DNA of 64,000 nucleotides from Fibrisoma limi BUZ 3 (GTDB lineage: Bacteria; Bacteroidota; Bacteroidia; Cytophagales; Spirosomataceae): the NCBI RefSeq assembly GCF_000296815.2, contig NZ_CAIT01000006.1:812777-876776 (forward strand), in the 5' to 3' direction. The translations under genes were made by a program, and so were the position numbers. The notes under the pieces are model-generated. The model was not told where the DNA came from. It did not search any database and worked only from the letters and a program-made list of their open reading frames with translations. Shown one piece after another: positions 1 to 64,000 of the stretch (the stretch's first letter is position 1; every line of letters begins with the position of its first letter).

Positions 1-950
1 GTGAATCCCCGACCCTCCATTGAACGCGCTCACGTTATTGGCCACCAGCGCACGGCCCTTCCATTCGGGGCGTTTTGGTTTTTCGGGCCGTGGCTCAACC
101 GCCCGCGCAGAATCGACTTTTACCAGGGCGTCGGCGTTGGGGTTAGTAGCTCCCTGCTCCCCGTCGGTCACGTCGAGGATAATCCCATTGCCGTCGCTCA
201 GCTTCCCGATCCTCTCCCAGGGAACAAGCGTTTTGTTGTTCCAGACGAAATTGCGCTGGATGATGATGTGGTAGCCGGGCGCGTCGTCGTAGGCCCAGTT
301 ATTGAGCGTCGAAATGCCCGAGCCACCGTAGCGCATGAACCAGGCATTGTCGTACACCCGGCAATCTTCAATCGTCAGGTAATCCATTTCAATCCCGACA
401 ATCCCCCCCCCGCGCATTTGCTTACGGAGCAGTTACGAATGATAACATGGTGGGGCTTTTGATCGGGTTTGTTCAGCCGCCCGTTGACAAAAATGCCGTT
501 GGTGTTAAAGAACGGATTGGGTTTCGGCTTTTTAGCGTCTTCCTGAGCGGCCAGCAGCACAATCGAATCGTTGTTGCCCACCACGGTCAGCCCCTCAAGG
601 ATGTGGTACGATCCGGAAACGTGAATACCGTTCCAGCCCACCGGACGAACGACGGGTTTGTGGCCGGGCCGGGCTTTCCAGGAAATCCAGGCGTCGGGCC
701 GGCCGGAGCGGGTAATGGACAAAACGGCGCTGCCGTTACCCGTATCGTCGTTGGTGTACGTACCATCCCCAATCCATACTACGTCGCCGGGCTCAACCAG
801 TTCAGCGGCTTTTTGCAGGCTTCGGAAAGCGGTTTGGGGTGTTTTACCGTCGTTGGTATCCTTACCGTCGCCGGATACGTGCCAAACCTGAGCCAGAGCA
901 AGCGGACTGAATAATACCAGCCATAGAATCGAGAAAACAATACGTCTCAT
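1..950 (-). pseudogene. Right-handed beta-helix (pectate-lyase-like) secreted protein, frame-disrupted, 3' end outside window
   Basis: The first part encodes a signal peptide (MRRIVFSILWLVLFSPLALA) and an N-terminal beta-helix segment with a DGxYTND-like repeat and a later HVIIRNCSVSKC turn. The frame then stops at about 375. The stop follows a run of nine G on the coding strand (plus-strand C run 403-411). With one more G, translation continues without a stop to the window edge (GIEMDYLTIEDCRVYDNAW, then NNWAYDDAPGYHIII), clearly the same beta-helix protein. I chose the start at 950 because its ATG overlaps the upstream stop as ATGA; an ATG at 959 is also possible. It is the last gene of a GH5-pyruvyltransferase-beta-helix operon. 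It could be a true pseudogene, a phase-variable tract or a homopolymer sequencing error. Substrate unknown. Confidence 0.7.
403..411 (-). repeat. G9 homopolymer tract that breaks the beta-helix reading frame
   Basis: There are nine consecutive C on the plus strand (G on the coding strand). Ten G (or seven) would restore the downstream frame; nine brings a stop about ten codons later. Confidence 0.85.
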
Positions 951-2230
951 ACGAGCCATGTTTTTCGGAGTAGTTGGAATGTTTGATCGTACCGTTTTTC
1001 GACAGCCGCCAATGCCTTGCGGACGTTCTGCTGGGCGGCCGGGTAATTTTTCGTTACCTGCATGAGCCGGTCCGTAATCTGCTGACCCGTGCTCTGCTCA
1101 ATCTCGAAAGTCCAGTCGCCCAGGCCCAGGTCGTAGTACATCTGCCCCTTGATTGTATCCTGCGGCTGGCGGAGGTAGAAACAGGGCGTCCCCGTAACGG
1201 CGGCCATAATGGGCGAGTGACATTCGAAGCTCAGTACCGTATGAGCCTGCGCATACAGCGAGGTGGCTTCGTCCGGCAACCAGTACCCCCGCTTAACGAC
1301 CTTCGCTTTTACGTCGGCAGGCAGCGGGTCAATCAGTAACTCGTCCATGATGTCTACCTGGTAGGTCATTTCAGGGCAAACCAGCACGCTGTGACCCGTC
1401 TGCCGGACCCAGGCCGTGATGGCCTCGCGCAGTTTGGCGTGGTCGGCTTCCTTCCATTTATCATTCAGCTCCGTGACTTCGCGGATTTTCTGTTCGCTCC
1501 AGCCGTTGTTGTTGGGATTAATTTTATGATAGGGCGTTACCCGAAGCCGGGGAATAGCACAGATGAATTCGCGTGGTTTGAGGTTGTTGGCGCTCAGAAA
1601 TGCCTTCGCCTTATCGTCGTCGCGGATGGTCAGGGCAAACGTCGCGTCGGGCGCAAAGGCGATGTGTTCGCCCGAAAGCCCTGCTTTTCTGAGGCTATCG
1701 ATCGAAGCCGTTTCGCGGGTAAAGAGCAGCGATGCTTTTGACAACAGCGTTTTCAGATTCGGATTAACGTCCTGGATCGTGACGCCGAACAGCCCGAATG
1801 GTTTGTTCGTTTGTGCGTGCCAGGCTTCCAGGTAATCGGCAGCCACCACCATCGGCCCGGAGCCGTGCAGAAAAAAATCCGCTTCTTCAAACGCCTGCTT
1901 CACGGCCTCCGACTGCGGTACGTTGCTCACTACGTTGCCGTGAATGATCCGTAAATCGGGGTAGTGCCGAAGCAGCATGGCCTCTACCTCTGCGCTGCGG
2001 CTGCGTTTCCACAGAATCAGCCGGGCCTTTGGCAGCCGCTTTTTGAGGAGCGCAATCAGCCCCGGGGTGTGCGCAATATCACCGATATTGACCGACTGCC
2101 AGCCCGATGTAAACAGAATCGTCGGGTCAGGTTTGTTGGTAGCCAATCCGATTCGGGAAACCAACAGCGACGCGCTGAGCAGGCTGGCGCGGTGTAGAAA
2201 GGCTCGTCGGGTATGGAGGGTATTGTTCAT
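947..2230 (-). CDS. Polysaccharide pyruvyl transferase family protein with Tat-type signal
   Basis: 427 aa. The body has the features of the polysaccharide pyruvyl transferase family (PF04230): an N-terminal SVNIGDIAHTPGL segment, a central HGSGPMVV stretch, LFTRETASIDSLRKAG and a C-terminal FECHSPIMAAVTGTPCFYLR. Family members normally move pyruvate from PEP onto exopolysaccharide sugars in the cytoplasm. This one begins with TRRAFLH and a hydrophobic segment, a good twin-arginine signal, so export is inferred. The gene lies 12 bp after the GH5 gene and its TGA overlaps the ATG of the beta-helix gene, so the three are probably co-transcribed and act on one glycan. The exact reaction cannot be told. 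Confidence 0.8.
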   Translation of the reverse strand: MNNTLHTRRAFLHRASLLSASLLVSRIGLATNKPDPTILFTSGWQSVNIGDIAHTPGLIALLKKRLPKARLILWKRSRSAEVEAMLLRHYPDLRIIHGNVVSNVPQSEAVKQAFEEADFFLHGSGPMVVAADYLEAWHAQTNKPFGLFGVTIQDVNPNLKTLLSKASLLFTRETASIDSLRKAGLSGEHIAFAPDATFALTIRDDDKAKAFLSANNLKPREFICAIPRLRVTPYHKINPNNNGWSEQKIREVTELNDKWKEADHAKLREAITAWVRQTGHSVLVCPEMTYQVDIMDELLIDPLPADVKAKVVKRGYWLPDEATSLYAQAHTVLSFECHSPIMAAVTGTPCFYLRQPQDTIKGQMYYDLGLGDWTFEIEQSTGQQITDRLMQVTKNYPAAQQNVRKALAAVEKRYDQTFQLLRKTWLV

Positions 2231-2242
2231 AAGGATAAATAA

Positions 2243-3289
2243 TCACTTAAGCTGTAAAGCGTTCAGAAGCTTATCGTCAAATTTCCGCTCACTCGCCGGC
2301 GCATCGTTTTTTTCCAGCGTCGAGAAACTCGGGCTCACCGACGCACGGCCATAACACCACAGCGCCGAGGCCAGTTGGTTCTCCCGGATGATGGTGCCCA
2401 GATCGGTCAGCCAGGCTACGCGGTCGTTATAGTCAGCGGTGTTCAGTACCCCGTACTCACCCAGATACAACCTCACCTGGTTTGTTTTTGCCCACGCCAG
2501 CACCCGATCGAAAAAGTCCTTACGGATAAAGTCAATCGTCCATTGACTGGTCGGATAATGCTGGCCTGTTGGCAACGTATAGCGTAGCCAGGGGGCTCCC
2601 TGGTGCGTAAAGCCGAACGGCGAATAACAGTGGGTCGAATATACTACGTTCCGATCATCAACCGGCTGCATATCAGCTACGTCCTGATTGCCTTTTACCG
2701 GTGTTACCACCAGCGTATGGGTAGGCGCAACCCGGCGAATGGCCCGTAGCAACCGACCATTGAAGGTATCCCAGACTGCCTGGCTTTTGAAAAACGGCTC
2801 GTTCATGGGTTCAATAAACAAACGCTCGGGATCGTAGGTGCTGACTTCGCGGGCCAGGGCGGTCCAGAAGCGAATAAACGCCGTTTGCATGGCGGTATCG
2901 GCTTCGAGCCGGGCCGTGTATTCGCGAGCCGGATGTACCGGATTGAAGACCACCGCCAGCCCGTTTTTCAGCATCAGGTTCAGTACGGCTTTGATACTGT
3001 CCATATCCTGCCGGTTGAGTGTTTCGGGATGTTGTTCATCCATCAGCACCGAACGGATGGGAAACCGAACGTGCCGAAAGCCTGCCTGTCGGATAAGTTT
3101 CAGGTCCGATTCAGTGTATTGGGTTGGCGCGAGAACGCCCGTTGTTTTATTGCGCACCAGCCAGTTATCGATGTTGATGCCATTTTTCAGTTGTTCGTAC
3201 CGGCTGGCAGGTACCTCACGGAGCGTCTGCTGGCTTTTGACGAGCAGTGGCAGGGTTGCAAACAGGCAAAGGAGGGCGTACTGTTTCAT
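2243..3289 (-). CDS. Glycoside hydrolase family 5 (cellulase-type) secreted enzyme
   Basis: 348 aa with signal peptide (hydrophobic 4-17, cleavage near SQ). GH5/clan GH-A signatures are present: GFRHVRFPIR near 70-79, acid/base Glu164 in EPMNEP, His220/Tyr222 in the THCY motif and nucleophile Glu278 in YLGEYG. The length fits a single catalytic domain with no binding module. It should hydrolyse a beta-1,4-glycan (glucan, mannan or similar) in the periplasm or outside; the subfamily cannot be read by eye. It is the first gene of a tight three-gene minus-strand operon. Confidence 0.9.
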   Translation of the reverse strand: MKQYALLCLFATLPLLVKSQQTLREVPASRYEQLKNGINIDNWLVRNKTTGVLAPTQYTESDLKLIRQAGFRHVRFPIRSVLMDEQHPETLNRQDMDSIKAVLNLMLKNGLAVVFNPVHPAREYTARLEADTAMQTAFIRFWTALAREVSTYDPERLFIEPMNEPFFKSQAVWDTFNGRLLRAIRRVAPTHTLVVTPVKGNQDVADMQPVDDRNVVYSTHCYSPFGFTHQGAPWLRYTLPTGQHYPTSQWTIDFIRKDFFDRVLAWAKTNQVRLYLGEYGVLNTADYNDRVAWLTDLGTIIRENQLASALWCYGRASVSPSFSTLEKNDAPASERKFDDKLLNALQLK

Positions 3290-3360
3290 GTATAACCGTT
3301 TGATGGTCTGTGTACTAAGCTCAGCCGCATCGTTCGTGAATGAGAACTCAATACAGGCAT

Positions 3361-3391
3361 AAAAATCAGACAGTACACCGACTGTCTGATT
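3361..3391 (-). terminator. Intrinsic terminator after the Gfo/Idh/MocA gene
   Basis: A perfect 10-bp stem AATCAGACAG/CTGTCTGATT (arms 3364-3373 and 3382-3391, 8-nt loop) is followed on the minus strand by a run of five T. It lies about 40 bp after the stop at 3432 and before the GH5 gene, so GH5 needs its own promoter. Confidence 0.8.
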
Positions 3392-3431
3392 CCGGTTTAT
3401 TCTAACCTACAAAATACAAGTTGCAATTGCC

Positions 3432-4751
3432 TTATACCACCACCTCCCAGCCCCGGGCATACGCCCGCGACCACAGCTTCATCGCTTCCGTGTCGTTGAG
3501 AATGTGACCGTTCGACGCATCACACCGCAGGCTACGCCCTACCCGGTAAGCAATATTGCCCAGTTGCGGCAGCAGCGTCGATTTGTGCCCTTCCAGAATG
3601 GGCGCGTTGAGGGGCTCATTCCCCCGGATTGCCTCGCAGAAGTTCAACAGATGCTGACCGTCAAGCTGCTCAGTCGGGCTGACGGTGTTGCCCGGATCAT
3701 AGGGCGTGTTGTCTTTAACCTCCACGACCAGCTTGTTCGCCCCGTCGAAAATCTTGTAGCTGTTGCTGCCCGGATAAACAAGGGTCCCCTTTTCACCGTA
3801 GAACACCACGCCCCGACCACTGCCTTCGGATGGGTAACCATTGCAGCTACGTCCCTCCCAGCTACAGGCCGTGTTGTTAGGAAAGTTAAACGTAATGGTC
3901 TGGGTATCGGGCGTTTCCCAGTCGTCGTCAAACTGGAACCGTCCCCCGGCCGAGACCACCTGCGTGGGGTAGTCGACACCCAGCCCCCAGCGTGCTACGT
4001 CCAGTTCATGAGTACCGTTATTGAGGGCTTCGCCCGTGCCCCAGTGCCAGAACCAGTGCCAGTTGTAATGGATCAGGTTATCGCGGTACTCCCGCCGGGG
4101 AGCGGGGCCCTGCCAGAGGTCAAAATCAAGCGTAGAGGGCACCGCCACAGACTTGCTTTTGCCAATCGATTTGCGGTTGTTGACGTACCAGGCCCGGGCA
4201 AAGTAGACCCGCCCGATCGCCCCGGCGTGCAGCCTGGCAATCATGTCTCTGACGTTGCCGAACGTCCGGCGCTGGCTGCCCATCTGCACCAGTTTTTTGT
4301 ACTTGTTGCTGGCGGCTACGAGCAGTTCGCCCTCGCGGGGGTTGTGGCTGCATGGTTTTTCAACGTAGATGTTTTTACCGGCCTGAAGCCCCAGGATAGC
4401 CGCTGGGGTGTGCCAGTGGTCGGGAGCGGCAATGGCGAGTCCATCGAAGTCCTTCTTTTCGAGCATCCGGCGGATGTCGCTGAACCCCTGCGGTTTTTTG
4501 CCGGTCAGTTTTTCGATCTCCGAGATGGTTCTGGCCAGCACGGTAGCGTCGGGGTCACAGACGTAGCCGATCTCGACGTTTGGCAGTTTGGCGAAGGTTT
4601 TAGCCAGAAACGCCCCCCGGCTGTTGGTGCCCATGACCCCGATGACGACTTTGTCGTTGGGGGCACCGGCGTAAGCGAACAGAGTAGAACTGGTAGTCGC
4701 ACTGGCACCAATCAGAGCGGCCTGTTTGACAAAATCTCGACGGTTTAACAT
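3432..4751 (-). CDS. Gfo/Idh/MocA family oxidoreductase, Tat-exported
   Basis: Typical Bacteroidota secreted Gfo/Idh/MocA protein. It has a Tat signal (LNRRDFVKQAALIGASA), a Rossmann entry VVIGVMGTNSRG, the DHWHTPA segment, the cofactor-lid motif EKPCSHN and the C-terminal NNGTHELDVARWGLGVDYP region. It likely oxidises or reduces a sugar with a tightly bound nicotinamide cofactor, in the periplasm. I prefer the ATG at 4751, which gives a short n-region before NRRDF; an in-frame ATG at 4775 would add eight residues. It stands alone between an intrinsic terminator and the HxlR gene. Substrate unknown. Confidence 0.9.
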   Translation of the reverse strand: MLNRRDFVKQAALIGASATTSSTLFAYAGAPNDKVVIGVMGTNSRGAFLAKTFAKLPNVEIGYVCDPDATVLARTISEIEKLTGKKPQGFSDIRRMLEKKDFDGLAIAAPDHWHTPAAILGLQAGKNIYVEKPCSHNPREGELLVAASNKYKKLVQMGSQRRTFGNVRDMIARLHAGAIGRVYFARAWYVNNRKSIGKSKSVAVPSTLDFDLWQGPAPRREYRDNLIHYNWHWFWHWGTGEALNNGTHELDVARWGLGVDYPTQVVSAGGRFQFDDDWETPDTQTITFNFPNNTACSWEGRSCNGYPSEGSGRGVVFYGEKGTLVYPGSNSYKIFDGANKLVVEVKDNTPYDPGNTVSPTEQLDGQHLLNFCEAIRGNEPLNAPILEGHKSTLLPQLGNIAYRVGRSLRCDASNGHILNDTEAMKLWSRAYARGWEVVV

Positions 4752-4910
4752 AGAGTGAACCTGGTCAGCATTCATAAGACAACCGACGACCAGAAACCAC
4801 TTACAGCCGCAACCGTTAAACCAAAAAAACTCCCGGTTTCTCGTTTCAGCGTATCATGTGTCAGACAGGCTACTACTCCTGACCACCTCCCGGCTGAGTT
4901 TAAACCGCCT

Positions 4911-5303
4911 TTACGCTTCTTTCGCGTCCGAACCGAGATAATGCTGCCTGACCCGGTCAATAGCCTGGTTCTGCTCGCCCCAACTGAGCAGTTGCTCTAA
5001 AATGGGTATCAGCGACTGCGCAAGTGGCGTTAAGGAATATTCCACCCTGGGCGGCACCTCGGGATAAATAGTTCGCTGGACAAATCCATCACGTTCCAGT
5101 TCCCGGAGTTGATCCGTCAGCATTTTCTCAGTAATCAATGGGATGGCCCGGCGTAACTCGCCAAAGCGAATCACACCACCGTTGATTTGCCAGAGGATAA
5201 TCATCTTCCACCGCCCATTAATCAGGATCAGGCTGCTGGTCAGCGGGCAGTTCGTGATCATTTGCAGTTGATTCTGCGCATTGGACGAATTCAACTTTCT
5301 CAT
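4911..5303 (-). CDS. HxlR-family winged-helix transcriptional regulator
   Basis: 130 aa from the ATG at 5303; the open frame runs further upstream but would cross the divergent promoter. HxlR features: NCPLTSSLILINGRWKMIIL, a helix-turn-helix around FGELRRAIPLITEKMLTDQL, and the wing RTIYPEVPPRVEYSLT ending in PILEQLLSWGE. HxlR proteins often sense aldehydes or oxidants through cysteine; the only Cys here is Cys19, just before the DNA-binding core. It is divergent from the FrnE-OYE-Ohr set, which it probably controls together with itself. Confidence 0.88.
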   Translation of the reverse strand: MRKLNSSNAQNQLQMITNCPLTSSLILINGRWKMIILWQINGGVIRFGELRRAIPLITEKMLTDQLRELERDGFVQRTIYPEVPPRVEYSLTPLAQSLIPILEQLLSWGEQNQAIDRVRQHYLGSDAKEA

Positions 5304-5320
5304 AGTCAGCACACTATTAT

Positions 5321-5347
5321 TTTCGTAAGTGACACACAATTTCGTAA
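5321..5347. promoter_or_regulatory. Direct repeat TTTCGTAA, candidate HxlR operator
   Basis: Two exact TTTCGTAA copies (5321-5328 and 5340-5347, start to start 19 bp, about two helical turns) lie between the divergent HxlR gene and the FrnE-like gene. The assignment is by position only. Confidence 0.4.
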
Positions 5348-5429
5348 CTACTTGATTTACAGACGGAAACAAGGCCAATTTTGTATCGTTGATCGGGACG
5401 AAAAACAACTGGCGGTCAACGCTGCGAAG

Positions 5430-6086
5430 ATGAATCCGGTACGAATTGATATAGTTTCTGATCTGGTCTGCCCCTGGTGTTACATCGGGCGCAAACGACT
5501 GGCCAACGCACTGGCTCAAATACCCGAGGTGGAAACACAAATTCACTGGCAACCGTTCGAGCTGTTCCCGCTGATTCCCGTAAACGGTGTGGAACGCCAC
5601 GCCCACATGGCCAAGGTGTTTGGATCGGCCCGGCGTCGTGATGCCGTCTTTGCTCAGGTAACCCAGGTGGGACAGACTGAAGGACTCGATCTACGTTTTG
5701 ACCGCATTGCCAGGTCGCCCAATACGTTCCTGCTGCACCGCCTGCTGTGGAAAGCCGGTCAAGAGGGCTATCAGGACACGCTGGCAATGGTCTTTTTCAA
5801 CGCGTTCTTTACCGAGAACCGGGATCTGACCCAGCCCGATCAGATTGCGACCATTCTGGCACCATTCAACTGGTCGAGGGCGGATCTTGACCAGTTCCTG
5901 GCCAGCGACGAAGGGGCATCGGTGGTTCGGCACCAACAACGGCTCTACCGGTTTGCCGGTGTCAGCAGCGTACCAACGTATTTCTTTAACAACCAACTCA
6001 TTCTGGTGGGTGCCCAGCCACCCGATCAGTTCGTACAGGCGGTCACGCGGGCCGCTCATCAGACACAACTACCCGCGGGACACTAA
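5430..6086 (+). CDS. DsbA-family/FrnE-like thioredoxin-fold oxidoreductase
   Basis: 218 aa, no signal peptide, so cytoplasmic. The active site CPWC is at Cys14-Cys17 after the first strand (VRIDIVSDLV), followed by an all-helical insertion and a C-terminal SVPTYFF cis-proline motif and FNNQLILVGAQPP, typical of FrnE/2-hydroxychromene-2-carboxylate isomerase-like members. I chose the ATG at 5430 because the thioredoxin fold starts right there; the longer frame runs through the intergenic region. It is the first gene of the HxlR-linked redox set, and a role in disulfide handling under electrophile or oxidant stress is inferred. Confidence 0.9.
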   Translation: MNPVRIDIVSDLVCPWCYIGRKRLANALAQIPEVETQIHWQPFELFPLIPVNGVERHAHMAKVFGSARRRDAVFAQVTQVGQTEGLDLRFDRIARSPNTFLLHRLLWKAGQEGYQDTLAMVFFNAFFTENRDLTQPDQIATILAPFNWSRADLDQFLASDEGASVVRHQQRLYRFAGVSSVPTYFFNNQLILVGAQPPDQFVQAVTRAAHQTQLPAGH

Positions 6087-6126
6087 CCAGGTCTCAACGC
6101 TCATCTAATCAACCTAATACACTGTT

Positions 6127-7257
6127 ATGAATCATTCTCCTTTATTCGAGCCCTATCGGCTCGGTGACCTGCTATTGCCTAACCGGATGATTATGGCCCC
6201 GCTAACGCGCAACCGGGCAAACGCGCCCGGTGACGTACCGACGGAACTGATGGCTACGTATTACGCCCAGCGGGCCAGTGCCGGCCTGATCATTTCCGAG
6301 GCCACTCACATTTCCGCTCAGGCTGTGGGTTACATTCACGCACCGGGTCTGTTCACGCTGCCGCAGGTAACAGGCTGGAAGCAGGTGACCCAGGCTGTCC
6401 ATGAAGCCGGGGGCCGCATTTTCGCTCAGTTATTCCACACGGGCCGCATGTCGCTTTCCTATTTTCAACCGGGCGGTCAGGCCCACGTAGCGCCGTCGGC
6501 CGTCCAGGCTCAGGGTTACCAGGCAACCGTTTATGCGTATGATGGCAGTCTGACGCAGCTACCCTACGGTGAACCCCGCGCGTTGGCGACGGAAGAGATA
6601 CCTGGCATCATTTCGGATTTTGCCCAGGCGGCCCGCCACGCCGGAATGGCGGATTTTGACGGCGTTGAAGTGCACGGTGCCAACGGCTATCTGCTCGAAC
6701 AGTTTCTGAATCCGGTGGTCAACCAGCGTACCGACGAATGGGGCGGCAGCATCGAAAACCGGAGCCGGCTAACGCTTGAGGTGACCCGTGCGATTGCCGA
6801 CGTGTGGGGAGCCAACCGGGTCGGTGTGCGATTTTCGCCGTTTGGTCAACTGCACGATCAGCCTCCCTACGCCGAAACGGAAGCCACCTACCTGTACCTG
6901 GCCGCTGAACTACGTAAACTCGGCGTGGCCTACATCCACCTGTTCAACCAGGCTACGTTCGGGACCGGGGGCTTCTCCGACGATTTTCTGGCAACAATGG
7001 CCAGAACGTTCGGGGGAACGATCATACTGAACGGTGGGCTGACTTTCGAGACAGGTACCGACGCCCTGGCCACCGGACAGGCGCATCTGATGGCCTACGG
7101 CCGGGCATTTCTGGCTAATCCCGATCTGGTCGAGCGGTTCCGGCAGGGAGCCCCCCTCAACGACGTCAACGGAGCCCGGCTCTACGGTGGTGGCGAAGAT
7201 GGCTACACGGATTACCCTACCCTGACCAGCCAGGCGCTGGTATCCTCCACGTACTAA
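6127..7257 (+). CDS. Old yellow enzyme family alkene reductase (NemA/OYE-like)
   Basis: 376 aa, full-length (beta/alpha)8 flavoenzyme. Signatures: N-terminal LFEPYRLGDLLLPNRMIMAPLTRNRA, His183/Asn186/Tyr188 in EVHGANGYLLEQFLNP (substrate-binding and proton-donor positions of OYE), RTDEWGGSIENR and the phosphate-binding YGRAFLANPDL. It reduces activated C=C bonds of enones, maleimides or nitro compounds with NAD(P)H and FMN. It lies 40 bp after the FrnE-like gene and before Ohr, which fits an electrophile/peroxide detoxification operon under HxlR. Confidence 0.95.
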   Translation: MNHSPLFEPYRLGDLLLPNRMIMAPLTRNRANAPGDVPTELMATYYAQRASAGLIISEATHISAQAVGYIHAPGLFTLPQVTGWKQVTQAVHEAGGRIFAQLFHTGRMSLSYFQPGGQAHVAPSAVQAQGYQATVYAYDGSLTQLPYGEPRALATEEIPGIISDFAQAARHAGMADFDGVEVHGANGYLLEQFLNPVVNQRTDEWGGSIENRSRLTLEVTRAIADVWGANRVGVRFSPFGQLHDQPPYAETEATYLYLAAELRKLGVAYIHLFNQATFGTGGFSDDFLATMARTFGGTIILNGGLTFETGTDALATGQAHLMAYGRAFLANPDLVERFRQGAPLNDVNGARLYGGGEDGYTDYPTLTSQALVSSTY

Positions 7258-7299
7258 GCAGTTCTTTTTCCTTTCACCTAATTTTCACAAACCAACACA

Positions 7300-7737
7300 A
7301 TGGAAACACAAACAAGCAAGGGGCTCTACGTAGCCGAAGTAACAACCGTTGGTGGCCGTAATGGTCACGCTCAGTCCTCCGATGACCTGCTGAATGTCCA
7401 CCTGGCCTTCCCGAAAGAAATCGGCGGTAACGGCGGAGCCACTAATCCTGAGCAGCTTTTTGCGGCTGGCTTCTCAGCCTGCTTTGGCCAGAGCCTGTCC
7501 TTTGTCGCTTCGCAGCGCAAACTGCCGGTCGACGTCAAGAATGTCAGCGTAACGGCGCAGGTGCACCTGCTCCAGATCGAAGGCGGGTATGGTCTGGCAG
7601 CGGACCTGTTCATCCGGGTGCCGGGCGTAAATCGCGACGTGGCCGAAGAACTCGTTGAAGCGACCAAGACCGTTTGCGCGTACAGTAATTCCACCCGGGG
7701 TAATGTTCGGACGACCTACCAGATTGTCGAAGACTAG
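7300..7737 (+). CDS. ohr: Organic hydroperoxide resistance protein (Ohr, OsmC fold)
   Basis: 145 aa, normal family length. It has the two redox cysteines of Ohr: Cys61 (FSACFGQSL) as peroxidatic and Cys126 (TVCAYSNSTRGN) as resolving, with Arg20 and Glu51 in the expected supporting positions. It reduces organic and fatty-acid hydroperoxides using lipoylated proteins in the cytoplasm. In many bacteria ohr is governed by the MarR protein OhrR; here the nearest regulator is HxlR, so control may differ. It lies 42 bp after the OYE gene. Confidence 0.95.
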   Translation: METQTSKGLYVAEVTTVGGRNGHAQSSDDLLNVHLAFPKEIGGNGGATNPEQLFAAGFSACFGQSLSFVASQRKLPVDVKNVSVTAQVHLLQIEGGYGLAADLFIRVPGVNRDVAEELVEATKTVCAYSNSTRGNVRTTYQIVED

Positions 7738-7788
7738 TCCCTTCGTTCGCACTGACCACTTCATCAACAAACATCTCTTTTCACGATC

Positions 7789-8364
7789 ATGACATCGTTC
7801 ACATCTTTTTTACGCCTGGCCGTTCTGTCGGTTACCCTGCTGGTAGCGATGTCCGCCTGCAAGGACGAAAACGAGAACGTTAAACCGACGGCTACGGATA
7901 CCATCGCGGCCAATGCGGCCCTGGGCAGGGCTTTTTTCGAAGAAGGGCTCAACGCAGATACGCCGGCTGCCCGGGCGGCCGGCTTTACCCGGGTCGTATC
8001 GCCGGATTATCAGCAGTACAATGCCATCGCCCCTCTGGGCCGTGATGGACTCATTGGTTTTGTCGAAGAGTTCTATAAAGCCATTCCCAACCTGAATGCC
8101 GTAATTCGGGACGTATTTGCCACTGAAGATCGGGTGGTGGTGCGCTGGACCATCACCGGCAACGTAACGGGTGCTCCTTTTCTGGGCGTGCCGCCGTCCG
8201 GGCAACGGCTGGAGTTTGATGTGATCGACATCTGGACTATCCGTAATGGTCAGCTTTATGAGCACTGGGATCAGTTCGACTGGCCACGCTGCTTTATCCA
8301 GTTGGGTATTCAGGGCATACCAGCTCCGTTCCAGGAAGCGGCTTCCCGACCCGTAAGACGCTAA
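7789..8364 (+). CDS. SnoaL-like ester-cyclase-fold lipoprotein
   Basis: 191 aa. A lipoprotein signal with lipobox ending at Cys24 (VAMSACK) is followed by a SnoaL/NTF2-like cone domain: DYQQYNA, RDGLIGFVEEFYKAIPNL, the strands VRWTITGNVTGAPFLGVPPSG and VIDIWTIRNGQLYEHWDQFD. SnoaL-like proteins bind small hydrophobic ligands, and many have no proven enzyme activity. It probably sits on the periplasmic face of a membrane. It shares a short leader motif with the next gene. Function unknown. Confidence 0.85.
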   Translation: MTSFTSFLRLAVLSVTLLVAMSACKDENENVKPTATDTIAANAALGRAFFEEGLNADTPAARAAGFTRVVSPDYQQYNAIAPLGRDGLIGFVEEFYKAIPNLNAVIRDVFATEDRVVVRWTITGNVTGAPFLGVPPSGQRLEFDVIDIWTIRNGQLYEHWDQFDWPRCFIQLGIQGIPAPFQEAASRPVRR

Positions 8365-8373
8365 TTCACGTAC

Positions 8374-8399
8374 AGACAGGCCAGGAGTCTGGCCTGTCT
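8374..8399 (+). other. Perfect 11-bp hairpin between the SnoaL-like and SDR genes
   Basis: AGACAGGCCAG and its exact complement flank a 4-nt loop (8374-8384 and 8389-8399). No T tract follows on the plus strand, so it is not a classic terminator. It may act as an mRNA processing or stability element. Confidence 0.6.
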
Positions 8400-8433
8400 A
8401 CCCAAACACTTCATCAATAAACGCTTCCTTATC

Positions 8434-9195
8434 ATGAACAATCCCGCAGTGCTGATTACGGGCGGAGCCACCGGCATTGGGCTGGCCACCGCCGAATTGT
8501 TCCTGCAACGGGGCGGCCGCGTCGTCATTGCCGGTCGCCGGGCCGATGTCGGTCGGCAGGCCGTCGACTACCTTACCACGTTCGGCAGTGACGTATCGTT
8601 TGTCCAGGCCGATGTGGCCCGTCGCGATCAGGTGTATCACCTCGTGCAAACGGCCATTGAGCGGCTGGGACGGCTGGACGTAGTTGTCAATAACGCCGGT
8701 CAGGAAGGCACCTTTCAGCCCTTGGTCGACGCCCCCGAAGACGAGCTTGATGCCCTGATCGACACGAATCTGAAGGGCGTGTGGCTGTCCTGCAAGTATG
8801 CTGTTCAGCAGATGCTTCGGCAGGGTGACGGCGGATCGATCATCAACACCTCCTCCTGGCTGGCAATCGGTGCCCTGGCCGGCTCAAGCATCTATTCGGC
8901 CACCAAAGCGGCCCTGGATGGCATGATTCGCCCAATGGCTATCGAAGTCGGCGAACAACGCATCCGGATTAACAACGTCAATCCCGGCTTCATCGTTACG
9001 CCCATGCTCCGGCGCAATTTTGACCCCGACAGCGAAGCGGCTCTTGCCCTGAAACGACAGACGCCGGTGGGCCGGTTTGCTGACCCCAAGGAGGTTGCCG
9101 AGCTGGTGTACTGGCTTAGTAGCGAAGCAGCTTCGTTCGTCACCGGCCAGAGCATTCTCGTTGACGGTGGCCTAACGATCGGTGGGCAGCGCTGA
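8434..9195 (+). CDS. SDR-family NAD(P)-dependent oxidoreductase
   Basis: 253 aa classical short-chain dehydrogenase. It has TGGATGIG near the N-terminus, NNAGQEG, Ser in the NTSSWLA strand, the catalytic YSATK and the C-terminal SFVTGQSILVDGG. It oxidises or reduces a small alcohol/ketone in the cytoplasm; the substrate cannot be told from the sequence. It is the last gene of the HxlR-linked set and converges with the minus-strand DUF1735 gene. Confidence 0.92.
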   Translation: MNNPAVLITGGATGIGLATAELFLQRGGRVVIAGRRADVGRQAVDYLTTFGSDVSFVQADVARRDQVYHLVQTAIERLGRLDVVVNNAGQEGTFQPLVDAPEDELDALIDTNLKGVWLSCKYAVQQMLRQGDGGSIINTSSWLAIGALAGSSIYSATKAALDGMIRPMAIEVGEQRIRINNVNPGFIVTPMLRRNFDPDSEAALALKRQTPVGRFADPKEVAELVYWLSSEAASFVTGQSILVDGGLTIGGQR

Positions 9196-9320
9196 ACCCT
9201 GATTCAAGCGACGTTCAATCTACCAGCCATTAATCAGGTCAAAGACACTAGTTTACCTGGTTATATATCAGCTAATTACACAGCATGCAGCATCTAATTC
9301 GACTCATAAATTACAGGCGC

Positions 9321-10115
9321 TCAAGGTACAACGACTGACATTATTTTCTGGGTAGCATCCTGACTTCCGGTAATCCCGGTGGCCGTTAGTGTAACGGTGT
9401 ACGTACCGGCTTTGGCGTAGGTATACGTTGGCGACGCGTCCGTCACGGCCGCCGACCCATCGCCAAAATCCCAGGAGTAACTCAGCGCATTGGCCGAGGT
9501 ATTGGCGAACGCGATTTTGCGCGGAGTGGTCGCATCTGCCTTGCTGGTGAAGTTAGGAGTTGGCTTAAGAATGGACGGGTCCAGCGAGACAATGGTCGTT
9601 TTCAGGGCCGGATTGACCGGTATCTGCCCACTCGATATGGTAACACCAACAGCCAGCTTCTGCCCCGGATTGGCCCGCAGGTAATCGAGGTCGATGCGCA
9701 GGTCAAACGGCGCGAATTCCATTCCATTGCCGAGGTTGAGCGAGTTAGGCAGCACAAACCTTTCCACCGGAAGCGGAACGGTACCGGGCAGTACGTTGGT
9801 CGAAATCAGCCTGGCAACCGTATCGGCGTTGGCGGAAACCGTAACGGCCACATCACCCGCCGTCGATACGCCCCCCCGGAATACGCTCAGGGGAACAATC
9901 AGTTTTTTCTCCGCCAGATTGACCGAGAACCGATACGTACCGGTAGCCGGGGGCAGGCTGTTGATGGTGTACACGCCATTGCGGGCGGTAGGCTGATACA
10001 GCAGTTGCTGTGGATAGTCGGCTTCGGGCAATTCATCGTAGGAGCAGGCACTCATCAGCAGACCGCACCCCAGGCCCACACAGGCCAGCCGAATCAGGTT
10101 TAAATACAATGCCAT
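9321..10115 (-). CDS. DUF1735-type surface lipoprotein with C-terminal PKD domain
   Basis: 264 aa. A lipoprotein signal ends at Cys24 (LLMSACS). The middle (about 30-180) resembles the DUF1735 (BT_3987-like N-terminal) beta-sandwich of SusE/F-position proteins: LSVFRGG, the VSANADT repeat, LRIDLDYLRANPGQKLAVGVTI. The C-terminus (about 188-264) is a PKD domain with YSWDFGDGS and AGTYTVTLTATG. It is likely a surface glycan-binding protein tethered to the outer membrane. It follows SusD by 27 bp and ends the sigma/FecR/SusCD locus. Confidence 0.85.
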   Translation of the reverse strand: MALYLNLIRLACVGLGCGLLMSACSYDELPEADYPQQLLYQPTARNGVYTINSLPPATGTYRFSVNLAEKKLIVPLSVFRGGVSTAGDVAVTVSANADTVARLISTNVLPGTVPLPVERFVLPNSLNLGNGMEFAPFDLRIDLDYLRANPGQKLAVGVTISSGQIPVNPALKTTIVSLDPSILKPTPNFTSKADATTPRKIAFANTSANALSYSWDFGDGSAAVTDASPTYTYAKAGTYTVTLTATGITGSQDATQKIMSVVVP

Positions 10116-10142
10116 TGGGTAAGTTGGTTTTTGGGAGGTGGT

Positions 10143-11846
10143 CTACCAGCCGGGATTCTGAACCAGCCCTTTCGATGCGTTCAGTTCCCCCTGCGGAATG
10201 GGATACAGGTACATTTTCGGTTCAAACACCCGCTTCTCCACTTCTACCGGTTTGTACTGGAACGTACCGTCGGCCCGGCGGGTGATTTCTACGCCCAGTA
10301 GTGGGGCGCCCAGCGTTTGCGGCCCGATCATCCACCGCCGAACATCCCAGCCCCGGTGATCTTCGAAGGCCAGCTCAACCCGGCGCTCGTTGCGAATGCG
10401 TTCGCGCATCTCGGCCTGTGAAAGCCCCGCGGACAGGGCCGGCAAGGCTACTCCGGTCCGGGCACGCACCCGATCCACGTAGGTTTTGATGTCGGCGTGA
10501 CCGGGTGAGTATTCGTTCAGCGCTTCGGCGTAGTTCAGGAAGATCTCGGCCAGCCGGAAGATATTCCACGAGTACACGCTGGTGTTGTTCAGCAGCAGGT
10601 TCAGGTTCTCGTTGACGTACTTCTTCAGGTAGTAGCCCGTCCGCGTAGCATTCACTACGCCCTGGCCATCGCGGCCCCCAATCCAGGCTTCAACGGGACG
10701 GCCTTTGTAGGTCGTGTTGTTCAGAATGATGTTCAGGCCCAGTCGTGGGTCGCGGTTGGCGTAGGGGTTGGCGGCATGGGTGGGATTGTTCCAGTCGAAC
10801 CGGGTGCCATTGCTCATCTCGTAAGCATCGACCAGGTTCTGCGAAGGTGTCGTGCCGCTGTTGCCAAGGTCATAGCCAATCGGGTAGTTTGCCCGCTCAA
10901 ACTCGTTGGAAGCGCTGTTACGCCGGGCGAAGATGATTTCGGGAAGCGTATAGCTGTTAGTGATAAACAGGTTCCGGTAGTTGTTATGCAGGGCGTAGCC
11001 CGTACCAGCCAGATCGATCACGGCTTTGGCCGCATCGGCAGCCGCTTTCCAGCGGGCTGTGCGGTCGCCCGCCGGCAGTGTAACCAGGTCGAGGTTCGTA
11101 TAGCCCCCCGCCCAGGACGACGTATTGAACAGGTCGCTGGCGGCATAGAGCAGCACCCGGCTTTTCAGCGAGAGGGCGGCTCCGCGGGTAGCCCGGCCCA
11201 GGTCGGTGGCTGCGTAGGTGACGGGCAGGTTGCGGGCGGCTGAGTCGCATTCGGCGGTGATGAAGCTGATACATTCGGCCAGGGAGCTGCGCTTTACGTC
11301 TGCGAAGTTATCGTTAATAGTCAGCGCTTTCGTAAACAGCGGCACCCCACCGTATCGCTTTATCAGTTCGAAGTAGAAATAAGCCCGCAGAAACCGCGCT
11401 TCGTACTTCCATCGCCGGATGTCGTTCAGGCGATTCTGGTAGGTTGTCTGGGCTGCGGGGGTCGGGTCGAGTCGATATTGATCCAGATTGACGCTATCCG
11501 TAGCGACCAGAAACTGATTGGCTTTCCGAACACCGCGGTAGAAATTAACCCAGCCATTGTCAGGAATATCAATCGCGTTCCAGGAGCCGTTGTTGAACTT
11601 CTGGACGTTGGAGGTTTCGAGCGTATGCTCGGCCTCGTCCGTTGCCGAAGCGGTCATGGCTCCGTCGATTTGCAGATACCCAGCCGGAACGTCGGTATAG
11701 ATGGAGTTGAGCCGGTTCAGGGTGTAGTCGTACGACCGGATGAGCTGCTGCCCGGTGATATCCGTGATGAGTTCACGTTCCAGGTCTTCGCAGCTACTCA
11801 GCCCGACAACGGCGGCTAGTACGAAAAATGGTATAATGCGTTTCAT
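10143..11846 (-). CDS. RagB/SusD family nutrient-binding outer membrane lipoprotein
   Basis: 567 aa from the ATG at 11846, which gives a clean lipoprotein signal with Cys19 (VVGLSSCEDLER); a start at 11882 would add 12 unlikely residues. SusD signatures: YEARFLRAYFYFELIKRYGGVPL in the TPR part, NYAEALNEYS, and the C-terminal RIRNERRVELAFEDHRGWDVRRW with the family ending (LYPIPQGELNAS, QNPGW). It caps the adjacent SusC transporter and binds the glycan. It is the second SusCD pair of the locus, 71 bp after its SusC. Confidence 0.95.
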   Translation of the reverse strand: MKRIIPFFVLAAVVGLSSCEDLERELITDITGQQLIRSYDYTLNRLNSIYTDVPAGYLQIDGAMTASATDEAEHTLETSNVQKFNNGSWNAIDIPDNGWVNFYRGVRKANQFLVATDSVNLDQYRLDPTPAAQTTYQNRLNDIRRWKYEARFLRAYFYFELIKRYGGVPLFTKALTINDNFADVKRSSLAECISFITAECDSAARNLPVTYAATDLGRATRGAALSLKSRVLLYAASDLFNTSSWAGGYTNLDLVTLPAGDRTARWKAAADAAKAVIDLAGTGYALHNNYRNLFITNSYTLPEIIFARRNSASNEFERANYPIGYDLGNSGTTPSQNLVDAYEMSNGTRFDWNNPTHAANPYANRDPRLGLNIILNNTTYKGRPVEAWIGGRDGQGVVNATRTGYYLKKYVNENLNLLLNNTSVYSWNIFRLAEIFLNYAEALNEYSPGHADIKTYVDRVRARTGVALPALSAGLSQAEMRERIRNERRVELAFEDHRGWDVRRWMIGPQTLGAPLLGVEITRRADGTFQYKPVEVEKRVFEPKMYLYPIPQGELNASKGLVQNPGW

Positions 11847-11917
11847 GGCGATCGACAAGTCTATGATTATCAGTCGTGTCATTTCCGGTGGCGTCGTTTA
11901 TCTCTCAGGAATGACGT

Positions 11918-14740
11918 TTACAGTTGCACCCGCAGACCGGCGCTGAGTGTTCGCAGGGCCGGATATCCACTGGCTACCTCCGGGTCAATGTAGCCCTCCA
12001 GCCGATCGAGCGAGAACAGGTTGGTGCCGTTGATAAACACCCGGGCGTTTGTCAGCCGGACCTTTTCTGTCAGGTTCAGCGGCAACGTATAGCCCAGTTC
12101 GATGCTCCGCAATTTCACGAAACTGCCGTCGCGCTGCCAGAACGACGAGTACCGGAAGTTGTTGAGGTTGTTGCTGGCCGACAGGCGCGGGTAGGTGGCC
12201 GTTGCGGCCGTTTCGGGCGTCCAGCGGTCCAGCGCAATGGCACTGATCTGGCCGTTGTTCTGGAACGCGTGGAAGTAGGCTCCGCCAAAGTACGCGGTAC
12301 GGCCCGTTACACCCTGCAAGAGCAGTTCCAGATCAAAGCTCCGGTATTGCAGCCGCGGGTGCAGGCTGACAGTCAGGGTCGGCACCGATGTTTTACCGAT
12401 CGGGCGGGTATCGTTGCCGTCGATCAGGCCGTCGCCGTTCTGGTCTTTGTATTTGATATCACCCGGCTGCACGGGCGCAAAAATCTGTCGGGGACTGGCG
12501 GCAATGTCGGCCTGATCCCGGAAGAGTCCAATAGCTTCCAGGCCAAACGGTTGCCCCACGGGTCGGCCGGTTGTGTATTGGTAGTCGTAGAGCCGGATAG
12601 CCTCCGAGTTTTCAATAATCTTGTTCTGGGCGTACCACGCGCCGGCTTCCAGCGAATACTGAAGCGGGCTGTTCGATTTGCTACTGTAGCGCACAATAGC
12701 CTCGAAGCCGCTGTTGTTCACTTTACCGATGTTGAGCAACGGCAGTGTCGCGCCTGTATACTGCGGCACCGTGCGGTTGGGCGTAGCCAGAATATCATAC
12801 CGACGCTGCCGGAATACGTCCAGCGACACATCCAGCCGCCGGGCCAGACTCAGTTCTACACCGAAGTTCAGTTTTTGCTCCGTTTCCCACCGCAGATCCG
12901 TTGTTGCGAGTGGACCTTCGGCCAGGCCAAATGCCTGCGTATTGCCCGTTCCGAAATAATAGGCAGCCGTGTATGGATACCGTTGCTCGAACATGAAGCG
13001 GTTGCCGCCAATCTGGTCGTTGCCTGCCAGGCCGTACGAGGCCCGTATCTTCAGGAAGTTCACCAGGGCGTTATCTTTGAGGAAGGCCTCGTTGGAAACC
13101 ACCCACCCTACCGATGCGGCCGGGAAAAAGCCGTAGCGATTACGCTTCGGAAACGCTTCCGAGCCCATGTAGCCAAACGACAGTTCACCAATGTACTTAT
13201 TCGCGTTCGTGTACGTAACGCGTCCACCCATGCCAACGTGTTTGTAGGGCAGACTCTCAATGGCCGTTGTTGCGTTACTGATGTTCGTATAGCTGCTCGA
13301 ATTGTAGAGCAACATGGCCGCAATGTCGTGCTTACCAAACGTACGGGTATAGTTCAGCATGCCCTGGAAGATCATATTGCGCCATTGGTCGGAGTTGGCT
13401 TCGTTCCCTACGAGTGAGGTACTCTGGCCGTAGCGGGTGTAGATCGTTTCGCCGGCCGTATTTCTGGTCACGGCAAAGCGTTCGTAGGTCTTGGTCTTGT
13501 TGGAGTAGCTGCGAAAAAAATTGTTGAACGACACCGCCCCCGTAATGCTCAGGCCGGGCAAGATAGCGTCCAGTTGTTCGGTTAGTTGCAGGGTGGTTTG
13601 CAGCGTACGGCCGTTGGAGGTATACGAACCGGTTTGCAGCAGGTTGGCCAGCGGGTTGGTCAGCGCACTGGTACCGCCAAACGATCCGTCGGCGTTGTAG
13701 ACCGGGAACGAATTGGGCGGCAACGTAGCCAGCGAGTTAAAAAACGCGCCGGTTGTATTGGCCGCCGGGTTGGCTTTGTCTTCGACGGTTCCGCCGAGGG
13801 TGAGCGATGCCGACAGCCGGTCGGTGATGTTGACGTCGACGTTCGAGCGGAAGTTGATCCGCGAATACCGCGAGTTTACGCTCTCATCGGCCAGGTTACC
13901 TGCGTTTTTGTACAGCCCATTGCTGCGGATGGAATTCAGCAGCACAAAATACCGGACCGTATTACTACCGCCCCGGAAGTTTAGGTTGTAGTTCGATATG
14001 GGCGCTGTTTTCTTCAGCACTTCGTCGTACCAGTTCACGTTCGGGTAGAAGTACGGATCGCTGCCGGTACGGTACGCTTCCAGTGCGGCATCGGTATACA
14101 ACGGCGCTTTTCCGTCGTTCTGAAGCCCTTCGTTGTATAACCGGGCGTAGTCGTACGAGCCTAGAAACTGCGGCAGCCGGGTGGCCGTATGAAACCCCTG
14201 CTGGGTGCTGGCATTAATTACCAGCGGACTGGTGCGGCCTCGTTTGGTCGTGACCAGCAAAACCCCATTGGCACCACGCAGGCCGTAAATCGCCGTCGCG
14301 GAAGCATCCTTGAGCAACGAAATGCTTTCGATTTCGCTGGGGACCAGTTGCTCATACGTACTCTCGAATCCATCGACCATCACCAGCACATCCCGACCGG
14401 ACCCGAATGTGTTGATACCCCGCGCCAGTACCGAGGGTGAGTCGTTGCCGGGCTCGCCACCGGATTGCCCGACCGTCAGGCCCGGCAGGCGGCCGTAGAG
14501 GGTATTGGCCAGATTGGTCGTGAAGTTCTTTTCCAGATCCCGGCCGGCTACGGTCGAGATAGCGCTCGTCACGCGCCAGGCCAGTTGCTGGCCGTAGCCA
14601 ATCGGCTGGAGTGACGTACGCTGGCGTTCAACCTGGATTTCGGCCAGGGAGTCGGGGCTGCTCTGCTGCGCCCGGGCAGACGGACGCAACCCGGCCAGCA
14701 ATACCAGTACGGGTAGGATATAGTATAGTTTGAAGTTCAT
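11918..14740 (-). CDS. SusC/RagA TonB-linked outer membrane protein lacking N-terminal extension domains
   Basis: 940 aa from ATG 14740 (signal MNFKLYYILPVLVLLAG...ARA). After about 45 residues the plug domain starts (ISTVAGRDLEKN, YGRLPGLTV, ARGINTF, LLKDASATAIYGLRGANGVLLVTTKRG), followed by a 22-strand barrel ending VASGYPALRTLSAGLRVQL. Unlike most SusC proteins it has no CarboxypepD_reg domain and no STN domain; only a short linker (EIQVERQRTS) could hold a TonB box. It imports oligosaccharides with its SusD partner. It lies 19 bp after the upstream SusD. Confidence 0.93.
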   Translation of the reverse strand: MNFKLYYILPVLVLLAGLRPSARAQQSSPDSLAEIQVERQRTSLQPIGYGQQLAWRVTSAISTVAGRDLEKNFTTNLANTLYGRLPGLTVGQSGGEPGNDSPSVLARGINTFGSGRDVLVMVDGFESTYEQLVPSEIESISLLKDASATAIYGLRGANGVLLVTTKRGRTSPLVINASTQQGFHTATRLPQFLGSYDYARLYNEGLQNDGKAPLYTDAALEAYRTGSDPYFYPNVNWYDEVLKKTAPISNYNLNFRGGSNTVRYFVLLNSIRSNGLYKNAGNLADESVNSRYSRINFRSNVDVNITDRLSASLTLGGTVEDKANPAANTTGAFFNSLATLPPNSFPVYNADGSFGGTSALTNPLANLLQTGSYTSNGRTLQTTLQLTEQLDAILPGLSITGAVSFNNFFRSYSNKTKTYERFAVTRNTAGETIYTRYGQSTSLVGNEANSDQWRNMIFQGMLNYTRTFGKHDIAAMLLYNSSSYTNISNATTAIESLPYKHVGMGGRVTYTNANKYIGELSFGYMGSEAFPKRNRYGFFPAASVGWVVSNEAFLKDNALVNFLKIRASYGLAGNDQIGGNRFMFEQRYPYTAAYYFGTGNTQAFGLAEGPLATTDLRWETEQKLNFGVELSLARRLDVSLDVFRQRRYDILATPNRTVPQYTGATLPLLNIGKVNNSGFEAIVRYSSKSNSPLQYSLEAGAWYAQNKIIENSEAIRLYDYQYTTGRPVGQPFGLEAIGLFRDQADIAASPRQIFAPVQPGDIKYKDQNGDGLIDGNDTRPIGKTSVPTLTVSLHPRLQYRSFDLELLLQGVTGRTAYFGGAYFHAFQNNGQISAIALDRWTPETAATATYPRLSASNNLNNFRYSSFWQRDGSFVKLRSIELGYTLPLNLTEKVRLTNARVFINGTNLFSLDRLEGYIDPEVASGYPALRTLSAGLRVQL

Positions 14741-14759
14741 AATGCTCAGCAGCAAAGAG

Positions 14760-16493
14760 TTAGTAGCCAGGATTCTGAACGAGGTAGCCCTTGTACACTT
14801 CCGTATTCAGGAACGGATGCAGGTACATGCGCGGCAGGAAAGTCCGATTTTCGAACACATACGGCTGATAGGCGAAATCAGTATTACCGGTGATCCGTGT
14901 AATCCGCAGGCCGTACATCGGCCCCTGCATTACCCCTTCGTTTTCGGCAATTTTCCAGCGTCGGATGTCCCAGAGCCGATGATCTTCGAAGGCTAGTTCG
15001 ATGTCCCGCTCATTGCGAACCCGTTCGCGAAACTGCTCTTTGGTAAGATTCGTCGGAAGTTTGGGCATACCCGAACGCCCGCGAATAATATTAACGGCAT
15101 CGTGAGCTGCCTGTACCGGGCCCTGGGCTTCATTGAGGGCTTCGGCATAGTTCAGATACGCTTCGGCCACCCGGAATACAATGGCGTTGGGTACGGCACT
15201 CGACGTAGCGCCCAGTGCATCAGGCATGAGTTTCTTCAGCCAGGCCCCCCCGTCGCAGTCGGCGGCATGACGCCCCCCCTGAAACGTTTCGAGCAGGGGT
15301 ACATCCCGGTTGTAGCTTGAGGTGGTGTACCCAACCGTCTGGGCAAAACGAGGATCAAGCTCCGCGTATTTTTTTAGTAAATCATTGCCACCCGGCCAGG
15401 TCTGCGGGGTACCGTCTTTCTTTTCGTATTTTCGGACAAAGTTGTGGATTACCGATACCCCGCCCCAGGCATTGATAATGGACGACGGCTGAAATCCGTA
15501 CCAGGGAAACTGGGTTCGGCTGCGGGCAGCATAGACTTTCTCGGCCAGGACAATCTCGGCATTGTCGTTCTGCTCCCAGGCAAACTTGTAGTTCTTGTCT
15601 ACGCCCTTGTCGGTAATGAGCGAGAAGTTTCCGGCCGGGGCCATGTCAATCGCAGCTTTGGCGGCATCGGCAGCGAGTTGCCAGCGATTATTGTCCTGGT
15701 TACCGTAGCAGATCAGCTTATTATCGGCCTCGTTGCCCAGGCTCATGTACGGCGTTGCAGCGTTGAACAGGGGGCTGGCTGCGTACAGCAGCGTACGGGC
15801 CTTGAGCATCTGGGCCGCTGTTTTGGTGGCCCGGCCCCGGAGGTTCGATGGATACGAAGCGGGAAGTTTTTCCACCGCATCATTGCAGTCCTTCACGATG
15901 AAATTGACTACGTCTTCAACCGTATTCCGCTTTACCTTAAAATCGTCGGTCAACTGAAACCGCCTGTCGATGATCGGAACGCCACCGTAGCGCTTCAGCA
16001 TTTCGGCGTAATTCAGCGCCCGGATGAATTTCATTTCGCCGGTTACCTGGCTCTTGTAAGCCTCATCGGCATCAGGCACATCATTCAGCCGCTCCAGAAT
16101 GATGTTACAGTTTCGGATGGCCGTCCACCGGATGTAATACCGGTAATCTTCGTTGGCTACCAGCGCAGTCGAGGCCGTAATGTTACCGGCGTTCCACTGC
16201 TCAGGGTGCATGAAGGTGACCTCGCACTCGGCCTCGTCGGTAATGGGGGCATTGATGCAGAAGGTGCGGGAAGTAGGGATCAGGTTGGCATCGTTGTAAG
16301 AGAATATCGAGTGGATACCAATCCGGTACGTTCCGGTGATGAACGTTTCCAACTGCGCCCGCGATGAGAAGACGGTGTTTTCGGTTACGTCGACGCCGGG
16401 GGCTTTATCCAGAAACTGGGAGAGCGGCTTATCGCAGGATGATACGGCCATGCACAGGAAACCCCCAACTACGGCTCTGATGAATGCTTTCAT
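14760..16493 (-). CDS. RagB/SusD family nutrient-binding outer membrane lipoprotein
   Basis: 577 aa. Lipoprotein signal with Cys20 (AVSSCDKPLSQFLDK). SusD features: MKFIRALNYAEMLKRYGGVP, the TPR-like region with KARTLLYAASPLFN, NYAEALNEAQGP, the C-terminal RVRNERDIELAFEDHRLWDIRRW, and the ending YLHPFLN...YLVQNPGY. It is the partner of the STN-bearing SusC immediately upstream (6-bp gap). It belongs to the first of two tandem pairs below the sigma/FecR genes. Confidence 0.95.
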   Translation of the reverse strand: MKAFIRAVVGGFLCMAVSSCDKPLSQFLDKAPGVDVTENTVFSSRAQLETFITGTYRIGIHSIFSYNDANLIPTSRTFCINAPITDEAECEVTFMHPEQWNAGNITASTALVANEDYRYYIRWTAIRNCNIILERLNDVPDADEAYKSQVTGEMKFIRALNYAEMLKRYGGVPIIDRRFQLTDDFKVKRNTVEDVVNFIVKDCNDAVEKLPASYPSNLRGRATKTAAQMLKARTLLYAASPLFNAATPYMSLGNEADNKLICYGNQDNNRWQLAADAAKAAIDMAPAGNFSLITDKGVDKNYKFAWEQNDNAEIVLAEKVYAARSRTQFPWYGFQPSSIINAWGGVSVIHNFVRKYEKKDGTPQTWPGGNDLLKKYAELDPRFAQTVGYTTSSYNRDVPLLETFQGGRHAADCDGGAWLKKLMPDALGATSSAVPNAIVFRVAEAYLNYAEALNEAQGPVQAAHDAVNIIRGRSGMPKLPTNLTKEQFRERVRNERDIELAFEDHRLWDIRRWKIAENEGVMQGPMYGLRITRITGNTDFAYQPYVFENRTFLPRMYLHPFLNTEVYKGYLVQNPGY

Positions 16494-16499
16494 GGCTGA

Positions 16500-19400
16500 T
16501 TAAAATTTAAGCGTAAGCCCGAAATTGACCACGCGGGTGAGTGGGTACGGTTCTTCGTTCGTGACACCTCCTGTCGTACTGCCGGGCGCGGTACCCGACT
16601 GCTCGGGATCAACGCCGGGGAACACGGAACTCCAGGTAATCAGGTTATTGGCGTTGACAAACACCCGGGTTGAGCTAATGCCCAGTCGGCTAAGAACGGC
16701 CTTTGGCAGGCTGTAGCCAAGCTCGGCGTTTTTCAGCCGCACGTAACTTCCGTCACGCACCCAGAAGGTCGACATCTTGTTGTTGTGGTTCTCGTCGGCC
16801 CCCGTAGTCAGCCGTGGGAACCAGATGGGCAGCCCCTGCTCGTAGCGCTCAGCCGACCAGCTATTGATCAGATAATCCACGGCCCCGGAGTTTTCGAAAA
16901 AGCCGCGTACCTGCCGTCGGTTATAGGCCAGTGATACATTGTCAGCGCCCTGAAAGAGGACTGAAAAATCGAACCCTTTGTAGTTGCCTCCCAGCGAGAT
17001 ACCGAAGATTTTTTCCGGAAAGTTGGAGTAGCCGATCGGTACGGCATCGTCCTCGTTGATGATCCCGTCGCCATTGATGTCTTTGTACCGGATATCGCCG
17101 GGTTGCAGCCGGTTACTGTTCCAGGCCGACACAGGCCGATTGGCCTCATTCACTTCTTCCCAGGTGTTATACAGGCCGTCGGCCACCAGACCAAAATACT
17201 GCCCGTAGCGCTGCCCGGTACGGTACTGATACGAGAACGGCCGGGCAATTTCGTCCTGAAACAGCACCTTGTTTCGGGCGAAGGTGAAATTCCCTTTGAT
17301 GAAGAAATTTACGGCGCCGATCCGGTCATTGTAGGCGATGTCGCCGTCGAAGCCCCGGTTTCTCATCCGGCCCAGGTTATAGGCGGGCAGCGTAGCCCCA
17401 ACCGTAACGGGAACCGTACCGAGGTTGGCCAGAATGTTATTACGTTCTTCGCTGAACACATCAGCCGTTACGCTGATCTTACTTTTCCAGAACGCCATTT
17501 CCACGCCGAGGTTCTGCTTGACAGCCCGCTCCCAGGTTACGTTCGGGTTCCCCAGCTTCCCTTCAACCGAGCGAACGTAGCCGGTCTGCGTGCTGCCCAC
17601 TTCGCCGAAAAAATAGCCGTTGGTAGCGGAAGTATAGGCCGAGGGCCGGTACAGAAACCGGTCGTTGCCGATGCGGTCGTTGCCCACCTCCCCGTACGAA
17701 CCCCGAATTTTCAGGTAGGTGACCACATCGTTTTTCGGAAAGAACGGTTCTTCGGAAGGAACCCAGCCCAGTGAGAAGGCCGGGAAAAAGCCGAAGCGTT
17801 TGCCTACGTCGAAGTTTTCCGTACCGTTGTAGCCAAACGTAAACTCGGCCAGGTAGCGGCTTTTGAAGTTGTACGTAGCCCGGCCAACTACGCCCTGGTA
17901 GCCGTTGGGGACCAGAAACGCGAGGTTCGGATCGAAGTACTTGGTCTGGTTGTAGTTGACCAGCGCCGTAACGGCATGGTCGCCAAACGACCGCTTGTAG
18001 TCAAAGCCGAACTGCGCATACGTCCGCCGGTTTTTGCCGATAACCTGGTTGAATGAGAACGGCTGCTCCACATTCTGCGGAATCAGATTGACCGTACCAT
18101 CCGGCAACCGAACGGCATTGTAGGTGATCAGGGGCCGCAGGTTGACAAGGGTTTCGGTATTGTTGTTCTGGTAGTTGAGAATACCCGTGGCGCTTAGCCC
18201 CGGCAACAGAAAATCCAGCAGGTAATCAACCCGCACCGACCCTTGCAGAAAATTCCGGAACTGTCGGTTATAGCCTTGCGCAAACACATCGGCCAGCGGA
18301 TTACTGACCGTTCCAAGACCGGGCAGATTGACCAGTTTGTCGCCAATGAAGCCCGGCGAGGTCAGCGGGTTAGCTTTGGCGATGCCTTCAATGATGCGGA
18401 CGGTCGGCCAGTTGCTGCCGCTCAGGTTTTCGGTCTGCGAGGCAACATCCAGCGATACCTTCAGTTTTGACGTAACGTCGAAATCAAAGTTTGACCGGAA
18501 ATTGTAGCGTTTGTATTTGCGGTTGGCGTCAAATTCCTTGATCAGATCGGTGTTGTTAAACTGACCGCCCTGGCTGAAGAAGCCCGCCGATACGAAGTAC
18601 CGGACCTTTTCAGTACCGCCGTTGAGGTTCAGGTTGTGCTGCGTTTGCAACGCCTGCGGCCTGAGCACCAGCGAGTACCAGTCGGTGTTGGGGTAGAAAA
18701 TCGGATCTTCGCCGGACCGGTACTTGGCCAGATCAGCTTCCGTAAACCGGGGGGTATAAACGGCTCCGCTCACGTAGGCATCGTTCCGAATGGCTTCGTT
18801 ATACAACCGGGCGTAGTCGTAGCTGTTCATGCCCTTGCGCAGGTTCGTGAAGCTGGTTACCGCGAGATTCGCCGTGTAGCTGAGCTGCGGCTTGCCCACC
18901 TTGCCCCGCTTGGTGGTGATGATGATCACCCCGTTGGCCCCCCGAATCCCGTAAATGGCCGTGGCGCTGGCGTCTTTCAGGATGGTGAGGTTTTCAATCT
19001 CGTTGGGGTCAATGTTGTTGTAGTTGCTGACCTCAATCCCATTCACCAGGATGAGCGGATCGGCCGCCCCCGAGAAGGTGCTGACGCCCCGAATCCGAAG
19101 CGTAGAAGCATCATTGCCCGGCTCCCCGCTGCCCTGTACGGCAAACAAACCCGGCATCCGGCCGACCAGCGAGTTGCTGATATTGGCCACCGGCGACTGG
19201 ATCAGGTCTTTGGTCGTAACGTTCGCGATGGCCCCCGTTACGGTGGCTTTTTTCTGCGTACCGAACCCGACAACCACCACTTCGTTCAGAGATTTCGACT
19301 CCTCCGTGAGCGAGACGGTCAGCACAGGTTGGCTGCCCACCACAATCTCCTTCGGGGTGTAGCCGATGAAGCTGAACACCAGTACCGTATTTTTATCCAC

Positions 19401-20012
19401 ATTGGGCAGGTTAAAATTACCCGATGCGTCGGTTGTAGTGCCGCGGGTGGTTCCCTTGATGGTCACGTTTACCCCCGGCAGGCCTTCGCCTTTTTCGTCG
19501 GTTACTTTTCCACGTATCGGATTATCGGCTGCTTTTTCAGGCTCCCGGCTCGTTTCCGTACTGGCGGTCTGGCCCAGCATCGGCAGATGTTCGCCAAGGC
19601 TTGTCAGCGCTACCGCTGATTTTGTTTCCGACACCCCCACCGACGCCCCCCGGCGTCCGGACATCCGCCCGACGATGGCATAGGTTCCATTTTTGAGTTT
19701 CCGGAATTTTAAACCCGACGCACTCAGGACGGCCTCCAGGTTCTTTTCAATCGACTGATTGTAATTGATAAGCGCCGGAGAAACCGTGTATTGCTCAATC
19801 ACCTGATCGCCAAAAACGATATCGACTTTGTAATGTTCTTTCAGGGAGTTCAGGGCCTCTTTCAGACTCACCGCCGGCGCGGGCATACTCTTTTCGGACT
19901 TGTCAACGTACTTAGCCAGATTACTGGTCTGCGCCATCACAGCAAGGTCGCTCGTACACAGGAGCGCCGATAAGCCGATCAACTGGAATTGCCTGTAAAC
20001 GTATCGATTCAT
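16500..20012 (-). CDS. SusC/RagA TonB-dependent transducer with STN domain
   Basis: 1170 aa. Order: signal peptide to about 27, STN domain about 48-115 (LKEALNSLKEHYKVDIVFG, NGTYAIVGR), CarboxypepD_reg domain about 165-245 (IRGKVTDEKGEGLPGVNVTIKG), plug about 250-370 (LKDASATAIYGIRGANGVIIITTKRG) and a C-terminal barrel ending TRVVNFGLTLKF. The STN domain normally contacts a FecR anti-sigma in the periplasm, and FecR plus an ECF sigma gene lie directly upstream. This SusC is therefore probably both transporter and substrate sensor for the locus. Confidence 0.95.
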   Translation of the reverse strand: MNRYVYRQFQLIGLSALLCTSDLAVMAQTSNLAKYVDKSEKSMPAPAVSLKEALNSLKEHYKVDIVFGDQVIEQYTVSPALINYNQSIEKNLEAVLSASGLKFRKLKNGTYAIVGRMSGRRGASVGVSETKSAVALTSLGEHLPMLGQTASTETSREPEKAADNPIRGKVTDEKGEGLPGVNVTIKGTTRGTTTDASGNFNLPNVDKNTVLVFSFIGYTPKEIVVGSQPVLTVSLTEESKSLNEVVVVGFGTQKKATVTGAIANVTTKDLIQSPVANISNSLVGRMPGLFAVQGSGEPGNDASTLRIRGVSTFSGAADPLILVNGIEVSNYNNIDPNEIENLTILKDASATAIYGIRGANGVIIITTKRGKVGKPQLSYTANLAVTSFTNLRKGMNSYDYARLYNEAIRNDAYVSGAVYTPRFTEADLAKYRSGEDPIFYPNTDWYSLVLRPQALQTQHNLNLNGGTEKVRYFVSAGFFSQGGQFNNTDLIKEFDANRKYKRYNFRSNFDFDVTSKLKVSLDVASQTENLSGSNWPTVRIIEGIAKANPLTSPGFIGDKLVNLPGLGTVSNPLADVFAQGYNRQFRNFLQGSVRVDYLLDFLLPGLSATGILNYQNNNTETLVNLRPLITYNAVRLPDGTVNLIPQNVEQPFSFNQVIGKNRRTYAQFGFDYKRSFGDHAVTALVNYNQTKYFDPNLAFLVPNGYQGVVGRATYNFKSRYLAEFTFGYNGTENFDVGKRFGFFPAFSLGWVPSEEPFFPKNDVVTYLKIRGSYGEVGNDRIGNDRFLYRPSAYTSATNGYFFGEVGSTQTGYVRSVEGKLGNPNVTWERAVKQNLGVEMAFWKSKISVTADVFSEERNNILANLGTVPVTVGATLPAYNLGRMRNRGFDGDIAYNDRIGAVNFFIKGNFTFARNKVLFQDEIARPFSYQYRTGQRYGQYFGLVADGLYNTWEEVNEANRPVSAWNSNRLQPGDIRYKDINGDGIINEDDAVPIGYSNFPEKIFGISLGGNYKGFDFSVLFQGADNVSLAYNRRQVRGFFENSGAVDYLINSWSAERYEQGLPIWFPRLTTGADENHNNKMSTFWVRDGSYVRLKNAELGYSLPKAVLSRLGISSTRVFVNANNLITWSSVFPGVDPEQSGTAPGSTTGGVTNEEPYPLTRVVNFGLTLKF

Positions 20013-20032
20013 ATGGATAAGGGCTTCAAAAC

Positions 20033-21043
20033 TTATTGGAGCGGTTGGGGTACGGCCGGGCGGGCAATCATGACCGTGTCGCCCTGGCGGCTGGTCGAAA
20101 TACCAAGCGTTTCTTCGAGGAGTTGCAGTAATTCACCGGCGTTACTGGCCGAATAGGAACCGGAGATCGTCAGGGCCAACAGTTCCTTGTCGGTTGTGCT
20201 TATTGTCAGGCCGTAGTTCTCGCGGAGGAGGTAGCCGATTTCCTGCACCGTGGTTTTGTCGAACACGTAGCGGTTGTTGCACCAGGCCGCGTGGGCTTCC
20301 GGTTCGGGCGTCGATTTGACCCGGATGCGCTGCGGGTCAATCGTAACAAGTTGACCTGGCTTCAACGTCACTTTGTTCCTGGTTACCTTACCGGTGAACA
20401 GCACGTTCACTTTCCCCTGATTCAGTACCACCTTGCCGCCCCGCTGCCGCGCAAAAACGTTGAACACCGTACCGAGCACTTCCACCTGAAACTGATGATC
20501 CGTTTTGACAATAAATCGCTGGTGGGTTTTCGTATGCGATACCGAAAACAGGGCCTCCCCTTCCAGCAACACTTCGCGGGGACCGGACGAGAAGCCAAAG
20601 CGCGGTACCCGAAGCCGGGAGTTTGCATTCAGCACCACCGTACTGCCATCGGGTAAGCTAATGTTCCGTGTCTGTCCATAAACCGTTTCGTAGGATTCGT
20701 ACTGCCACTGGTTTCGCAGTAACCAGACTGAGGTCATCAGCAGCAGGGTAACCGCAGCGGCAATTGACCAGCGCAGCCAGATCGGCCGGGTTTTTACTAC
20801 GGTAGCCTGGTTGCTTCCGGGGGTCGTGTTCGATCCGGCATTTTTCAGGAACTGATTATAGTTGTCAATGGCCTGTGCGACGTCGGCGGTATAGGTAGGC
20901 CGCATCGTTTCGTATTCAATCAGATACTGATAGAACAGTTCTTCATTACGCTGATCCTGCAGCCAGGATTCGATCATCTGCTTTTGCAGGGCAGACGCCT
21001 TCCCGGCCAAATAGTCGAATATGAGTTCTTTCGTGATCGTCAT
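20033..21043 (-). CDS. FecR-family anti-sigma factor
   Basis: 336 aa. A cytoplasmic N-terminus (about 1-85) that would hold the sigma factor is followed by one transmembrane helix (about 90-109, LRWSIAAAVTLLLMTSVWLL). The periplasmic FecR domain has RNISLPDGSTVVLNANSRL, GEALFSVSH and FNVFARQ, and the C-terminal DUF4974-type segment (VFDKTTVQEIGYLLRENYGL) is the part expected to meet the SusC STN domain. It lies 75 bp after the sigma gene and 20 bp before SusC. Confidence 0.95.
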   Translation of the reverse strand: MTITKELIFDYLAGKASALQKQMIESWLQDQRNEELFYQYLIEYETMRPTYTADVAQAIDNYNQFLKNAGSNTTPGSNQATVVKTRPIWLRWSIAAAVTLLLMTSVWLLRNQWQYESYETVYGQTRNISLPDGSTVVLNANSRLRVPRFGFSSGPREVLLEGEALFSVSHTKTHQRFIVKTDHQFQVEVLGTVFNVFARQRGGKVVLNQGKVNVLFTGKVTRNKVTLKPGQLVTIDPQRIRVKSTPEPEAHAAWCNNRYVFDKTTVQEIGYLLRENYGLTISTTDKELLALTISGSYSASNAGELLQLLEETLGISTSRQGDTVMIARPAVPQPLQ

Positions 21044-21118
21044 CCTGTCCGAAATTCGTTTAGTAGTAAGACAACCGAAGGTCCCTATTCCACTTACAGA
21101 TGTCCGCGTTTATTAGCA

Positions 21119-21793
21119 TCAAAAGCTGGTCAGCAGGAGCAGCAGCAGATACCATTTCCGTTTCAGCAGGCTTCGAATGTGTTTGTTGGCCCGGTACAAC
21201 TGCACCTCAACGGTTTTGATAGACAGTTGAAGTTCGTCGGCGATCTCCTGGTATTTTTTGCCCTCAAATCGATTCAGGAGGTAGATACGTCGGCGGTCAA
21301 TGGGCAGGTCATTGATGGCGTCCTGTACGTCGTGATAGAGTTCTTCGTACTGGATAAGCGAGTCGGGGGCGTCACCGGCCGATACGGCCAGGCGGCCCAC
21401 TTCGTCAGCATCTTCGTCGACGGTCTGCCGGTTAAGTTGTTGTTTGAGGTAGTTAAAAGCCCGGTTTCGGACCGTACGAAGGAGATAGAACCGGTAGGAT
21501 GACGTAATATCCGTGAATATATTCTGCTGATAGAACTGGTAAAAAATATCCGACACCAGGTCTTCAGCCACGCTTTTTGACCCGACGTATTTAACGGCGT
21601 GGCTGCACATGGGCTGGTAGTACCGCCGAAACAGCAGTTCTACGCCCAACCGGGGGTCTTCGTCCATCGTGCGACGGATAAACAGTTCATCGTCTTCCGG
21701 GACATTCATCCGCGTATCGGTTGACAGGCTGGAGTACCCAATCCGTAGTTGATTGTCATCAGAAGGAAACGGTCTTGTTTGCGCCGGATTCAT
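21119..21793 (-). CDS. ECF RNA polymerase sigma-70 factor
   Basis: Up to 224 aa. Region 2 is seen in LFRRYYQPMCSHAVKYVG and AEDLVSDIFYQFYQ. Region 4 is DLPIDRRRIYLLNRFEGKKYQEIADELQLS with the recognition helix TVEVQLYRANKHIR. A hydrophobic tail follows, as in many Bacteroidota ECF factors. The family usually has about 190-200 aa, so the in-frame ATG at 21709 may be the true start. It should direct transcription of the downstream SusCD locus when released from FecR. Confidence 0.93.
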   Translation of the reverse strand: MNPAQTRPFPSDDNQLRIGYSSLSTDTRMNVPEDDELFIRRTMDEDPRLGVELLFRRYYQPMCSHAVKYVGSKSVAEDLVSDIFYQFYQQNIFTDITSSYRFYLLRTVRNRAFNYLKQQLNRQTVDEDADEVGRLAVSAGDAPDSLIQYEELYHDVQDAINDLPIDRRRIYLLNRFEGKKYQEIADELQLSIKTVEVQLYRANKHIRSLLKRKWYLLLLLLTSF

Positions 21794-22426
21794 GATAGGA
21801 GGCTACGTAAATTGGTTATGGGTAGGAAGCACCAGTGCCTTTTCAGATAAGACAGACTCAGCCGCAAAAGCACTTACAGGGGTTGCAATTTTTTACCAAC
21901 TTTTTGCAGAAAACCGGGCTATTCACCCAAATTATTGGTTATTTTTAACTGACCAGAAAGGCACTGATACTATTTACTATAACATTATGAAATAACTAAT
22001 TCATCGATACAATACTATGATTTAAATTAGTATGACACAATTTTTTGAACAATATTTTTATTAAGTACAATTATTTACAGTTGACAACACCCGCCTATCG
22101 GCTCAAATCTTTCCATCAACCTGCTTCACCCAAGATCAACGGGTGCTGTTTGCACACCACTATCCTGCGTCAAGAGCGCTAATTCGCTGACATGATGAAT
22201 GGGCACTGAGCCGATGTCAACCTGCGCAAGCTACAGCGGGCATTTCGTATTGTGAAGAGAGCGACGTAGTGGCTGTCTGGTCGGTGCAGCTACTGGAGAA
22301 GGACATTTGATTTAGGGCATGAAAGTATTACCTGATTCATCCAAAATCAGGCAATTGTGTTCGTTCCGAACAAGGGGAAGGGGTACGAGGCTATTTGTTG
22401 CCGACCCGGCTTTCTGAATCTGATCG
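21794..22426. other. Intergenic region, no gene recognised
   Basis: About 630 bp between the divergently placed stop of the IclR gene and the start of the sigma gene. The part near 21960-22085 is strongly AT-rich and may carry the sigma-gene promoter. The part 22090-22400 has coding-like composition but no recognisable product. A small hairpin CCTGATT/AATCAGG lies at 22331-22351. Confidence 0.5.
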
Positions 22427-23161
22427 CTATTTCAATCGGTCGCTGATGGCCGACGACGCATCACGCAGGGCGATGATTAGCTCCCGTTTCCGTTCTGTCG
22501 AACACCGGATTTCGGGCAGAAAGATGCTCAGACTGGCTACTACCTGCTCGCCTTTCCGGATCGGCACGGCAAACCCCACAATATGGGAGGGCGAATGGGT
22601 AATGACCAGTTCGTTCTTCCGGATTTCGGCGAGCGCCTGCTCCAGTCTCTCAACGGTTTCGGCACCGGGCCAGATACTGGCCGACGGTAAGCCCACTACC
22701 TGAACGAAACTGGCCCGTTCTTTCTCCGGCATAAATGCCAGCAGAATGCGCCCGCTGGCTGTCTCATACACATTCCGTTCGCTGCGGCTACGTACCTGTA
22801 AGTCCTGATCACTATTGACAAGGTGAATAATGTACCGCTTGTAATTGCGAATCACGCCCAGAATCGACGTCTCGTTCAGTCGGCGGGTTAGTTCTTCCAT
22901 TACCTCGGCCGCAGCCAGCACCAGCGTCGGTCCGTTCGACGAGTTGTTGGTCAGGTTATACGCCATTGAACCGAGCCGGTAACCTTTCTTACGACCCAGG
23001 TGTTCCAGGTAGTTGATTTCGACCAGTGTTTTTAGAATGTTGGCGCACGTAGCCTGGTGAAGCTGCATGGCCTCAGCAATCTCGGTCAGCGAATGCGCTT
23101 TGGTTGGGTCGCGTGCTACGAATTCGAGTATGTTGAACGCTTTAACAATAACTAGGACCAT
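22427..23161 (-). CDS. IclR-family transcriptional regulator
   Basis: 244 aa. N-terminal winged helix (about 5-65): FNILEFVARDPTKAHSLTEIAEAMQLHQATC, where the recognition helix follows SLTEIAE, and a wing at YRLGSMAYNL. The C-terminal effector domain (about 80-244) has ETSILGVIRNYKRYIIHL, YETASGRILLAFMPE, GFAVPIRKGEQVVASLSIFLPE. IclR relatives such as KdgR sense keto-deoxy sugar acids. The neighbouring kduD-like gene makes a KdgR-like role plausible, but this is inference. A 91-bp imperfect inverted repeat lies just upstream of its start. Confidence 0.92.
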   Translation of the reverse strand: MVLVIVKAFNILEFVARDPTKAHSLTEIAEAMQLHQATCANILKTLVEINYLEHLGRKKGYRLGSMAYNLTNNSSNGPTLVLAAAEVMEELTRRLNETSILGVIRNYKRYIIHLVNSDQDLQVRSRSERNVYETASGRILLAFMPEKERASFVQVVGLPSASIWPGAETVERLEQALAEIRKNELVITHSPSHIVGFAVPIRKGEQVVASLSIFLPEIRCSTERKRELIIALRDASSAISDRLK

Positions 23162-23175
23162 GATGGCAGCAAGTT

Positions 23176-23266
23176 ATATAGAACGCAGATTGGTGTGATT
23201 GGTATGGTTAATTATGATCGGCTATCTTAACAAATCATACCAATCATGACAATCTGCGTTCTATAT
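23176..23266. repeat. Large imperfect inverted repeat (31-bp arms, 29-bp spacer)
   Basis: Arms 23176-23206 and 23236-23266 match at 28 of 31 positions; the three mismatches are clustered. Each arm holds GATTGG/CCAATC and AACGCAGATTG/CAATCTGCGTT words. The spacer carries a second small repeat, GTTAA (23207-23211) and TTAAC (23227-23231). It fills most of the gap between kduD and the IclR start. It could be an IclR operator, a transcript hairpin or a MITE/REP-like element. Confidence 0.85.
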
Positions 23267-23287
23267 GATTTAAGGTTTAGTACACAA

Positions 23288-24058
23288 TTAGCGCCCCATC
23301 CAGCCACCGTCGACGGTCAGGATCGTACCGTGAACGTAGTCGGCTGCGGATGACGCCAGGAAAATTGTTGCCCCTTTGAAATCGTCGGGTGTCCCCCACC
23401 GACCAGCCGGAATTCTCGACAGAATCGCCTGACTCCGAACGGGGTCGTTCCGCAGGGCTTCCGTGTTATCGGTGTCAATATAGCCCGGTGCGATGGCGTT
23501 TACGTTCACGCCCGACCCTGCCCATTCGTTGGCAAACGCTTTCACCAGACTACCCACCGCACCTTTACTGGCCGCATAGCCCGGCACGTTAATCCCACCT
23601 TGGAACGTCAGCAGCGAAGCTGTAAAGATAACCTTACCGGCCCCACGAGTCAGCATGTCCCGCCCGATCTCACGGGTAAGGATAAACGGCGCCGACAGGT
23701 TAGTCTCCAGCACGGTATCCCAGTAATCGTCGGGATGCTCGGCGGCCGGTTTGCGCAGGATGGTGCCGGCATTATTGACGAGGATATCGATAACGGGTAC
23801 ATCCTGTCGAACCTGCCCGATGAAGGACATCAGCGTTTGTCGGTTGCTCAGATCACACTGATAAGCCCGGAACTGCCGCCCGAGCGCCGTCACTTCCTGC
23901 TCAACCTGACTGCCCGAGCGCTCGAGCGATGCGGACACCCCGATAATATCGGCCCCGGCTTCCGCCAGTGCCAGCGCCATTGCTTTGCCTATTCCTCGTT
24001 TGCATCCTGTGACTAAAGCCACCTTTCCCGAAAGTGAAAATAACGTATTAATCGACAT
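23288..24058 (-). CDS. kduD: 2-dehydro-3-deoxy-D-gluconate 5-dehydrogenase (KduD-like SDR)
   Basis: 256 aa SDR with TGCKRGIGKAMALALAEAGADI, NNAGTILRKPAAEH, YAASK active site and a C-terminus very like KduD: NVNAIAPGYIDTDNTEALR, RIPAGRWGTPDD, ADYVHGTILTVDGGW. KduD reduces 2,5-diketo-3-deoxygluconate to 2-keto-3-deoxygluconate after lyase cleavage of polyuronates. It is followed by the IclR gene on the same strand and divergent from the SusC/SusD locus at 24333, which links that locus to uronate catabolism. Confidence 0.88.
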   Translation of the reverse strand: MSINTLFSLSGKVALVTGCKRGIGKAMALALAEAGADIIGVSASLERSGSQVEQEVTALGRQFRAYQCDLSNRQTLMSFIGQVRQDVPVIDILVNNAGTILRKPAAEHPDDYWDTVLETNLSAPFILTREIGRDMLTRGAGKVIFTASLLTFQGGINVPGYAASKGAVGSLVKAFANEWAGSGVNVNAIAPGYIDTDNTEALRNDPVRSQAILSRIPAGRWGTPDDFKGATIFLASSAADYVHGTILTVDGGWMGR

Positions 24059-24332
24059 AGTATATCATTGTGATAATTAGCGCAATACTAATCTTTTATT
24101 AGTGAATAACTATACCAGTAGCTTAATTATTTATCCCGATTTGCACTTTAACCACATCAACTGCCTTCTGAAAACAAGTGATTAATGCAATCTATTATTT
24201 TTCTAAGTCAATCCGTATTGGAAAAATTTTATCATCAAAAAAAATTATACAAAATAGTTTGCTTTACAGATACCCTCATTATAGTATTGTATCGATTGAT
24301 ATTTAATTTTACAATAATATAGTAAACCCTAT

Positions 24333-27300
24333 ATGAACCAACTTCTCACTAAAACACAAAGAGCATGGCTAGTAGCCGTATGCTGGCTCGTAGCATCAGC
24401 ATGCCTCTTTGCACAATCGGGCCCAGTCGTAACCGGCAAGGTTACGGACGATGCCGGCCAGGCATTACCCGGCGTTACGGTGGTCGAGAAAGGCACCAAT
24501 TCGGGTACAACAACGGATAACAGTGGCGCTTTTTCGCTGCGCGTCAGATCCGGCAGAGCCACGTTAGTTTTCTCATTTGTCGGTTATCTGTCGAAAGAAA
24601 TTACGGTTGAGAACCAGTCATCGCTCACGGTTAGCCTTTCTCCCGATACCAAACAGCTCGGCGAGGTTGTGGTAGTCGGGTATGGTACGCAGGAGAAGAA
24701 AGACCTGACCGGGGCTATTGCCTCCGTTGGGTCGAAGGATATTCAGAAACTGCCTGTTTCGGGCGTTGATCAGGCCCTGCAGGGACAGGTCGCGGGTTTG
24801 CAGATTTCGCAAAGCAACGGCGCGCCCGGGGCGAATACCAACATCCTGATTCGTGGAATTGGCTCTATCTCGGGCGGTAATGAACCCTTGTTTGTCATCG
24901 ACGGCTACCCCGTAACGAACTCGGGGATTGGTAACCCACTCAATACGATAAACCCGAACGACATCGAAAGCATCGACGTCCTGAAAGATGCTTCATCGAC
25001 GGCTATTTACGGTTCGCGGGGGTCGAACGGGGTGATTATGATCACGACCAAGCGGGGCAAAGCCGGTAAAACCCGAATTGAAGTCGACGCTTACACGGGT
25101 TTTCAGCAGGTAGCCAGAAAGCTGGATCTACTCGATACGCCGGATTTTGTCCAGTTTATAAAAGATGGTCGGAACAACGGCTACATCGACAACAACCCGA
25201 ATGGCAAGATCACCGATCCGAATAACCTCCGGCCTAACTCCTACCAGATTCCGTCGATCATTCAGGGTGATATTTCCCAATTGCCGAATACCGACTGGCA
25301 GGACGCCATTTTCCGGACGGCCCCAATTCAGAACTATCAGATTTCGGCCTCGGGCGGTAACGAGAACATCCGGTATTCCATATCGGGTGGGTACTTCAAT
25401 CAAAAGGGGATTGTCATTAGCTCGGGTCTGGAGCGGTACTCCTTCCGGATGAATCTGGACGGAAAGATATCTAACCGGATTAACGTTGGGGTGACTATGC
25501 TTCCCAGCTTTACGAAGCAGGACGACGTAGCGGCCATTGGCCACTCGGGCGGGGCGGTGGTACAGGCGGCTCTGTCGTTACCGCCTTACTTCCCGGTTTA
25601 CAATCCGGATGGTTCGTATTTCGTGACGTACCGCCCTACCGAAGGCGACATTTCCTATCCGAACCCCGTTCAGTTAGCCAACGAGTTGAAGATTGACGGA
25701 ACGCAGTTGCGCTTCTTCGGCAATGCCTACGCCGAAGTTTCGATTCTCGACGGGTTGACGTTCAGAACAACCATTGGTACCGATCTGAACTACGCCAAAA
25801 ACCGTCGGTTTCAGCCGAACACGATTGACCCGATTAATATCCTGACGAACGCGACAGGGACAAACACCGAAGCGACGAACTGGCTGAATGAGAACACGTT
25901 CAGCTATAAAAAACGCTTCGGTGATCACTCAGTCGATGCGGTAGCCGGCTTTACCGCCCAGAAAGCCTACTCAAACGTACTGCAGGCCCAGGCGACCCGC
26001 TTCCCGGACAATCTGATTGAAAGCGTGAATGGCGGCACGATCAACGCTGGTTACGAAAACGTGACGATTCAGACGCTGCTGTCGTACCTCGCCCGTGTCA
26101 ACTATTCGTTTAAAGATAAATACCTCGTAACGGCTACGGTTCGCCGGGATGGTTCGTCGCGTTTTGGGTCCGACAACCGCTGGGGTACGTTCCCCTCGGC
26201 TTCGGTGGGCTGGCGCGTGTCGGAGGAGAATTTCATGAAAGGCGTATCGGTCGTATCAGACCTGAAACTTCGCGCCAGCTATGGCCTGACCGGGAACAAC
26301 GCCATCGGCGACTACCGGGCTATCGGTCTGCTGCAGGATGCCAACTACATCATTAGCAACACACTTACCCCCGGTCTGGGCCGCTCAACGTTCACCAACT
26401 CGCTGCTGGGCTGGGAATCGATGAAGCAGTTGGACCTCGGGCTTGATTTCAGTATGCTCAACAACCGGATTTATGTTACCGCCGACTACTACGACAAGCG
26501 CAACACCGACATGCTGTTCACGATCCAGACGCCGGCGGCAACGGGCTTAACCAGTGCGGTCGTGAATTTGGGCGAGGTGCAGAACCGGGGCTTCGAGTTT
26601 GCCCTCACCAGCCGCAATACGGTTAAAGAATTCAAATGGACGACCAGCGCCAACATCACGTTCAACCAAAATAAGGTACTGGCGATGAGCGCCGATGCTG
26701 AGCGGATTTTCAGCACGGCTCTGGGACGGACGGCCTACGCCGTCACCCAGGCAGGTGATCCCATCGGCAGTTTCTTTGGTCGGCGGGTCATCGGCGTATT
26801 CCAGACCGACGAAGAGGCTACGGCGTATGGCAAGCAGCCGTTTGCCAAAGCGGGCGACTTCAAATGGGAAGACATCAACAACGACGGCCGGATTGATGAC
26901 AACGACCGTACCGTTATTGGCAGCCCACACCCCAAATTCTTCTTTGGTTTCAATAACAACTTCTCCTACAAAGGTTTTACGCTCGACATCCTGACGAATG
27001 GCATTGTTGGGCAAAAAATCTATAATGCTACGTTCTCAATCAACAACTCGGGGGTTCAGAATCAGCTTCAGGAGGTGTTCGACAACCGCTGGGTATCACC
27101 TTCGCAGCCGGGCAACGGCCGCTACGGCCGGGCAATTCGAGGTGGGCGCAACAACAACCCCCTCTTCAGCGACGCCTATCTGTTCGACGGCTCGTTCCTG
27201 CGCATCCGCAACGTAACGCTGGCGTATAACCTGCCTTCGTCGTTGATCAATCGCCTGGGAGTAGGGTCGGCACGGGTGTACGCTACCGGTACTAACCTGT

Positions 27301-27434
27301 TTACATTTACAGGCTACAATGGCTATGACCCGGAAGTGAGTGCTTCTAACGACGACCTGCGGGCTGCTGGTCTTGATTTCGGTACGTATCCACAAGCGCG
27401 CACCATTACGTTTGGCATCAACTTAGGCTTTTAA
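24333..27434 (+). CDS. SusC/RagA TonB-linked outer membrane protein
   Basis: 1033 aa, standard SusC layout: signal peptide (to about 27, SACLFAQ), CarboxypepD_reg domain about 33-105 (VTGKVTDDAGQALPGVTVVEKG), TonB-box-like GEVVVVGYG, plug about 115-225 (IRGIGSISGGNEPLFVIDGYP, LKDASSTAIYGSRGSNGVIMITTKRG) and a long barrel ending ARTITFGINLGF. It lacks an STN domain, so unlike the 16500 gene it is not expected to signal to a FecR. The AT-rich 270 bp upstream should hold the promoter. It imports oligosaccharides with the SusD encoded 19 bp downstream. Confidence 0.96.
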   Translation: MNQLLTKTQRAWLVAVCWLVASACLFAQSGPVVTGKVTDDAGQALPGVTVVEKGTNSGTTTDNSGAFSLRVRSGRATLVFSFVGYLSKEITVENQSSLTVSLSPDTKQLGEVVVVGYGTQEKKDLTGAIASVGSKDIQKLPVSGVDQALQGQVAGLQISQSNGAPGANTNILIRGIGSISGGNEPLFVIDGYPVTNSGIGNPLNTINPNDIESIDVLKDASSTAIYGSRGSNGVIMITTKRGKAGKTRIEVDAYTGFQQVARKLDLLDTPDFVQFIKDGRNNGYIDNNPNGKITDPNNLRPNSYQIPSIIQGDISQLPNTDWQDAIFRTAPIQNYQISASGGNENIRYSISGGYFNQKGIVISSGLERYSFRMNLDGKISNRINVGVTMLPSFTKQDDVAAIGHSGGAVVQAALSLPPYFPVYNPDGSYFVTYRPTEGDISYPNPVQLANELKIDGTQLRFFGNAYAEVSILDGLTFRTTIGTDLNYAKNRRFQPNTIDPINILTNATGTNTEATNWLNENTFSYKKRFGDHSVDAVAGFTAQKAYSNVLQAQATRFPDNLIESVNGGTINAGYENVTIQTLLSYLARVNYSFKDKYLVTATVRRDGSSRFGSDNRWGTFPSASVGWRVSEENFMKGVSVVSDLKLRASYGLTGNNAIGDYRAIGLLQDANYIISNTLTPGLGRSTFTNSLLGWESMKQLDLGLDFSMLNNRIYVTADYYDKRNTDMLFTIQTPAATGLTSAVVNLGEVQNRGFEFALTSRNTVKEFKWTTSANITFNQNKVLAMSADAERIFSTALGRTAYAVTQAGDPIGSFFGRRVIGVFQTDEEATAYGKQPFAKAGDFKWEDINNDGRIDDNDRTVIGSPHPKFFFGFNNNFSYKGFTLDILTNGIVGQKIYNATFSINNSGVQNQLQEVFDNRWVSPSQPGNGRYGRAIRGGRNNNPLFSDAYLFDGSFLRIRNVTLAYNLPSSLINRLGVGSARVYATGTNLFTFTGYNGYDPEVSASNDDLRAAGLDFGTYPQARTITFGINLGF

Positions 27435-27453
27435 TCCTTAGCCCCTGAAAGCA

Positions 27454-28926
27454 ATGAAAATCCGTTATATCCCTCTGGTCCTGCTTACCATCTTCACGAC
27501 TGCGTGTGAAGACTCCTTTCTGGAGCAGGTACCCGTTACCGAACGCAGCGAGGTAAATTTTTACAAAACGGCCGCCGATTTCAACAACGCTGTCGTGGGT
27601 GTTTATGCCACCCTGAAACATCCCGGCCTATATGGTACGGGCAGTGGAGCTTTGTTTGCCATGTCGGAAATTATCTCCGATAACACAGATCTGGGTGTAA
27701 CACGAACGGCTATCTCATCCCCCCTTTTTGAGATTGACGATTACCTGATAACCATCACTAATTCGACTGTCAATACAGCCTGGACAGGTCATTATCAGGG
27801 CATTGCCCGTACCAACGCTATCCTGGACCGACTACCGCAAGTGGATATTCCACAGGCCAGCAAAGACCGCATCGAAGGCGAAGCCCGGTTTATGCGGGCT
27901 ATGTTCTACTTTAACCTGGTTCGGCTCTTTGGCGATGTGCAGTTGGTTACTTCTGAAATCGGTTCGCCGTACGGAGCCAATACACTGACCCGCAGCCCGG
28001 CCGCTCAGGTAAACGAACTGATCGTCAATGACCTGAAGGTTGCGGAAGAGAAACTACCGACGTCTATTGCTAACGCGGAGGCTGGTCGGGCATCCCGCTG
28101 GGCGGCAAAAACGCTGCTCGGGAAAGTTTATCTGACTTTAAAACAGTACGACAACGCAGCCGCCAAGCTGAAGGAAGTAATCGACTCTAAGGCGCATGAC
28201 CTGATGCCGAGCTACGCAGCCGTGTTTAGCCCCACAACATCGTTTGCCGCCAACCGGGAAGTGATTTTCGCGGTACAGTATGTATCCGGTCTGATCGGTC
28301 AGCCAACGTACTCGGGGCAGGCTGGTCAGGGTTCGGATATGTGGTCGAACTGGGCACCGTTCAACGCGGGCTCAGCCCTGCTCGGCACCGGTGGCGGTGG
28401 TGGTGGCGGCTTCAACCGACCAACGGCTGACCTGGTGAAAGCCTACGAAGCGGGGGATCTGCGCAAGGATGCCTCGCTGCTGACGAGCTACAAAAACGCA
28501 CAAGGCCGCGACGTGAACGATGCGTACGTAGTTAAGTTCCGCCAGCAGGGCGCACTGAACGCCGACTCCGACGTGGATTTCCCGATTCTGCGCTACGCTG
28601 ATGTGCTGCTGATGTACGCCGAAGCGCTCAACGAACAGGGAAAAACAACCGAAGCCCTTCCTTTCCTGAACCAGATTCGGAAGCGGGCCGGGCTGGCCGA
28701 CAAAACCGGCTTGAGTCAGGCCGATATGCGACTGGCACTGGAGCAGGAGCGTCGCGTTGAACTGGCGTTTGAAAACCACCGCTGGTTCGACCTCGTCCGC
28801 ACCGACCGCTACCTACCCGTTCTGACGAGCAAGGGCCTTAAGGTACAAGCCTTTCACCGCTTCTTCCCCATCCCCCAACGTGAGATTGATTTGAACAGAA
28901 CCCTGACGCAGAACCAGGGCTATTAG
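27454..28926 (+). CDS. RagB/SusD family nutrient-binding outer membrane lipoprotein
   Basis: 490 aa with lipoprotein Cys18 (TIFTTACEDSFLEQ). SusD signatures: EGEARFMRAMFYFNLVRLFGDVQL, RYADVLLMYAEALNEQGK, RLALEQERRVELAFENHRWFDLVRTDRY and ending FFPIPQREIDLNRTLTQNQGY. A run of seven glycines (GTGGGGGGGF) lies in a loop near residue 310, encoded by mixed GGT/GGC codons. It is the glycan-binding lid for the preceding SusC. An intrinsic terminator follows within 120 bp. Confidence 0.96.
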   Translation: MKIRYIPLVLLTIFTTACEDSFLEQVPVTERSEVNFYKTAADFNNAVVGVYATLKHPGLYGTGSGALFAMSEIISDNTDLGVTRTAISSPLFEIDDYLITITNSTVNTAWTGHYQGIARTNAILDRLPQVDIPQASKDRIEGEARFMRAMFYFNLVRLFGDVQLVTSEIGSPYGANTLTRSPAAQVNELIVNDLKVAEEKLPTSIANAEAGRASRWAAKTLLGKVYLTLKQYDNAAAKLKEVIDSKAHDLMPSYAAVFSPTTSFAANREVIFAVQYVSGLIGQPTYSGQAGQGSDMWSNWAPFNAGSALLGTGGGGGGGFNRPTADLVKAYEAGDLRKDASLLTSYKNAQGRDVNDAYVVKFRQQGALNADSDVDFPILRYADVLLMYAEALNEQGKTTEALPFLNQIRKRAGLADKTGLSQADMRLALEQERRVELAFENHRWFDLVRTDRYLPVLTSKGLKVQAFHRFFPIPQREIDLNRTLTQNQGY

Positions 28927-29000
28927 ATTGTTTTTTCTTCGTAGCGGGGCGCGACGGGCGGCCGATGCCGTTCCCCGCCGTGACCCGTACCGTTAGTGTT

Positions 29001-29048
29001 AAAGCCCGCCGGGCCACCGGTTCAGTGAGATTCCTGGCGGCCTTTTTT
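29001..29048 (+). terminator. Intrinsic terminator after SusC/SusD pair
   Basis: A GC-rich stem (AAAGCCCGCCGGG 29001-29013 with CCTGGCGGCCTTT 29033-29045, one mismatch and one G-T) is followed by a run of six T. It separates the SusCD transcript from the enzyme genes that follow. Confidence 0.65.
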
Positions 29049-29105
29049 CAAACTCTTTATGAGAAAGCGTAACGGAGAGCCCTAAAACCTGATTAGTTGA
29101 TCGTT

Positions 29106-30419
29106 ATGAGTAACACGGTGTCATTTGTGCTGGCTGGGTGGCTGGGTATCGCGAGTTTGTTGGCGCAACAAGCTCCGATAGCGGCTTTTACCCCGTACAC
29201 AACCAATACGCTGGTGCCGGTGGTGAAGATCAGCTCGGGCCGGGTCATTCATCGGTTTTTCGATACGTCGCCGGTTAGTCCGTCGGGGCGGTACGTGGCC
29301 CTGTTCCGCTTGCCGCAGGAGACACGACGGCCTAAGCCGGGCGAGGTCGGTGAGGTGGTGCTGGTCGACCTACAAACTGGCAAAGAACGCGTTGTAGCGC
29401 AGTCGCGGGGCTGGGAGATGCAGTTGGGTGCCAATGTGCAGTGGGGTGGTTCCGATGCGGAATTATACTTCAACGATGTAGACACTGCTACCTGGAAAGC
29501 CTTTGCCGTACAGGTCAATCCGCTTACGGGCCAATCACGACGGCTAGAGGGCACTGTTTTCATGGCGTCGGCGGATGGCAAAAAACTGGCTTCGTATAAC
29601 CTGATCAGTTCGCGCCGGGCGCAGGTTGGCTACGGTGTGGTCATTCCGGACTCTCTGACGCCGAAGAACATCGGCCCGGTTTCCACCGATGGCATCGATA
29701 TTACCGACACGCGTACTGGTAAAACCAAGCGTATCGTAAGCATTCGGGAGATCTATGAAAAGTCGGTACCGAGCATCGCCATTGCAAACCCACAGGATTT
29801 TGAGTACTACTGCTTCCAGGTGAAGTGGAACCCGCAGGGTACCCGGCTGCTGACGACCGTTCAATGGGCACCGGTTACCGGAGGGCCGCGCCGTCGTTCA
29901 GTCATTACCATGCGGCCCGACGGTTCGGATCTGCACACGGCCATTACGCCCGACCAATGGGCGAAAGGTGGCCACCACGTTAACTGGACACCCGATGGCG
30001 AACACCTGTCGATGAACCTGGAAGTGGATAACAGGCCCGGCCTGGAACTCATTACCGTCCGGTACGACGGGACGGATATGAAGACGGTTTTCCACCCCGG
30101 TTCGGGGCATCCGTCCCTGCAACCGAAGGGCCTACCCTACATCGTCACCGACGCTTACCCGAACGAGGGCGTAACGGCCAATGATGGCACTGTCCCTATC
30201 CGGCTGCTGAATCTGTCGACCGGCACGGAGCAGGCCATTGCAAAAATTTTTCTGTCGAAAGCGCAGGGCGAATTTCGGATTGATGCCCATCCGGCCTGGG
30301 ATCATTCCGGCCGCTACGTGGTCTTTAACGGCTTCGTTGACGGCACCCGAAGCGTATTTCTGGCCGACCTGAAAAGACAGCTTGACGACACAAACAAGAC
30401 TAACTCAACCGGGAAATAA
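29106..30419 (+). CDS. Secreted beta-propeller protein, oligogalacturonate lyase (PL22)-like
   Basis: 437 aa from the ATG at 29106 (a TTG lies 9 bp upstream). Signal peptide with cleavage after LLAQQ. Repeated propeller blades (SPSGRYVALF, WNPQGTRLLTT, WTPDGEHLSMN, WDHSGRYVVF) resemble TolB/PL22 proteins. Blade-edge histidines in GGHHVNW, SGHPSL and DAHPAWD sit where PL22 lyases place catalytic and metal-binding His, but the HPHP motif of that family appears as DAHP. PL22 enzymes cut unsaturated digalacturonate to the KduI/KduD substrate. The activity here is only suggested. It is the first gene of the enzyme operon. Confidence 0.65.
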   Translation: MSNTVSFVLAGWLGIASLLAQQAPIAAFTPYTTNTLVPVVKISSGRVIHRFFDTSPVSPSGRYVALFRLPQETRRPKPGEVGEVVLVDLQTGKERVVAQSRGWEMQLGANVQWGGSDAELYFNDVDTATWKAFAVQVNPLTGQSRRLEGTVFMASADGKKLASYNLISSRRAQVGYGVVIPDSLTPKNIGPVSTDGIDITDTRTGKTKRIVSIREIYEKSVPSIAIANPQDFEYYCFQVKWNPQGTRLLTTVQWAPVTGGPRRRSVITMRPDGSDLHTAITPDQWAKGGHHVNWTPDGEHLSMNLEVDNRPGLELITVRYDGTDMKTVFHPGSGHPSLQPKGLPYIVTDAYPNEGVTANDGTVPIRLLNLSTGTEQAIAKIFLSKAQGEFRIDAHPAWDHSGRYVVFNGFVDGTRSVFLADLKRQLDDTNKTNSTGK

Positions 30420-30433
30420 CCATTTAACGAGCC

Positions 30434-31852
30434 ATGAATTATTTGCTAACCCTACTCGGAGCCGTACTGATCGCAAATCCCGTAGTTACTCCCAACTGGA
30501 AAGAGGTGGGCAAGCTGAAAACCCGCGACGCTAAGGACATCAAATCATCCACCTGGAGTATCGGGGGCGAAACCCTCGATCGCGACTACACTGACTATCA
30601 ATCGTACAAAACCTACCTCGGCCCGCTGGGTGCCAAACGCATCCGGTTGCAGGGTGGCTGGGCCAAGTGCGAGAAAGTGAAAGGGGAGTATGATTTCAAA
30701 TGGCTCGACGCGGTTATTCCGGATGCGGCTTCGCGTGGGGTGGCCCCCTGGGTGGAGCTGTCGTACGGCAACCCTATCTACGAAGGCGGTGGCGAAGCTA
30801 AGCTGATGGGCCGTATTCCCACCTCGGCCGAAGGGCTGACCGCCTGGGACAACTGGGTACGGGCGATGGTCACCCGCTACAAAGGGCAGGTGCCGGAGTG
30901 GGAAATCTGGAACGAACCCGACGGTAATCCCCTCAACACGGGCAGTGAGCTGGGCGTGTTTTACATCCGTACGGCCCGCCTTGTGAAAAGCATTCAGCCC
31001 GACGCCCGGCTCATCGCTCTTGGTATGGCGAGCGTCACGAAGCTCGACTGGCTGCGCGATTTCTTTGAGGTATTGAAACGGGAAAACGCGCTCGATCTGG
31101 TGGATATTCTGACGTATCACGGCTACAGTCCAAACCCTGACGATTCTTACCCGAAGATTGAGGAGATGCGAAAGCTCGTCTGGTCCTACAACCGGAGCGC
31201 CGGCCGCCCAAAGATTGTGTTTATGCAGGGTGAGAATGGCGCTCCTTCTACGCCCAGCGCCCAGACCATCGGCGCGCTGCGGCAGTACGACTGGAGTGAA
31301 CTGACCCAGGCCAAATGGGACCTGCGCCGGATGCTCGGCGACCACGGCCGCGGCATTGCCACCAACCTGTTTACGATCTCCGACATTCACTACGCGGCCG
31401 GTGATCACATGGTTGGTGTGAACACGAAGGGCTTGCTGAAAACAAAACCGGATAAGACCATTGAACGGCCAAAACTGGCGTATCAGGCAGCCCAGCACGT
31501 ATTCTCCCTATTCGACGAGACTATTGAAACACTACAGCAGGTCAAGCCAACGGTGAATCAGGAAACGGTCAATGCCTTTGCCTACCGCCACAAAAAGAAC
31601 GGCGGCAGTCTGATTACGATCTGGAGCAAAGAAGCGCGGCCCGCCGACGAATACACACCCAAACCCACGACGATAACGGTGGAAGGCCAGTTTAAACAGC
31701 CGGTATTTGTGGATCTGATTACGGGCAAGGTGTATGACATTCCAAAAGAGCAGTGGAGCAAGACGGGTAAGCAGGTAACGTTTACGGCCGTTCCGGTACC
31801 TGACTATCCGGTGCTGATCGCTGACAAAGCCGCGCTGGCGGCTGTGCTGTAA
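30434..31852 (+). CDS. GH39-like (clan GH-A) glycoside hydrolase, tandem copy 1
   Basis: 472 aa with a short hydrophobic N-terminus (LLTLLGAVLIANP) that may be a signal peptide. TIM-barrel glycosidase: acid/base Glu161 in EWEIWNEP and probable nucleophile Glu267 in MQGENGAP, plus RLQGGWAKCEK and SYGNPIYEGGG shared with two downstream paralogues. A C-terminal beta-sandwich (about 380-470) contains FVDLITGKVYDIPK. GH39 members act on xylosides, iduronides or arabinobiosides; this one's substrate is unknown. The gap to the propeller gene is 14 bp. Confidence 0.85.
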   Translation: MNYLLTLLGAVLIANPVVTPNWKEVGKLKTRDAKDIKSSTWSIGGETLDRDYTDYQSYKTYLGPLGAKRIRLQGGWAKCEKVKGEYDFKWLDAVIPDAASRGVAPWVELSYGNPIYEGGGEAKLMGRIPTSAEGLTAWDNWVRAMVTRYKGQVPEWEIWNEPDGNPLNTGSELGVFYIRTARLVKSIQPDARLIALGMASVTKLDWLRDFFEVLKRENALDLVDILTYHGYSPNPDDSYPKIEEMRKLVWSYNRSAGRPKIVFMQGENGAPSTPSAQTIGALRQYDWSELTQAKWDLRRMLGDHGRGIATNLFTISDIHYAAGDHMVGVNTKGLLKTKPDKTIERPKLAYQAAQHVFSLFDETIETLQQVKPTVNQETVNAFAYRHKKNGGSLITIWSKEARPADEYTPKPTTITVEGQFKQPVFVDLITGKVYDIPKEQWSKTGKQVTFTAVPVPDYPVLIADKAALAAVL

Positions 31853-31900
31853 TACCCTTTTGACTACGCATAAACCGGGTTGAGGTTCCCCATAATCCGC

Positions 31901-33373
31901 ATGAACAACTTACCGAAAAACGGTCTTCGATTACGCTTTGCGCTTGCCTGTGTCTGTCTCTGGTCGAGCCAGATAAATGCGCAGTTTATCGACACCAGCG
32001 ACGACCGCGTTAAAACGCCTTTATCCATAAACCTGAAGCCGATCGGAACGCTGAAACCTCGTTCAACGAAGGATATTGAATCGTCGCGGATTACGGTCGG
32101 TTGCGAAACCCTCGACCGGGATTTCACCGATTTCAATGCGTACAAAGCGTACCTGCCACCGCTGGGTGTCAAGAAGATTCGGCTACAGGCGGGTTGGGCC
32201 AAGTGCGAAAAAGTAAGAGGCCAATACGACTGGGCATGGCTCGACAACATCATCAATTTTGCCGTCGCCAATGGTCTCGAACCCTGGCTGGAAACCTCGT
32301 ACGGCAATCCGATTTACGAAGGCGGAGGCCGGACGGGCCTGCTGAATAGCCTGATGACCTCGCCCGAAGGCTATGCCGCCTATGACCGCTGGGTTGAAGC
32401 CCTCGTAACGCGCTACAAAGACCGCGTGACCGAGTGGGAAATCTGGAACGAGCCGGATCATCCCATGCAGAAAATCACCGCCGAAACCACCGCCGAGTTG
32501 AACATTCGGACTGCCGATATCATCAAACGTATTCAGCCCGACGCCAAAATTGCGGCCCTGGCCCTGGCTAGCCACACCGACACGGTGTACCTCGACCGCG
32601 CGCTGAAGGTATTGGCTGAACGCAATAAGCTGGATTTATTCACTTGGGTGTCGTACCACAGTTACGCCTTCCGCCCCGAGCAATCGTACAGAGGTGTGGC
32701 CGCGTTTAAACGAACACTGGCTAAATACTCTCCGAAATTGCTGCTTCGGCAGGGCGAGAACGGTGCGCCATCGGGGTACATCCCGAGCTACGCATTGGAC
32801 AAATACTACTGGACGGAATACAGCCAGGCCAAATACGACCTGCGTCGGCTATTGGGCGATCTGGGCCGCGACATTGAAACGTCGGTGTTCACCATCATCG
32901 ACATCCGATACGGTGGCGACCCACCAGTGCTGAACATGAAAGGTCTGATTCAATCTGACCTGGACAAAACCGTCATCCGGCCGAAAGTGGCCTACTACGC
33001 GGTGCAAAACCTGGCATCCGTTTTCGACAACCGGCTTGAACTCGTTCCAAATTTCAGGGCTACCACGACAGCGAAAGAATCCGTATCCATCTTCGGGTAT
33101 CAGCATAAAGCAGGAAAGAAACAGCTCGTTACGGTCTGGCTGGACGGCAAAACACCAAATAACCTGTTCCAGACCACACCCATCGACATCACGATCGAAA
33201 ACGGTAATTTCGACAAGCCCGTCTGGGTCGATCTGATGACGGGTAAGGTGTACGATATACCAAAAAACGGCTGGAGCAAGACTGGCACAACGTACTCGTT
33301 CAGGAATGTTCCGGTGTATGATTCGCCGGCGCTGATTGCCGACGCGTCGATTTTGACAATGAGTGAAAAGTAA
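31901..33373 (+). CDS. GH39-like (clan GH-A) glycoside hydrolase, tandem copy 2
   Basis: 490 aa from ATG 31901, which gives a good signal peptide (LRFALACVCLWSSQINAQ); an ATG-less longer frame starts at 31880. Catalytic Glu184 in EWEIWNEP and Glu286 in RQGENGAP. It shares with its neighbours ETLDRDFTDF, RLQAGWAKCEK, ETSYGNPIYEGGG and the C-terminal VDLMTGKVYDIPK. It is a paralogue of copies 1 and 3. It follows copy 1 by 48 bp and precedes copy 3 by 3 bp. All key residues are intact, so the copies are probably functional and differ in substrate. Confidence 0.88.
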   Translation: MNNLPKNGLRLRFALACVCLWSSQINAQFIDTSDDRVKTPLSINLKPIGTLKPRSTKDIESSRITVGCETLDRDFTDFNAYKAYLPPLGVKKIRLQAGWAKCEKVRGQYDWAWLDNIINFAVANGLEPWLETSYGNPIYEGGGRTGLLNSLMTSPEGYAAYDRWVEALVTRYKDRVTEWEIWNEPDHPMQKITAETTAELNIRTADIIKRIQPDAKIAALALASHTDTVYLDRALKVLAERNKLDLFTWVSYHSYAFRPEQSYRGVAAFKRTLAKYSPKLLLRQGENGAPSGYIPSYALDKYYWTEYSQAKYDLRRLLGDLGRDIETSVFTIIDIRYGGDPPVLNMKGLIQSDLDKTVIRPKVAYYAVQNLASVFDNRLELVPNFRATTTAKESVSIFGYQHKAGKKQLVTVWLDGKTPNNLFQTTPIDITIENGNFDKPVWVDLMTGKVYDIPKNGWSKTGTTYSFRNVPVYDSPALIADASILTMSEK

Positions 33374-33376
33374 AGA

Positions 33377-34885
33377 ATGAAACAGCAACTGACATATCGA
33401 ACGGTTTTTGGGCTGCTCCTGCTGTTGTCGGGAATAAGCGCGCGGGCACAATCGGCAGATCATCCGGCAACGACCGACATCAAGATCGATCTTCCGCAAC
33501 TCGGTGCCATAAAGCCCCGCAGTGTGACCGACATTGAATCGTCGAACTGGCTGATTGGCTGCGAAACCCTCGACCGGGACATGGCCGACTACGAGCAGTA
33601 CAAAACCTACCTGGCTCCGCTGGGCATCAAGCGCATCCGATTACAGGCGGGTTGGGCAAAAACGGAGAAAGTGCAGGGACAGTACGACTGGGCCTGGCTC
33701 GACCGGATTATCAACGATGCCGTTCAGCGTGGTTTGCAGCCCTGGCTGGAGACTTCCTACGGCAATCCAGTCTATCCCGGTGGCGGGGGCATTAACCTGA
33801 GTGCAGGATTACCGACGTCGCCGGAAGCCCTGAAAGCCTGGGATCGTTGGGTCGAAGCCCTGGTGAAACGCTATAAGGACAAGGTTAAGGAGTGGGAGGT
33901 CTGGAACGAACCCAACTTTGGCGATAACACCATCAACACACCCGAGATGGTGGCGGATTTGAATATCCGTACCGCCGACATCATCAAACGCATTCAGCCG
34001 GAAGCCAAAATTTCGGGCCTGTCGATGGGCCATATTGACCTCGACTACGCCGACGCGTTCTTCAAAATTCTGCACCAGAAAGATAAGATGGGTCTGTTCG
34101 ACAACATGACGTATCACGACTATTTCTACAACCCCGACGCCAACTACGGGCACGTGGCCGAACTCCGGCAGGTCCTCGACAAGTATGCGCCGAACGTAAA
34201 ACTGCGGCAAGGCGAAAACGGCAGCCCTTCGTTTGGCGGCTTCGGGCGGGGCGCTCTCGGCGATTATAACTGGTCGGAGTTAACCCAGGCGAAATGGAAC
34301 ACCCGGCGCATGCTCGGCGACCTGGGCCACGACATCGAGTGTAGTATTCTGGGTATTATCGACATGAACTACGCGTCGGCTGGTAGCCCCATCACGAAAC
34401 TGAACGTCAAGGGAATCATTGAGTCAGACTCAACCAAACGAGCTATTCGCCCCAAGATGGCCTACTACGCGATGCAACACGTGGCCTCGGTATTCGACAA
34501 TTCGCTGAAACGGATTAAGTCGCTGAAACCGACGCATAACGTTAAGGCACCAACGGCTCCGGGCGAAGTGAAATACAACAAGAGCACCGACCGGAGCCTG
34601 GCCGTGTACGGCTATGAGCACAAGCAATCAAAGAAGCAGGTTTATTCCATCTGGATGAATGAATGCATACCGGCCGAATCGAATCAGACGAAACCAGTCA
34701 CGGTCACGTTCCTGAACGGCAACTTCGACAAACCGGTGTACGTCGACATCATCACCGGCCGCGTGTACGACATTCCCGCCACCGACTGGTCGAAAACCGG
34801 CACGACCTACACATTCAAAAACATACCGGTTTACGATGCGCCCATTCTGATAGCCGACGCATCGATTATTCCAACGAGCAAATGA
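33377..34885 (+). CDS. GH39-like (clan GH-A) glycoside hydrolase, tandem copy 3
   Basis: 502 aa with signal peptide (TVFGLLLLLSGISARAQ). Acid/base Glu178 in EWEVWNEPN and nucleophile Glu280 in RQGENGSP. The barrel and the C-terminal sandwich (VDIITGRVYDIPATDW) match copies 1 and 2, with an insert near residue 395 (TAPGEVKYNKSTDRSL). Its TGA overlaps the ATG of the GH115 gene as ATGA, so translation of the two is probably coupled. Confidence 0.88.
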   Translation: MKQQLTYRTVFGLLLLLSGISARAQSADHPATTDIKIDLPQLGAIKPRSVTDIESSNWLIGCETLDRDMADYEQYKTYLAPLGIKRIRLQAGWAKTEKVQGQYDWAWLDRIINDAVQRGLQPWLETSYGNPVYPGGGGINLSAGLPTSPEALKAWDRWVEALVKRYKDKVKEWEVWNEPNFGDNTINTPEMVADLNIRTADIIKRIQPEAKISGLSMGHIDLDYADAFFKILHQKDKMGLFDNMTYHDYFYNPDANYGHVAELRQVLDKYAPNVKLRQGENGSPSFGGFGRGALGDYNWSELTQAKWNTRRMLGDLGHDIECSILGIIDMNYASAGSPITKLNVKGIIESDSTKRAIRPKMAYYAMQHVASVFDNSLKRIKSLKPTHNVKAPTAPGEVKYNKSTDRSLAVYGYEHKQSKKQVYSIWMNECIPAESNQTKPVTVTFLNGNFDKPVYVDIITGRVYDIPATDWSKTGTTYTFKNIPVYDAPILIADASIIPTSK

Positions 34886-37098
34886 AGAACCCGGTCACAT
34901 ATTATCTACTAATCAGCCTGTTGCTATTGGGCGGAGCGGAGGGCTGGTGTCAGAAGCCATCGCCGTTTGTGCTGGTGGGGGCGCGGCAAACGGCGACGGT
35001 TGTAGTGGGGTCTGGCGAGCCGGAATGCGTGCGGCTGGCCGTGCAAGATTTAATCGGCGACGTACAAAAAATTACGGATCAGCAAATACGAGTTACTGCT
35101 TCAACGCCCGGCAGGTCGTACCAGAACGCCGTCATCATCGGCACAGTAGGCCGGTCTTCGGTAGTTACTCAACACCTCCCCGAAAGTCGCCAATTGACCG
35201 GAAAATGGGAGAACTACCGGGTGCAGTCGGTGGGCAGCAATCTGGTGCTGGCGGGTAGCGACGAACGCGGGACAATGTTTGCGGTGTATCATTTCATAGA
35301 ACAGTACCTCGGCGTCGACCCGCTCTACTTCTGGTCTGACCGCGAACCGGCCAAACGTACCGCATTAAGTTGGGATACCGTATCTATTACCCAGTCAACG
35401 CCGACGTTTCGGTTCCGGGGCTGGTTTATCAACGACGAAGACCTGCTGACCGAGTGGCAGCGACCCGGCGAACCGGCGGCAGGCGGCAAACGTAACATCG
35501 ACTATCCTTTTTATGGTCAGGTGGTAGCTCCGCAAACCCTGCGGCATGTGGTCGAAAGCCTTGTCCGGCTCCGGCAGAACCTGATTATCCCGGCCAGTTT
35601 CATCGACATCCGTAATCCGGCAGAGGCCGCCCTGGTGCAGGAAGCCGCCCGGCGTGGGGTGTTTGTCTCCATGCACCATGTTGAACCGATGGGCGTCAGC
35701 GCCTTTACATTCTTCAATTACTGGCGCGAAAAAGCAGGCTTGCCGCTGAATGGCAAAGGAGGCAACGACGTTCCCCTGTTTTCCTATTTCAGCAGCCGAC
35801 CGCAACTCGAAGAGGTCTGGCGCGTGTATGCTACCGAATGGGCGAAGTACCCCAATGTCATCTGGCAGATTGGTCTGCGCGGTATTGCCGACCGGCCCAT
35901 GTGGCTGGCCGACCCCGGTATTCCGCAAACCGACGCCGACCGGGGTCGACTCATCTCGGAGGCTATGCAAACCCAGATGCAGCTTATCCGACAGGTAGAC
36001 AAACGCCCGAATCCACCGATCACCACCACGCTCTGGGCCGAAGGCTCGGTGCTCAACAAAGCGGGCCACCTGAAGATTCCCGAAGGCGTTACGGTTGTTT
36101 TCTCTGATAACAGCCCCGGCTGGCGCATGCAGGCCGATTTTCGCGACACACCCCGACAACCGGGACATTCGTATGGCGTCTATTACCACCATCAGTTGTG
36201 GGGCTCCGGGCCGCATCTAACCCAGATTGTTCCACCCGCCCAGACGTATAAAGTCTTACGAGAAGTCTATGAAAAAGGCGATACCGCTTATGCCATCGCC
36301 AACATCTCGAACCTTCGTGAATTTGTGCTGGGTGCCGATGCTACAGCCAGGATGCTCACGGGCTTCAGCAACTTTCGGATCGATGTTTTCGAGCGCAACT
36401 GGTTCACAGCGCGTTACGGCGCGTCGGCAGCGCAGGTACAGCAGGCCTACCAAACGTATTTTGACGGTTTTGCCCTGAATAGCCGCACCCAGACGCCCAT
36501 TCTGATGGATGGTCAACTGCGTAGTATTGCACTGGGCCAACTGCGGGAGTTACGCCTGCAACTGACCGATTCGGCGGGGTATGCGGTTCATCTGAAGCAA
36601 CAAAAGGTAGAAACTGAGGAGAGCCGCTGGATTAAATCGGCGCTGGCCGATATGGGCAGTGAGAATCTGGATACTCAAACGCTGCTGAAACGGGTGCAGG
36701 CTCAGAAAACCGCTCACCTCCGCGCCGACTCGCTCGCCCAATTGGTGTTGCCACAACTCCCCGTAAGCGAACGTCGATTTATGGAAACCAACTTACTGGC
36801 TAACCTCGACCTGATTCTGGGGCTCGAAACTTGGCTCGAAGGCGTTCTGCAAGCACGGATTGCTGCCAACGCTAACCGGCTATCCGATGTCGAAACGAAC
36901 CTGCAACACGCCGTTGCAGCCTTCGACCAGATGCAGAAGGGCCAGCACCGAATCGCCACCGGCAAATGGCAAAACTGGTACCAGGGCGATAAAAAGATGA
37001 ATCTGGAAGAGTGCCGACGAGTTACCGAAACCATCCGAAACAAGGCATTGAGCGAAAGACCGGGCAGCCGGGCGGTGAATAAGCGAAAGAGCGGCTGA
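34882..37098 (+). CDS. Glycoside hydrolase family 115 (alpha-glucuronidase) protein
   Basis: 738 aa from the ATGA start at 34882; a longer frame upstream overlaps copy 3. Signal peptide (LLISLLLLGGAEGWCQ). GH115 features: an N-terminal domain with QNAVIIGTVG and DERGTMFAVYHFIEQYLGVDPLYFW, then FRFRGWFINDEDLLTEW, GKGGNDVPLFSYF, TTLWAEGS and VVFSDNSPGW. Many GH115 enzymes are longer because of a C-terminal domain; here the chain ends in helices, so that domain seems absent. It would remove (methyl-)glucuronic acid from xylan or arabinogalactan side chains. Confidence 0.88.
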   Translation: MKNPVTYYLLISLLLLGGAEGWCQKPSPFVLVGARQTATVVVGSGEPECVRLAVQDLIGDVQKITDQQIRVTASTPGRSYQNAVIIGTVGRSSVVTQHLPESRQLTGKWENYRVQSVGSNLVLAGSDERGTMFAVYHFIEQYLGVDPLYFWSDREPAKRTALSWDTVSITQSTPTFRFRGWFINDEDLLTEWQRPGEPAAGGKRNIDYPFYGQVVAPQTLRHVVESLVRLRQNLIIPASFIDIRNPAEAALVQEAARRGVFVSMHHVEPMGVSAFTFFNYWREKAGLPLNGKGGNDVPLFSYFSSRPQLEEVWRVYATEWAKYPNVIWQIGLRGIADRPMWLADPGIPQTDADRGRLISEAMQTQMQLIRQVDKRPNPPITTTLWAEGSVLNKAGHLKIPEGVTVVFSDNSPGWRMQADFRDTPRQPGHSYGVYYHHQLWGSGPHLTQIVPPAQTYKVLREVYEKGDTAYAIANISNLREFVLGADATARMLTGFSNFRIDVFERNWFTARYGASAAQVQQAYQTYFDGFALNSRTQTPILMDGQLRSIALGQLRELRLQLTDSAGYAVHLKQQKVETEESRWIKSALADMGSENLDTQTLLKRVQAQKTAHLRADSLAQLVLPQLPVSERRFMETNLLANLDLILGLETWLEGVLQARIAANANRLSDVETNLQHAVAAFDQMQKGQHRIATGKWQNWYQGDKKMNLEECRRVTETIRNKALSERPGSRAVNKRKSG

Positions 37099-37160
37099 CA
37101 TACGCCTGCTTGTTCGCTCAATCACTCATTCGCTCTGTCGCCCATTCATTCATTGATCCT

Positions 37161-38870
37161 ATGCAAACACTCCAAACCTTAGACTACTGGGCAATCGCCA
37201 TTTACATGGGGCTGATGGCGGGAATTGGCCTCTTTCTGGGGAAGTTCATCAAGAACATTGGTGACTACTTCAAGGGTGGCAACGCCATCCCGTGGGTATC
37301 GGGCGCGATCTCCAACTTCATGACCAAGTTCAGTACGTTCATGTTCGTTGCTTACGCCGGCATTGCGTACCAGCACGGCTTCGTGGCCCTGACGCTCATC
37401 TGGAGTACGGTGCTGCCCGCGCTGGTTGGGGTGGCCATTTTCGCCAAACGATGGCGACGGGCGGGAATCATGACGCCGATGGAATTCCTCGAAACGCGCT
37501 TCAACGCACCCGTCCGGCAGGTGTTTGCGTGGGCGGGGGTCTTCTTCAAGATTCTGGACAATATGGTGCGGCTCTACGCCCTCGGCCTGTTTGTCAAAAC
37601 GGCCGCTAACCTGAGTCTGGAGCAGGCGATTCTGGGCTGTGGCATCATTGTAGCGCTGTATACCATTGCCGGTGGACTATGGGCCGTAGTCGTTACGGAC
37701 GTGGTGCAGTTCATTATCCTGATGGTTGCTACGTTGATTCTGGTGCCGCTGACGATGCAGGCCGCCGGGGGGTTACCGAAGATGATGGAGACGATTCCCC
37801 AGCACTTCGACCCCTTCAACGGCCCCAAGGGTGCCCCGCTTTACCTGTCGGTGTATTACCTCATGATTCTGGTTAAATACAGCGGCAACTGGACATTCAT
37901 TCAGCGGTTCTATAGCGTCCGCGATGAACGCGCCAGCCAGAAGCAGGGCCTGCTGACGGCGGTGTTTTTCTTCTTTTTCCCGATCGTTTTTCTGTTCCCG
38001 TCGATTGCCGCCCGCGCCATTATCCCTGGCCTGGAGAACCCCGAAATGGCCTACGTCAGCGTGTGCCTGAAGCTCCTGCCCGAAGGCATCATGGGCCTGA
38101 TGGTCGCGGCCATGTTCGCGGCTACAATGTCGGTGCTCAGTGGTGAATACAACGTAACGGCGGGGGTTCTGACCCGCGACATCTACCAGCGGCTATTCAA
38201 CCCCAACGCAACGGACAAAGAGACACTCTGGGTCGGGCGGATGATGACCTTGCTGCTCGGTGGACTGATTACGGTAGGTGCGCTGTTTGTCGGAGGTTTT
38301 GGGGGTGCTTTTGAAGCCAACAAGCTGTTCACGGGTCTGTTTGCCATTCCGATGACGCTGCCACTGGTGCTGGGTATCGTATTGAAGCGTCCGCAGCCCT
38401 GGGGGGCTCTCGCTACAGTGTTGGCCGGAATGATTATTGGCCTGCTTCTCAATGCCACCCCGTCGATTTCCTGGGAGATGGCGACCCTCATCGAGATTTT
38501 AACCTGCGTGGCCGTCTTCCTCCTGTCGGGACTCATCGAATCAAAGGATGCCCTATACCGGCTGCGCGTCGAAGCCTTTTTCCGCCGTCTATCCACACCC
38601 TTAACTGAAGCCGAAAAGCCGAAAGAAGACCCGATTTTCATGCGTTCGATGAACCGGCTCTATGCGGTTGCCCTGTCCGTAACGGGGGGCTTGTTCATGA
38701 CCATGAGCGGGCCATCTTTGGGCGAAACCAGCGGCAAGTTTGCGTTCGGTGCCGGGGTCATCTGCCTGATATTATCGGGCATTCTGTGGTACTGGACGCG
38801 CGAAACGAACAGAACAAAATCCCGTAGGGATGACCTGCTAGTAGCAGAAGATGCCCGCAAAAGCACCTAA
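37161..38870 (+). CDS. Sodium:solute symporter (SSS family)
   Basis: 569 aa from the ATG at 37161; the upstream in-frame start is TTG. About 13-14 hydrophobic helices, with the SSS segments LDYWAIAIYMGLMAGIGLFLGK, FLETRFNAPVRQVFAW and LMVAAMFAATMSVLSGEYN (the core SSS motif). It should carry an organic anion or sugar across the inner membrane with Na+. In this locus the likely cargo is the mono- or disaccharide (possibly a uronate) released by the periplasmic glycosidases. It lies 62 bp after GH115. Confidence 0.93.
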   Translation: MQTLQTLDYWAIAIYMGLMAGIGLFLGKFIKNIGDYFKGGNAIPWVSGAISNFMTKFSTFMFVAYAGIAYQHGFVALTLIWSTVLPALVGVAIFAKRWRRAGIMTPMEFLETRFNAPVRQVFAWAGVFFKILDNMVRLYALGLFVKTAANLSLEQAILGCGIIVALYTIAGGLWAVVVTDVVQFIILMVATLILVPLTMQAAGGLPKMMETIPQHFDPFNGPKGAPLYLSVYYLMILVKYSGNWTFIQRFYSVRDERASQKQGLLTAVFFFFFPIVFLFPSIAARAIIPGLENPEMAYVSVCLKLLPEGIMGLMVAAMFAATMSVLSGEYNVTAGVLTRDIYQRLFNPNATDKETLWVGRMMTLLLGGLITVGALFVGGFGGAFEANKLFTGLFAIPMTLPLVLGIVLKRPQPWGALATVLAGMIIGLLLNATPSISWEMATLIEILTCVAVFLLSGLIESKDALYRLRVEAFFRRLSTPLTEAEKPKEDPIFMRSMNRLYAVALSVTGGLFMTMSGPSLGETSGKFAFGAGVICLILSGILWYWTRETNRTKSRRDDLLVAEDARKST

Positions 38871-39049
38871 CTCCGCCGGAGCGACCGTGCCGACCATTCT
38901 GATACGGCAAAATAGTTATCTATTAACTGATCGCCCTTAATGGGGGCCAAATTAAACAAACCAGTAGTACCATCACCGGCCGCACGGCGGACCATTTCCC
39001 CTAACGGGGCTGAAATATAACACCGCTTCGGCGGCCAACCTGAACAAAT
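38871..39049 (+). promoter_or_regulatory. Structured leader with several hairpins
   Basis: Within 180 bp upstream of the SDR gene there are short stems at 38871-38881, 38888-38909, 38998-39009 (CCCC-TAAC-GGGG) and 39023-39034 (CCGC-TTCG-GCGG, the extra-stable C(UUCG)G tetraloop). No T tract follows, so it is more likely an mRNA processing or translation element than a terminator. I recognise no known riboswitch. Confidence 0.4.
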
Positions 39050-39766
39050 ATGAATAACCTCGAAAACAACCGGATCGCCGGCCGAACCATTTTCATCACC
39101 GGCGCGTCGGGCGGCATTGGAAAAGCGACCGCGCTGCAACTCCTTGATCAGGGTGCTAACGTATTTGATTTTAGCCGTACCCACCGTTTAACTGATAACG
39201 TTCAGCATGAAAACCTGCGTTCGTATACTGGCGACGTGAGCGCAGAAGCCGACGTTCAGGCCGGGTTTGCGGCTTGTCTGGACGCCTTCGGCACCGTCGA
39301 TGTACTGATCAACAACGCGGGCATGGGCGTACTGACCACCGACCTTTCGCAAACCGATCTGGCGACCTACGAGCAGATGGTCAACGTGAACATGCGGGGC
39401 GTGTTTCTCTGTAACCGGGAAGCACTCAGGGTGATGAAACTCAAAAAACAGGGCCACATCATTACGGTTATTTCTATGGCCGGGCAACGTACAAACCCCA
39501 ATGCGCCGGTTTATGCGGCTTCGAAGTTTGGCGCACGGGGACTGAGCAGCGGCCTGGCCGACCAGGTGATTAAAGAAGGTATTAAGGTCACCGACGTTAA
39601 CCCCGGTCCGACCGACAGCAACTATTGGGGCGACCGCAAGGTGCCACGGGAGAAATTCCTGAAAGTAGAGGACGTAGCGAACGTCATCACGTTTGTACTC
39701 AATCAGCCGGATTATGTCCTGATCCGCGAAATCAATTTTGACAACATGAAATTTTTGGCGCAATGA
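39050..39766 (+). CDS. SDR-family NAD(P)-dependent oxidoreductase
   Basis: 238 aa cytoplasmic short-chain dehydrogenase. It has FITGASGGIGKATALQL, NNAGMGVLTTD, the active-site YAASK with the upstream VISMAG strand, and VNPGPTDSNYWGD. Its stop overlaps the RraA-like gene start (ATGA), so both are translated together. A role in reducing or oxidising a sugar-acid intermediate is inferred from the operon; the substrate is not visible. Confidence 0.9.
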   Translation: MNNLENNRIAGRTIFITGASGGIGKATALQLLDQGANVFDFSRTHRLTDNVQHENLRSYTGDVSAEADVQAGFAACLDAFGTVDVLINNAGMGVLTTDLSQTDLATYEQMVNVNMRGVFLCNREALRVMKLKKQGHIITVISMAGQRTNPNAPVYAASKFGARGLSSGLADQVIKEGIKVTDVNPGPTDSNYWGDRKVPREKFLKVEDVANVITFVLNQPDYVLIREINFDNMKFLAQ

Positions 39767-40452
39767 AATCCAACGGCACACACCACACATCGCCTTTCCC
39801 GATACCCGTTTCAGAGATGCGCGAACGGTATTTACAGCTTTACACGGGGGCAGTTAACGACGTTCTGCGGTTTACGTATAAACTGCACGCTACCAGTTTA
39901 CCGGCCTGCTACGCCCCATTACGCGAGGAGATGAAGATGGCCGGCATGGCCTTCACCGTCAAAGGTGCGCCCGACATCACCACCGACGGTGAGTTCGAAA
40001 TGCGGGCGCAGATGCTGGAGGATCTGCACAAAGATTCAGTCGTAGTCTGGGACTGCACGGGCGATACGGTTACCTCACAATGGGGCGAAGTGATGACCAT
40101 GGCGGCTATTAAAGCCGGTTGTCGGGGTGCGTTGATCAACGGCATCCGGGACACAAAGGCCATTCTGGATCAGGGCTTTCCAGTGTTCTACAAGTACAAA
40201 ACGAGCACCGGTATGCTGGGCCGTTTCCGGATGTATTACTACCAGAAACCGGTGCAGATCGGTGAGGTGATCATTCAGCCCGGCGACTGGATTTTCGGCG
40301 ACATTGACGGTGTCATCGCTATCCCGCACGCTATTGCGTACGATGTGCTGGTCGCGGCCGAAAAGATTATTCACAAGGAAGTAGGCATTAAAGAAATGGT
40401 CGAAAGCGGTATGCGCCCGACTGAAGTAGTCAAAAACGGCGGTTATTTCTGA
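39763..40452 (+). CDS. RraA-like / class II pyruvate aldolase-fold protein
   Basis: 229 aa. It belongs to the RraA/dimethylmenaquinone-methyltransferase-like family (PF03737): a core GVMTMAA-like segment (GEVMTMAAIKAGCRGALINGIRD), then GFPVFYK, VIIQPGDWIFGDIDGVIAIPH. The Gly...Arg-Asp arrangement in this fold is the metal and pyruvate site in HMG/CHA aldolases, while true RraA only binds RNase E. Given catabolic neighbours on both sides, coupled by ATGA and TGATG overlaps, an aldolase-like role is more likely than RNA regulation. This is inference. Confidence 0.85.
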   Translation: MKSNGTHHTSPFPIPVSEMRERYLQLYTGAVNDVLRFTYKLHATSLPACYAPLREEMKMAGMAFTVKGAPDITTDGEFEMRAQMLEDLHKDSVVVWDCTGDTVTSQWGEVMTMAAIKAGCRGALINGIRDTKAILDQGFPVFYKYKTSTGMLGRFRMYYYQKPVQIGEVIIQPGDWIFGDIDGVIAIPHAIAYDVLVAAEKIIHKEVGIKEMVESGMRPTEVVKNGGYF

Positions 40453-42578
40453 TGGAAGCCATTGCAACGCTCAGGTTGTTTCTATCTGGCGACGAGAGAG
40501 ACGCCATCCTGACCAGCCAGGACCCGGTCATCAAACGGTTTCGTCAGGCGCTCAGGCAGCGGGTGACGAGTCGTCTGACGGTGCCCGGCTTGCAGGCTGA
40601 GAGCCTTTCGCTTGGTTGGTGGTACCCCTGCGCCGAATACCTCTCCGACGCGGCCATGCAGCATGCCCTGGAGCCGACCGAGGAACTGGCGGCCTGGCTA
40701 CGTAGCACCACGCTGACCATTGCTCGTCGGCCGGTTGGCGATTGGGTAGGGCCGTGGTTTCGCAGCCATGCCGAACCGTTGACGGGCCATCTGGAGACAG
40801 CCCACGTCTGCTGGGGTGTCGCGGCCGTACTGGACCTGGCGGGTGACGTATTCACGGATGCCGAGCAGGCCGAAGTTCGGGAGATGCTCTACAAGAAAGG
40901 CATAGTGCTGTGTCGGCGGTGGCTTCAGAAGAACAGCCATTTGGCTAACTGGCGGGGTATCATGGCGTCGGGCGCGCTGGTGGCGTCGGCTGCGTTGGGT
41001 GCGGCCGGCGATCCGGCGGCCGGCGATCCGGCGGCCGGCGATCCGGATGACAATCTGCTGGATGAATTTACGCCGGAATTGGCCCGCATGGCCCAGGCGT
41101 TTCAGCCGGATGGTAGCTACGGCGAATCGTTGCAGTACGGCAACTATCTGGCTAACGCCCTGATGCTGGCGTATGAATCACTGGTGCGTAAGTATCCAGT
41201 GCAGGCCACTCAGCTTGACGTCAGCGCGTACAGCCGGGGTATGAACTGGATGGCGCAGAGCATGTTGTATCGCAAACCGATGCAAGCATGGAATATCCAT
41301 TCCGGGAGCGATGAGCCACGGGCGCGGGCCGTAAACTTCAACGATTCGGCGGCCCTGTTCCGGCCTTCGGGCGATTTGCTGCTGCACATTGCGGTTCGCT
41401 ACGACGACCCGCTGCAGGCTGGCCTGGCCCGCTGGTTATTTCAGGAGTATTACGAGCCAGGCCCAACGCAGGGGCCACACGACCTGGCGAGCTTCGGCAT
41501 GCGCAACGACTGGGGTTTCCTGACCCTGCCGCTGCTGACAAAAGCTGGTCAATCAGTATCGCCCGCAGCGGCTGATCTGCCCCTGACAACCTCATTTTCC
41601 AACGGTAATGCGTTCGTTCGGGATGCCTGGCGGGGTCGATCGGTACTGGCCGTTCAGGGCGGCAACAACGACGGTGTTTATGCGCCCGGCCACCTACAGG
41701 GCGATTTAAACAGCTTTATGCTGGTTCACAATCGGGAACGGCTGCTGGTCGATCCGGGCCACAGTTGCTACAGAAACCTGATTCATGGTCTTGAAAGCAG
41801 CACGCAGACGCACAATACCTGCACTTTTCTGGTCGAACAGGATTCGCTTGGCTTGCAGGAGGATTTGGCTAAAATCAAGCTGCTCGAACAACGAAATGTC
41901 CTCTCCCGGCGATTGATCCGTACCGATGGCCACGTGGGGCCACCCGTTGAACGTGGAGGTCGTCTGTTGCACTGCCAGCGGGTCGGTGATGTATCGTGGG
42001 TGGTGTCGGAGGTGGCCGCTTCCTATGGGGCACCGATCCAGGAGTTTACCCGCTGCTGGTTGCAGGTGGGTCCGCACGTTACGTTCGTGATCGACCGTAT
42101 TCGGGCAACTGAACCCGTCCGAACCGTTTGGAACTGGTTGCTCAACAACCGCGATGGGCAATCGGTCATTCGTACGAATGGCGGTGAGCTGGTACTCAAT
42201 CGCCACCAGAGCGGTCTGCGGTTATGCCAGGTTGGACCAGCCGCCTTATCCGGCCCCGTTTATGCCTACGTTCACGATGCCTACCATCCCGAACCGGCTC
42301 AGTTGGGCGAAGGGCTGCCCGGTAGTGGCCTGTTGTTCCGGCATACCGACAACCAGGCGTCTACCAACGTATCCCGGCTTCACGTCCTGATTGCCGACGA
42401 CGTAGCCGAACTCGATGAGTGGCGCATTACACAAGACGATGAGCAGATAACTGTAGAGAAACAGTCGCAACGTATTCAACTGACAGGTTCGTTTGACGCT
42501 GCCATACGGGTACAGGTGACAAATGCCAACAACCAGGTCAGTATAACCGAAGGCTCGTCTGGTTTTGTGGTAAAATAA
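40452..42578 (+). CDS. Heparinase II/III-family protein without signal peptide
   Basis: 708 aa, start coupled to the previous stop (TGATG). An N-terminal alpha/alpha toroid (about 1-330) has LAWWYP-like LGWWYPC, NSHLANWRGIMASGALVAS and SYGESLQYGNYLANALML. The C-terminal beta-sandwich has HLQGDLNSFMLVHNRERLLVDPGHSCY and TQTHNT, typical of heparinase II/III lyases. It starts MEAIATLRLFLSG with no signal peptide or lipobox, so it should act in the cytoplasm on an imported oligosaccharide. Residues 181-195 hold three GDPAA-type repeats from a 15-bp tandem repeat. Substrate unknown. Confidence 0.87.
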   Translation: MEAIATLRLFLSGDERDAILTSQDPVIKRFRQALRQRVTSRLTVPGLQAESLSLGWWYPCAEYLSDAAMQHALEPTEELAAWLRSTTLTIARRPVGDWVGPWFRSHAEPLTGHLETAHVCWGVAAVLDLAGDVFTDAEQAEVREMLYKKGIVLCRRWLQKNSHLANWRGIMASGALVASAALGAAGDPAAGDPAAGDPDDNLLDEFTPELARMAQAFQPDGSYGESLQYGNYLANALMLAYESLVRKYPVQATQLDVSAYSRGMNWMAQSMLYRKPMQAWNIHSGSDEPRARAVNFNDSAALFRPSGDLLLHIAVRYDDPLQAGLARWLFQEYYEPGPTQGPHDLASFGMRNDWGFLTLPLLTKAGQSVSPAAADLPLTTSFSNGNAFVRDAWRGRSVLAVQGGNNDGVYAPGHLQGDLNSFMLVHNRERLLVDPGHSCYRNLIHGLESSTQTHNTCTFLVEQDSLGLQEDLAKIKLLEQRNVLSRRLIRTDGHVGPPVERGGRLLHCQRVGDVSWVVSEVAASYGAPIQEFTRCWLQVGPHVTFVIDRIRATEPVRTVWNWLLNNRDGQSVIRTNGGELVLNRHQSGLRLCQVGPAALSGPVYAYVHDAYHPEPAQLGEGLPGSGLLFRHTDNQASTNVSRLHVLIADDVAELDEWRITQDDEQITVEKQSQRIQLTGSFDAAIRVQVTNANNQVSITEGSSGFVVK
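41001..41045 (+). repeat. Perfect 15-bp tandem repeat, three copies, in frame
   Basis: The unit GCGGCCGGCGATCCG occurs three times exactly (41001-41015, 41016-41030, 41031-41045) and encodes AAGDP three times in a loop of the heparinase-like protein. The identical codons indicate recent slippage. Confidence 0.95.
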
Positions 42579-42583
42579 TCGCC

Positions 42584-43366
42584 ATGAAAATTAAGCTGCT
42601 TGCCCTGCTTGCTCTTGTGTTGAGTACATCCCTGAAGCAGGATGCACCAACCCGCTTACGGTTGTTTCTGCTCATCGGGCAGTCCAATATGGCGGGTCGG
42701 GGGCTCCCCGAAGCGCAGGATCAGCAGCCCGTCGACCGGGTCTGGATGTTCACAAAAGAGGATACTTGGGTGCCTGCCCGCGAACCGATGCACTTCGATA
42801 AGCCCGCGGTGGTGGGGGTTGGGCCAGGGTTTGCGTTCGGCAGGCGGCTGGCCGAAGCGTTTCCAAACGAAAACATAGGCCTGATTCCCTGCGCCGTCGG
42901 TGGATCAGGTATCGATGTCTGGCAGCCGGGCGCGTACTACGAACCAACAAAGTCGTATCCCTACGACGATGCGCTACGTCGGGCGAAGAAAGCGTTGGGT
43001 AACGGTGAACTGGCCGGTATTCTGTGGCACCAGGGTGAAAGCGATTCGCAACCCGAAAAAGCGCCGGCCTACGGCGCTAAGCTGGCCGAACTGATCCAGC
43101 GGCTACGTCGGGAGTTGAATGCCCCGAATGTACCATTTGTCGTCGGGACGCTGGGCGATTTTATTGTCAGGCGAAACCCGGACGCAGGAGTGATCAACGC
43201 AACGCTGCAACAGATGCCCGGTCGGGTACCTGACACGTATTGCGTCGTATCGGAAGGGCTGACGCACAAAGGCGATTCCACCCATTTTGATACCCCGTCT
43301 GCCCGAACGCTGGGCGTGCGGTATGCCGACGTATTTATTCAGAAAAAACTGGTGACCAAACAATGA
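42584..43366 (+). CDS. SASA-type (sialate O-acetylesterase-like) SGNH carbohydrate esterase
   Basis: 260 aa with signal peptide (LLALLALVLSTS). SGNH hydrolase of the SASA/DUF303 type: nucleophile Ser34 in LIGQSNMAGRG, oxyanion Gly in VGGSGIDVW, LWHQGESD (block III), and the Asp231/His234 pair in GDSTHFD. It would remove acetyl groups from the glycan in the periplasm so that the glycosidases can work. It lies 5 bp after the heparinase gene and overlaps the VOC gene by ATGA. Confidence 0.9.
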   Translation: MKIKLLALLALVLSTSLKQDAPTRLRLFLLIGQSNMAGRGLPEAQDQQPVDRVWMFTKEDTWVPAREPMHFDKPAVVGVGPGFAFGRRLAEAFPNENIGLIPCAVGGSGIDVWQPGAYYEPTKSYPYDDALRRAKKALGNGELAGILWHQGESDSQPEKAPAYGAKLAELIQRLRRELNAPNVPFVVGTLGDFIVRRNPDAGVINATLQQMPGRVPDTYCVVSEGLTHKGDSTHFDTPSARTLGVRYADVFIQKKLVTKQ

Positions 43367-43764
43367 ATGAAACGCTTTTCTGGGGTGTCGACCACCCCGC
43401 CGTAGCCGCCGATGATGTGGAGAAGCTGGCCGATTGGTACTGTACCGTACTAGGGTATAAAAAGTGGTTCCGACACGAGAAACCCGTCTGGATGCTTGTG
43501 GCACCCGATGATACATTGCTGGAAATCATGCCCAAAGACGACACCGCCCGACCAGTACGCACGACCTGGACACCCGGCTGGTCGCATCTGGCGCTGCGCG
43601 TGTCGAATATTGAACAGGCCATTGCCTGGCTCGATCAACACGGGGTTACCTGGGGTGGTGAGCTAACGAACGCCATTGGCGGTGGCCTGGTCCGCAACTT
43701 CTTCGATCCGGACGGCAACATGCTCCAAGTTCTGGAACGCCCGCTTCCGATTACGAATCCTTAA
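43363..43764 (+). CDS. VOC-family (glyoxalase/dioxygenase fold) protein
   Basis: 133 aa, one pair of beta-alpha-beta-beta-beta modules. It has WGVDHPAVAADDVEKLADWYCTVLG at the start with a possible metal-ligand His, SHLALRVSNIEQAIAWLDQHGV in the middle, and NFFDPDGNMLQVLE at the end with the family Glu ligand. It is cytoplasmic and may be a lyase, epimerase or ring-cleaving enzyme. Its start overlaps the esterase stop. Confidence 0.85.
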   Translation: MNETLFWGVDHPAVAADDVEKLADWYCTVLGYKKWFRHEKPVWMLVAPDDTLLEIMPKDDTARPVRTTWTPGWSHLALRVSNIEQAIAWLDQHGVTWGGELTNAIGGGLVRNFFDPDGNMLQVLERPLPITNP

Positions 43765-43776
43765 ACTATTACCCCA

Positions 43777-44790
43777 ATGCAAGCAGCTTATTACACCGGC
43801 AATCGCCGTTTTGACATACAACCCGCTACTACCCTACCCCCACAACCGGGCGAAGTACGCCTGAAGGTCGCGTATTGTGGCGTATGCGGCACCGACGTGC
43901 ATATTTATCACGGCAGCATGGACAAGCGGGTTCGCATTCCGCAAGTCGTCGGCCACGAAGTTTCGGGTGAAATCGACGCCGTTGGCGAAGGCGTATCCGG
44001 CTGGCAGGTCGGCGACCGCGTAGCCGTACGACCCCTACAGCCCGGCCTTGAAGACCCCTCCGACAACGATCAACGCCATATCGGCAAGAACCTGAAATTT
44101 ATTGGTATCGATACCCCGGGCGGTATGCAGGCCTACTGGAACGTACCTGCCTATACGTTGCATCGACTACCCGAGAACCTGCCGTTGACGTTGGGGGCGA
44201 TGATCGAGCCGCTGGCTGTAGCTTGCCATGATGTGCGGCTGGGCGAGTTGAAAGCGGGCGAAAACGCAGTGGTTATTGGTGGAGGCCCGATCGGCGTACT
44301 GATTGCACTTGTGGCCCGACAGGTTGGGGCCAACGTACTCATTTCCGAAGTCAATCCGGCGCGGTTACGGCTGGCCGAATCGCTCGGTTTGTCAACCGTA
44401 AATCCCAAAGAACAGGAGCTGGTGGCTGCGGTAGAAGCATTTACCAACGGAGCGATGGCTGACGTGGTTTTTGAAGTATCGGGTGTTCAGGCCGGTGTTA
44501 CGGCCATGACACAGTTGCCCCGCGCCCGTGGTCGCATCGTCATGGTCGCGATTCACAGCGAGCCGAAATCAGTTGACCTATTCCGTTTCTTCTGGCGGGA
44601 AATCAAGCTGATTGGCGCGCGGGTTTACGAACCGGAGGATTTCGATGAAGCGATTCGGTTGGCCGCATCGGGCGAACTACCGCTGGAAAGCCTGATTACG
44701 CAGGTGTCGCCGTTGGAACACGTACAGCAGGTTTTTGAAACGATTGACAACAATCCGGCCGGGATGAAATATTTACTTCAGATCGACTGA
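43777..44790 (+). CDS. Zinc-type alcohol/polyol dehydrogenase (MDR family)
   Basis: 337 aa. N-terminal catalytic domain with Cys37 in YCGVCGTDVHIYHG and His60-Glu61 in VVGHEVSG, the catalytic zinc positions, and GDRVAVRP. The four-Cys structural-zinc lobe usual near residues 90-105 is absent. The Rossmann part has VVIGGGPIGVLIALVARQVG. The closest general type is sorbitol/threonine dehydrogenase-like, acting on a sugar alcohol or sugar acid hydroxyl. It is the last gene of the operon and is followed by a terminator about 70 bp downstream. Confidence 0.9.
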   Translation: MQAAYYTGNRRFDIQPATTLPPQPGEVRLKVAYCGVCGTDVHIYHGSMDKRVRIPQVVGHEVSGEIDAVGEGVSGWQVGDRVAVRPLQPGLEDPSDNDQRHIGKNLKFIGIDTPGGMQAYWNVPAYTLHRLPENLPLTLGAMIEPLAVACHDVRLGELKAGENAVVIGGGPIGVLIALVARQVGANVLISEVNPARLRLAESLGLSTVNPKEQELVAAVEAFTNGAMADVVFEVSGVQAGVTAMTQLPRARGRIVMVAIHSEPKSVDLFRFFWREIKLIGARVYEPEDFDEAIRLAASGELPLESLITQVSPLEHVQQVFETIDNNPAGMKYLLQID

Positions 44791-44857
44791 ATCTTCTTTC
44801 CAGATACGACTCGATAGCTATCGATAAAAAGTTTTTTTCTGAAAAAATGGTTGAGAA

Positions 44858-44889
44858 ATGCCAGGGGAGCCCCTGGCATCTTTTGTTTT
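44858..44889 (+). terminator. Strong intrinsic terminator ending the catabolic operon
   Basis: ATGCCAGGGG (44858-44867) pairs perfectly with CCCCTGGCAT (44870-44879) and is followed by TTTTGTTTT. It lies just after the alcohol dehydrogenase gene. Confidence 0.88.
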
Positions 44890-45167
44890 ATCGCAGCGAC
44901 ATGAATGTACTTACTATCCGTCAATTAGGACGTTCGCCGGCAACTCTCTGGCTTGGGTCCAGCAGGCCTACCAGACAGTTCAACCAGGCACGGCTGAAGC
45001 AGGCCCCCGACCAACTCGCTTCGAGACTTTTTATCTTGGTTATCGGGGATGTAGCCCGTTAGGCCGAATTAGTAAAAACCGTACTGACATGGCTTTATCA
45101 ATGTACTCACGGGTTTAGTGATAATACATAAAAGATTTTTCTTTCCAACCTTAACCATATTGCAGGA
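44890..45167. other. Intergenic region, no gene recognised
   Basis: About 280 bp between the terminator and the carboxylesterase. Short open frames exist but none resembles a known protein. The last 60 bp are AT-rich and probably carry the esterase promoter. Confidence 0.5.
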
Positions 45168-46820
45168 ATGAAACCAACGAGACGTAATTTTTTACAATCA
45201 CTGGGCGTTGGCGTAGCCGGCATGGGCATTGCGCACGAATCAACGGCCGCGCAACCGCCTAAGGTGGCCAAATCCGCCGGTGATGATCAGATTCTATTCG
45301 TAGGCGACACCATTGCCATCGCCAATACCGAACACGGGAAAGTCCGGGGATTCATCCTCCGGGGAATTCACCAGTTTTTGGGCATTCCCTACGGTGCCGA
45401 TACGTCGGGCAAGAATCGGTTCATGCCCCCGCAAAAACCCACCCCCTGGACCGACGTTCGACCCGCGCTTTGGTGGGGTAACTCGGCTCCGCAGATCATG
45501 GAGAAACGGTACGCCAACGCATATGCCTCGTTTGTCGACCACTGGAATTACGATGACGTATCGGAAGACTGTCTGAAGCTGAACGTCTGGACGCCCGCCC
45601 TGGACACCCAGAAACGCCCCGTTGTGGTCTGGCTGCACGGCGGAGGCTTTACCAACGGCAACGGCATCGAACAGGATGGCTACCACGGCGAAAATCTGGC
45701 GCGTCTGGGAAATCTGGTATTCTGTTCGCTCAACCACCGACTCGGCCCGCTGGGTTATACCGATCTGAAAGCTGCCGGGGGCCATGCTGCGTCGGGCAAC
45801 GTCGGGAACCTGGACATGGTAGCCGCGCTGGAATGGGTCAAAAACAACATTGCTAATTTCGGTGGCGACCCGAACAACGTGACGATCATTGGCCAGTCGG
45901 GTGGCGGGGCTAAGGTGACTACGTTGATGAATATGCCGTCGGCGAAGGGGTTGTTTCACAAGGCAGTAGCGTTGAGTGGCACCTCCCTGGCTGGCGCCAA
46001 CAAGGAGTACGCCGAAAAACTGGGAATGACCGTGCTGGAAGAAGCGGGCCTGAAACCCGGCGAAGTGGACAAACTCCAGCAGATACCCTGGCGGCAGTAC
46101 ATCGACATCGCCAACCGGGCCGTTGAGAAGATGACCGCCGAAGCCAGACGGATGAGTATCCAGCGGGGCGGCTTTTCGCCCGTAGCCGACGGGGTTGCGC
46201 TGAGCGAAGGACCTTTCTTCAGCGATGCCAACCACTTCTCGGCCGACATTCCGCTGCTGATCTGCTCAACCTTCCATGAGCAGAGCCCGAGTCGGACGGA
46301 TGCAGCGCTGGAAACCATCACGCTCGCTGAAGTAAAAGAGAAAGTTAAACCACGGTTTGGCGATAAAGCGGACGAAATCGTGGATGCGTACGCGAAGAAT
46401 TTCCCGAAGGCCCGTCCAATCGAAATCTGGTCGCTGGTCGTTTCCAACCGAAAGAACGCCATTGCTGCCGCCGACGCAAAAGCCGCGCAGCAAAAAGCCC
46501 CCGTTTACGTAGCGTGGTTTGGCTGGCAGCCGCCCCTGTTCGATGGCCGGATGCGGGCTTTTCACTGCGACGATATCTGTTTCTGGTTCTACAACACCGA
46601 CTTGATGCTGACGCACACGGGCGGTGGCAAACGTCCCCGGGCGCTGTCTGAAAAAATGGCCAAGTCGTTTATAAACTTCGCCAGAACCGGTAATCCAAAC
46701 GGCGGGGGTTTACCAACCTGGAAACCGTATTCCAGTCAGAACGGCGAGACTATGGTTCTGGACGACGCCCCCATGCTGGTCAATGATCCGGACCGGGAAG
46801 CCCGGAAAACGCTGGCTTAG
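45168..46820 (+). CDS. Type-B carboxylesterase, Tat-exported
   Basis: 550 aa alpha/beta hydrolase of the carboxylesterase/lipase family. A Tat signal (TRRNFLQSLGVGVAGMG) is followed by GKVRGFILRGIHQFLGIPYG, SEDCLKLNVWTP, oxyanion hole HGGGFTNGNG (157-166) and nucleophile Ser244 in IIGQSGGGAKV; the C-terminal His is probably in RAFHCDDI. It hydrolyses esters in the periplasm, possibly acyl or feruloyl groups on plant polysaccharide. It stands alone with a large hairpin after its stop. Confidence 0.92.
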   Translation: MKPTRRNFLQSLGVGVAGMGIAHESTAAQPPKVAKSAGDDQILFVGDTIAIANTEHGKVRGFILRGIHQFLGIPYGADTSGKNRFMPPQKPTPWTDVRPALWWGNSAPQIMEKRYANAYASFVDHWNYDDVSEDCLKLNVWTPALDTQKRPVVVWLHGGGFTNGNGIEQDGYHGENLARLGNLVFCSLNHRLGPLGYTDLKAAGGHAASGNVGNLDMVAALEWVKNNIANFGGDPNNVTIIGQSGGGAKVTTLMNMPSAKGLFHKAVALSGTSLAGANKEYAEKLGMTVLEEAGLKPGEVDKLQQIPWRQYIDIANRAVEKMTAEARRMSIQRGGFSPVADGVALSEGPFFSDANHFSADIPLLICSTFHEQSPSRTDAALETITLAEVKEKVKPRFGDKADEIVDAYAKNFPKARPIEIWSLVVSNRKNAIAAADAKAAQQKAPVYVAWFGWQPPLFDGRMRAFHCDDICFWFYNTDLMLTHTGGGKRPRALSEKMAKSFINFARTGNPNGGGLPTWKPYSSQNGETMVLDDAPMLVNDPDREARKTLA

Positions 46821-46839
46821 TTACTGCGCCGTTACAGTC

Positions 46840-46897
46840 CCCCGGATGCTACTGGTAAGCGATTGAATCAACCTCCTTCAGTAGTGGTCCGGGGTTT
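46840..46897 (+). terminator. Long hairpin, probable terminator after carboxylesterase
   Basis: Outer stem CCCCGGA/TCCGGGG (46840-46846, 46888-46894) and inner stem CTACTG/CAGTAG (46849-46854, 46879-46884), followed only by TTT. The weak T tract lowers certainty. Confidence 0.5.
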
Positions 46898-46967
46898 GGC
46901 ATTTACCTTCGTTTCAATCGGCTCATTAAACTCACTATCTTCAACCTAATACGTACTGCGGACGCCC

Positions 46968-47855
46968 ATGAACCCAATAAAAAAAGAAGACCTCAAACAG
47001 GAAGTGTTTGACCTCTATGATGACTACGCCCACAACCGTATCGACCGGCGTGAGTTTACCCAAAAGCTGTCGGCCTACGCCGTGGGCGGCATTACGGTAG
47101 CTTCTCTGATGAGTTTTCTCATGCCCGACTACAAGGGTGGTATGCAGATCAAGGTGGACGATCCTCGCCTGAAGTCGGATTATGTTACGTACCAGTCTCC
47201 CAAGGGGGGCGGCTCCATCAAAGCCCTGCTGTCGAAGCCGGCCGATGCGAAAAAACCGTTGGGCGGAATCATCGTGGTTCATGAAAACCGAGGGTTGAAT
47301 CCCCACATTGAAGACGTAGGCAGACGGGCCGCTCTGGCCGGTTTTATTTCCATTGCGCCCGATGCCCTAAGCCCGCTGGGAGGCTATCCGGGCAATGATG
47401 ACGCTGGCCGCGAACTGCAAAGCAAACGAAACCGCGACGAGATGCTACAGGATTTTGTCGCGGCTTTTGATTATCTGAAAAGCAACAAAGACTGCAACGG
47501 CAACATAGGAGTCGTTGGGTTTTGCTTTGGCGGGTGGATTGCCAATATGATGGCGGTACGTATTCCCAATCTGGCAGCTTCTGTACCGTTTTATGGCGGT
47601 CAGCCGACGGCTCAGGACGTTCCTGCCATCAAAGCCCCGCTGCTGTTGCATTACGCAGCCCTCGACACGCGGGTGAATGAGGGCTGGCCGGCCTATGAAG
47701 CCGCCCTGAAAGCCAATAACAAGGAATACACGGCTCACATGTATCCCAACGCTAATCACGGCTTTCATAATGACACCACCCCGCGGTATGACAAGGCAGC
47801 CGCCGAATTGGCCTGGAAACGAACCATCGATTTCTTTAAGGAAAAGCTGGCGTAG
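46968..47855 (+). CDS. Dienelactone hydrolase family protein
   Basis: 295 aa. It has an N-terminal extension with RREFTQKLSAYAVGGITVASLM, a possible Tat-like or membrane signal, though 25 residues precede the Arg pair. The hydrolase domain has IIVVHENRGLNPHIEDV and the catalytic triad Cys186 (VGFCFGGW), Asp233 (ALDTRVNEGW) and His264 (NANHGFHND). The Cys nucleophile is typical of dienelactone hydrolases. In Bacteroidota, relatives with this extension are common and of unknown substrate. It is a single gene with a terminator beyond it. Confidence 0.9.
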   Translation: MNPIKKEDLKQEVFDLYDDYAHNRIDRREFTQKLSAYAVGGITVASLMSFLMPDYKGGMQIKVDDPRLKSDYVTYQSPKGGGSIKALLSKPADAKKPLGGIIVVHENRGLNPHIEDVGRRAALAGFISIAPDALSPLGGYPGNDDAGRELQSKRNRDEMLQDFVAAFDYLKSNKDCNGNIGVVGFCFGGWIANMMAVRIPNLAASVPFYGGQPTAQDVPAIKAPLLLHYAALDTRVNEGWPAYEAALKANNKEYTAHMYPNANHGFHNDTTPRYDKAAAELAWKRTIDFFKEKLA

Positions 47856-48198
47856 CAGTTAGAGACTTTTTGCTGCCTCTCAACCATACCAGATTCTATT
47901 ATTGATGCGTGAGTAGTAACTTGTTGGTTTAGTTTACACCCAACAAATGGTCGGCTATTTACCCAGGTAAAGATCTGGGTTTTGACGCCCCTGCTAAAGT
48001 GTGCTGAAAAACCACTTAACCCATAAAAGCCGCCCCTTCCAGGGCGGCTTTTATGGGTTAGTAAAGACTAATGTAATCAGTAGACAGCGCGTTACATCTC
48101 CTGAAATACGTATGTGAAGGGCCAATATTTCTCCATTCTGAAGTAGTGTTGGCAGTACCTTCGACACTACCAATCACTTCACCGATACGGCCAGGCGC
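47856..48198. other. Convergent intergenic region with terminator
   Basis: About 340 bp between the converging dienelactone hydrolase and alpha/beta hydrolase genes. Apart from the bidirectional terminator at 48017-48060 I see no gene. Confidence 0.6.
48017..48060. terminator. Bidirectional intrinsic terminator
   Basis: A perfect 19-bp stem (48017-48035 with 48042-48060, 6-nt loop). The core GCCGCCC/GGGCGGC is flanked by ATAAAA and TTTTAT, so either strand shows a GC stem followed by a T-rich tract. It sits between two converging genes. Confidence 0.92.
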
Positions 48199-49098
48199 TC
48201 ATGACCTTGCAAATTTCTCAAGCTCAGCGTTGAACTTGTCCATTTCCTCCAGGAACAAGGCGTGCCCGCTTTTTTCAAATTTTACCAGGTAAGACCCCTT
48301 GATGCCTTTGAGCAGTTGTTCCGCCTGAGCAAAATCGCATAATTTGTCGTTGACGCCATGAAAGATGGCCACGGGCATGTTGATTTTCGCCAGTTGTGGC
48401 CGCAGGTCAAGGTCGCGCAAGGCGGTGATCGCTTGTGTGGTGGCGTAGGGCGATGCATCCAGATTGATGCTTTCAAGCCATCTGAGCGATTCGGGGGAGA
48501 GTCCGCCTTCCTGCCCGGCAAAACCCTTTCCAAAACCCGCCACCAATTGCTGCCGGTTGGTCTTGGTCTGCTGAATCAGCGCGGCTGCATCCTGGTCGGA
48601 GATGCCGTACGGATAGCCGTCCCGTTTTTTCCACGACGGACCCGATGAGCCAAATAACGCAAGCTTGCTGATGTGCGCTCCATTGTATTTGATCACGTAG
48701 TGCATCGTTACGGCGGTACCCATTGAAAAGCCCCCGAGGACAGCCTTCTCGATTTTCAGCTTTTCCAACACCACTTTGATGTCGTCAGAGAACGTGTCGA
48801 AATCGTATTTCCCGTAGGGCCGGTCCGACTTACCAAAACCGCGCAGGGAAATACCGATGACCCTGAATCCTTTATCGACCAGGTACTGATATTGATACTC
48901 ATACATCGCGTTGTTCAGAGGCCATCCGTGAATGAGCACCACCGGCTGACCTTCGCCGAGGTCCACGATGTGCAGCTTAACGTTTTTTTCTACTTCGATG
49001 TACTCATCCCGGCCGGCAGAGGCTGGCTTGCGCGTTTGCGCGATTAGAAATTGACTGACGGTTAGCATAAGTCCGATAATTAGTGCAATTGTTTTCAT
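48199..49098 (-). CDS. Secreted alpha/beta hydrolase (non-haem haloperoxidase-like)
   Basis: 299 aa from the ATG at 49098, which gives a signal peptide (IALIIGLMLTVSQFLIAQ); an ATG at 49122 would add eight residues. VVLIHGWPLNNAMYEYQ carries the oxyanion HGWP motif, Ser125 lies in LGGFSMGTAV, the Asp in FHGVNDKLCD, and the His in SGHALFLEE. The layout matches haloperoxidase/perhydrolase-like esterases. It is the last gene of the second HxlR-linked minus-strand set, separated by about 190 bp from the metallopeptidase-like gene. Confidence 0.9.
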   Translation of the reverse strand: MKTIALIIGLMLTVSQFLIAQTRKPASAGRDEYIEVEKNVKLHIVDLGEGQPVVLIHGWPLNNAMYEYQYQYLVDKGFRVIGISLRGFGKSDRPYGKYDFDTFSDDIKVVLEKLKIEKAVLGGFSMGTAVTMHYVIKYNGAHISKLALFGSSGPSWKKRDGYPYGISDQDAAALIQQTKTNRQQLVAGFGKGFAGQEGGLSPESLRWLESINLDASPYATTQAITALRDLDLRPQLAKINMPVAIFHGVNDKLCDFAQAEQLLKGIKGSYLVKFEKSGHALFLEEMDKFNAELEKFARS

Positions 49099-49290
49099 GT
49101 GAATAATCTGTTTAGACTTCAAGTGGTAATCTGTTACTTATTAGCTGATTACGGTTGAATTTGACATAGCAAACCTCCAACAGGGTGGGCAAAGCAATCT
49201 TGTCCACTCTTCAGCAATACTCCGTTGGTAGCCGTACGCAGATACTACTGGCCGCTTACGGCTGTTGTGAAGAAAAAGAAGAAGGAGTTT

Positions 49291-50220
49291 TTAGGATGTG
49301 TAGAAAAAGCGTAGTTGCTTCAATCGTTGTTGAACAAGCCCGTTCTTCATTGGCTCAAATCGGGTCACCTCAACGTTGTCTTTACTGACAACCACATGAA
49401 AAGGCTGATTCAGCTTAGCGGTGAGGTGGTAGATCGTGGCAAGCTCAGCAATATCCTCAGACCAGGCTGCCATTCCATACAACGAGGGAAACGGGGTTTG
49501 CGCAAGCTTCCGATACACGTCCGGGGCCAGGCTGATCGGCATGGGCTGACCGCTTCGGAAACGGGTCTGTTCCAGCAATGAATCAATGTATCTGTCATCA
49601 GGCACGTTCATCGTGCGCCAAACACCTTTGGTGAACGGGGTGGGTGCAATGACTGCGCGGCTTCCTGAAGCATGTGGGGTAATGTTCCTCACGGCATCGA
49701 CGACATGCGTAGCTTCATGCAGCAAGACGTAAAGGATTGCATCCAGGCTGCCCCCTTCGACACGCACGGCATAGCTGGAATCAGTTGTCCGCTTGAAGCA
49801 ACTGTTTTCTTTCCAGGATGCCCATTCTGAGATGGTCTCATCCAGCAAACCCGCCCGAAAAGTGATATTGAATTTTTTTGGCCCGTCACCAGAATCGAGT
49901 AACGAAGTCAATGCCGTGTTGGGCATATTATCCATGAAGCTGATGCTTTGCAGATGCTGCGTCAAAATGCGCTGATGTAACGGAGGCAACAGGTTAAAAG
50001 CCTTGCTCACTTTTTCTTTTTGAGCTTGCGTTAACTCGTGGTTCACAGGCTTCATACCGGCCTCGCTGAACATCTTGAAGACGCTTTCAGGTGCTGTTCG
50101 TATCCGTTGAGACAGGTCGAGCTGGTGCCTGGAGTTTGACTGTTGCCCCAGCGTACAAGTTGAAAGCAACAGCATTGCCAAAGCTGAAATGGTAAATGAA
50201 CCCCCTAATTTTTTGATCAT
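49291..50220 (-). CDS. Predicted exported HExxH metallopeptidase-like protein
   Basis: 309 aa from ATG 50220. The N-terminal signal (ISALAMLLLSTC) may be a lipoprotein signal with Cys22, though Thr at -1 is unusual. The zinc-peptidase motif is His168-Glu169-x-x-His172 in LLHEATHVVDAV, with a possible third ligand Glu in WSEDIAELATIYHL. I do not recognise a named family. It lies between an NTF2-like gene and an alpha/beta hydrolase, with a 9-bp inverted repeat upstream. Substrate unknown. Confidence 0.75.
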   Translation of the reverse strand: MIKKLGGSFTISALAMLLLSTCTLGQQSNSRHQLDLSQRIRTAPESVFKMFSEAGMKPVNHELTQAQKEKVSKAFNLLPPLHQRILTQHLQSISFMDNMPNTALTSLLDSGDGPKKFNITFRAGLLDETISEWASWKENSCFKRTTDSSYAVRVEGGSLDAILYVLLHEATHVVDAVRNITPHASGSRAVIAPTPFTKGVWRTMNVPDDRYIDSLLEQTRFRSGQPMPISLAPDVYRKLAQTPFPSLYGMAAWSEDIAELATIYHLTAKLNQPFHVVVSKDNVEVTRFEPMKNGLVQQRLKQLRFFYTS

Positions 50221-50253
50221 GTCTATGGCTACTACGTTAGCGTGTATTGATTT

Positions 50254-50301
50254 CACAGGATGATCTGTAATAAGCTATGCGGATTTACGGAGCATCCTGT
50301 G
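50254..50301 (-). other. Inverted repeat CACAGGATG/CATCCTGTG upstream of the HExxH gene
   Basis: Exact 9-bp arms (50254-50262 and 50293-50301) with a 30-nt spacer, lying between the NTF2-like stop and the HExxH start. No T tract; role unknown. Confidence 0.55.
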
Positions 50302-50319
50302 AACATCTACTCTAAGCGT

Positions 50320-50643
50320 TTACCCGGTGATTTTTAACGAGCGGATCAGCGTATCCTCTAACCCAAGGTGATAGTGCAAAACGATTGGGCTTCCTGGGAA
50401 GGTGCCGGTTACTTCCACAGTCAGCACCGCCGATGTGTCCGATTGCTGATAATCAATTGGTTTGGTCTGCATTTGGTACTTTTCAGTCGCCTGCTGTATC
50501 CACTGCTCAATTTCGGCTCTGCCCGAGTAGGACGCCCCTTCGTCGGAAACGGTGGCGTTGGCTGTAAAGTATTGCGAAAATCTAGTGCTGTCCTGTTCGT
50601 TTTGTGCCTGAATCAGGCCTTCTATGTTGTCAGGGAGTGTCAT
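50320..50643 (-). CDS. NTF2/SnoaL-like small protein
   Basis: 107 aa from the ATG at 50643; an ATG at 50670 is equally possible, while a start at 50736 would overlap the SDR gene. NTF2-like cone: MTLPDNIEGLIQAQNEQDSTRFSQYF, SYSGRAEIEQWIQQA, then strands SAVLTVEVTGTFPGSPI and HYHLGLEDTLIRSLKITG, as in SnoaL/SgcJ-like polyketide-associated families. No catalytic residues can be assigned. It lies 64 bp after the SDR, so it is probably in the same transcript under HxlR. Confidence 0.8.
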   Translation of the reverse strand: MTLPDNIEGLIQAQNEQDSTRFSQYFTANATVSDEGASYSGRAEIEQWIQQATEKYQMQTKPIDYQQSDTSAVLTVEVTGTFPGSPIVLHYHLGLEDTLIRSLKITG

Positions 50644-50707
50644 GGTTCTATAGTTTATGATGATCGACATGAGTTTGGTTGCATCAACAGCTTGATCGTC
50701 GGCTGGT

Positions 50708-51496
50708 CTATACGGTAGGTATCGTGCCGCCGTCAATTACGTAGTTGGTGCCGGTGAGGTAAGCCGCCCGGGGCGACACCAGGAAGCCAACGAGCTCGGC
50801 TACTTCTTCTGGTTCGGCAGGTCTTCCGAAGGGTATTCCACCCAAAGCATCCATAACACTTTGTTGAGCTTCCTCAATAGAAATATTTGAACTCTGGCCG
50901 ATCCTTTCCAAGAATCGTTCGACATTTTTCGTCCTGATCCAACCTGGCGAAACAGTGAGTACTCGCACACCCTTCGGGGCAACTTCGTTGGATAGGCTTT
51001 TACTATAATTGAGAAGACCGGCTTTTGCTGCCGCATAGGGCAGGGTAGAGTCGTACAGGGGCAACTTCGCCTGGATGGACGCGATATGGACAATCACCCC
51101 TTTACCGCGCTTAATCATACCCGGCAAAAAGCCGCGGTCCAGCCGCACGGGCGCTAATAGATTCGTCTGAATAGAGGATTCCCAATCCTGATCGGACAGC
51201 ACGGCAAAACCACCACCGGGCGTTTCTGAGCCGCCCATGTTATTGACCAGAATGTCGAGGTAGCCGAATTTTTCGAGTACTTCATCAACTACTTTCTGCG
51301 TTCCTTCTGATTTGCTCAGGTCGGCTGCTATAAAGTATGTATCCTTGTTCTCGTTTTCGGGCTTGTTTCTTGCGGTGATGATCACCGTTGCACCCGCTTT
51401 CAAAAAGCGATCGACAATTGCTTTACCCGTACCTTTACTGCCGCCGGTAACCAGTGCAATTTTTCCCGCCAGTTCGTTTTCAAAATTAAAGTCCAT
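50708..51496 (-). CDS. SDR-family oxidoreductase
   Basis: 262 aa from the ATG at 51496 (MDFNFENELAGK). Longer frames would run through the divergent promoter and its palindrome. SDR signatures: ALVTGGSKGTGKAIVDRF, NNMGGSETPGG, the active-site Tyr-x-x-x-Lys in YAAAKAGLLN after VIVHIASIQ, and AYLTGTNYVIDGG. It is the first gene divergent from the second HxlR regulator, as SDR and NTF2-like genes also are in the 4911-9195 module. Confidence 0.92.
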   Translation of the reverse strand: MDFNFENELAGKIALVTGGSKGTGKAIVDRFLKAGATVIITARNKPENENKDTYFIAADLSKSEGTQKVVDEVLEKFGYLDILVNNMGGSETPGGGFAVLSDQDWESSIQTNLLAPVRLDRGFLPGMIKRGKGVIVHIASIQAKLPLYDSTLPYAAAKAGLLNYSKSLSNEVAPKGVRVLTVSPGWIRTKNVERFLERIGQSSNISIEEAQQSVMDALGGIPFGRPAEPEEVAELVGFLVSPRAAYLTGTNYVIDGGTIPTV

Positions 51497-51568
51497 TACG
51501 CTGTTGATTTGTTTAGGACAAATTTCGGGAGTATGGCAGGGGCTGACAAGTAGGGATTTACGATTCAT

Positions 51569-51590
51569 ATAGGGATAAATTTATCCCTAT
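51569..51590. promoter_or_regulatory. Perfect 22-bp palindrome, candidate HxlR operator
   Basis: ATAGGGATAAA and its exact complement TTTATCCCTAT meet without a spacer between the divergent SDR (start 51496) and HxlR (start 51625) genes. A third partial copy TAGGGATTTA lies at 51551-51560. A perfect dyad in a regulator-target divergent region is a strong operator candidate. Confidence 0.75.
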
Positions 51591-51612
51591 CAAACTGCCC
51601 ACTGCATACGGT

Positions 51613-51620
51613 TATCTTTG
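51613..51620 (+). promoter_or_regulatory. Bacteroidota-type -7 element TATCTTTG upstream of HxlR
   Basis: Exact match to TAnnTTTG, ending five bases before the HxlR ATG. Transcription would start at or very near the ATG (leaderless or nearly so). No clear -33 TTTG partner is seen. Confidence 0.55.
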
Positions 51621-51624
51621 TATT

Positions 51625-51999
51625 ATGTACGAACGAAAGACATTGCCTAACCTGAGCTGCGGACTCGATCTGATCGGCGAAGTGCTGTACGGCAAATGGA
51701 AGATACGGCTTTTGTGGTTTATCAACGAAGGATATAAACGCCCCAGCGAGCTACAGCGAAAGATTCCGGGGGCATCCCGGCGCGTCCTGACTGCACAGCT
51801 AAAGGAACTGGAAAACCACGAATTGGTTGGGAAAGTGATTTATCCGGTTGTCCCGCCCAAAGTCGAATACTATCTCACTGATTTCGGAAAATCACTAATA
51901 CCCGTCATTGACGCCATGGGGCAGTGGGGGGATCAACATGATGAGCGTTTACGCACACTCATCAGAAATAGCCACGATGGTGGCAATCGTAATCTGTAG
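51625..51999 (+). CDS. HxlR-family winged-helix transcriptional regulator
   Basis: 124 aa. HxlR signatures: Cys12 in LSCGLDLIGEVLYGKWKIRLLW, ELQRKIPGASRRVLTAQLKELE as the recognition part, and the wing VIYPVVPPKVEYYLTDFGKS. The conserved Cys near the start is the residue that senses aldehydes or oxidants in several HxlR/HypR proteins. It is divergent from the SDR-NTF2-metallopeptidase-like genes, and a perfect palindrome lies between, so it likely controls both directions. Confidence 0.92.
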   Translation: MYERKTLPNLSCGLDLIGEVLYGKWKIRLLWFINEGYKRPSELQRKIPGASRRVLTAQLKELENHELVGKVIYPVVPPKVEYYLTDFGKSLIPVIDAMGQWGDQHDERLRTLIRNSHDGGNRNL

Positions 52000-52076
52000 C
52001 ATACACTTTCCTGTGTACCGGTAATGTGTTGCAGGCATCATTGTGACCCGGCCAACGATCGGCCCAGAGCCCCCTT

Positions 52077-53645
52077 TCAGGACTCGTTGTAGTGAAGAGT
52101 CAGGGCACGAATCAGACTACTCGCCTGGTCTTTACCACTCAGGCCAATACCGATACGGGGAGCCCGGTCCCAACGGGGCAGAAAAGAGCCATCCAGCGGG
52201 GCATCCGTCAGCGGGACATACTTACCTTCCTGGGTGCGCCAGCCGAACTCATAATACTGGCCTCCCTGACACCGTACCTGTAGCGTAACTAAAGGAGTAT
52301 TGTCCGCTACCGGCTGCGTTTTTAACACCCAACGCGTTCCCGCTTTAATCTGCCAGAGTTCAACTTCGCCCGGCCGAATCCCAATGCCTAGCTGATTTTG
52401 CGAATCACCGTATACACACAAACTTTGAAGCAGGTCACCCCTGGGCACGATGGCAGCCGACATGGTATAGGTCCCTTTTTTGACGACCAGCCCCAGGAAG
52501 GTGCCCGCCTGATCTGCTTCCTTATTGACCAGTTGCAGTTGGCCTTGATGAACCCTATACGTTGGCTTGGGAAGGCTCACGTCCCACACCCAGGGCACTG
52601 TGTTGTCAGTCTGGCTAAAATCAGCGGTCAGGTTTATCTGCCGTTTCTGGGCTGCCAGAAGCGGTGACTCAGCCCGAATGGGCGTCGAGTGCCCATACCG
52701 AAAAGCAGGCCATTGGCTTTTATCGTCCCAAATCAACTCACTCAGCACGCCCTGACGGCCGGTAAAGGTAAAATCGTCGCCGTTGTAGGCATGGTGTAAA
52801 TAAAAGTACCGCTGATCAGGCGTAACCACTACGGTTCCATGACCCGGGCATTTCCAATTTTTATCACTGATCAGCAATGGGTTACTGGCATATTTCTCCC
52901 AGGGTCCCTGTAGTTTTTCGGCTCGGGCCAACCCCACCTGGTAATTACACTGTGCCCCGCAGCAGGCATTGCCCGAATAAAGCATGTAGTAGTAGCGACC
53001 TCGTTTAAAAATTGCCTGCCCTTCAACTCCCCCTTTTTCCCAATTAGCCTGCTCAGCCTGCAGGAGCGGAAACGCCTGCCCCGTAACCTTGAGCCCATCA
53101 GCCGATAGTTCAGCGCCCAGAATCTCGATAACCCGGCCTTTATCCAGCCCGTACGCTTTCCAGGTAATAAAGAGTTTGCCGGCCTCATCAACGACAAAGG
53201 GATCAATCGCTTCGCTTGTCCATTCCAGTAACAAACCGTGGTCGGTAAACCCCTTTGTCAGGTCACGGCTGGTAGCAACCCCGATAAACGAACGCTGGTC
53301 AGTTTTTCGCCGGGCAGTATAGTACACGTAATACGTGCCATTCCGGTAGAAAAGCTCCGGTGCCCAGTAGCTACCCATCGTCCACGGTGGTAATTCGTTA
53401 AACACCGGACCAACATACGTCCAGTTCACCAGGTCTTTTGAGGTATAAATGGGATAGGCTGGCCCCCACTCCGAGGAAGTGCCAACGGCAACGTAGCTGT
53501 CGCCAACCCGAACGACGGATGGGTCAGCGAAATCGCCCGCAATAACTGGATTTGTATATGTAACCCCAGGGGCAGGGGAAGATTGCGCTACGGCCTGCAA
53601 GGCCGTAGCAAGAGAAATAATAACGATAAGTAAATAGATTCTCAT
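52077..53645 (-). CDS. Glycoside hydrolase family 43 protein
   Basis: 522 aa from the ATG at 53645 with signal peptide (IYLLIVIISLATALQAVAQ). Five-bladed propeller with the GH43 triad: base Asp41 in AGDFADPSVVR, Asp148 in EAIDPFVV and acid Glu208 in GGVEGQAIFK; YWAPELFY is also present. A C-terminal beta-sandwich (about 330-520) has YTMSAAIVPRG and GIGIRPGEVELWQIKAG, as in long GH43 enzymes. GH43 enzymes release arabinose or xylose. It is the gene after the ROK regulator on the same strand. Confidence 0.93.
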   Translation of the reverse strand: MRIYLLIVIISLATALQAVAQSSPAPGVTYTNPVIAGDFADPSVVRVGDSYVAVGTSSEWGPAYPIYTSKDLVNWTYVGPVFNELPPWTMGSYWAPELFYRNGTYYVYYTARRKTDQRSFIGVATSRDLTKGFTDHGLLLEWTSEAIDPFVVDEAGKLFITWKAYGLDKGRVIEILGAELSADGLKVTGQAFPLLQAEQANWEKGGVEGQAIFKRGRYYYMLYSGNACCGAQCNYQVGLARAEKLQGPWEKYASNPLLISDKNWKCPGHGTVVVTPDQRYFYLHHAYNGDDFTFTGRQGVLSELIWDDKSQWPAFRYGHSTPIRAESPLLAAQKRQINLTADFSQTDNTVPWVWDVSLPKPTYRVHQGQLQLVNKEADQAGTFLGLVVKKGTYTMSAAIVPRGDLLQSLCVYGDSQNQLGIGIRPGEVELWQIKAGTRWVLKTQPVADNTPLVTLQVRCQGGQYYEFGWRTQEGKYVPLTDAPLDGSFLPRWDRAPRIGIGLSGKDQASSLIRALTLHYNES

Positions 53646-54092
53646 CCGATGATGGCTTGGTGACCGAATAGCCGATGGTTGATTTGACAGGCGCCAGCCC
53701 AAAAGCCGAAAGATAGGTAGCTGACCTGATCGTTCCGCATAAAATATGCAATTGTTAGTATTGGTGATTACGGTGCGCCCCGATAAACCAGCCTGATCTA
53801 CCACTGGCGAAAGGACGGATGCCAACGCTAGGTAAGCCTGCCCGCTTCGGCACCGATGGCGCGTAGTCGGGCGGTATCGAGACGAGGTCGGCGTTGAACG
53901 TAAATTGATCGGTAATCTGCACACTTCAGGGGCGTACAGTCCTGCATGGAGTTCGTTAACGTTGCCGTACTATACGGGTAAAAGTGCTTCGGCACAATGA
54001 CTTACAGACCACTAACTTTATAGCGATGGGGCAGAAGATGGCCTGAAACTGGATGCGTAGACTGCGGGACTCCCTCCTCGTTCCTGCTGGAA
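53646..54092. other. Intergenic region, possible gene remnant
   Basis: About 450 bp between ROK and GH43. A stretch at about 53766-53930, minus strand, reads as FTFNADLVSIPPDYAPSVPKR in one frame and looks protein-like, but it has no start and soon stops. It may be a gene remnant. No other feature seen. Confidence 0.35.
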
Positions 54093-55298
54093 TCAGGGGA
54101 TTAGTTCGTTCTCCAGCAACTGCTGCATCACAAAAGCCTGGGCTCCGCAGGGCTTCGCCATCTCCCCAAGCTGCGACAATTCAATCGCCAGGGTATCCCG
54201 ATAATTTGGCAGGCAATTCGTTTCGATAGCCTCCTCAATAGGCCGGATAATGGCTCGCTCGGCCTGCGCCAGCACCCCGTTCACAATAATCAATTCCGGG
54301 TTAAACAGATGCACCGCAATGGCCAGCCCTCTCCCCAGTTGCTGGCCCGCTTCCTGGAGTAACTCTATCGCGAAAGCATCGCCCGCATTGGCCTGCTCGA
54401 TTATGGTTTCGATGGTTAAGGGGTCTGCTTCGGCGAGCCGAGACACCTGTCCATTTCGCAATCCGGCCTGCGCCCGCCGGATCAGCGACGGAGCCGATAC
54501 CAGGGTATCCAGACAACCGATTTTACCGCAGGAACAGGGCTCACCGTTTGGGTCTACCTGAATGTGGCCCAGTTCACCGGCAAATCCGGCGGTTCCCTGC
54601 AAAATATCGCCGTTTATGATAACGCCCATCCCGACACCCCAGTCAATCAGCATGGATATGACATGCTTCCGCCCCTGGGCCAGGCCAAATCGGTGTTCGC
54701 CCAGCATGATCGCCTTGGTGTCATTGATAAAAAAAACCGGCGCGCTAAACAACTCTTCGAGCAGTTGATTCAGCGAACTTCCTGTCCGGCTAATCTCCGG
54801 ATACGTGTGATTAACCCCCAAAACCGGATTGACAAGACCGGGTAAGGCCGCCCCTACCCCAACCACCGTTAGCCGATCGGCCCGGATCTGGTTGGCGAGT
54901 TCCTGCAGGGGAGCTTCAAGTTGCTCAACAAAATCGGCGGAATTAGTCAGTTGCAAAGGCAGATCAACTCGGTACAGAACGTCATTCAGGAGGTTGAATA
55001 CAAAAAATTTCGTGTCATGAACCGTACTGTCGACAACGACGATGGCATATTGCTCCGGGTTAAGTGCAAACAGGGACGGTTTCCGGCCAAACTGCGCAAC
55101 ACCGGTTCCAACGCCCCGCACCCAGCCACCCAGAATTAGTTCGTCAATCAACGCTGTCATAGATGGTACGCTGCTGTGAACCAGTTTCGCCAACTGCGCG
55201 ATCGACTGAGGACCAGACTGGTACAATTCAGTAAGCACCTGGCGTTTTATGCGGTACTTTTTGGCATCAATAACAGAGAAGAGTATATTATCCTGCAT
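54093..55298 (-). CDS. ROK-family transcriptional regulator (NagC/XylR-type)
   Basis: 401 aa. N-terminal winged helix about 15-75 (LTELYQSGPQSIAQLAKLVHSS) followed by a ROK domain: GVGAALPGLVNPVLGVNHTYPEI, Asn192-Asp193 in FFINDTKAIMLGE, and the zinc motif His245 (GELGHIQVD) with Cys255, Cys257 and Cys262 (EPCSCGKIGC). The DxGGT ATP motif of ROK kinases is absent, so it is a regulator that binds a sugar. It precedes GH43 on the same strand and may control it, sensing xylose/arabinose or amino-sugar derivatives. Confidence 0.92.
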   Translation of the reverse strand: MQDNILFSVIDAKKYRIKRQVLTELYQSGPQSIAQLAKLVHSSVPSMTALIDELILGGWVRGVGTGVAQFGRKPSLFALNPEQYAIVVVDSTVHDTKFFVFNLLNDVLYRVDLPLQLTNSADFVEQLEAPLQELANQIRADRLTVVGVGAALPGLVNPVLGVNHTYPEISRTGSSLNQLLEELFSAPVFFINDTKAIMLGEHRFGLAQGRKHVISMLIDWGVGMGVIINGDILQGTAGFAGELGHIQVDPNGEPCSCGKIGCLDTLVSAPSLIRRAQAGLRNGQVSRLAEADPLTIETIIEQANAGDAFAIELLQEAGQQLGRGLAIAVHLFNPELIIVNGVLAQAERAIIRPIEEAIETNCLPNYRDTLAIELSQLGEMAKPCGAQAFVMQQLLENELIP

Positions 55299-55503
55299 GA
55301 GTGTAGCGCTTGGGGCGTGGAAATCAATCTAAAAAATGAAGGTTGAACGACGCCCAAAAAATAGCAGTTCGTTCTCAAAAAATTTAATAATATATGTTAA
55401 CATCACAATTTTATGTCCTCTAACTGACTTAGCTTTAAAAAAAACGTAACAACCGGGTGAAACTAAAGTATCCGCAGCCTGGCTGAACGGCCTGATACAA
55501 TGA

Positions 55504-56223
55504 TCAGGGCTGTATTGAAGACGTTTTTTTACGTTCCCAGTTTCCTTTTTCCGGCTGCGGCCGAACAATGTGTACGTCGAGGATGGCGTATGGACGGGCC
55601 AGGTATTCGCGGATGAGCGTCTTAATCGAATAACCATCGGGAACGTCCTGTGCAGCAAACGCTACGGCCTGGATCCCTTCGTGGTTGCCGATGTAGAGCG
55701 CCCGGGCATTATGAAAATTCTGGGAGATGATCGTGATCTTGTGCTGGTTAAATACGTCCCGGCAGCGGACCACTGAATCAAATGTGCGGTAGCCCGCGTA
55801 GTCCAGCAGCATAACGGTTTCAGGAACGCCCAGTTTCAGCAGCGCCCGCTTCATGTCCACGGGTTCGTTGTAATACTCGGAGTCGTTGTTACCGCTAAGT
55901 ATCAGGTATTTCACCTTGCCCTCCTTGTACAGTCGGGCGGTAGCTTCCATCCGGTACCGAAAAAATAGATTTTCCTTCCCGCTCCGCACGAACTTACTGG
56001 TACCCAGAACCAGACCAACGTCGTTGGATGGCAATTGATCGATGTTGAAATAGATTTGATCCCGCGTATTGTAGACCACCCACCAATTGCAGATCAGTAC
56101 GGTCGTGATACCAACGAAGCCAAGAACGATACCGCCCTTGACCAGTCGCTTCACCACACGCACCCACGCAACCTCGTGGTGTTTATCTCCGCTGTAGTCG
56201 GTGGTATACAACGTCGGGTTCAT
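55504..56223 (-). CDS. SanA/YdcF-like (DUF218) membrane protein
   Basis: 239 aa. One N-terminal membrane helix (about 30-50, IVLGFVGITTVLICNWWVVY) and a DUF218 domain: DVGLVLGTSKFVRSGKENLFF, RLYKEGKVKYLILSGNND and YAGYRTFDSVVRCRDVF. It resembles E. coli SanA, tied to envelope barrier function and vancomycin tolerance; the biochemical activity is not settled. The gene begins 14 bp after the topoisomerase gene, so it is likely co-transcribed. Confidence 0.9.
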   Translation of the reverse strand: MNPTLYTTDYSGDKHHEVAWVRVVKRLVKGGIVLGFVGITTVLICNWWVVYNTRDQIYFNIDQLPSNDVGLVLGTSKFVRSGKENLFFRYRMEATARLYKEGKVKYLILSGNNDSEYYNEPVDMKRALLKLGVPETVMLLDYAGYRTFDSVVRCRDVFNQHKITIISQNFHNARALYIGNHEGIQAVAFAAQDVPDGYSIKTLIREYLARPYAILDVHIVRPQPEKGNWERKKTSSIQP

Positions 56224-56237
56224 TAATGGTACGAAAG

Positions 56238-58952
56238 TTACGAAAATAAGCCTAACTGTACCGGCTCCTTTTCTATCGGTTCGTCAGTATCGGCCCCCTC
56301 TTCCGGTAAGACCGTTTCGAGCGGTGTACCGTTGGCATGGCCGGATTTACCGTCAGCATTCGTTAACGGCACTGGCTTAGGGGCCAGCAGTTTAACATCT
56401 TTCACCTTAGCAAACGGCAGCTTGTTGCCCAGCGCTTTCCAGCCCCGCACCTCAATAAAGCCTTCCGGCTCCAGCACCATTTTCTCGATCGGTCCCCGTT
56501 CCTTCACCTGGTGTACGATCTCAATCCGCGGATACCGGTCGGGCGTTACGGCCAGCAGCCGCGACCCTTTGGTGTCGCCGATAAAGCTAAACTTCTTATC
56601 CAGCGATGTCGTCTCGATCTTGAACCGCTTGACGTACCACGATTTCTGGTTGGCTTCGTAGTAGATCGCCGACAGCACCGTTTCCGGATCAAACTTCATC
56701 AGGATGGCAATGTCGCCCGGCTCATATCGGTTGGTCAGATCAAAACTCGTCAGTTCGTACTCGCCATCGTTATAAACAACCAGAATACTATCCTTTGCCT
56801 CAAAATTACCCAGCAAACGGCCCCGTTCGTCGCGGTTCAGTCGACCGAGGTGATCGTCGTACCAGATGTCTACCCCGCCGAGGGTCGATGTGCCCGCCGT
56901 TTTCTGCGTAATCTTCCGGACGGGGTATTTCGTCAGGATATTTCCCTGCGCCGAGCGATTTTTAATGCCGACCGTAGCAAAGTCAAAATCGAACTGTTTT
57001 ACCTTGGCCGAACTCTGGGCCGTCAGGTTTACGGTAATGACTTCCGCTTCACCGTTGTCGTTTGCGCTGAAATACAACACTTTCGACTTGGGGTTACCCA
57101 TTGTCAGATCGTATTCACGGTCGCGGGTCACCCCCGTAACGGGAAACCGTTTGATCATCGAGATCCCCGACTTGGCATCCAGATAGACCAGGTTGTAGAT
57201 TTTCCGTTCGTCATTTTTCTTAAAGACCGATACGTACAGAATATCCTTACCCACGAAAACCTTCTCCTGAACTTTCGTCACCATGCACTTGCCATCGCGC
57301 CGAAACACAATGACATCGTCGATATCCGAACAGTCGCTGACGTATTCGTCTTTCTTCAGTCCGTATCCAATGAAACCGCTTTCCCGGTCGACGTACAGCT
57401 TCTGGTTGGCAGCGGCCACCACACTCGCAGCGATGGTATTAAACGCCCGAATCTCCGTTTTGCGCTCCCGGCCCTTACCGTATTTTTTCTGCAACTCGCG
57501 GAAATACCCAATTGCGTAGCGGGTAATGTTTGCCAGGTTATCTTCGGTTTCGGCCAGTTCCTGCTCCAGTTTACGCATCAACTCCTCCGCCTTGAAGCCG
57601 TCGTACTTCGAAATTCGTTTGATCTTGATTTCAGTAAGCCGAATCAGGTCATCTTCCTTAATCTCGCGGTAGAACTGCTTCTTGAATGGCTTCAGCGCCT
57701 TATCGATCGTTTGCAATACGGCTTCGAAGGTTTCGCATTCTTCGATCTTCCGGTAAATCCGGTTCTCGATGAAAATCTTTTCCAGCGAACTGTACAGCAA
57801 CCGCTCCATAAGTTCAATACGCCGAATTTCCAGTTCGCGTTGCAACAACTGTACCGTTTGATGCGTGTTGACGCGCAGAATATCCGTAACGCTGACAAAA
57901 TGGGGCTTGTCGCCGATAATGACGCAGGCATTAGGCGAAATTGATACTTCGCAGTCGGTGAAGGCGTAAAGGGCGTCGATAGATACGTCCGGTGAAACGC
58001 CCGGCTGCAGGTGCACCAGAATTTCAACGTCTCTGGCCGTATTGTCGACCACGGCCGGTATGTTCTTGGCGGGTGATTTAATGCGGATTTTACCCAGCTC
58101 GGATGCCTTCACAATCGACTCCATCAACTGCGAGGTCGTCACGCCAAACGGTACATCGCGAATGGCCAGGGTCTTCTTATCCACCTCTTCAATGCGCGCC
58201 CGAACACGGACTTTACCGCCCCGGTGGCCGTCGTTATAATTCGTTACGTCAATCAGGCCGCCCGTCTGGAAATCAGGATATAGCTGAACGGACTTGTCCT
58301 TCAGAATCTGAATGGAAGCCTCGATGAGTTCGTTAAAGTTGTGGGGCAGGATTTTGGTCGATAACCCAACTGCGATCCCTTCTACGCCCTGCGCCAGCAG
58401 CAGCGGAAATTTGACCGGTAGGGTTACCGGCTCACGCTTACGACCATCGTACGACAACTGCCACTCGGTGGTTTTGTCGTTAAACAGCGTATCGTGCGCG
58501 AATTTCGACAGCCGGACTTCAATGTAGCGTGGAGCCGCGGCCCCATCGCCCGTACGAACGTCGCCCCAGCTACCCTGTGTGTCGAAAAGCAGTTCTTTCT
58601 GGCCGATGTTAACCAGGGCCTCGCCAATGGATGCGTCGCCGTGCGGGTGGTACTGCATCGTCTGCCCAATCACGTTAGCCACCTTGTTAAAGCGGCCATC
58701 GTCCATCTCCTTCATGGCGTGCAGAATCCGGCGCTGCACCGGCTTCAGACCATCTTCAACAGCAGGGACGGCCCGCTCAAGAATAACGTACGACGCGTAA
58801 TCAAGAAAGTAGTTTTCATATAGGCCCGACACGACAGTCTGGTCATGCAGGACTTCATTAGTGGTGTTGGTTATAACGGGTTGATCTGTACCGGCATCGT
58901 CGGATTGCGACAGACCGTCTTCGATCGGCTCCTGCTGTTCTTCGTTCATCAT
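56238..58952 (-). CDS. parC: DNA topoisomerase IV subunit A (type IIA, GyrA/ParC family)
   Basis: 904 aa. The breakage-reunion domain carries Arg142-Tyr143 in APRYIEVRL (catalytic Tyr), SYVILERAVPAVEDGLKPVQRRIL and QTMQYHPHGDASIGEAL. A coiled-coil stretch about 415-480 and a C-terminal beta-pinwheel region follow. It lacks the GyrA-box QRRGGKG in what I can read, which favours ParC over GyrA. The partner ParE gene is not in the window. It relaxes and decatenates chromosomes. A -7-like TATCTTTA lies about 75 bp upstream. Confidence 0.88.
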   Translation of the reverse strand: MMNEEQQEPIEDGLSQSDDAGTDQPVITNTTNEVLHDQTVVSGLYENYFLDYASYVILERAVPAVEDGLKPVQRRILHAMKEMDDGRFNKVANVIGQTMQYHPHGDASIGEALVNIGQKELLFDTQGSWGDVRTGDGAAAPRYIEVRLSKFAHDTLFNDKTTEWQLSYDGRKREPVTLPVKFPLLLAQGVEGIAVGLSTKILPHNFNELIEASIQILKDKSVQLYPDFQTGGLIDVTNYNDGHRGGKVRVRARIEEVDKKTLAIRDVPFGVTTSQLMESIVKASELGKIRIKSPAKNIPAVVDNTARDVEILVHLQPGVSPDVSIDALYAFTDCEVSISPNACVIIGDKPHFVSVTDILRVNTHQTVQLLQRELEIRRIELMERLLYSSLEKIFIENRIYRKIEECETFEAVLQTIDKALKPFKKQFYREIKEDDLIRLTEIKIKRISKYDGFKAEELMRKLEQELAETEDNLANITRYAIGYFRELQKKYGKGRERKTEIRAFNTIAASVVAAANQKLYVDRESGFIGYGLKKDEYVSDCSDIDDVIVFRRDGKCMVTKVQEKVFVGKDILYVSVFKKNDERKIYNLVYLDAKSGISMIKRFPVTGVTRDREYDLTMGNPKSKVLYFSANDNGEAEVITVNLTAQSSAKVKQFDFDFATVGIKNRSAQGNILTKYPVRKITQKTAGTSTLGGVDIWYDDHLGRLNRDERGRLLGNFEAKDSILVVYNDGEYELTSFDLTNRYEPGDIAILMKFDPETVLSAIYYEANQKSWYVKRFKIETTSLDKKFSFIGDTKGSRLLAVTPDRYPRIEIVHQVKERGPIEKMVLEPEGFIEVRGWKALGNKLPFAKVKDVKLLAPKPVPLTNADGKSGHANGTPLETVLPEEGADTDEPIEKEPVQLGLFS

Positions 58953-59024
58953 GTACTATTACGGAACTATTACAGTTGACAAAAAGGCGGGATCAGTCAT
59001 GGGTCTTCAAGCCCTATGACTCCT

Positions 59025-59032
59025 TAAAGATA
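59025..59032 (-). promoter_or_regulatory. Candidate -7 element TATCTTTA upstream of parC
   Basis: Seven of eight match to TAnnTTTG on the minus strand, about 73 bp before the start at 58952. No clear -33 partner. Confidence 0.4.
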
Positions 59033-59146
59033 CAAAAAAATAGCGATAATCGTGCATTATGGGCAGTTTTTCCTGAAACATACCATAATACAACTGTAAC
59101 ATAAACCCAGAATACACGTAGGCTACTGATGAATCGCTACCCGTAC

Positions 59147-60079
59147 TTAGTAACCTTTCGACAGATCAATCTGGTTCTCCAGCGGGTCTCCATTCCGAAA
59201 CCGCTGGAGGTTGCACAGGAACTGGGCCGCCTTGCCTTCATCCTCGGCTTTCTGCCCACCTCCGGTATGCTGCGTCAGAATAACGTTCGGCATCGTCCAG
59301 AGCGGACTATCGGTCAGCAGGGGTTCCGTGGCCGTTACGTCCAGCACGGCCCCGCCCAGTCGACCCTGTTGCAGGGCTTCAATCAAAGCAGACTCGTCGG
59401 TAGTACTGCCCCGGCCAATGTTAGCGTAGACGCCATCGGCGGGCATGGCCTGAATCAGTTCGGCCGAGAAGAATCCTTTGGCTGTTCCGGGCAGGGTATT
59501 AATAACAAGGTCGGTCCGGGGCAGAATAGCCTTCAGTTCATCAACCGAATGCAGATCCGCCTGGGGATCGGTGCGGGCCAGCATTTTCACGGTGCAGTCG
59601 AAGCCGGTCAGCATTTTGCGAACAGCCTGCCCGATTGCGCCCGTACCCAGAATGACGACCCGTTTCTGACGTAATAACCCCAGCTTGTAGCGGATGGGTA
59701 CGCCTACCCAGTTTCGCTGGTACTGCAGTACGGCCAGTTCGTGGATATGGCGGTAGAGACCGATAATACCGGCGACAATGGTTTCGGCGCAGGGCCAGGC
59801 AAAGAAATCACCCATATTGGCCACCGGAACCGACAACCTGAGGTTCTGATACCCATCAAAACCAGCCGAATCGAGCTGCCAGAACTGCAAGGTTTGGGGT
59901 GGCCTGGCCAACCAGGCCGGTGGGACATTGCCCATCACGACCTCAGCCTGCTCAAACGCAGCCTGCAGTTCATTTTCGGGCAATTCGGAGCGGAAACGTA
60001 CATCGGCAAAGTCTGACACCTGCTGCCGAATTTCAGCGCGGGTCGCGTCGTTTAGGCGGGTATAAACAAAAATCAGCAT
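59147..60079 (-). CDS. D-2-hydroxyacid dehydrogenase family protein
   Basis: 310 aa. NAD-binding Rossmann part VVILGTGAIGQAVRKML and the catalytic set Arg223 (NIGRGS), Glu252 (VTATEPL) and His271 (TQHTGGG). It is shorter than phosphoglycerate dehydrogenase and has no ACT domain. It reduces a 2-keto acid with NAD(P)H in the cytoplasm, possibly glyoxylate or hydroxypyruvate-like; the substrate is unresolved. It lies just downstream of the acetyl xylan esterase, with a 31-bp gap. Confidence 0.92.
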   Translation of the reverse strand: MLIFVYTRLNDATRAEIRQQVSDFADVRFRSELPENELQAAFEQAEVVMGNVPPAWLARPPQTLQFWQLDSAGFDGYQNLRLSVPVANMGDFFAWPCAETIVAGIIGLYRHIHELAVLQYQRNWVGVPIRYKLGLLRQKRVVILGTGAIGQAVRKMLTGFDCTVKMLARTDPQADLHSVDELKAILPRTDLVINTLPGTAKGFFSAELIQAMPADGVYANIGRGSTTDESALIEALQQGRLGGAVLDVTATEPLLTDSPLWTMPNVILTQHTGGGQKAEDEGKAAQFLCNLQRFRNGDPLENQIDLSKGY

Positions 60080-60110
60080 ATAGCAATAACATCGGAACGG
60101 GGCGCTTGTT

Positions 60111-61409
60111 CTATCGCCCTCCTTTCAACTGGGCCATCAGCCAGGTCATCAGCTTTTCGGTCTGCTCGGGATACGTCCAGTGGCCGGTGTCCCGGAAGAG
60201 CTCGAGTGTTTTCTTTCCCGGAATGACATTGTAGGCAGCATACATAGACGTAGGCGGACAGGTTTCATCGTTAAATCCCCACGAGTAGAAGCCCGGTACG
60301 TTCACCAGCCGGGCGAAGTTAACAACATCGTAGTAGCCCGTTGTCCTGATTTTGTCCGGTTTGTTGTTCACATCAAGGTTATTACCGGTAAACAGGTGCG
60401 GCCAGCCACCGGCGCGGTTGTTCAAATAGCCCGTTACGTCGCATAGGGCCGGATAGTAAGCACCCAGCCATTTGATGCGCGGATCGAGCGCGGCCGTGAT
60501 GATCGATAAAGCGCCCCCCTGGCTCCCACCCGTTACGGCGAGGTTCTGCCCATCGAACTGCGGCATACTGGCCAGGTAATCCACCGCCCGGACACAGCCG
60601 AGGTACACCCGCTTGTAGTAATACCGGTCACGGTCGTCGAGATTAGCCTGCTGGTAGTTCCGCAACGGTCCCCGGCTCAGGTCGAGGTACACACCCGGGT
60701 CCATGATGACCGGTACGCCGTGGATACCCACTTCGAGCGTAATGAAGCCTTTGTCAGCCTCGGCGATCATGCCCCCATAGGGTCGCACACCTGCTCCGGG
60801 CACCCGCAGAATGGCTGGGTATTTTCCTTCCTTCTTAGGTACGCACAGAATCCCGTAAAACCGAGAATTGTCGATATTCTGAAGGCTGAGGTGGTACACA
60901 TTCGTACTTTCCGTACAGCGCTCGGGCAGCAGCGTCATGCGGGCGTCGATGGGCAGCTTGGCCAGATCCTCCTTAGCCTTATCCCAGAACGCCTTGAAAT
61001 CGGACGGGTTGGCTACGGTCGGTTGTATTTTCTCCGGCTCAAAGGCCGCCGTTGTCAGATTCCGGTATTCTTTGCCGTCTACTTCCACCATAGCCACGCA
61101 GCGCAGGAAGCCGGCGGTTCGCATGGTTCCGGCATCGACCGTAATGGGCGTGTCTTTGAGCGTAATGGTTTCAGTTTTGGTAGGGGTCATTTTTTCCGGC
61201 CCAATTTCATACCGCAATCGGGCTCCCTTGAGCGGAACGCTGTTCTGATACGCCTGAATAGTAAAGCGGACCGGTTCGCCAATCCGGTACGTCCAGTCGG
61301 TATGATCAGGGGTGATGATCAGTTTAACAAGCCGTTCGACAGGCTGGGCCAGTAGCGTCCGTATAGGCAGACAGACGATCAGCAAACAGACATACAGCGT
61401 TTTTTTCAC
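60111..61409 (-). CDS. Acetyl xylan esterase (AXE1-like) secreted hydrolase
   Basis: 432 aa with a GTG start at 61409 that begins a good signal peptide (LYVCLLIVCLPIRTLLAQ). An N-terminal beta-sandwich of about 110 residues precedes an AXE1/acetyl-xylan-esterase alpha/beta hydrolase domain: LRVPGAGVRPYGG, Ser296 in VTGGSQGGAL, Asp381 in GFNDETCPPT and His410 in DTGHWTYPEQ. It deacetylates xylan-type oligosaccharides, in keeping with the glycan-degrading genes of the window. The GTG start is inferred, since no ATG precedes the signal peptide. Confidence 0.92.
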   Translation of the reverse strand: MKKTLYVCLLIVCLPIRTLLAQPVERLVKLIITPDHTDWTYRIGEPVRFTIQAYQNSVPLKGARLRYEIGPEKMTPTKTETITLKDTPITVDAGTMRTAGFLRCVAMVEVDGKEYRNLTTAAFEPEKIQPTVANPSDFKAFWDKAKEDLAKLPIDARMTLLPERCTESTNVYHLSLQNIDNSRFYGILCVPKKEGKYPAILRVPGAGVRPYGGMIAEADKGFITLEVGIHGVPVIMDPGVYLDLSRGPLRNYQQANLDDRDRYYYKRVYLGCVRAVDYLASMPQFDGQNLAVTGGSQGGALSIITAALDPRIKWLGAYYPALCDVTGYLNNRAGGWPHLFTGNNLDVNNKPDKIRTTGYYDVVNFARLVNVPGFYSWGFNDETCPPTSMYAAYNVIPGKKTLELFRDTGHWTYPEQTEKLMTWLMAQLKGGR

Positions 61410-61537
61410 GGGCGTAGTCAGGTAAGGTACTGCCCATAAATGACAATGCTGTCGTGTTTCTACTTATGACCGGCTGAAAACAAACAACGGAACCACCGGC
61501 TTCATCCATGAAGGGCCAAGCTTGCTGACAATCGACC

Positions 61538-61972
61538 TTATTCGTCCTCAGGAAACCGGTTCGGATGGAGACACTCCTGCCAGTAGTTCACGATCGCCTG
61601 CAGCTGCTGGCGCATCTGCTCCATATTCTGCCGTTTTTCGAAGAAGCCCTGGATAGTCAGTTCGTATGCCTCCTCGACCATCTTTCGATGAACGGGGTGG
61701 GTAAAGAATATAAACGGTATGGCTCTCCTACGCAGAATGCGATCTTCCTCAATGTGTCGGCGTAGTTCCAGCCCATCCATCATCTGAAGGCTAACCTCCG
61801 AAATGATCAGGAATGGACGCTGGTCGGAGTTCCGCAGATACTCGAGCGCCTGTTCGCCGTTGGTGAACACCAGGAGTGGGTTGTTCGGGGCTACGCTTTG
61901 CCAGATCGGTTTTAACAGTAGATGGTCGTCTTCATCATCATCAATAAAAATGATGGGCCCATATTCTTCCAT
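61538..61972 (-). CDS. Single-domain response regulator with Glu at phosphoacceptor site
   Basis: 144 aa receiver-only protein. The acidic pocket (IFIDDDEDDH, residues 8-17), Thr91 (FFTHP) and Lys113 (FFEKRQN) are present, but the position that normally holds Asp in the DxxMPxxDG strand reads IISEVSLQMMDG, giving Glu59. It may be a phosphorylation-independent or constitutively active-like regulator. No kinase gene is adjacent; partner unknown. Confidence 0.9.
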   Translation of the reverse strand: MEEYGPIIFIDDDEDDHLLLKPIWQSVAPNNPLLVFTNGEQALEYLRNSDQRPFLIISEVSLQMMDGLELRRHIEEDRILRRRAIPFIFFTHPVHRKMVEEAYELTIQGFFEKRQNMEQMRQQLQAIVNYWQECLHPNRFPEDE

Positions 61973-62075
61973 TTAATGCTACTCAATTAGGTTGTTTAGC
62001 CATTACAACCGTAAAGTGAGTAAGTTGTTGGACAAATGGGGTCTACTTTATTCTGTAACATATGCTCCTGCTACC

Positions 62076-63314
62076 TTACGCCACTCGTTCTATGGCTCGT
62101 TTTGGGCTACCAACCACCTGAGCGTTAAGCAGGCACCGGATCAGCAGCATCAGCCCGAACAGCGTATCGGCCCCACCCGGCACGTTCGATAAAATCAGCC
62201 CGACCAGAATCAGCACGGCCGTGACCAGGAAGTACGTCCGACGCCGAGCGGTTGTTGATGTCGGGCCGGTTGCCCAGTAGATCAGGGGCAGGTGGAGGGG
62301 CATCAGCCAGAGTAGTGTGGGGTTCCAGGCCGTTACGCCGTGGTCGGTGCCGACCCATAGCAGGAACAGAAACCAGCCCAGGAAGCCCGAAACACCGAAC
62401 AGCAGCCGGTCAAGCCAGCGGTCGACCTTACCGTCGCGGTACCGCCGGATGCTGAATACGCTCACGGCAATGGTGAGCAGGGCAAACACGACATTCGGAT
62501 CGAAGAAAAACGGCAGTTCTTTTTTGAACGTTCTGGCGGCCTGGAACACAACCCGATCCTGTGCAACAGCCGGTGCCACGCGGCCATCAGCCTGGCGGAT
62601 GGTCGCGTGCGCAAACTGATCATGTACGTTGTTGGGCAGATACATAGCCTGCCAGCCGGTCGTTATCACATCGGCGGGGCGACCGATGGCCAGATTCATA
62701 CCCAGTTGGGCCCAGGGTTGTTCGCCCAGGTAATCGTTCATCCAGTCCCGGTATGATTTACCAGTACTGACCGACCTGGACGGGATAGTGAGGCTGTCGC
62801 CACAGGCCTGCGAAATGACATCGCGCGGACGGGTAGCACAGTTGTCGTAGAAGAATTTATACTGGTACGTACGGTTCTCGGGCCGCATGTTTGTTTCCAG
62901 CACCTGGAGCAGCTGTTGCGTCTGCCTGGGCGACAGGTTCAGGATTTGCTCCCGGATGGTGCGGTTTTCGCTTTGATACGCATACACCATCAAATTCATC
63001 TCGTAAGCGTCGATGTAATACGGCAGGGTTCCGCGCAGAAACTTCACGTAGAAGTTGTTCTCGGAAAAGCGGAATCCCCCCCAGCCGTAGGTCATGTCGA
63101 GCCCACGCATGGGGTCATACACCCGGATGGCGGTATGCCCAAATGACGAGTATAACTCTTCCCCCGGGCCAAATGTGAGCAGACTTATCTGAGGGTACGT
63201 TTGAGCCAGGGATACCGGGGGGCGGGTAGTCACTAAACCAATGGTCAGCCCCAGCACGACTAGAAACCGTCCGACCAACTGTTGTTTACTCGTCTTCGTC
63301 GTCTGATTTTCCAC
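62076..63314 (-). CDS. DUF4105 domain membrane protein
   Basis: 412 aa from the GTG at 63314, which gives a signal-like n-region and helix (FLVVLGLTIGLVTTRPPVSLAQ). A TTG at 63278 is the alternative, and a 63443 start would begin with TTG and overlap RsmI heavily. The DUF4105 part has TFGPGEELYSSFGHTAIRVYD, FYDNCATRPRDVI and the GWGGFRF strand. The C-terminal third has several membrane helices. Related proteins (Lnb-type) act as lipoprotein N-acyltransferases in other phyla, but that function is not established here. It overlaps rsmI by about 29 bp, so translation is probably coupled. Confidence 0.85.
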   Translation of the reverse strand: MENQTTKTSKQQLVGRFLVVLGLTIGLVTTRPPVSLAQTYPQISLLTFGPGEELYSSFGHTAIRVYDPMRGLDMTYGWGGFRFSENNFYVKFLRGTLPYYIDAYEMNLMVYAYQSENRTIREQILNLSPRQTQQLLQVLETNMRPENRTYQYKFFYDNCATRPRDVISQACGDSLTIPSRSVSTGKSYRDWMNDYLGEQPWAQLGMNLAIGRPADVITTGWQAMYLPNNVHDQFAHATIRQADGRVAPAVAQDRVVFQAARTFKKELPFFFDPNVVFALLTIAVSVFSIRRYRDGKVDRWLDRLLFGVSGFLGWFLFLLWVGTDHGVTAWNPTLLWLMPLHLPLIYWATGPTSTTARRRTYFLVTAVLILVGLILSNVPGGADTLFGLMLLIRCLLNAQVVGSPKRAIERVA

Positions 63315-64000
63315 CCCGATCCTTGCGGCCCTTCCCCTTTTCGGGCTCTTTCCCCTGAACACAGATAACCAATTCACCTTTTGGCGTTTTTTCTGCAAAA
63401 TAAGCAATAAGTTCGGACAATGGCCCGCGTACGTTTTCCTCAAAAAGCTTGGTCAGTTCGCGGGAAACGCTGGCCGGGCGGTCGGGACTGAGAAATTCGG
63501 CCAGTTGTTGCAGCGTTTTGAGCAGACGGTGGGGCGATTCATAGAGAATCATGGTCCGCTCTTCGTTTGCGAGTTCGGTCAGCCGGGTTTGCCGCCCCTT
63601 CTTGTGTGGCAGAAATCCCTCAAACGTGAAGCGATCGGCCGGAAGACCGGAGTTGATTAAGGCCGGTACGAACGCCGTTGGGCCGGGCAGGCATTCGACG
63701 GGGATGTCGTGCCGGATGCATTCACGTACCAGCAGGAAGCCGGGGTCCGAAATACCGGGGGTTCCGGCATCAGATACCAGCGCAAGGGTTTTGCCGCTTT
63801 TGAGTTGATCGACCAGCCGCTGCACCGTCTGGTGTTCGTTGAAGATATGGTAACTGTGCAGCGGTTTACTAATATTCAGGTGCCGTAGAAGTATGCCCGA
63901 GGTGCGGGTATCTTCGGCCAGAATGGCATCTGCCTGCCGAAGTACGTTAATAGCCCGGAGCGTAATATCGTCGAGATTCCCGATGGGCGTCGGGACGAGG
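63286..64000 (-). CDS. rsmI: 16S rRNA (cytidine(1402)-2'-O)-methyltransferase RsmI, 5' part outside window
   Basis: 238 codons are seen and the N-terminus lies beyond 64000. The frame shows LVPTPIGNLDDITLRAINVL, the tetrapyrrole-methylase-type SDAGTPGISDPGF, VECLPGPTAFVPALINSGL and ILYESPHRLLKTL, all typical of RsmI. It methylates C1402 of 16S rRNA. A charged tail rich in Lys, Asp and Glu follows (KGRKDRGGKSDDEDE). It is followed by the DUF4105 gene. Confidence 0.95.
   Translation of the reverse strand, partial: LVPTPIGNLDDITLRAINVLRQADAILAEDTRTSGILLRHLNISKPLHSYHIFNEHQTVQRLVDQLKSGKTLALVSDAGTPGISDPGFLLVRECIRHDIPVECLPGPTAFVPALINSGLPADRFTFEGFLPHKKGRQTRLTELANEERTMILYESPHRLLKTLQQLAEFLSPDRPASVSRELTKLFEENVRGPLSELIAYFAEKTPKGELVICVQGKEPEKGKGRKDRGGKSDDEDE

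Follow-up and report, generated by a model that had tools for sequence, protein, structure and literature searches.

Which reaction does an RraA-like protein catalyze when its gene is tightly coupled to those of a dehydrogenase and a heparinase-type lyase? The question is raised by a six-gene cassette of Fibrisoma limi BUZ 3, a relative of Spirosoma (genome size 7.6 Mb), located in a stretch of 64,000 nucleotides that was analyzed as a whole and is referred to here as the window. According to the original prediction, an imported oligosaccharide is cut by the lyase, oxidized or reduced by the dehydrogenases and then split to pyruvate by the RraA-like protein acting as a class II aldolase. Judged by this protein, the nearest named record is Fibrisoma montanum (96%; the host's own records were possibly excluded from the comparison).

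Organization of the locus

The prediction of six tightly coupled genes following an SSS symporter is confirmed by the ORF coordinates, the junctions and the Pfam assignments. All six ORFs lie within the predicted range of 39050-44790, but the functional unit extends further. The cassette is the distal end of a larger locus (22427-44790), in which two minus-strand genes are followed by a plus-strand series running from SusC to the cassette:

22427-23161, minus strand: IclR-family regulator (Pfam IclR_C)
23288-24058, minus strand: KduD-like SDR (2-dehydro-3-deoxy-D-gluconate 5-dehydrogenase as best model; TIGR01832, 325.4 bits, just below the cut-off of 338.85)
24333-27434, plus strand: SusC-like TonB-dependent receptor
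27454-28926, plus strand: SusD-like protein
29097-30419, plus strand: protein of no assigned family (no Pfam or NCBIfam match), between the SusD and GH39-like genes
30434-31852, plus strand: GH39-like glycosidase (a) (PF01229, 29.6 bits, cut-off 26)
31880-33373, plus strand: GH39-like glycosidase (b) (PF01229, 38 bits)
33377-34885, plus strand: GH39-like glycosidase (c) (PF01229, 33.2 bits)
34882-37098, plus strand: GH115-family protein, by family an alpha-glucuronidase (PF15979, 175.7 bits; likely start ATG 34882)
37161-38870, plus strand: SSS (sodium:solute) symporter (PF00474; start ATG 37161)
39050-39766, plus strand: SDR (Pfam SDR), putative C1 oxidoreductase of 5-keto-4-deoxyuronate (DKI)
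39763-40452, plus strand: RraA-like protein (PF03737, 91.8 bits)
40452-42578, plus strand: heparinase II/III-type lyase with a PL15/PL35-like fold (Pfam Hepar_II_III_C)
42584-43366, plus strand: SASA-type carbohydrate esterase, probably exported (Pfam SASA)
43363-43764, plus strand: VOC (glyoxalase-fold) protein, accessory (Pfam Glyoxalase)
43777-44790, plus strand: Zn-type alcohol dehydrogenase (ADH; Pfam ADH_N/ADH_zinc_N), putative 2-keto-3-deoxy-L-galactonate 5-dehydrogenase
44858-44879, plus strand: terminator-like hairpin with a T-rich tail, directly 3' of the ADH gene

Within the cassette, the SDR and RraA genes overlap by 4 nt, RraA and the lyase by 1 nt, and SASA and VOC by 4 nt; the gaps between lyase and SASA and between VOC and ADH measure 5 and 12 nt, respectively. 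The SDR gene starts 179 nt after the end of the symporter gene. Hairpins with T-rich tails occur at 10 sites, compared with 8.2 expected by chance; none of the others has a stem as long as the one behind the ADH gene. For the IclR-family regulator the nearest NCBIfam model is KdgR (PRK15090), although its score of 82.2 bits is far short of the cut-off (275).

Conservation and genomic distribution

The cassette is a real, conserved catabolic unit. In a set of 99 genomes (the host, which is counted, and its relatives), close RraA homologues (74-100% identity) are present in 12; in one of these (G014) it lies in two pieces on separate contigs. The lyase (E<1e-200) and the SDR (E<=1e-45) were found in exactly the same 12 genomes, an overlap whose probability of 1e-15 treats the genomes as independent even though they are related. 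Weak lyase-like matches (E 1e-6 to 5e-4) occur in nine further genomes.

RraA was also found in 51 further named loci, mostly from Bacteroidota and some from Planctomycetota, with a PVC MAG, a Neomarinimicrobiota MAG, a Spirochaetia MAG and an unassigned MAG as the other sources. The loci were gathered with RraA as the query, and thus all 51 contain it by construction. With thresholds of E<=1e-10 and 40% identity, the locus DNA examined contained SDR in 49, lyase in 47, ADH and SSS in 43 each, VOC in 40, KduD in 17, and SASA and IclR in 11 each. In 48 of the 51 loci, the gene immediately upstream of RraA encodes an SDR. The whole-genome searches for SDR, ADH and KduD covered part of the candidates in genomes rich in SDRs or ADHs, with no more than 28, 21 and 60 scored, respectively. 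Co-occurrence and gene order thus support the predicted union of import, lyase, dehydrogenases and RraA-fold protein in one catabolic unit.

The loci from outside Bacteroidota (L087-L098) have RraA proteins 60-76% identical to that of the window. In the phylogenetic tree their rows need two label changes, a pattern compatible with a single origin and with transfer in either direction. The composition of individual loci varies: L093 has RraA, ADH and KduD and lacks SDR and lyase, while L088, L090 and L096 have SDR, RraA and lyase, with no ADH or KduD in the locus DNA examined. Overall, ADH is absent from eight of the 51 loci, some of which are short.

In the one paper collection searched, we found no paper linking RraA with polysaccharide utilization or with KduD, and no title about the cassette among the matches listed in looser searches. 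A single paper there joins RraA, aldolase, uronate and lyase (PMC8563752).

The lyase

A phmmer search with the lyase sequence gave no PDB match at E<=0.001. A structural model built from a 40-row alignment is confident (pLDDT 89.1, pTM 0.92). Its best Foldseek matches are the PL15 alginate lyase Atu3025, PL35 GAGases and dermatan sulfate epimerase; in the top structural alignments the sequences are 14-16% identical. A profile search aligns parts of the sequence with PL35 GAGase VII (E 3.9e-7). The catalytic triad of that enzyme is given as Asn187/Tyr241/His397 in the available text of its description (PMC12088678); assuming a 14-residue numbering offset, it aligns with N166, Y229 and H414 of the window lyase, which are invariant in 40 of 40 alignment rows. 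Hence both the PL35 fold and, with that offset, the Asn/Tyr/His triad are recognizable, although full-length membership of PL35 is not: the profile match is partial and Pfam assigns only Hepar_II_III_C. The enzyme probably represents a separate, new lyase family.

The beta-eliminase fold and the active-site pattern support the predicted cutting role. Given this PL15/PL35-like fold and the invariant triad, the lyase probably makes an unsaturated uronate, and with no signal peptide visible by eye it is likely an intracellular uronate beta-eliminase; an epimerase of the same fold is possible. As for the source of the substrate, GH115 in the window, GH28 in L088 and genes of GH88 (the unsaturated glucuronyl hydrolase family) beside RraA in two distant loci, L091 and L093, suggest plant-type uronate glycans. 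Prompted by the GH115 gene, a bolder version of the complete-pathway reading given below would have the lyase release methanol by elimination from 4-O-methylglucuronate, for the catabolism of which we know of no description.

Dehydrogenases and a route independent of KduI

The KduD-like gene, which lies outside the originally predicted range, points the dehydrogenases towards KDG. It is the only place in the host found at E<=1e-70 (60 of 92 candidates scored). We compared the presence of KduD and KduI in 44 cassette genomes, namely the host and those of 43 of the 51 loci (all but L055, L082, L084, L085, L086, L087, L098 and L101). KduD homologues occur in 43 of them, two being partial (G112, internal stop; G137, contig end); no homologue reaching E<=1e-70 was found in G143 (L096). 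KduI (PF04962) was detected in 31, including the host, and not in the other 13, most of which are MAGs or drafts of unreported completeness. The KduI-negative set also includes a complete chromosome, ZRK34 (L094). Within the locus DNA examined, the SDR is present in 12 of these 13 genomes, and the ADH likewise in 12.

The PDB relatives of the SDR are too generic for naming its substrate, and phmmer found no PDB match for the ADH at E<=1e-45. We based the ADH assignment on locus context rather than on a characterized orthologue. Six full-length ADH homologues (E<=1e-60), in five genomes, lie outside the cassette. Five of their six loci hold homologues of GH117 and of anhydrogalactonate cycloisomerase, and five adjoin a KduD homologue; L111 has the ADH-KduD pair without GH117, and L113 has GH117 without KduD. 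The L113 assignments agree with solved structures (GH117 with 3p2n, E 2.8e-187; cycloisomerase with 5xd7, E 2.5e-187). ADH and KduD homologues are thus paired in four of the five anhydrogalactose loci. A seventh place (G033:C105) is a fragment at a contig end, probably the rest of the cassette gene of that genome.

Agarolytic bacteria, as described in the available text of PMC5943477, use an L-KDGal 5-dehydrogenase followed by a reductase, converting L-KDGal through a 2,5-diketo acid to D-KDG. By analogy with the agar loci, we infer that the cassette ADH and KduD run the same two reactions. A fitting catalyst for the preceding C1 reduction of DKI would be an SDR, since a DEHU reductase from Sphingomonas sp. 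A1 belongs to the SDRs according to a title cited in PMC8563752.

Together these considerations lead us, tentatively and at slightly less than an even chance, to a KduI-independent uronate route in which SDR, ADH and KduD carry out a redox epimerization and RraA is the partner of the SDR. We infer every substrate and every reaction of the cassette, and base the route on gene order, conservation, the lyase fold, aligned active-site residues, co-occurrence and the ADH-KduD context. The cassette would be the intracellular part of a polysaccharide utilization locus degrading an oligosaccharide that contains uronic acid. The SSS symporter would import a short uronate glycoside, from which the PL35-like lyase would produce by beta-elimination a 4,5-unsaturated uronate that opens to DKI. 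At the C1 aldehyde of DKI, the SDR could act in two ways, by reduction to 2-keto-3-deoxy-L-galactonate (L-KDGal) or by oxidation to 2-keto-3-deoxyhexarate (KDGR). The Zn-type ADH would oxidize L-KDGal at C5, and the resulting 2,5-diketo acid would be re-reduced to D-KDG by the KduD-like SDR, so that the two enzymes together invert C5. D-KDG would then pass to a KdgK-like kinase and KDPG aldolase encoded elsewhere in the genome. With C1 reduction of DKI followed by the ADH and KduD steps, KduI would become unnecessary. In the host the bypass would not be obligatory, because KduI is present.

Indeed, the host encodes elsewhere glucuronate isomerase, UxuA, tagaturonate reductase, KDPG aldolase and KduI, all above cut-off, and a KdgK-like kinase below cut-off. 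A complete classical KDG pathway, induced in place of the cassette, had been named as the finding that would speak against the original prediction; the presence half of this holds with the genes just listed.

The VOC protein and the SASA esterase

Could the VOC protein, instead, take the place of KduI as an aldose-ketose isomerase, so that SDR and ADH would not be needed for C5 inversion? It has invariant H11, E54 and H75, resembling VOC metal ligands, and it occurs in 40 of the 51 loci. However, VOC is missing from the locus DNA examined in six of the 13 genomes without KduI, and in the set of 99 genomes VOC is present in 17 compared with 12 for the core. Outside the cassette we identified eight VOC places and read seven of them (all but G014:C570); in four of the seven (L115, L118, L119 and L120) the gene lies directly 3' of SASA. 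In view of these absences, the wider spread and the pairing with SASA, we rejected VOC as a general substitute for KduI and regard the isomerase reading as highly improbable. PDB relatives of VOC are too generic for naming a substrate. The SASA esterase is probably exported, judging from the signal-peptide-like N-terminal stretch recognized by eye, and we treated the VOC-SASA pair as accessory. In L119, KduD is also found near VOC and SASA, and in L121 VOC lies near a KDPG-aldolase-like gene.

The RraA-like protein

The RraA-like protein scores below the cut-offs of all nine NCBIfam models matched. For the HMG/CHA aldolase models the scores are 62.4 bits against 304.5 (TIGR02798) and 64.6 against 179 (PRK09262, the best aldolase match), which gives no support to the predicted aldolase role. 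HMG/CHA aldolases have a D-x20-R-D spacing, whereas the window protein (P0005) reads E109-x19-R129-D130 as counted by eye; its R129-D130 pair is invariant in 21 of 21 alignment rows. The closest solved chain, 5ir2, was deposited as 'Cellulase' and indicates no function.

Paralogous RraA proteins share 33-51% identity with that of the cassette. Among eight of their loci, six have an enolase-superfamily gene and seven have an SDR, an MFS transporter and a GH2 gene; the exceptions are cut by contig ends or partial (L050 has only a piece of GH2, and L042 has no enolase in 15 kb). In the four loci listed, we recognized no other aldolase by eye. For the enolase-superfamily protein of L043 the nearest model is glucarate dehydratase, whose cut-off it misses by a wide margin (149.8 versus 828.7 bits). 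By gene content, the paralogue loci too look like 2-keto-3-deoxy-acid contexts.

Most likely, RraA acts on a 3-deoxy-2-keto acid made by its constant partner, the SDR. Cleavage of such an acid by RraA as a class II aldolase, a kinase-free route to pyruvate and a C3 aldehyde, would agree with the family membership, the R129-D130 pair, the SDR-RraA pairing, the paralogue loci just described and the finding of no KduI, KdgK or KDPG-aldolase homologue in the 51 loci (E<=1e-10, locus DNA examined). This route nevertheless appears rather unlikely: the aldolase models score far below cut-off, the spacing deviates from the aldolase motif, each of the 49 cassette genomes searched (all but those of L084 and L101) has a PF01081 aldolase, and ADH and KduD would be superfluous. 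In view of the PF01081 result, we also rejected the idea that RraA makes up for an absent KDPG aldolase. Should L-KDGal be drained by ADH and KduD, its aldol cleavage by RraA would compete with that branch.

FlDet (LC519890), the only characterized RraA-family enzyme that we found in a lyase pathway, is described in the available text of PMC8563752 as a KDGR dehydratase/decarboxylase with no activity on KDG, DEHU, KDPG or 4-hydroxy-2-oxoglutarate. An RraA-family enzyme in a lyase pathway can thus be a dehydratase/decarboxylase and not an aldolase. The same text describes FlRed as working in both directions, its oxidizing activity being lost when the enzyme carries a His-tag. By the same logic the SDR might oxidize DKI to KDGR, which RraA would dehydrate and decarboxylate to alpha-ketoglutaric semialdehyde, much as FlRed and FlDet do with the alginate epimer. 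The enolase genes beside the RraA paralogues, being nearest to glucarate dehydratase, would make for a shared substrate if they produce KDGR. We consider this oxidative branch unlikely, as no aldehyde dehydrogenase (ALDH) was found in the 51 loci (one agar-locus ALDH as query, E<=1e-40). The host has three ALDH matches, none above the cut-off of the alpha-KGSA dehydrogenase model NF042993 (best 364.7 versus 770 bits), a model that may miss an FlDeg-like type II enzyme; this result weakens the FlDet-like option.

RraA could also act early and take over the role of KdgF, forming DKI by opening or tautomerizing the unsaturated uronate. The linear scheme of lyase, RraA, SDR, ADH and KduD would use each core gene once, and RraA-fold enzymes perform pyruvate-enolate chemistry. 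Yet we know of no RraA-family member that catalyzes such a step, and the ring opens without an enzyme as well, making this scheme very unlikely.

As to the protein itself, aldol cleavage is possible and a pyruvate aldolase deserves serious, if doubtful, consideration. An FlDet-like KDGR dehydratase/decarboxylase is less probable and a function outside these classes equally so, while a ring-opening or tautomerase step is quite unlikely. To return to the redox-epimerization route, every core gene would have a use if the SDR worked in both directions and supplied ADH/KduD as well as RraA. The complete pathway might then comprise a new lyase family and an SDR that both reduces and oxidizes DKI, with half of the product epimerized by ADH and KduD and half cleaved or decarboxylated by RraA. 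Such a pathway would be self-balanced in redox terms, KduI-free and spread across Bacteroidota and Planctomycetota; in this full form it is a long shot.

Comparison with known systems

We propose that the cassette is a variant of the unsaturated-uronate pathway. If so, it would explain how bacteria without KduI use unsaturated uronates, give a metabolic role to an RraA subfamily that family models place by fold only, and likely add a new family of uronate lyases.

As in the KduI/KduD-KdgK-KDPG aldolase pathway, the locus contains a KduD-like reductase, and KduI, KDPG aldolase and a KdgK-like kinase are encoded elsewhere in the host. The cassette loci themselves differ in having no homologues of KduI, KdgK or KDPG aldolase at E<=1e-10, in adding SDR, Zn-type ADH and RraA, and in occurring, in 13 of 44 cases, in genomes without detectable KduI. 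The window lyase resembles the PL15/PL35 lyases (Atu3025 and GAGases) in fold and aligned triad but not in sequence, where similarity is very low. With the HMG/CHA aldolases, which are class II enzymes of the RraA fold, the cassette protein shares the RraA-like domain and the R-D pair, unlike them scoring below cut-off and having 5ir2 as its closest solved chain.

The dual DEHU pathway of Flavobacterium sp. UMI-01 (FlRed/FlDet/FlDeg), as far as the available text of PMC8563752 describes it, likewise places a DEHU oxidoreductase and an RraA-family enzyme after an exo-acting lyase. There, fldet lies ~51 kb from the FlRed cluster, whereas SDR and RraA overlap in the cassette. No FlDeg-like gene was seen in the cassette, and the likeness to FlDet is one of family and description. 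Finally, 3,6-anhydro-L-galactose catabolism shares with the cassette the side-by-side ADH (57-61%) and KduD (71-73%) homologues of four of the five GH117/cycloisomerase loci. Those loci combine the pair with a cycloisomerase and, in three cases, also an aldehyde dehydrogenase, while the cassette has lyase, SDR and RraA instead.

Genomic neighbourhoods of other RraA clades

Eight loci of paralogous RraA proteins (within the L042-L050 range) were examined. In seven of the eight, these other RraA clades are accompanied by genes for an SDR, a GH2 protein and an MFS transporter. An enolase-superfamily gene is present in six of the eight, and GH10 genes lie close by, likewise in 6/8. The neighbourhood seen in L042-L047 and L049 possibly represents a second, undescribed sugar-acid route.

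Genes adjoining the cassette and its locus

In the window, the locus is flanked by the following genes:

20033-21793, minus strand: ECF sigma factor and FecR pair, upstream of the locus
45168-47855: carboxylesterase and YghX-like dienelactone hydrolase, 3' of the operon, past the terminator-like hairpin
52077-55298, minus strand: GH43 glycosidase and ROK-family protein, further downstream

Beside the cassette in other genomes, a protein of ~390-400 residues recurs, its cluster spanning 19 loci. Two of its members are:

L055:3287-4489: cluster representative
L088:13141-14307: member assigned to the cluster by eye

A Pfam search of the L088 protein returned no match. L055 comes from an 8.1-Mb genome whose record bears the name Flavobacterium sp. 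SUN052. Its cassette is Spirosoma-like and lacks the lyase; the record may be either wrongly named or a mixed assembly.

RraA relative of known structure

The RraA-like protein of the window (39763-40452) matches PDB entry 5ir2 (E-value 4.1e-54), a solved chain titled 'Cellulase'. This title is probably a misnomer: 5ir2 is an RraA-family protein, and the clade nearest to it, as judged by eye, is that of the L042-L045 paralogues.
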